14,084 bases of DNA from contig CAJWPV010000006.1 in assembly GCA_913045395.1 (NCBI GenBank), positions 1 through 14,084 on the forward strand, written 5' to 3'. The position numbers were made by a program, and so were the translations under genes. Of the stretch, positions 1 to 14,084 are shown piece after piece. A model generated the notes under the pieces. It was given only the letters and a program-made list of their open reading frames with translations. It was not told the origin of the DNA and did no database searches. Every line of letters starts with the position of its first letter. Within the stretch, counting starts at the first letter, position 1. The DNA comes from an uncultured Verrucomicrobiota bacterium (lineage in GTDB: Bacteria; Verrucomicrobiota; Verrucomicrobiia; Limisphaerales; UBA1096).

Positions 1-50
1 CCAGTTTTGGGAACTGGAAGTCGCAGGTTCGAATCCTGTCGCTCCGACCA
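1..50 (+). tRNA. tRNA-Pro (anticodon UGG), 3' part only
   Basis: The 3' part of a tRNA that begins before the window. The anticodon stem CCAGT/ACTGG (1-5 with 13-17) encloses the 7-base loop TTTGGGA, which puts TGG at the anticodon and G at position 37, as in proline tRNAs. The variable region is 18-22. The T arm is GCAGG/CCTGT (23-27 with 35-39, one G-T pair) around the standard loop TTCGAAT. The 3' acceptor strand is CGCTCCG (40-46), followed by discriminator A and an encoded CCA (48-50). The D arm and 5' acceptor strand are outside the window, so full pairing cannot be checked. Confidence 0.95.
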
Positions 51-164
51 TTTTCACTATCTTCCCTCAAATTCCCTCTCTTTCGTGTCATAAACCAATT
101 GACTCAAAAAGTCGGAGGTTACCATTATCTCTCCTTGAACCGCTCGGTGTTTTTGGTCACGAAG

Positions 165-2858
165 ATGAACACTTTCCGCAGTCTCATGAACTCAACCCGC
201 CTCCGTAGATATGTCAGGCTGGGTTGTTTCCTGCTATTGTTTGGAAATGTTTTCATGCTTTGGGCGGAGCGTGCCGAGACATGGTGGGCCTTGCAGCCGT
301 TGAAAAGGCCGACAATTCCTGAAGAAGCATCAAAATTTTCCGGTTGGGCATCTAATCCAATTGATCGGTTCATCGCCTTAAAATACCTGCAGCACGGGTT
401 TGCACCGTCTCTCCAGGCCGATAGGGTCTCACTGATTCGGCGTGCGTCGTTTGACCTGACCGGCCTACCTCCGAGCCCGATGGAGGTGGATGTCTTTCTG
501 AATGATGATTCCCCAGATGCGTATGAAAGGCTCATTGAGCATCTGCTGGGCAGTCCTCGGTACGGGGAACGGTGGGCTCGGCACTGGATGGATGTCGTTC
601 ACTATGCTGAGACGCACGGGCATGATGAGGACGCGATCCGCGAGAACGCCTGGCCTTATCGCGATTACCTGATCGAGTCGTTTAACTCCGACAAGCCATA
701 CGCTCAATTCGTTCTTGAGCAGGTGGCGGGCGATGTGCTTTTCCAGGATCAACCGTCGGCGGTTCGTGCCATTGGGATGCTGGCAACTGGACCATGGGAC
801 GAGAGCTCTCAAATGGGAATATCAGACGGCACGATTGACAAGAAGATCGCGCAATATCTCGATCGTGACGACATGATAGCCACAGTGATGTCCACCTTCG
901 TTAGCACCACGGTTCACTGTGCCCGCTGTCACGACCACAAGTTTGATCCGGTATCAATGGATGACTACTACTCGCTGCAGGCAGTTTTTTCAGGTGTCGA
1001 TAAAGTGGATCGACATTACGATCTAAACGCCCAGGTGGCCAAGCGGCGTGAACGGCTACTTGATGAAAAGACAAAACTAGACCGTGGCGAATTGATGCAT
1101 CTGTTGCCCAACCATTTGCTTTTGGCCGATCGCGAACAGCAATTGCGGCTTGGCCAGGGTGGCTGGGTGGTCTTGTCCGGCGCCAAAGTCCAATCAACCG
1201 AAGGTGTATCATTTGAAGCCAAGGGGGACGGTTCCTTTCTTGCCCTAGGGCAAGCTCCAGAGCGCGACACGGTTACATTCACCGTCGCGCTGCCGATCGA
1301 CGGGATCACCGCCGTCCAACTCGATGTGCTCACTGATGAGTCGCTGCCAAAAGGCGGGCCAGGTCGTGCGCCAAACGGTAACCTGCATTTATCCGAAATC
1401 GTTTTAAAGGCGTTTGGTCGGCCGGTGAGGATCGTCAAAGCCAAGGCAGATTTTAACCAAGCGAATTGGGAAGTCCGACACGCAATTGACGGGGATTCAA
1501 AGACGGCTTGGGGAGTGCATCCGGAGGAGTCAAAACCGCACCGTGCCATGTTTGTTTTCGAGAAGCCGTTGGCCGCGCGGAAGGGAGAGATGATCGAGAT
1601 TGAGCTCCATCAGCTTCATGGCGGGAGTCATCTCATCGGTCGGTCGAGGTTGTCGGTGACCAACGAAGCCAAGCCAGCGCTGGTTAAAATTCTGCCACCA
1701 AACGTCAGTCAAGTGCTTGCGATTGAACCGGCCAAGCGCACAGCCGTGCAGACCAAGGTTTTAGCGCTTTATTTTTCCAGGGAATCGAATGCCGAGGATC
1801 TGGCCGAGCTTGGCGAGCGACCCAAAGTGTACGCTGTTGCCAGCGATTTTTCCGCGTTGGGCAACTTCAAGCCGGCCGGCAAGCCAAGAGATGTTCATGT
1901 CTTGTTGCGTGGCAGTATTCATTCACCTGGCGAAAGGGCCGTGCCCGGTGCGCTTGATTGTGTTGACGCTTTAAATAGTCGTTTCGCGATCTCCAGTTCC
2001 GATGACGAAGGGAAACGTCGGGCGGCCTTGGCCGCCTGGCTGGCGGATGAGCAAAATGTCCTGACGTGGCGATCGATCGTGAACCGCGTTTGGCATTATC
2101 ATTTTGGTCGAGGATTGGTCGGCACGCCCAACGACTTTGGTCGCATGGGGGATCGTCCGTCACACCCCGAACTGCTGGATTGGTTGACGTTCGAATTTCG
2201 CGCAAGGAACGGTTCACTGAAGTGGCTGCATCGCACCATCATGACCAGTTCGGTTTATCAACAGAGCTGCGCGCACCATGCGGATTACTCCAGGCGTGAC
2301 GCGGACAATCGCTGGCTTTGGCGGATGAACCGGGCACGGCTGGACGCGGAATCGTATCGTGATTCATTGCTGCAATTGGCCGGGAATATTGATTTTAAGA
2401 TGGGGGGGGCATCCGCACGACATTTTAACATGAGCAAGGGGGTGCATGTCACACCGAACCTTGATTATGTCGGTTTTGATCCCGATTCGCCGGCGAATTT
2501 CAGGCGGAGCGTGTACCGGTTTGTCTTTCGTACTGTCCCTGATCCACTCATGCAGTTGATGGATTGCCCGGACGCCTCGCAGCATGCGCCCAAGCGTGAG
2601 TCTTCCGTCACTGCGCTGCAGGCTTTGGCGATGATGAACAACCGTTTCCTAGTCCGTCAAAGTGAGCGCTTGGCGAAGCGGTTGCGCCATGAGACGTCGT
2701 CGCTTTCGGGACAAGTGGAGCGTCTTTTTGAGTTGGTATATCATCGGAAGCCGGTACCGGAAGAAGGCCGCATGGTTTTGGCACTGGCCCGCGAACACGG
2801 CTTGGCCAACGCCTGCCGGGTGATGCTAAATAGTAATGAATTCATTTTCCTGAACTGA
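165..2858 (+). CDS. PSCyt2/PSD1 (DUF1549-DUF1553) protein with one c-type heme motif
   Basis: Large exported protein of the planctomycete-type PSCyt2/PSD1 family, whose biochemical role is not established. From the ATG at 165 it has 897 residues. An N-terminal hydrophobic segment (about 16-33) is a likely signal peptide or anchor. The PSCyt2 (DUF1549) domain follows (about 60-280), with the family-typical 'NPIDRF', 'FDLTGLPPSP' and 'YGERWARHWMDV' segments and a CARCH heme-binding motif at 252-256. The middle (about 330-520) is β-rich and discoidin-like, ending near 'GGSHLIGRSRLSVT'. PSD1 (DUF1553) runs from about 618, including 'NRVWHYHFGRGLVGTPNDFG'. The frequent extra N-terminal PSCyt1 cytochrome domain is absent. 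The start is uncertain: in-frame TTG at 99 and 135 and GTG at 147 exist, and a GGAGG at 114-118 lies 16 bases before the TTG at 135. ATG 165 was chosen because it sits just before the signal-like segment. It probably forms an operon with the DUF1501 gene, one base away. Confidence 0.88.
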   Translation: MNTFRSLMNSTRLRRYVRLGCFLLLFGNVFMLWAERAETWWALQPLKRPTIPEEASKFSGWASNPIDRFIALKYLQHGFAPSLQADRVSLIRRASFDLTGLPPSPMEVDVFLNDDSPDAYERLIEHLLGSPRYGERWARHWMDVVHYAETHGHDEDAIRENAWPYRDYLIESFNSDKPYAQFVLEQVAGDVLFQDQPSAVRAIGMLATGPWDESSQMGISDGTIDKKIAQYLDRDDMIATVMSTFVSTTVHCARCHDHKFDPVSMDDYYSLQAVFSGVDKVDRHYDLNAQVAKRRERLLDEKTKLDRGELMHLLPNHLLLADREQQLRLGQGGWVVLSGAKVQSTEGVSFEAKGDGSFLALGQAPERDTVTFTVALPIDGITAVQLDVLTDESLPKGGPGRAPNGNLHLSEIVLKAFGRPVRIVKAKADFNQANWEVRHAIDGDSKTAWGVHPEESKPHRAMFVFEKPLAARKGEMIEIELHQLHGGSHLIGRSRLSVTNEAKPALVKILPPNVSQVLAIEPAKRTAVQTKVLALYFSRESNAEDLAELGERPKVYAVASDFSALGNFKPAGKPRDVHVLLRGSIHSPGERAVPGALDCVDALNSRFAISSSDDEGKRRAALAAWLADEQNVLTWRSIVNRVWHYHFGRGLVGTPNDFGRMGDRPSHPELLDWLTFEFRARNGSLKWLHRTIMTSSVYQQSCAHHADYSRRDADNRWLWRMNRARLDAESYRDSLLQLAGNIDFKMGGASARHFNMSKGVHVTPNLDYVGFDPDSPANFRRSVYRFVFRTVPDPLMQLMDCPDASQHAPKRESSVTALQALAMMNNRFLVRQSERLAKRLRHETSSLSGQVERLFELVYHRKPVPEEGRMVLALAREHGLANACRVMLNSNEFIFLN

Positions 2859-2859
2859 A

Positions 2860-4263
2860 GTGGATCACGCGATTTCCAGAAGGCTTTTTTTGCAGGCAAC
2901 AGGCGGCGGGTTTGGTGGTTTGGCACTTGGCCAAATACTGGGTTTGGACTCGGTATCGGGTTCAATCATGAATCATGCTCCCAAGGCCAAGAGGGTAATT
3001 CAATTGTTCATGAATGGGGGTGTCAGCCAGATGGACACTTTTGATCACAAGCCGGTCCTGGCCAACTTGAACGGGCAAAAGTTCGATCCAGGCGATGGCC
3101 GCCTGGTGGAGTCTGTGACCAACTCTCCAGGATTCAAGGTGCTGAAGAGTCCGTTCGCGTTTCGGCGGCATGGCGAGTGTGGCCGTTGGGTCAGCGAGGT
3201 GTTGCCGCACATGGCATCGGTGGTGGATGACTTGGCTTTTTTGATGTCGATGAATTCGCCGACTAATGTTCACGGGCTGGGCAGTTACATGCAGACAACC
3301 GGCTTCACGTTGCCGGGTTTCCCCTGCATGGGAGCCTGGATCAGTTATGCTCTGGGCCAGATCAACCAGAATCTTCCGGAGTTCATTGTCATGCCTGATC
3401 CAAAAGGGCTTCCGTATAATAATCTGGGGAATTTTACCTCCGGCTTTTTGCCGGCACGGCATCAGGGCACAGTTATCAACGCCTCTGATTCTCGTCCGGT
3501 GCGTTATCTTTTTCCACCGGCTGAAGCCAGGCATATCAACGCCGCCAGCGAGCAGGCCAGTCGTAATATCCTGAGTGCGCTCAACGAAAACCACGCAAGC
3601 CGGACACCCGGTGGTACTTGGCTCGAAGACAGAATACAGAGTCTTGAAATGGCGGCCCGCATGCAACTCAGTGTCCCGGAACTGTTCGACATGAAAGGCG
3701 AAAGCCAAGCAGTAAAGAGTCTTTACGGGATGAACGAAAAAAACACTGAGGATTTTGCCAAGCGCTGCATCCTTGGTCGTCGAATGCTGGAGAGAGGGGT
3801 GAGGTTTGTCCAAATCTGGAGTGGTGCGGGTGGCCCCAGTAAAAACTGGGACAACCATGCTAACATTCACACCGAGTTGCCATACATGACCCGGCAGGTG
3901 GACAAACCGATTGCCGGACTGATCAAGGACCTCAAGGCGCGCGGCATGCTTGAGGACACCCTTGTGATCTGGACCACCGAGTTTGGTCGCATGCCCTTTA
4001 GCCAAGGGCAGGCCGGCCGGGATCACAATGGCGGAACATTCGTCACATGGTTTGCCGGCGGCGGGATAAAAGGGGGCACCTCTTTTGGACAGAGTGATCG
4101 CTGGGGCTGGAAAAGCGATAAAGGGACAACGAGTCATGACATGCACGCCACGATTTTGGATCTACTGGGCGTGAATCATGAAAAGCTGACCGTGCGACAT
4201 AATGGTATCGATCGGCGTCTAACAGATGTCCACGGACAGGTTATTCGTGACATAATAGCGTGA
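2860..4263 (+). CDS. DUF1501 protein with Tat signal (alkaline phosphatase/sulfatase-like fold)
   Basis: 467-residue protein starting with GTG one base after the preceding stop, so translation is probably coupled. A twin-arginine signal is visible at residues 6-11 (SRRLFL), followed by a Gly-rich hydrophobic stretch (about 13-28), indicating Tat export of a folded protein. The remainder matches DUF1501, related to the alkaline phosphatase/sulfatase superfamily. Family landmarks are 'FMNGGVSQMDTFDHK' near the start of the domain, 'TEFGRMPFSQG' with 'GRDHNGGTF', and the C-terminal 'HDMHATILDLLGVNHEKL' and 'DRRLTDVHG' segments. It appears full length. PSCyt2/PSD1 and DUF1501 genes are habitual neighbours in PVC genomes and may act together at the cell envelope. 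The substrate is unknown; a role on sulfated or phosphorylated polymers is sometimes proposed, but nothing here proves it. Confidence 0.9.
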   Translation: MDHAISRRLFLQATGGGFGGLALGQILGLDSVSGSIMNHAPKAKRVIQLFMNGGVSQMDTFDHKPVLANLNGQKFDPGDGRLVESVTNSPGFKVLKSPFAFRRHGECGRWVSEVLPHMASVVDDLAFLMSMNSPTNVHGLGSYMQTTGFTLPGFPCMGAWISYALGQINQNLPEFIVMPDPKGLPYNNLGNFTSGFLPARHQGTVINASDSRPVRYLFPPAEARHINAASEQASRNILSALNENHASRTPGGTWLEDRIQSLEMAARMQLSVPELFDMKGESQAVKSLYGMNEKNTEDFAKRCILGRRMLERGVRFVQIWSGAGGPSKNWDNHANIHTELPYMTRQVDKPIAGLIKDLKARGMLEDTLVIWTTEFGRMPFSQGQAGRDHNGGTFVTWFAGGGIKGGTSFGQSDRWGWKSDKGTTSHDMHATILDLLGVNHEKLTVRHNGIDRRLTDVHGQVIRDIIA

Positions 4264-4299
4264 CTGCGGTGCAAGTGAATGGCGAATATCAAAACAGTT

Positions 4300-4313
4300 C
4301 AGCGAATTCGCTG
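4300..4313. promoter_or_regulatory. Perfect 14-bp palindrome in spacer
   Basis: CAGCGAATTCGCTG reads identically on both strands. It lies 37 bases after the DUF1501 stop in the 150-base noncoding stretch 4264-4413. No T-run follows, so it does not look like an intrinsic terminator. It could be an operator for the next gene, an mRNA 3'-end hairpin for the upstream pair, or chance. No other clear signal was seen in this spacer. Confidence 0.35.
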
Positions 4314-4413
4314 CATTCAGCTCGGTATCGAATGGTTGCTGGGGTAGGACGAGATGGTTAACTTGCAAAATTTGTTGAGTTTAGCCAGGCTCAGTTGGTT
4401 CGGGGCCGATGAA

Positions 4414-5010
4414 ATGAAAAGATTGACTGGCTTATTTGTCGCATGGTTACTCGCTGGATTCTTGACCTATCCTGCAGTAGCCGGGCCAGGGGATGAGGAA
4501 GGGTCAACCCTGCAGATTGCCATGAAGGATGGTGTGGTGGAACTTTCGGTTAGTTTTGATCAACTGTTCGATTGGGAGAGTATAAAATTTGTTTCCATAA
4601 AAACGTTTCCCAATGATCCCCCCTGGTTTCCGCCGACCCGTCATGAACTCACTTTCGGACATCACGAGGTAGGCACCGTGGAATGGTTCCAGTTCGACTA
4701 CATTGAGATAGGAAACTACGAGGTGACTGAAGATTTCACCGTTGAGGCGAAACTCTTTGGGCGCAAAAAAATTATTGGTGTGTTTGATCCCGGGACTAAT
4801 CTCTTGAAGTTTAATGGTTTGGACTACGAGCCGATGGCGAAGACGCCAACCTTTATTGTGAAAACCTCCACTAATTTGGAAAGTTGGAAGAAGGTCAGCA
4901 GCCTGGAGGAGGTTGACAATGAGTACAAATGGGGTCAATCGATGGCGGTACGCCTCAAGTTAAAATCGGCAGAACAGCAGTTTTTTATGATTCAGGTTGA
5001 TGAGGATTAG
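4414..5010 (+). CDS. Secreted protein of unknown function
   Basis: No family was recognised. From ATG 4414 the protein has 198 residues and opens with a clear signal peptide: MKR, a hydrophobic core at about 5-18, and an AVA cleavage site ending near residue 23. An upstream in-frame ATG at 4354 would add 20 residues before the signal peptide, which makes it less likely. The mature part is acidic and aromatic-rich, probably mostly β-strand. The end (about 145-198: 'FIVKTSTNLESWKKV', then 'RLKLKSAEQQFFMIQ') resembles a short C-terminal module common in secreted Verrucomicrobiota proteins, with a 'ST-L--W' strand and a final aromatic 'FF-I' or 'FYR' strand; that likeness is from memory. Its last 11 bases overlap the start of the ankyrin lipoprotein gene, so the two are probably co-translated. 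Confidence 0.8.
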   Translation: MKRLTGLFVAWLLAGFLTYPAVAGPGDEEGSTLQIAMKDGVVELSVSFDQLFDWESIKFVSIKTFPNDPPWFPPTRHELTFGHHEVGTVEWFQFDYIEIGNYEVTEDFTVEAKLFGRKKIIGVFDPGTNLLKFNGLDYEPMAKTPTFIVKTSTNLESWKKVSSLEEVDNEYKWGQSMAVRLKLKSAEQQFFMIQVDED

Positions 5011-5437
5011 CGGTAAACAGCTGAGATTATTCGCGTTCAGCTTTGCCTGTGCGTCGTTTCTGATGGCAGGATGTAGCAGTGGAAACATCCATACGGCTGC
5101 GTTTGATGGGGACTTGGCCAAGGTGAAGCAGTTGGTGGCCGGCGGCGTGGACATCAACCATCGCGACAAGAAAAAGGTGACACCGCTTCACATGGCGGCG
5201 TATCAGGGCAAAAGGGGCCATATCGAGATGGCTAAATGGCTTTTGGCCAACGGCGCGGATGTGACGGCGCGCGATTACGATGGAAAAACGCCCTTGGACG
5301 TTGCGAGTGAGCGAGGAAATACTCAGATTGCAGACGTTATCCGGGAGGGGCACACCGGCGGCCCCGGTCGCACGGGCAGCGGCGGGCGCCGATTGATCGA
5401 TGGGGGTGTAGGCGTCTCCGAGGTGCTTGATTTTTAG
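5000..5437 (+). CDS. Ankyrin-repeat lipoprotein
   Basis: 145-residue protein. A lipoprotein signal peptide ends in the lipobox LMAGC, with Cys25 as the predicted lipidated residue, so it should be membrane-anchored and exposed outside the cytoplasm. Three ankyrin repeats follow at about 30-57, 60-93 and 94-117, with the hallmarks 'TPLHMAA', 'LLANGADV' and 'TPLDVA'. The second repeat has a three-residue insertion (KRG) before 'GHIEMAKWLL'. Ankyrin repeats bind proteins, but the partner is unknown. The tail (118-145) is Gly-rich and ends 'LIDGGVGVSEVLDF'. The ATG at 5000 lies inside the previous gene; a TTG just before it at 4997 is an alternative. A terminator-like hairpin follows, so this gene probably ends a two-gene unit separate from the ABC/SPFH cluster. 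Confidence 0.85.
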   Translation: MRISGKQLRLFAFSFACASFLMAGCSSGNIHTAAFDGDLAKVKQLVAGGVDINHRDKKKVTPLHMAAYQGKRGHIEMAKWLLANGADVTARDYDGKTPLDVASERGNTQIADVIREGHTGGPGRTGSGGRRLIDGGVGVSEVLDF

Positions 5438-5447
5438 CCAAAATACG

Positions 5448-5466
5448 ACCGAAAACCGGTTTTTTT
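5448..5466 (+). terminator. Weak intrinsic terminator-like hairpin
   Basis: ACCG (5448-5451) can pair with CGGT (5457-5460) around the loop AAAAC, and the T-run 5460-5466 follows. The same place contains the perfect palindrome AAAACCGGTTTT (5452-5463). The stem is only 4 bp, so termination may be partial. The position, 11 bases after the ankyrin lipoprotein stop and before the ABC permease, fits an operon boundary. Confidence 0.45.
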
Positions 5467-5504
5467 AGCTAAAGTTCTCAGTTGCAATTGGCTCCGTGGC
5501 CGTT

Positions 5505-6491
5505 ATGTTTCCCGGCCCTTTTGGTTTGAGACAGTTCGGGACCATAGCTTACAATGCATTCATGGAAGTGGCTCAGCAGCCGGTTTATCTGTTGTTGATG
5601 GCCTGTTCCGGCTTTTTTTGCGTCTTTCTTTCCGTGGTTCCGTACTTTGGGTTTGGGGATGACATCCAGATGGTCAAGACCAGCACGCTGGCGGTGACAC
5701 TGGTGACCGGCCTGTTCGGGGCGGTGCTTTGCTCCTCGTCCTCGGTCGCACGGGAGATTCGCACCGGCACGGCGCTGGCGGTGCTGTCGAAGCCGGTGGG
5801 CCGGGCGCGGTTCATTCTCGGCAAGTACGTTGGGCTGTCCGGGGCGCTGATGATGCTGGTTTACGCAAACCTGATCGCCTGCCTGCTGGCCAGTCGCATG
5901 GCCTACGATGCGTACGGCTCGGCCGACACGTTTTCGTTTGGCGTGTACTGTGTAGGCGGCTTGTTGGCGGCGTTTGTGGCGGGTGGATTTTTGAATTATT
6001 TTTTGCAGGTGCGTTTTGTGATCACAACCGTGATCGCGATGGTGATCCTGACGACGGCGATGTTAATTATCATCCTTGCCACCGAGGCGGAGACGACTGG
6101 CGCCGGGGCAGACCCGCGCGTGGTTGATTGGCGGCTGATCTCGGCGTCGGTGCTGATTTTGTTTGCGGTCCTGATCCTGACGGCACTGGCGCTGGCCTGC
6201 TCGACACGGCTTGAGCTGTTGCCGACGCTGGCGATCTGTTCGGGGGTGCTTTTTCTCGGGCTGATGTCAGACTGGCTTTTTCTGGGCCGAGTGGATGGAG
6301 GCTCGTGGTGGGCCTCGATCCTCTACACCGTGACGCCCAACTGGCAGAACTTTTGGCTGGCCGACGTGCTGGAAGGGGACGGAACGATTCCTCTGGGGTA
6401 CATTGGGCAGGCGTTCGGATATCTCGTGGGCTATGTGGGGGCAAGCTTGTCGGTTGCCCTTTGGTTGTTTGAGGATCGTGAGCTAACGTAA
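5505..6491 (+). CDS. ABC-2 type transporter permease
   Basis: Integral membrane permease subunit of an ABC-2 exporter, 328 residues from ATG 5505. About seven or eight membrane segments are visible, near 28-47, 61-79, 107-129, 144-166, 171-192, 211-233, 239-260 and 300-321. The family-typical cytoplasmic segment 'SSSVAREIRTGT' followed by 'LSKPVGRARFILGKY' lies between the second and third. The same pattern recurs in the permease starting at 13730, so the two are probably partners or paralogues. A GTG at 5496 in the same frame would add three residues; neither start has a good ribosome-binding site. The stop overlaps the start of the next gene (TAATG), indicating translational coupling with the SPFH protein. 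No ATPase gene is adjacent; the nearest is at 12558. The substrate is unknown. Confidence 0.85.
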   Translation: MFPGPFGLRQFGTIAYNAFMEVAQQPVYLLLMACSGFFCVFLSVVPYFGFGDDIQMVKTSTLAVTLVTGLFGAVLCSSSSVAREIRTGTALAVLSKPVGRARFILGKYVGLSGALMMLVYANLIACLLASRMAYDAYGSADTFSFGVYCVGGLLAAFVAGGFLNYFLQVRFVITTVIAMVILTTAMLIIILATEAETTGAGADPRVVDWRLISASVLILFAVLILTALALACSTRLELLPTLAICSGVLFLGLMSDWLFLGRVDGGSWWASILYTVTPNWQNFWLADVLEGDGTIPLGYIGQAFGYLVGYVGASLSVALWLFEDRELT

Positions 6492-8431
6492 TGGAACAGC
6501 AAAACTCCAAAAAACTTGGATTCATCAACGGACTCGTGCTGTTGGTCGTCACGATAGGGGCGTTATTCTTGGCCGGCTCCACAGTGGGACAGGCCGGGGT
6601 GGTGCTTCTCAGCATCGGGACGCTGATCAGCTTCTTTGGCTTCATCCAGTCGCACCTGATCGACCGCGAGCAGGTTGAGGCGTTGGAGATGCAGGAGTTG
6701 GACCGCTCCCAACCGCCCATATTGGGCAAGTCGCTCTTTGCCGGCGCGGCGGAGGATGCCTACCCGGCGCGCAACGCAAGGCGGCAGTTCGAGAAATGGG
6801 TGGTGCCGGCCTTCTCGGTGCTGGTGCTGCTTAGCCAAGTGCTTGGCCTGTTGTTGGTTTTCAGTCAACTCCACGGCGAACTCGGCGGTTGGACTCTTTT
6901 TACTCAGGCCTCGGGCAGCGCGTTGCAGATCATGTTCTTCGCCCTGTTCATGGTCGTCCTGTTTATGATGGGCAAATACTCCGCCGGCCTCGCCCGGATG
7001 GACGGCCAGGAATTGTTGCGCCCAGGCGCGAGCTACATGCTGTTGGGCTCGGTGGTGTGCACGGCGGTGGTTATTGCCGAGGCGGCCTCCTTTTTCGGTC
7101 AGGTTTGGGACAGGGGCATCACGTGGGTGGTGTTTGCTGTCATCGCGGTTTCCGCGCTGGAGAATCTTGTCACGCTGGTGCTCGAGATTTACCGGCCCCG
7201 GCTCGACGACAAAAAGGCGCGGCTGCTCTACGAGAGCCGTCTGATCGGTTTGCTTGGACAACCGGGCGGCCTGATCTCAACTGCCACGCAGGCGTTGGAT
7301 TACCAGTTTGGCTTCAAGGTTTCAGAGACGTGGTTTTACAAGTACCTCGAACAGAAGCTGGCGCTGATCATTGCCATCCAGGTCGTGGTGCTTTTCCTGA
7401 GCAGCAGCTTCGTGGTGGTCCAACAGAACGAGGAGGCTTTCCTTGAGCGTTTTGGCAAACGTAACGACCACCTGCTGCCCGGTTTCAGTTTCAAGCTGCC
7501 TTGGCCGATCGACAAGGTTTACCGCTACAAGACAAAAAAAATACAAAACTTTGTCCTAGGCGTGCTGGATAAGGACGAGGCGGCCAAGCCGAACAGCGGT
7601 GATCCCGAGGATGTGCAAGTGTTGCTCTGGACCAGCCAGCACAACCACGGTTCTTCCAAGGATCCAGAGCAGAATTACAACATGATTGTTGCCAGCAGCG
7701 ATGTGCTGCTGGACACGGCCGCTTCCGATTCTGTTCCGGTGAACCTCCTGACTGTCAGCATCCCGGTCCAGTACCGCATCAACAACCTGACCAACTGGGT
7801 TTACAACACAGACAACGCCGGGTCGATGTTGCAGAAACTTTCAATGCGTGAAGTGACACGTTATCTGATTGGCGTGGACATCCACGAGCTGATGGGTCCA
7901 GGCCGCACGAAGGCTCAAGAGGAACTGAAGAAGGCCATCCAGCGACAGGCCGATATCAGCCAACTCGGCGCTGAAATCGTGTTTGTTGGCTTGCAGGATA
8001 TACACCCGCCTGTGGGCCAAAACGAGCAGTCCAAAGCCAGTGGCGGTGTGGCAGAAAGTTACGAAAAAGTAAACGTGGCCCAGTTGCACAGTGGAACCAA
8101 TCGGCTGGGCGCATTGCAGTACAAGGCAGGGAAGGTTCCCCGGGCGCGAGGGGCCGCGTCTGAGCTTCTGGCAAAGGCGCGCAGCGAGAGCACCAGCAAG
8201 GTGGCCAAGGCCAAGGCCGAGGCCGGGCGGTTTGATCAACAACTGTCCGCCTTCAATGCGGCGCCTAGCGTCTATAAGACGAGATCGAAGCTTGAGGCCT
8301 TCCAGCGGACTACAAAGGGTGCGCGAAAATACATTCTGTCCGACCCTGCGAATCGCGATATCATTAACTTGGAACTGCAGGACAAACTGCGCAGCGACCT
8401 ACTGGACGTGACGGTCGACCCGGAAAATTAA
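6491..8431 (+). CDS. HflK-like SPFH/Band 7 protein with multi-helix N-terminal region
   Basis: 646-residue membrane protein. The first 300 residues hold about six hydrophobic helices (11-29, 34-54, 103-127, 143-162, 180-202, 209-232). A seventh at 288-308 directly precedes the SPFH domain (about 308-500). SPFH landmarks are 'NEEAFLERFGK', 'LLPGFSFKLPWPIDKVYRY' and 'IPVQYRI', the last typical of HflK. The C-terminal part follows the HflK pattern: 'LQDIHPPVG', an Ala/Lys-rich α-helical segment (about 550-585), 'RFDQQLSAFNAAPSVYKTRS', then a short tail. E. coli HflK has a single N-terminal helix and about 420 residues, so the N-terminal extension is unusual. Known HflK/HflC assemblies surround and modulate the FtsH protease; here the partner is not shown. 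Its ATG overlaps the permease stop by one base, and the next SPFH gene follows after 18 bases. Confidence 0.88.
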   Translation: MEQQNSKKLGFINGLVLLVVTIGALFLAGSTVGQAGVVLLSIGTLISFFGFIQSHLIDREQVEALEMQELDRSQPPILGKSLFAGAAEDAYPARNARRQFEKWVVPAFSVLVLLSQVLGLLLVFSQLHGELGGWTLFTQASGSALQIMFFALFMVVLFMMGKYSAGLARMDGQELLRPGASYMLLGSVVCTAVVIAEAASFFGQVWDRGITWVVFAVIAVSALENLVTLVLEIYRPRLDDKKARLLYESRLIGLLGQPGGLISTATQALDYQFGFKVSETWFYKYLEQKLALIIAIQVVVLFLSSSFVVVQQNEEAFLERFGKRNDHLLPGFSFKLPWPIDKVYRYKTKKIQNFVLGVLDKDEAAKPNSGDPEDVQVLLWTSQHNHGSSKDPEQNYNMIVASSDVLLDTAASDSVPVNLLTVSIPVQYRINNLTNWVYNTDNAGSMLQKLSMREVTRYLIGVDIHELMGPGRTKAQEELKKAIQRQADISQLGAEIVFVGLQDIHPPVGQNEQSKASGGVAESYEKVNVAQLHSGTNRLGALQYKAGKVPRARGAASELLAKARSESTSKVAKAKAEAGRFDQQLSAFNAAPSVYKTRSKLEAFQRTTKGARKYILSDPANRDIINLELQDKLRSDLLDVTVDPEN

Positions 8432-8449
8432 CCATTCTCTTTAAAAAAA

Positions 8450-9346
8450 ATGAAAAAAAATTACATTACAATGACCGTTGGCGCCTTTCTGGTGATCATA
8501 TTCGGTTTTATGCTGTTTACGTTTCAGGTGCGTCAGACCGAAGTGGCCATCAAGACCCGTTTCGGCAAGGCCAGTGAGGATGCCCTCGGCCCCGGTTTTA
8601 ACCTTCGCCTGCCTTGGCCGGTGAATGAGGTGTATAAGTTTGATAACCGAATTCAGAACTCCGAGTGGACGTTCGAAGAGACTGGCACCAAAGAGGGCAA
8701 GCCGATCCTCGTCAAGGTATTTGTCACATGGAAAATCAAAGAACCACTCAAGTTCTACAACAGCTTCAGTGGCGACTTGGCCGAGGCTAACGAGGTGCTC
8801 GAGGGAAAAGTTCGTAGCGCCCAAAATGCTGTGATCGGTATGTACGCTTTCAACAATCTGGTGACCACCAACGAGGAAGATCTTAAGCTCGATGCCATCG
8901 AGGCAGACATGAGGGATCGTGTCGACAAGGATTCGGAGGGTGATGGTATCGAGATCATGATGGTCGGCATTAAGCGGCTCGGCATTCCTGAGTCAGTCAC
9001 CGGCGCCGTATTCGAGCGAATGAAGGCCGAGCGTCAGGCTCGAATTCAGGAGATTGAGGCCGAAGGCGAGCGCCAAGCCAAGACAATCAAGGCCGAAGCC
9101 GACCTCAAAGCCAACGAGATATTGGCCGAGGCAGAGGCCCAGGCCATCCAGATTCGTGGGGAAGCCGAGGCCCAGGCCGCCAAGTATTTTGAGGTGTTCA
9201 AGAAAAACCCTGAACTGGCCAACTTTCTATTTAACCAAAAGGCGCTGGAGGGATTGCTCAAGGACAACGCCACGCTGATTCTCGATCCCAAAACGCCCCC
9301 GTTCAACCTATTGACACAGCCGAACACGGACAAGTCGGCCGAGTAA
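8450..9346 (+). CDS. HflC-like SPFH/Band 7 protein
   Basis: 298-residue protein with one N-terminal membrane helix (about 5-25), an SPFH domain (about 26-190) and a long Glu/Ala-rich helix (about 188-245). It matches HflC in order and length: 'VRQTEVAIKTRFGK', 'GPGFNLRLPWPVNEV', 'VFERMKAERQARIQEIEAEG', 'ILAEAEAQAIQIRGEAEAQA', then 'YFEVFKKNPELANF' and 'NATLILDP' near the end. In E. coli, HflC alternates with HflK in a cage around FtsH, and this protein probably pairs with one or both flanking HflK-like proteins. No Shine-Dalgarno is seen: the ATG is flanked by two runs of eight A (8443-8450, counting the A of the ATG, and 8453-8460). Only four bases separate its stop from the next ATG. Confidence 0.9.
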   Translation: MKKNYITMTVGAFLVIIFGFMLFTFQVRQTEVAIKTRFGKASEDALGPGFNLRLPWPVNEVYKFDNRIQNSEWTFEETGTKEGKPILVKVFVTWKIKEPLKFYNSFSGDLAEANEVLEGKVRSAQNAVIGMYAFNNLVTTNEEDLKLDAIEADMRDRVDKDSEGDGIEIMMVGIKRLGIPESVTGAVFERMKAERQARIQEIEAEGERQAKTIKAEADLKANEILAEAEAQAIQIRGEAEAQAAKYFEVFKKNPELANFLFNQKALEGLLKDNATLILDPKTPPFNLLTQPNTDKSAE

Positions 9347-9350
9347 AGCC

Positions 9351-10433
9351 ATGAGCGAGGACAAAAAACAGACCCCAGCTGTCGAGTCACCAGAAGAGCC
9401 ACCCCCGATGGGGGCTACGGAGGCCGTAGACGACGCCCGCACCCGGGCGTTGACCGAGGCGCTCCAGAGCAGCTTCAAGGTGGTTCGCGTAATCATGGTG
9501 ATACTGGCCGTGGCATTTCTCGGCTCCGGCATCACCAAGATCGATAACAACAAGCGGGCGCTGCATCTCCGGTTCGGTAAATATAAAGATACGCTTCCTC
9601 CCGGTTTGGCCTGGGCCTGGCCCTATCCCATCGATGAGATTGTGCAGATTCCGGTAAACAAAAATCGCACGATTACTTCTGACGTCGGTTGGCGCACCGA
9701 GGACGAGGAATCGCCCCAGCCCAGCATGTCGTTCCAGCCGACCTACGATGGCTATACTCTCACCGGAGACGGCAATGTTCTCCATGTCAAGGCGGAGATG
9801 AACTTCAGCCTCGATGAAAACTCAGATAAAACCATCAAGAGATACGAGTTCGGCTTCTCCGATGTTACCCGGTTCCTCGGCTCGATTTTAGACAATGCCG
9901 TTTACCATGCCTCCGCTGGCCGTAGCGCCCTTGAGGCCTATACCCTGCAGTCCGACCTTAGAAACGCCATTGAGCGTCGTGTGAAAAAAAGGATAGGTGA
10001 GATTGACAGCGACCTGCGGATAAAAATCAACTCACTCACACTCGACGTCACGGTGCCGTTGGATGTAAAGACAGCTTTTGACGCGTTCCTGAAAGTCCAG
10101 CAGGAGAGCCAGCAAAAGGTGGCGACGGCCAAGGCCGATGCCACCAGTACCTTGGCCAACGCGCTGGGGCAGGCCAAGGTCATCGAAGGTGGTGGCCGGA
10201 CGGCGGCAAACGTCCTCCTCTCTTCGGTACAGGCCGAGGCGAAGGCATTTGACGAGCAGCGGCCTTTTTATGAGGACAACCCGGGGCTATTTGAGAAGCG
10301 ACTGGTCGCCGAGACCATGCAGCGTGTGCTCACCAATGCCGTCGACGTCTTTTATCTCTCCGGCCGCCAGCCTCGCATTTGGCTGAATCGCACGCCGGAA
10401 AGACGGAAACTGGAGGAAGGCCAGGTGCCTTGA
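9351..10433 (+). CDS. Second HflK-like SPFH/Band 7 protein
   Basis: 360-residue protein. A charged, Pro-rich cytoplasmic N-terminus (1-40) precedes one membrane helix (about 43-60) and an SPFH domain (about 62-250). The segments 'NNKRALHLRFGKYKDTLPPG', 'PYPIDEIVQIPVNKNRTI' and 'LTGDGNVLHVKAEMNFSL' correspond to the HflK hallmark of a TGD-N strand leading into the SPFH core. A helical region rich in Ala and Gln (about 240-300) follows, then the HflK-like end 'DEQRPFYEDNPGLFEKRL'. It is more conventional in layout than the 646-residue HflK-like protein two genes upstream, with a single helix rather than seven. It probably assembles with the HflC-like protein encoded four bases upstream. The 55-base spacer after it carries a palindrome and the ribosome-binding site of the metal ATPase. 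Confidence 0.87.
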   Translation: MSEDKKQTPAVESPEEPPPMGATEAVDDARTRALTEALQSSFKVVRVIMVILAVAFLGSGITKIDNNKRALHLRFGKYKDTLPPGLAWAWPYPIDEIVQIPVNKNRTITSDVGWRTEDEESPQPSMSFQPTYDGYTLTGDGNVLHVKAEMNFSLDENSDKTIKRYEFGFSDVTRFLGSILDNAVYHASAGRSALEAYTLQSDLRNAIERRVKKRIGEIDSDLRIKINSLTLDVTVPLDVKTAFDAFLKVQQESQQKVATAKADATSTLANALGQAKVIEGGGRTAANVLLSSVQAEAKAFDEQRPFYEDNPGLFEKRLVAETMQRVLTNAVDVFYLSGRQPRIWLNRTPERRKLEEGQVP

Positions 10434-10451
10434 CACCAACAAGTTACAGTG

Positions 10452-10465
10452 CGCTTGGCCAAGCG
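10452..10465. promoter_or_regulatory. Perfect palindrome before the P-type ATPase gene (copy A)
   Basis: CGCTTGGCCAAGCG is a perfect 14-bp inverted repeat in the 55-base spacer between the third SPFH gene and the metal ATPase. Nearly the same sequence recurs at 12527-12542 before the ABC ATPase. It could be an operator (for example for a metal sensor), an RNA hairpin upstream of the ribosome-binding site AGGA at 10479-10482, or a dispersed repeat. Function is not shown. Confidence 0.45.
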
Positions 10466-10488
10466 AAGCGATAACAATAGGAACAATC

Positions 10489-12507
10489 ATGCAAATTTCA
10501 TCACTTTTAAGCCGGAAAGAGATTCGCGAGCACCATCACGATCACGACGACAGCGATAGTTGCGCTCACGACCACGACCACACCCAGTTCAGGCTCACCA
10601 CCATGATTGCCGGCGTGGTGTTTATCGCCAACTCCTTCTTCATGGAGTGGTTCGGCGGCACGGACGACCGGATTGCGGGCGTCAGCGCGTTCATCGGTGC
10701 GATCATCCTTGGCTTCCCGATCCTTAAGCTAGCCGTCAAGGATATCATGCGTGGTATGCTCACCATTAATGAGTTGGTCGCCATCGCATTCCTAGCAGCG
10801 ATCGCTTCGGGCGAGTCGCAGCTTGGTGGCTATCAGACTGCCGGCATCGTCGCTTTTTTCATGTTGCTGGGTGAGCTGATCGAGACCCGCACCGCCGCCG
10901 GCGCGCGCGCCTCCATCGCGTCGCTCGTCAAGATGACCCCGACCAAGGCCCGCCGAATTGTCGGCGACGGCGAAGAGGAAGTGACCGCGTCTGATCTGAA
11001 GATCGGCGACGTGATCCGGATACGCCCCGGCGACAACGTCGCGGCTGACGGGAAAATCCTCAAGGGCCAGGGCTCCATCAACCAGGCCAACATCACCGGC
11101 GAATCGCTCCCGGTGGATAAGTCCACTGGCGAAGAGGTGTTCGCCGGCACGACCAACCTGACCGGCATGCTTGAGGTCGAGGTCACCCGCGCCGGGGAGG
11201 ATACCACCTTTGGCCGTGTGCGTGATCTGATCCTTTCCGCCGAGCAAACCAAGCTGCCCATCATGCGGATCATCGATCAGTACATGGGTTATTACACGCC
11301 GCTGGTGCTGGTGATCGCGGGTGTCGTCTGGTTTTTTACACAGGACATCGAGCGTGTTGTTTCGGTGCTAGTGATCTCCTGCCCATGTGCATTCATTCTT
11401 GCATCACCGACGGCGATGGTCGCTGCTTTGGCCTCGGCCGCACGGCTGGGCATTCTCATCAAGAACGTCGGCGACATCGAGATTGCGGCGCGCATCAACG
11501 CCTTTGTGTTCGACAAGACCGGCACACTGACCACCGGTGAACTTGCGGTCAGCCGCCTGGCTCCGCAGGGCGACATCAAGCCAGCCGAGCTGCTCAAGAT
11601 CGCTGCTACAGCCGAAAAATTCAGCAACCACCCGACGGCCAAGGCGCTGGTCAGTCTGGCGGAAGAAGCCGGGGTGACGCTGGCCGACCCTGGCGATTTC
11701 AAGGAGACCGCAGGCAGGGGTGTGCAGGCTAGCGTGGAAGGGGCGAGCATCATTATCGGCCGTGCTCAGTGGTTGCGCGACAATGGTGTGAGCGACGATT
11801 TTGAGTTGAAGGTGGACCTGAAGGAGGCCGAAGGCTACAGCCTGTTGTTCGTTGCCCGGGGCGGTGTTTGCATAGGCTGGATTGGCCTGCAGGATGCCAC
11901 CCGCACCGAGGCCAAGGAGGCGTTGGCTGACCTGCTTGAGTCTGGCGTTCGCCGCGTGGCGATGGTTTCCGGTGACCGCCAGCCGGTTGCCGCCCGCGTG
12001 GCTGCCGAGATCGGCTGCGATGAAGTCGTGGCCGAGTGCCTGCCGCAGAACAAGGTAGACTTCGTCAGTGATTTGAAAAAGCGTGGCTATCGCGTGGCCG
12101 TGATTGGTGACGGGGTGAATGATGCCCCGGCACTTGCGGCGGGCGACATGGGAGTGGCGATGGGCGCGGCTGGCAGTGAGGTGGCCATCCAGAGTGCCAC
12201 CATCGCGCTGATGAATAATGACCTGCGCCGGCTGCCGTTCCTCGTGCGTCTTTCGCGGCAGACCCGCGCGGTGATAAACCAGAATTTCCTGTTCGGCATT
12301 CTTTTCATCATCGGTGGCATGATTGGTGCCAGCTACGGTGTGATCAACCCGATCGTTGCGGCGCTGCTGCATAACGCCGGGTCGTTGATCGTGGTGTTCA
12401 ACAGCGCGCGCCTGGTTCGCCAGGGCGAGGAACTGGGGTCGTTCGAGCCGGAGTCAACACCGGCGAGCACCGATGATCCGGCCGGCATGGCGGCCCAGCC
12501 CGCTTGA
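10489..12507 (+). CDS. P1B-type heavy-metal-translocating ATPase with His/Asp-rich leader
   Basis: 672-residue cation pump. All catalytic elements are present: TGES in the actuator domain (203-206), CPC in the metal-path helix (298-300), phosphorylated Asp342 in DKTGT, the P1B-specific HP (381-382) and GDGVND (540-545). Eight membrane helices are visible: about 36-54, 62-80, 92-107, 116-131, 267-283, 290-312, 597-614 and 617-640. There is no HMA domain with GMxCxxC; instead residues 15-31 hold seven His, six Asp and one Cys, likely a cytoplasmic metal-binding leader. The last helices lack the Lys and Asp typical of Zn/Cd/Pb pumps and read 'LLHNAGSLIVVFNSARL', so the metal cannot be named. It probably exports a transition metal from the cytoplasm. 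The start is supported by AGGA (10479-10482) six bases upstream. It sits between the SPFH genes and the ABC ATPase. Confidence 0.93.
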   Translation: MQISSLLSRKEIREHHHDHDDSDSCAHDHDHTQFRLTTMIAGVVFIANSFFMEWFGGTDDRIAGVSAFIGAIILGFPILKLAVKDIMRGMLTINELVAIAFLAAIASGESQLGGYQTAGIVAFFMLLGELIETRTAAGARASIASLVKMTPTKARRIVGDGEEEVTASDLKIGDVIRIRPGDNVAADGKILKGQGSINQANITGESLPVDKSTGEEVFAGTTNLTGMLEVEVTRAGEDTTFGRVRDLILSAEQTKLPIMRIIDQYMGYYTPLVLVIAGVVWFFTQDIERVVSVLVISCPCAFILASPTAMVAALASAARLGILIKNVGDIEIAARINAFVFDKTGTLTTGELAVSRLAPQGDIKPAELLKIAATAEKFSNHPTAKALVSLAEEAGVTLADPGDFKETAGRGVQASVEGASIIIGRAQWLRDNGVSDDFELKVDLKEAEGYSLLFVARGGVCIGWIGLQDATRTEAKEALADLLESGVRRVAMVSGDRQPVAARVAAEIGCDEVVAECLPQNKVDFVSDLKKRGYRVAVIGDGVNDAPALAAGDMGVAMGAAGSEVAIQSATIALMNNDLRRLPFLVRLSRQTRAVINQNFLFGILFIIGGMIGASYGVINPIVAALLHNAGSLIVVFNSARLVRQGEELGSFEPESTPASTDDPAGMAAQPA

Positions 12508-12518
12508 GCGGTTTTTTT
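12500..12518 (+). terminator. Short GC hairpin plus T-run over the ATPase stop codon
   Basis: CCGC (12500-12503) can pair with GCGG (12508-12511) around TTGA, followed by seven T (12512-12518). The TGA stop codon at 12505-12507 lies in the loop. The 4-bp stem makes it a weak terminator at best; it may attenuate read-through into the ABC ATPase rather than stop it. Confidence 0.35.
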
Positions 12519-12526
12519 CATGAGTA

Positions 12527-12542
12527 GCGCTTGGTCAAGCGC
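12527..12542. promoter_or_regulatory. Palindrome before the ABC ATPase gene (copy B)
   Basis: GCGCTTGGTCAAGCGC has 7-base arms (GCGCTTG/CAAGCGC) around GT. It matches the element at 10451-10466 in 14 of 16 positions. It lies 15 bases before ATG 12558, just upstream of the ribosome-binding-like AGGGA at 12543-12547. A right half-site, CCAAGCGC, occurs at 13721-13728 before the next gene. Confidence 0.45.
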
Positions 12543-12557
12543 AGGGACAACACAACT

Positions 12558-13706
12558 ATGAGTTCAAACGAAACGGTCATTTTCGCTCAGGGCTTGACCA
12601 AGGTGTTCAAGGATTTCTGGGGCCGAACCAAGGCGCGCGCCGTCGAGGGAATCGACTTCGAGGTCAAGCGCGGCGAGGTGTTTGGCCTACTTGGTCCGAA
12701 CGGCTCCGGCAAGTCCACCACGGTGAAGATGCTGCTTGGCTTGCTGTACCCGACACGAGGCCGCATCAGCGTCTTTGACCACTCGCCGCGTCACGTACAG
12801 ACCAAGGCGCGCATCGGCTATCTGCCGGAGGAATCGTACCTTTACCGTTACCTTAACTCTGACGAGACGATCGACTTTTTCGGCAGCCTTTTTCACGTCG
12901 ACTCCAAGGAGCGCCGCGAGCGCGCCGAGCAGTTGATCGAGATGGTCGGGCTGGGCAACGCCCGCCGCCGTCATGTTGGCGAATTCTCTAAGGGCATGCA
13001 GCGCCGCATCGGTTTGGCGCAGGCGCTCATCAACGACCCCGACCTGATTGTCCTGGATGAGCCGACCTCTGGGCTCGACCCAATCGGCTGTCGCGAAATC
13101 AAGGACCTGATCCTCACGCTCGCTGAGCGTGGCAAGACGGTCATCCTGTCGAGCCATCTGTTGGCCGACGTGGAGGATGTATGCGACCGGGCAATGATTT
13201 TGTACGGTGGCCGTGTGCAGGCGATGGGCACCATGAGCGAGCTATTAGCCAACCGCGACGCCACGCGTATCACCGCGCCAACCCTCTCGCGCGAGACGAT
13301 GGACAAGGTACTGACGCTGATCCGCGAGGACACTGGCTCGGATGAGGTTCGGGTGGACAATCCCACGCAGAATCTCGAGAGCCTGTTTCTCAACATCGTT
13401 GAGCAGGCGCGCCAGACGGAATCCGAAACATCCGGGGCGACTTCCGGCAATCGAGTGGCAGAGTATTTGCGCGGCGACGCGTCGGGCAATCGGGCCGACC
13501 GCGTGCTTGATCATCTCACCCGCGCCGTGGATGAGGCAACCCCTGGCAAAGTGCCGGATGTTACCAAGCCTGCGGAGCCGGTGGACATCGATAAACTGGC
13601 CGGCTTGGCAAAGGCCGAGCCCGTCCCGCAAGCAGATGTCGCCGCGAAGAAGGAGGAGAATCTCGACAAAGCCAACGATAAACTGGGCGGATTGCTAGGC
13701 GACTGA
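12558..13706 (+). CDS. ABC transporter ATP-binding protein with C-terminal extension
   Basis: Nucleotide-binding subunit of an ABC-2 exporter, 382 residues from ATG 12558. Walker A is GPNGSGKST (46-54), the signature motif is a variant FSKGM (143-147), Walker B is LIVLDEP with Asp167 and Glu168, and the switch His is His200 in SSHLL. The canonical ATPase domain ends near 235. An accessory region (about 236-285) resembles the DUF4162-like end of many ABC-2 ATPases. About 95 further residues (286-382) are hydrophilic, rich in Ala, Asp and Lys, with two 'SGNR' copies and no recognised domain. The longer reading frame from TTG 12531 starts inside the palindrome and lacks a ribosome site, so ATG 12558 with AGGGA upstream is preferred. 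The permease gene follows after 23 bases and is its likely partner; the permease at 5505 may be a second. Confidence 0.92.
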   Translation: MSSNETVIFAQGLTKVFKDFWGRTKARAVEGIDFEVKRGEVFGLLGPNGSGKSTTVKMLLGLLYPTRGRISVFDHSPRHVQTKARIGYLPEESYLYRYLNSDETIDFFGSLFHVDSKERRERAEQLIEMVGLGNARRRHVGEFSKGMQRRIGLAQALINDPDLIVLDEPTSGLDPIGCREIKDLILTLAERGKTVILSSHLLADVEDVCDRAMILYGGRVQAMGTMSELLANRDATRITAPTLSRETMDKVLTLIREDTGSDEVRVDNPTQNLESLFLNIVEQARQTESETSGATSGNRVAEYLRGDASGNRADRVLDHLTRAVDEATPGKVPDVTKPAEPVDIDKLAGLAKAEPVPQADVAAKKEENLDKANDKLGGLLGD

Positions 13707-13720
13707 TTTTCCGCCGCGAA

Positions 13721-13728
13721 CCAAGCGC
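13721..13728. promoter_or_regulatory. Half copy of the cluster palindrome
   Basis: CCAAGCGC matches the right arm of the palindromes at 10452 and 12527 and lies one base before the ATG of the last permease. Eight bases could match by chance; it is listed because the position, a spacer directly before a gene start, is shared with the two full copies. Confidence 0.2.
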
Positions 13729-13729
13729 T

Positions 13730-14084
13730 ATGTGGCCCATTGCCAAGCAGACTTTGAAAGCCGCCATTCGGTACCGATTTGTCGTGGCGATGGTTGTCGC
13801 GTTGCTGGTCATCGTTTTTGGCATTCCGCTGCTGGTGAAGAGCGACGGCACGGCCAAGGGCACAGTGCAGCTCGTGCTGACCTACACGCTTGGCTCGACC
13901 ACGGCACTGCTGGGCATCGCCTCGCTTTGGATGGGGTGCAGTACGCTGGCCCGCGAGATTGAGGACAACGTAATGCAGATGGTCGCCGTCAAACCGATCG
14001 CCCGCTGGCAGGTGTGGCTCGGCAAGTGGCTGGGCATCATGCTGCTCAACGGGGTTTTCTCCTCCCTGTACCTCATCTACATCA
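13730..14084 (+). CDS. ABC-2 type transporter permease, N-terminal part
   Basis: Open reading frame running off the window end, 118 codons visible, starting 'MWPIAKQTLKAAIRYRF'. Hydrophobic segments lie at about 17-36, 45-69 and 98-118. Between the second and third is 'STLAREIEDN', followed by 'VAVKPIARWQVWLGKW', which matches the pattern AREI...KP..R....GK in the permease at 5505. It is therefore an ABC-2 permease and probably the direct partner of the ATPase 23 bases upstream. No clear ribosome-binding site is seen, so translation may be coupled. The C-terminal half and any following genes are outside the window. Confidence 0.85.
   Translation, partial: MWPIAKQTLKAAIRYRFVVAMVVALLVIVFGIPLLVKSDGTAKGTVQLVLTYTLGSTTALLGIASLWMGCSTLAREIEDNVMQMVAVKPIARWQVWLGKWLGIMLLNGVFSSLYLIYI

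Follow-up and report, generated by a model that had tools for sequence, protein, structure and literature searches.

The gene cluster

The window, by which we mean the whole stretch of 14,084 nucleotides analysed here, is the entire contig C6 of a MAG that is 68% complete. An ORF check confirmed the seven genes of the original prediction, all on the same strand, in the predicted order and together occupying 5496..14084 (Table 1): a permease (Perm1), three SPFH proteins, a P1B-type metal ATPase, an ABC ATPase and a second permease (Perm2). The tight linkage of the first four was also borne out, with a 1-base overlap between Perm1 and the long HflK and gaps of 18 bases to the HflC gene and 4 bases to the second HflK gene; a gap of 55 bases to the P1B gene and two of 23 bases (P1B/ABC ATPase and ABC ATPase/Perm2) follow. 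The longest frame of Perm1 starts with GTG at 5496, 5505 being an in-frame ATG, and its product scores 17.6 bits against ABC2_membrane_2 (PF12679), below the Pfam cut-off of 27.2 bits. The contig end leaves only the first 118 codons of Perm2, of which a longer homologue in locus L045 (from 17231 on) reaches 30.3 bits with PF12679, above the cut-off. The transcription unit may be bounded on its 5' side by the hairpin ahead of Perm1; the pattern scan gave 14 terminator-like sites in 4200-14084 against 11.3 expected.

Table 1. Features of the cluster and the evidence for their assignment
Feature	Coordinates	Strand	Evidence
Terminator-like hairpin and T run, just 5' of Perm1	5447..5461	+	Pattern scan only
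Perm1, ABC-2-like permease, 331 aa	5496..6491	+	Sub-threshold PF12679
Long HflK, 646 aa	6491..8431	+	Band_7 E 1.3e-11; AF2 models, PDB matches, CDF profile match
HflC-like SPFH protein, 298 aa	8450..9346	+	Band_7 E 5.1e-30; TIGR01932
Second HflK-like SPFH protein, 360 aa	9351..10433	+	Band_7 E 8.5e-17; TIGR01933 below cut-off
P1B-type metal ATPase, 672 aa, His-rich N-terminal tail, CPC and HN	10489..12507	+	TIGR01525; motifs; clade
ABC ATPase, 391 aa, extended at the C-terminus, facultative part	12531..13706	+	ABC_tran E 7.7e-32
Perm2, ABC-2 permease, facultative part	13730..14084	+	Homologue in L045

A Band_7 domain was found in all three SPFH proteins, preceded by a TM helix in the modelled long HflK. 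The HflC-like protein scores 138.8 bits against TIGR01932, above the cut-off of 134.4 of this NCBIfam equivalog for the protease modulator HflC, and the long HflK (119.5 bits) and the second HflK (97.1 bits with TIGR01933) both lie below the HflK equivalog cut-off of 159.4. As predicted, no protease accompanies them: a Pfam scan of ten window proteins gave no hit to any protease family, and an FtsH fragment is found on contig C99 of the same MAG. An extra HflC-like gene is located on contig C257, and several relatives carry additional short HflK-like frames elsewhere in the genome.

The P1B ATPase scores 542.3 bits against TIGR01525 (cut-off 346.25), matches E1-E2_ATPase and Hydrolase in Pfam and has a His-rich N-terminal tail. 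It carries all of the motifs that mark a P1B metal ATPase (CPx, DKTGT, TGES and GDGxND), with TGES at residue 203, CPC at 298, DKTGT at 342, GDGVND at 540 and HNAGS at 628. According to the passages covered, CPC plus an HN motif define the P1B6-like class, to which CtpC belongs, and the window protein has both marks (CPC 298, HN 628). Among 112 P1Bs from trio-bearing loci, labelled as linked per locus so that a few are split from their trio, CPC is present in 96, the H in 104 and HN in 56; an intact CPC is missing in 16.

A core of three SPFH genes and one metal ATPase

The core of the cluster is smaller and older than the seven genes and consists of the three SPFH genes and the P1B gene. Among 239 genomes of the phylum other than the window's own, 95 have the long HflK and 94 the linked P1B clade; 94 have both and 144 neither, at limits (P1B at least 612 bits, HflK E <=2e-43) that were set after the score gap had been seen. 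For 91 of the 104 P1Bs of this clade, a long HflK lies no more than 8 kb away, and for 88 it is upstream on the same strand; in the other 13 cases the long HflK sits elsewhere in the genome, on a different contig. Some of these cases are contig ends, but two genomes (G178 and G132) have a long HflK genuinely separate from an HflC-HflK-P1B block. In the P1B tree, a branch with SH-aLRT 100 separates the trio-linked proteins from 14 unlinked P1Bs. The four core genes also occur on proteobacterial plasmids, five trio-linked P1Bs of which fall within the linked side; nothing closely matching the Klebsiella plasmid block came up in the E. coli genomes. Fusions of P1B to Band_7 (959-1055 aa) are present in four genomes from two families, and an intact CDF is fused to Band_7/SPFH in two further genomes. 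As judged from sequence, the conserved block, the co-inheritance, the single clade and the fusions establish this core, and the predicted association of the SPFH proteins with the metal ATPase is supported.

Two kinds of candidate were rejected: the CadA-like P1Bs next to the CDF-SPFH fusions (L215 and L216) are placed outside the linked clade by the tree, and a 922-aa gene 3' of the trio in L217 encodes a protein kinase, not a P1B.

Conservation of the gene order

The seven-gene order extends beyond one genome and is kept more often than by chance: of the 44 named loci of the source's bacterial order that have enough flank, 38 carry all seven genes so arranged. In the named loci the HflC (72/72), second HflK (66/66) and P1B (53/53) genes are on the same strand, and Perm1 is 5' of the long HflK in 67/67 loci with flank, versus 5/37 across the phylum; the ABC ATPase is downstream in 43/49 versus 21/38. 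The counts for the named loci come from a tblastn recount; gene calls by longest ORF gave 36/44 for all seven genes, 66/67 for Perm1 and 70/72 for HflC, the three misses being ORF-start artefacts. In the phylum loci (40 from 36 genomes, hand-picked for spread), a gene was counted if it lay on the strand of the long HflK and no further from it than a fixed distance. Six named loci lack an adjoining ABC gene; of five such genomes searched, four hold it at 64-69% identity outside the stretch read, and the fifth gave no homologue at E <=1e-60. No ABC gene follows the P1B gene in four annotated plasmid loci. We regard the ABC ATPase and the permeases as an addition particular to this lineage, the role of which is uncertain.

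A family scan of 69 proteins (67 of 97 flanking genes and two others) found no family in more than 2/69 among the best 25 of 63 families. FUR and MerC were encountered as metal-related families.

The N-terminal domain of the long HflK

Residues 1-238 of the long HflK are predicted to form a CDF-like domain of six TM helices, followed by the SPFH TM helix and the SPFH/Band_7 domain at about 281-609. AF2 models match PDB entries of YiiP/ZnT in the N-terminal domain and of HflK in the SPFH part, profile comparison matches the N-terminal domain to CDF, and the predicted structure has the six-TM CDF fold. This separate domain was absent from the original prediction. For 16 members, the CDF family PF01545 is not among the best 25 of 30 Pfam families (the other five rank after E 5.2), and against one relative's long HflK it gives E 0.12 over 37 positions. 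The domain encoded in the window contains no [HD]xxxD metal site; two such motifs occur in 5/135 relatives, none of which, by position, has them split between TM2 and TM5. The region is predicted to be a CDF zinc-transporter fold without metal ligands, differing from YiiP and ZnT in its fusion to SPFH, in the missing metal-ligand motif and in the lack of a CDF match among the Pfam families listed. With six TM helices ahead of the SPFH TM helix, the SPFH domain would be periplasmic if the N-terminus is cytoplasmic. We interpret this domain as a structural belt or as a docking module, which would make it a transporter fold reused as a cage scaffold.

Relation to zinc and to the P. aeruginosa hmtA locus

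The core matches P. aeruginosa PA2439-PA2435 (hmtA) in published gene names and order: the rows covered place genes for HflK-family, HflC, HflC-family and P-type ATPase proteins in a single cluster (PA2434-PA2439) and show no ABC genes. The claim that no system of this make-up had been described therefore holds for the seven genes in the searches made, but not for the core. In the passages covered, PA2434-PA2439 genes rise 5.6-14.4-fold in a znuA mutant, HmtA and the HflC/HflK proteins rise on zinc depletion (not all significantly) and Zur shifts the promoter of PA2439, the first gene of the locus. In contrast to this shift, a review has all uptake promoters bound by Zur except that of hmtA, and in one study hmtA mRNA was low throughout, without repression by zinc. 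HmtA is reported to import zinc and copper, for which review passages want further proof. These responses belong to P. aeruginosa, and the passages covered do not tie its SPFH genes to HmtA function.

In two loci of one family (L173 and L184), the gene directly 5' of the block belongs to the Fur family and comes nearest to Zur (43.2 and 50.4 bits against a cut-off of 167), and in L198 the block stands 3' of zinc ABC transporter genes. The window has no match to a Zur box of Pseudomonas-type consensus, 0.73 being expected. The arrangement appears to be tied here to zinc or copper handling.

Going by locus-tag numbers, paFlo5-7 would be the SPFH trio of the hmtA locus. Deletion of paFlo5-7 (PA14_33070, 33080 and 33110) is described, in the passages covered, as reducing biofilm by ~20% and causing some loss of virulence in Galleria, with normal growth in rich medium; neither "copper" nor "hmtA" occurs in that P. 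aeruginosa paper.

Proposed function

To our knowledge, SPFH proteins are widespread, the clients of most are not known, and the membrane proteins found caged so far are one protease and a few channels. HflK and HflC form a ring with a periplasmic dome around FtsH. Here, in contrast to E. coli, the client gene encodes a P1B ATPase, and there are three SPFH genes and an extra CDF-like domain. We consider it probable that these proteins make up an SPFH cage reserved for a metal P-type ATPase, whose job would most likely be the uptake of zinc or copper under shortage. The long HflK, the HflC and the second HflK would jointly build a ring and dome like that around FtsH; the ATPase would lie in the patch of membrane that they surround; the long HflK would contribute its six TM helices, with their predicted ligand-less CDF fold, as a belt or docking part; and the pump would move zinc or copper inward when the metal is short. 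The folds and topology are predicted from models, and we infer the enclosure, the substrate and the direction, the last from gene order only. A likeness is offered by the stomatin dome (PMC12407830), an SPFH ring around the transport proteins AQP1 and UT-B; in the parts covered, that system is human, has an intramembrane belt, transports water and urea and is without gene linkage.

The client of an SPFH system would then be legible from the genome, as one transporter clade that accompanies the trio in 94 of 95 long-HflK genomes and is sometimes fused to SPFH. If the cage encloses the pump, the system would be a tractable bacterial model of SPFH compartments, would give a role to the little-studied PA2437-PA2439 of P. 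aeruginosa and would offer a way to test the odd claim of a metal-importing P1B ATPase. Among the matches listed in the open-licence literature there was no report of an SPFH-P1B complex and no experiment on a Verrucomicrobiota protein. A bolder generalization, which we offer tentatively, is that bacteria may provide metal transporters with SPFH "membrane encapsulins" of their own, in which a periplasmic dome, built in part from a retired CDF zinc transporter, encloses the P1B and selects the metal that reaches it, with the pump working inward; the separate P1B-SPFH and CDF-SPFH fusions would then reflect SPFH cages wired to metal transporters more than once.

The same cage or scaffold might instead serve efflux, with the P1B exporting metal as in PacL1-CtpC (PMC9374683), a reading that we regard as rather unlikely. 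The exporter CtpC also has the CPC and HN pair and resides in membrane platforms with a scaffold protein, whose gene is paired with that of the ATPase; a His-rich tail fits export equally, and metal P-type ATPases, according to the passages covered, mostly serve efflux. However, PacL1 is a small DUF1490 protein and not SPFH, its foci form without flotillin in the passages covered, zinc depletion induces the identically ordered P. aeruginosa locus, to which Zur also binds, and the adjoining Zur-like gene, in two loci of one family, also speaks against export. Uptake is thus more likely than export for a caged P1B, and the predicted metal export is called into question by hmtA, a relative by gene order and names reported as an importer, yet CPC/HN is common to CtpC and review passages doubt the import.

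Unlikely, too, is a trio that acts as an assembly or quality-control chaperone, stabilizing the P1B but leaving the working pump unenclosed: flotillins are described, in the passages covered, as stabilizing membrane proteins in microdomains, and the detached long HflK of G178 and G132 would suit such a role, but the covalent joining of P1B to SPFH in the fusions implies that the two stay in contact permanently and one to one. Less probable again is the full original model, in which the SPFH proteins scaffold one microdomain for both transporters, metal ATPase and ABC exporter; its ATPase half agrees with the 94/95 genomes and the fusions, and the ordered loci (38/44) with the ABC gene downstream (43/49) favour the whole, but the ABC half is weakened by the phylum loci (ABC 21/38, Perm1 5/37), by the four genomes with an ABC gene elsewhere and the one without it at E <=1e-60, and by the four plasmid loci. 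Ordinary FtsH modulation with the transporters as bystanders, to which the HflC equivalog score points, is very improbable, since both HflK-like proteins fall below their cut-off, further short HflK-like frames exist elsewhere in several relatives, and the co-inheritance of the trio with the P1B and the P1B-SPFH fusions led us to reject this as the main role.

Conservation of the cluster within the order

The original prediction placed seven consecutive membrane-associated genes on one strand, and this was confirmed: all lie on the + strand in the predicted order, with spacings of -1, 18, 4, 55, 23 and 23 bases. The MAG holding the window is 68% complete, and the window is one entire contig of it. 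Genome contigs were searched with an alignment profile of the long HflK, a 646-residue SPFH protein with an extra N-terminal domain predicted to be six-TM and CDF-like (577 pattern matches, 515 relatives), and the best 80 relatives were kept, every one but one titled as a Verrucomicrobiota MAG. The exception (L057) has a cluster typical of Verrucomicrobiota although its title reads Euryarchaeota archaeon, and is probably a mislabelled or mixed bin. Among those of the 80 loci with enough flank, a tblastn recount found the ABC-2-like permease Perm1 in 67/67, HflC in 72/72, the second HflK in 66/66, the P1B metal ATPase in 53/53, and the ABC ATPase and the second permease, Perm2, each in 43/49. 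Of 44 loci, 38 have all seven genes in order on a single strand, so the arrangement is not confined to the window genome; an ORF-based count is lower (36/44) owing to three start artefacts. Among the loci compared, the PSD1/PSCyt2-DUF1501 pair is confined to those whose HflK is at least about 64% identical to that of the window. ORFs of about 520-570 amino acids follow Perm2 in many loci of the phylum.

Features in the window and in loci of relatives (L numbers)
Feature	Location	Strand	Remarks
tRNA gene, 3' part	window 1-47		32.2 bits to Rfam RF00005; truncated by the contig start
PSD1/PSCyt2 and DUF1501 gene pair	window 99-4263		upstream of cluster
Small ankyrin-repeat protein	window 4997-5437		lipoprotein-like start; overlaps hypothetical gene 4354-5010
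Perm1, long HflK, HflC, second HflK, P1B ATPase, ABC ATPase, Perm2	window 5496 to contig end	+	seven-gene run
P1B ATPase and SPFH domain fusion	L211:6637-9609, L212:4440-7454, L213:5864-9031, L214:130-3009		one open frame
CDF-SPFH fusion	L215:4032-5576, L216:5328-6857		CDF domain with both HxxxD motifs
Fur-family regulator	L173:6534-7028, L184:12873-13355		best NCBIfam match Zur, far below cut-off
Protein kinase gene	L217:8592-11360		immediately after SPFH trio; clade P1B of that genome on another contig
550-residue protein	L045:18779-20431		after Perm2; without Pfam family

The conserved unit across the phylum

Long-HflK matches were compared with P1B-family matches in 240 Verrucomicrobiota genomes (90% completeness requested), including the window's own. 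The long HflK occurs in 95 of the 239 others, the P1B clade in 94 and both in 94. A long HflK is found no more than 8 kb from 91 of the 104 clade P1Bs, and for 88 of these it is upstream on the same strand; for the remaining 13 it is on a different contig. In 40 loci hand-picked for spread, P1B lies downstream of the long HflK in 35/39, as against 21/38 for ABC and 15/35 for Perm2, and Perm1 lies upstream in 5/37. The unit is therefore the SPFH trio (long HflK, HflC and second HflK) plus P1B, older and smaller than the seven-gene cluster; the ABC and Perm1 genes are more loosely attached to it. This core is already present in databases and is not new there; among the best matches of a literature search, none treating it as an SPFH-transporter system was found.

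Weak tblastn matches to the long HflK (about 21-28% identity) occur in 32 plasmid records. Of five regions opened, the four annotated ones (Burkholderia ubonensis, Rhizobium tumorigenes, Paraburkholderia sprentiae and Klebsiella aerogenes) hold the core four genes in identical order, as do the ORFs of the unannotated fifth (R. lusitanum). An HflC search of plasmids gave ten records at 59-100% identity and 43 further ones below 30%, save two short pieces (33% and 57%). In Paraburkholderia, the genes lying before the block encode a zinc ABC transporter and a copper chaperone.

Fusion proteins and the P1B clade

Four genomes (families f29 and f48) encode a single protein of 959-1055 residues with P1B domains followed by Band_7 (E 2.3e-18 to 1e-22), each adjoined by one or two extra SPFH genes. 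In two other genomes Cation_efflux (E 8.5e-29 and 9.6e-30) is joined to Band_7, with HflC and then HflK downstream; PPIC-type rotamase genes adjoin the fusion in L215. In a tree of 67 hand-chosen P1Bs, built by a quick method with midpoint root and no bootstrap and carrying long-branch and letter-composition warnings, a branch with SH-aLRT 100 has all 47 trio-linked P1Bs (16 from the order, 26 from the phylum and five proteobacterial) on the same side. Next to them come the four P1B-SPFH fusions (92, not starred); 14 unlinked P1Bs and two beside CDF fusions fall outside.

SPFH proteins form rings enclosing membrane proteins, as HflK/HflC do around FtsH. Stomatin encloses AQP1 and UT-B, according to the portion of PMC12407830 consulted. 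Co-inheritance and the fusions make the P1B ATPase the natural client of the SPFH proteins, and an SPFH ring may enclose it in a cage-like geometry. The original prediction had the SPFH proteins scaffold or regulate a microdomain holding a metal exporter and an ABC exporter. Its scaffolding idea is right in its main part and better founded than first stated; the link to the metal ATPase stands, that to the ABC transporter is weak (21/38 phylum loci), and metal export is unproven.

Substrate and direction of transport

Among 112 P1Bs from trio-bearing loci, CPC is intact in 96, and TM8 carries H in 104 and HN in 56, including 5/5 proteobacterial P1Bs. The pairing of CPC with HN is termed P1B6-like for CtpC, an exporter, in the excerpt of PMC9374683 available, so the motif leaves direction unsettled. 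A His-rich N-terminus (4-16 His within the first 60 residues) is usual in the order (16/16 P1Bs) and not in the phylum at large.

The core is linked to the Pseudomonas aeruginosa hmtA locus by gene order and names. The sections of PMC4542158 consulted give induction in a znuA mutant of PA2439 (HflK family; 9.0-fold), PA2438 (HflC; 10.6-fold), PA2437 (HflC family; 14.4-fold), PA2435 (HmtA; 5.6-fold) and PA2434 (6.5-fold), and note a weak Zur site. As far as the available parts of the other sources extend, Zur shifts the PA2439 promoter, completely only with Zn, and hmtA mRNA is low, without repression by zinc (PMC8531726); zinc depletion raises HmtA, HflC and HflK proteins, not all significantly (PMC11761036); and a review has Zur binding all uptake promoters except that of hmtA, and regards the evidence for HmtA import as overexpression, requiring more analysis (PMC10393844). 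On Zur, these sources disagree. Given the hmtA locus and a Fur-family gene, closest to Zur, that immediately precedes the block in two loci from a single family, the substrate is likely to be zinc or copper, and uptake appears somewhat likelier than export. L173 and L182 also have MerC-domain genes in the neighbourhood of the block.
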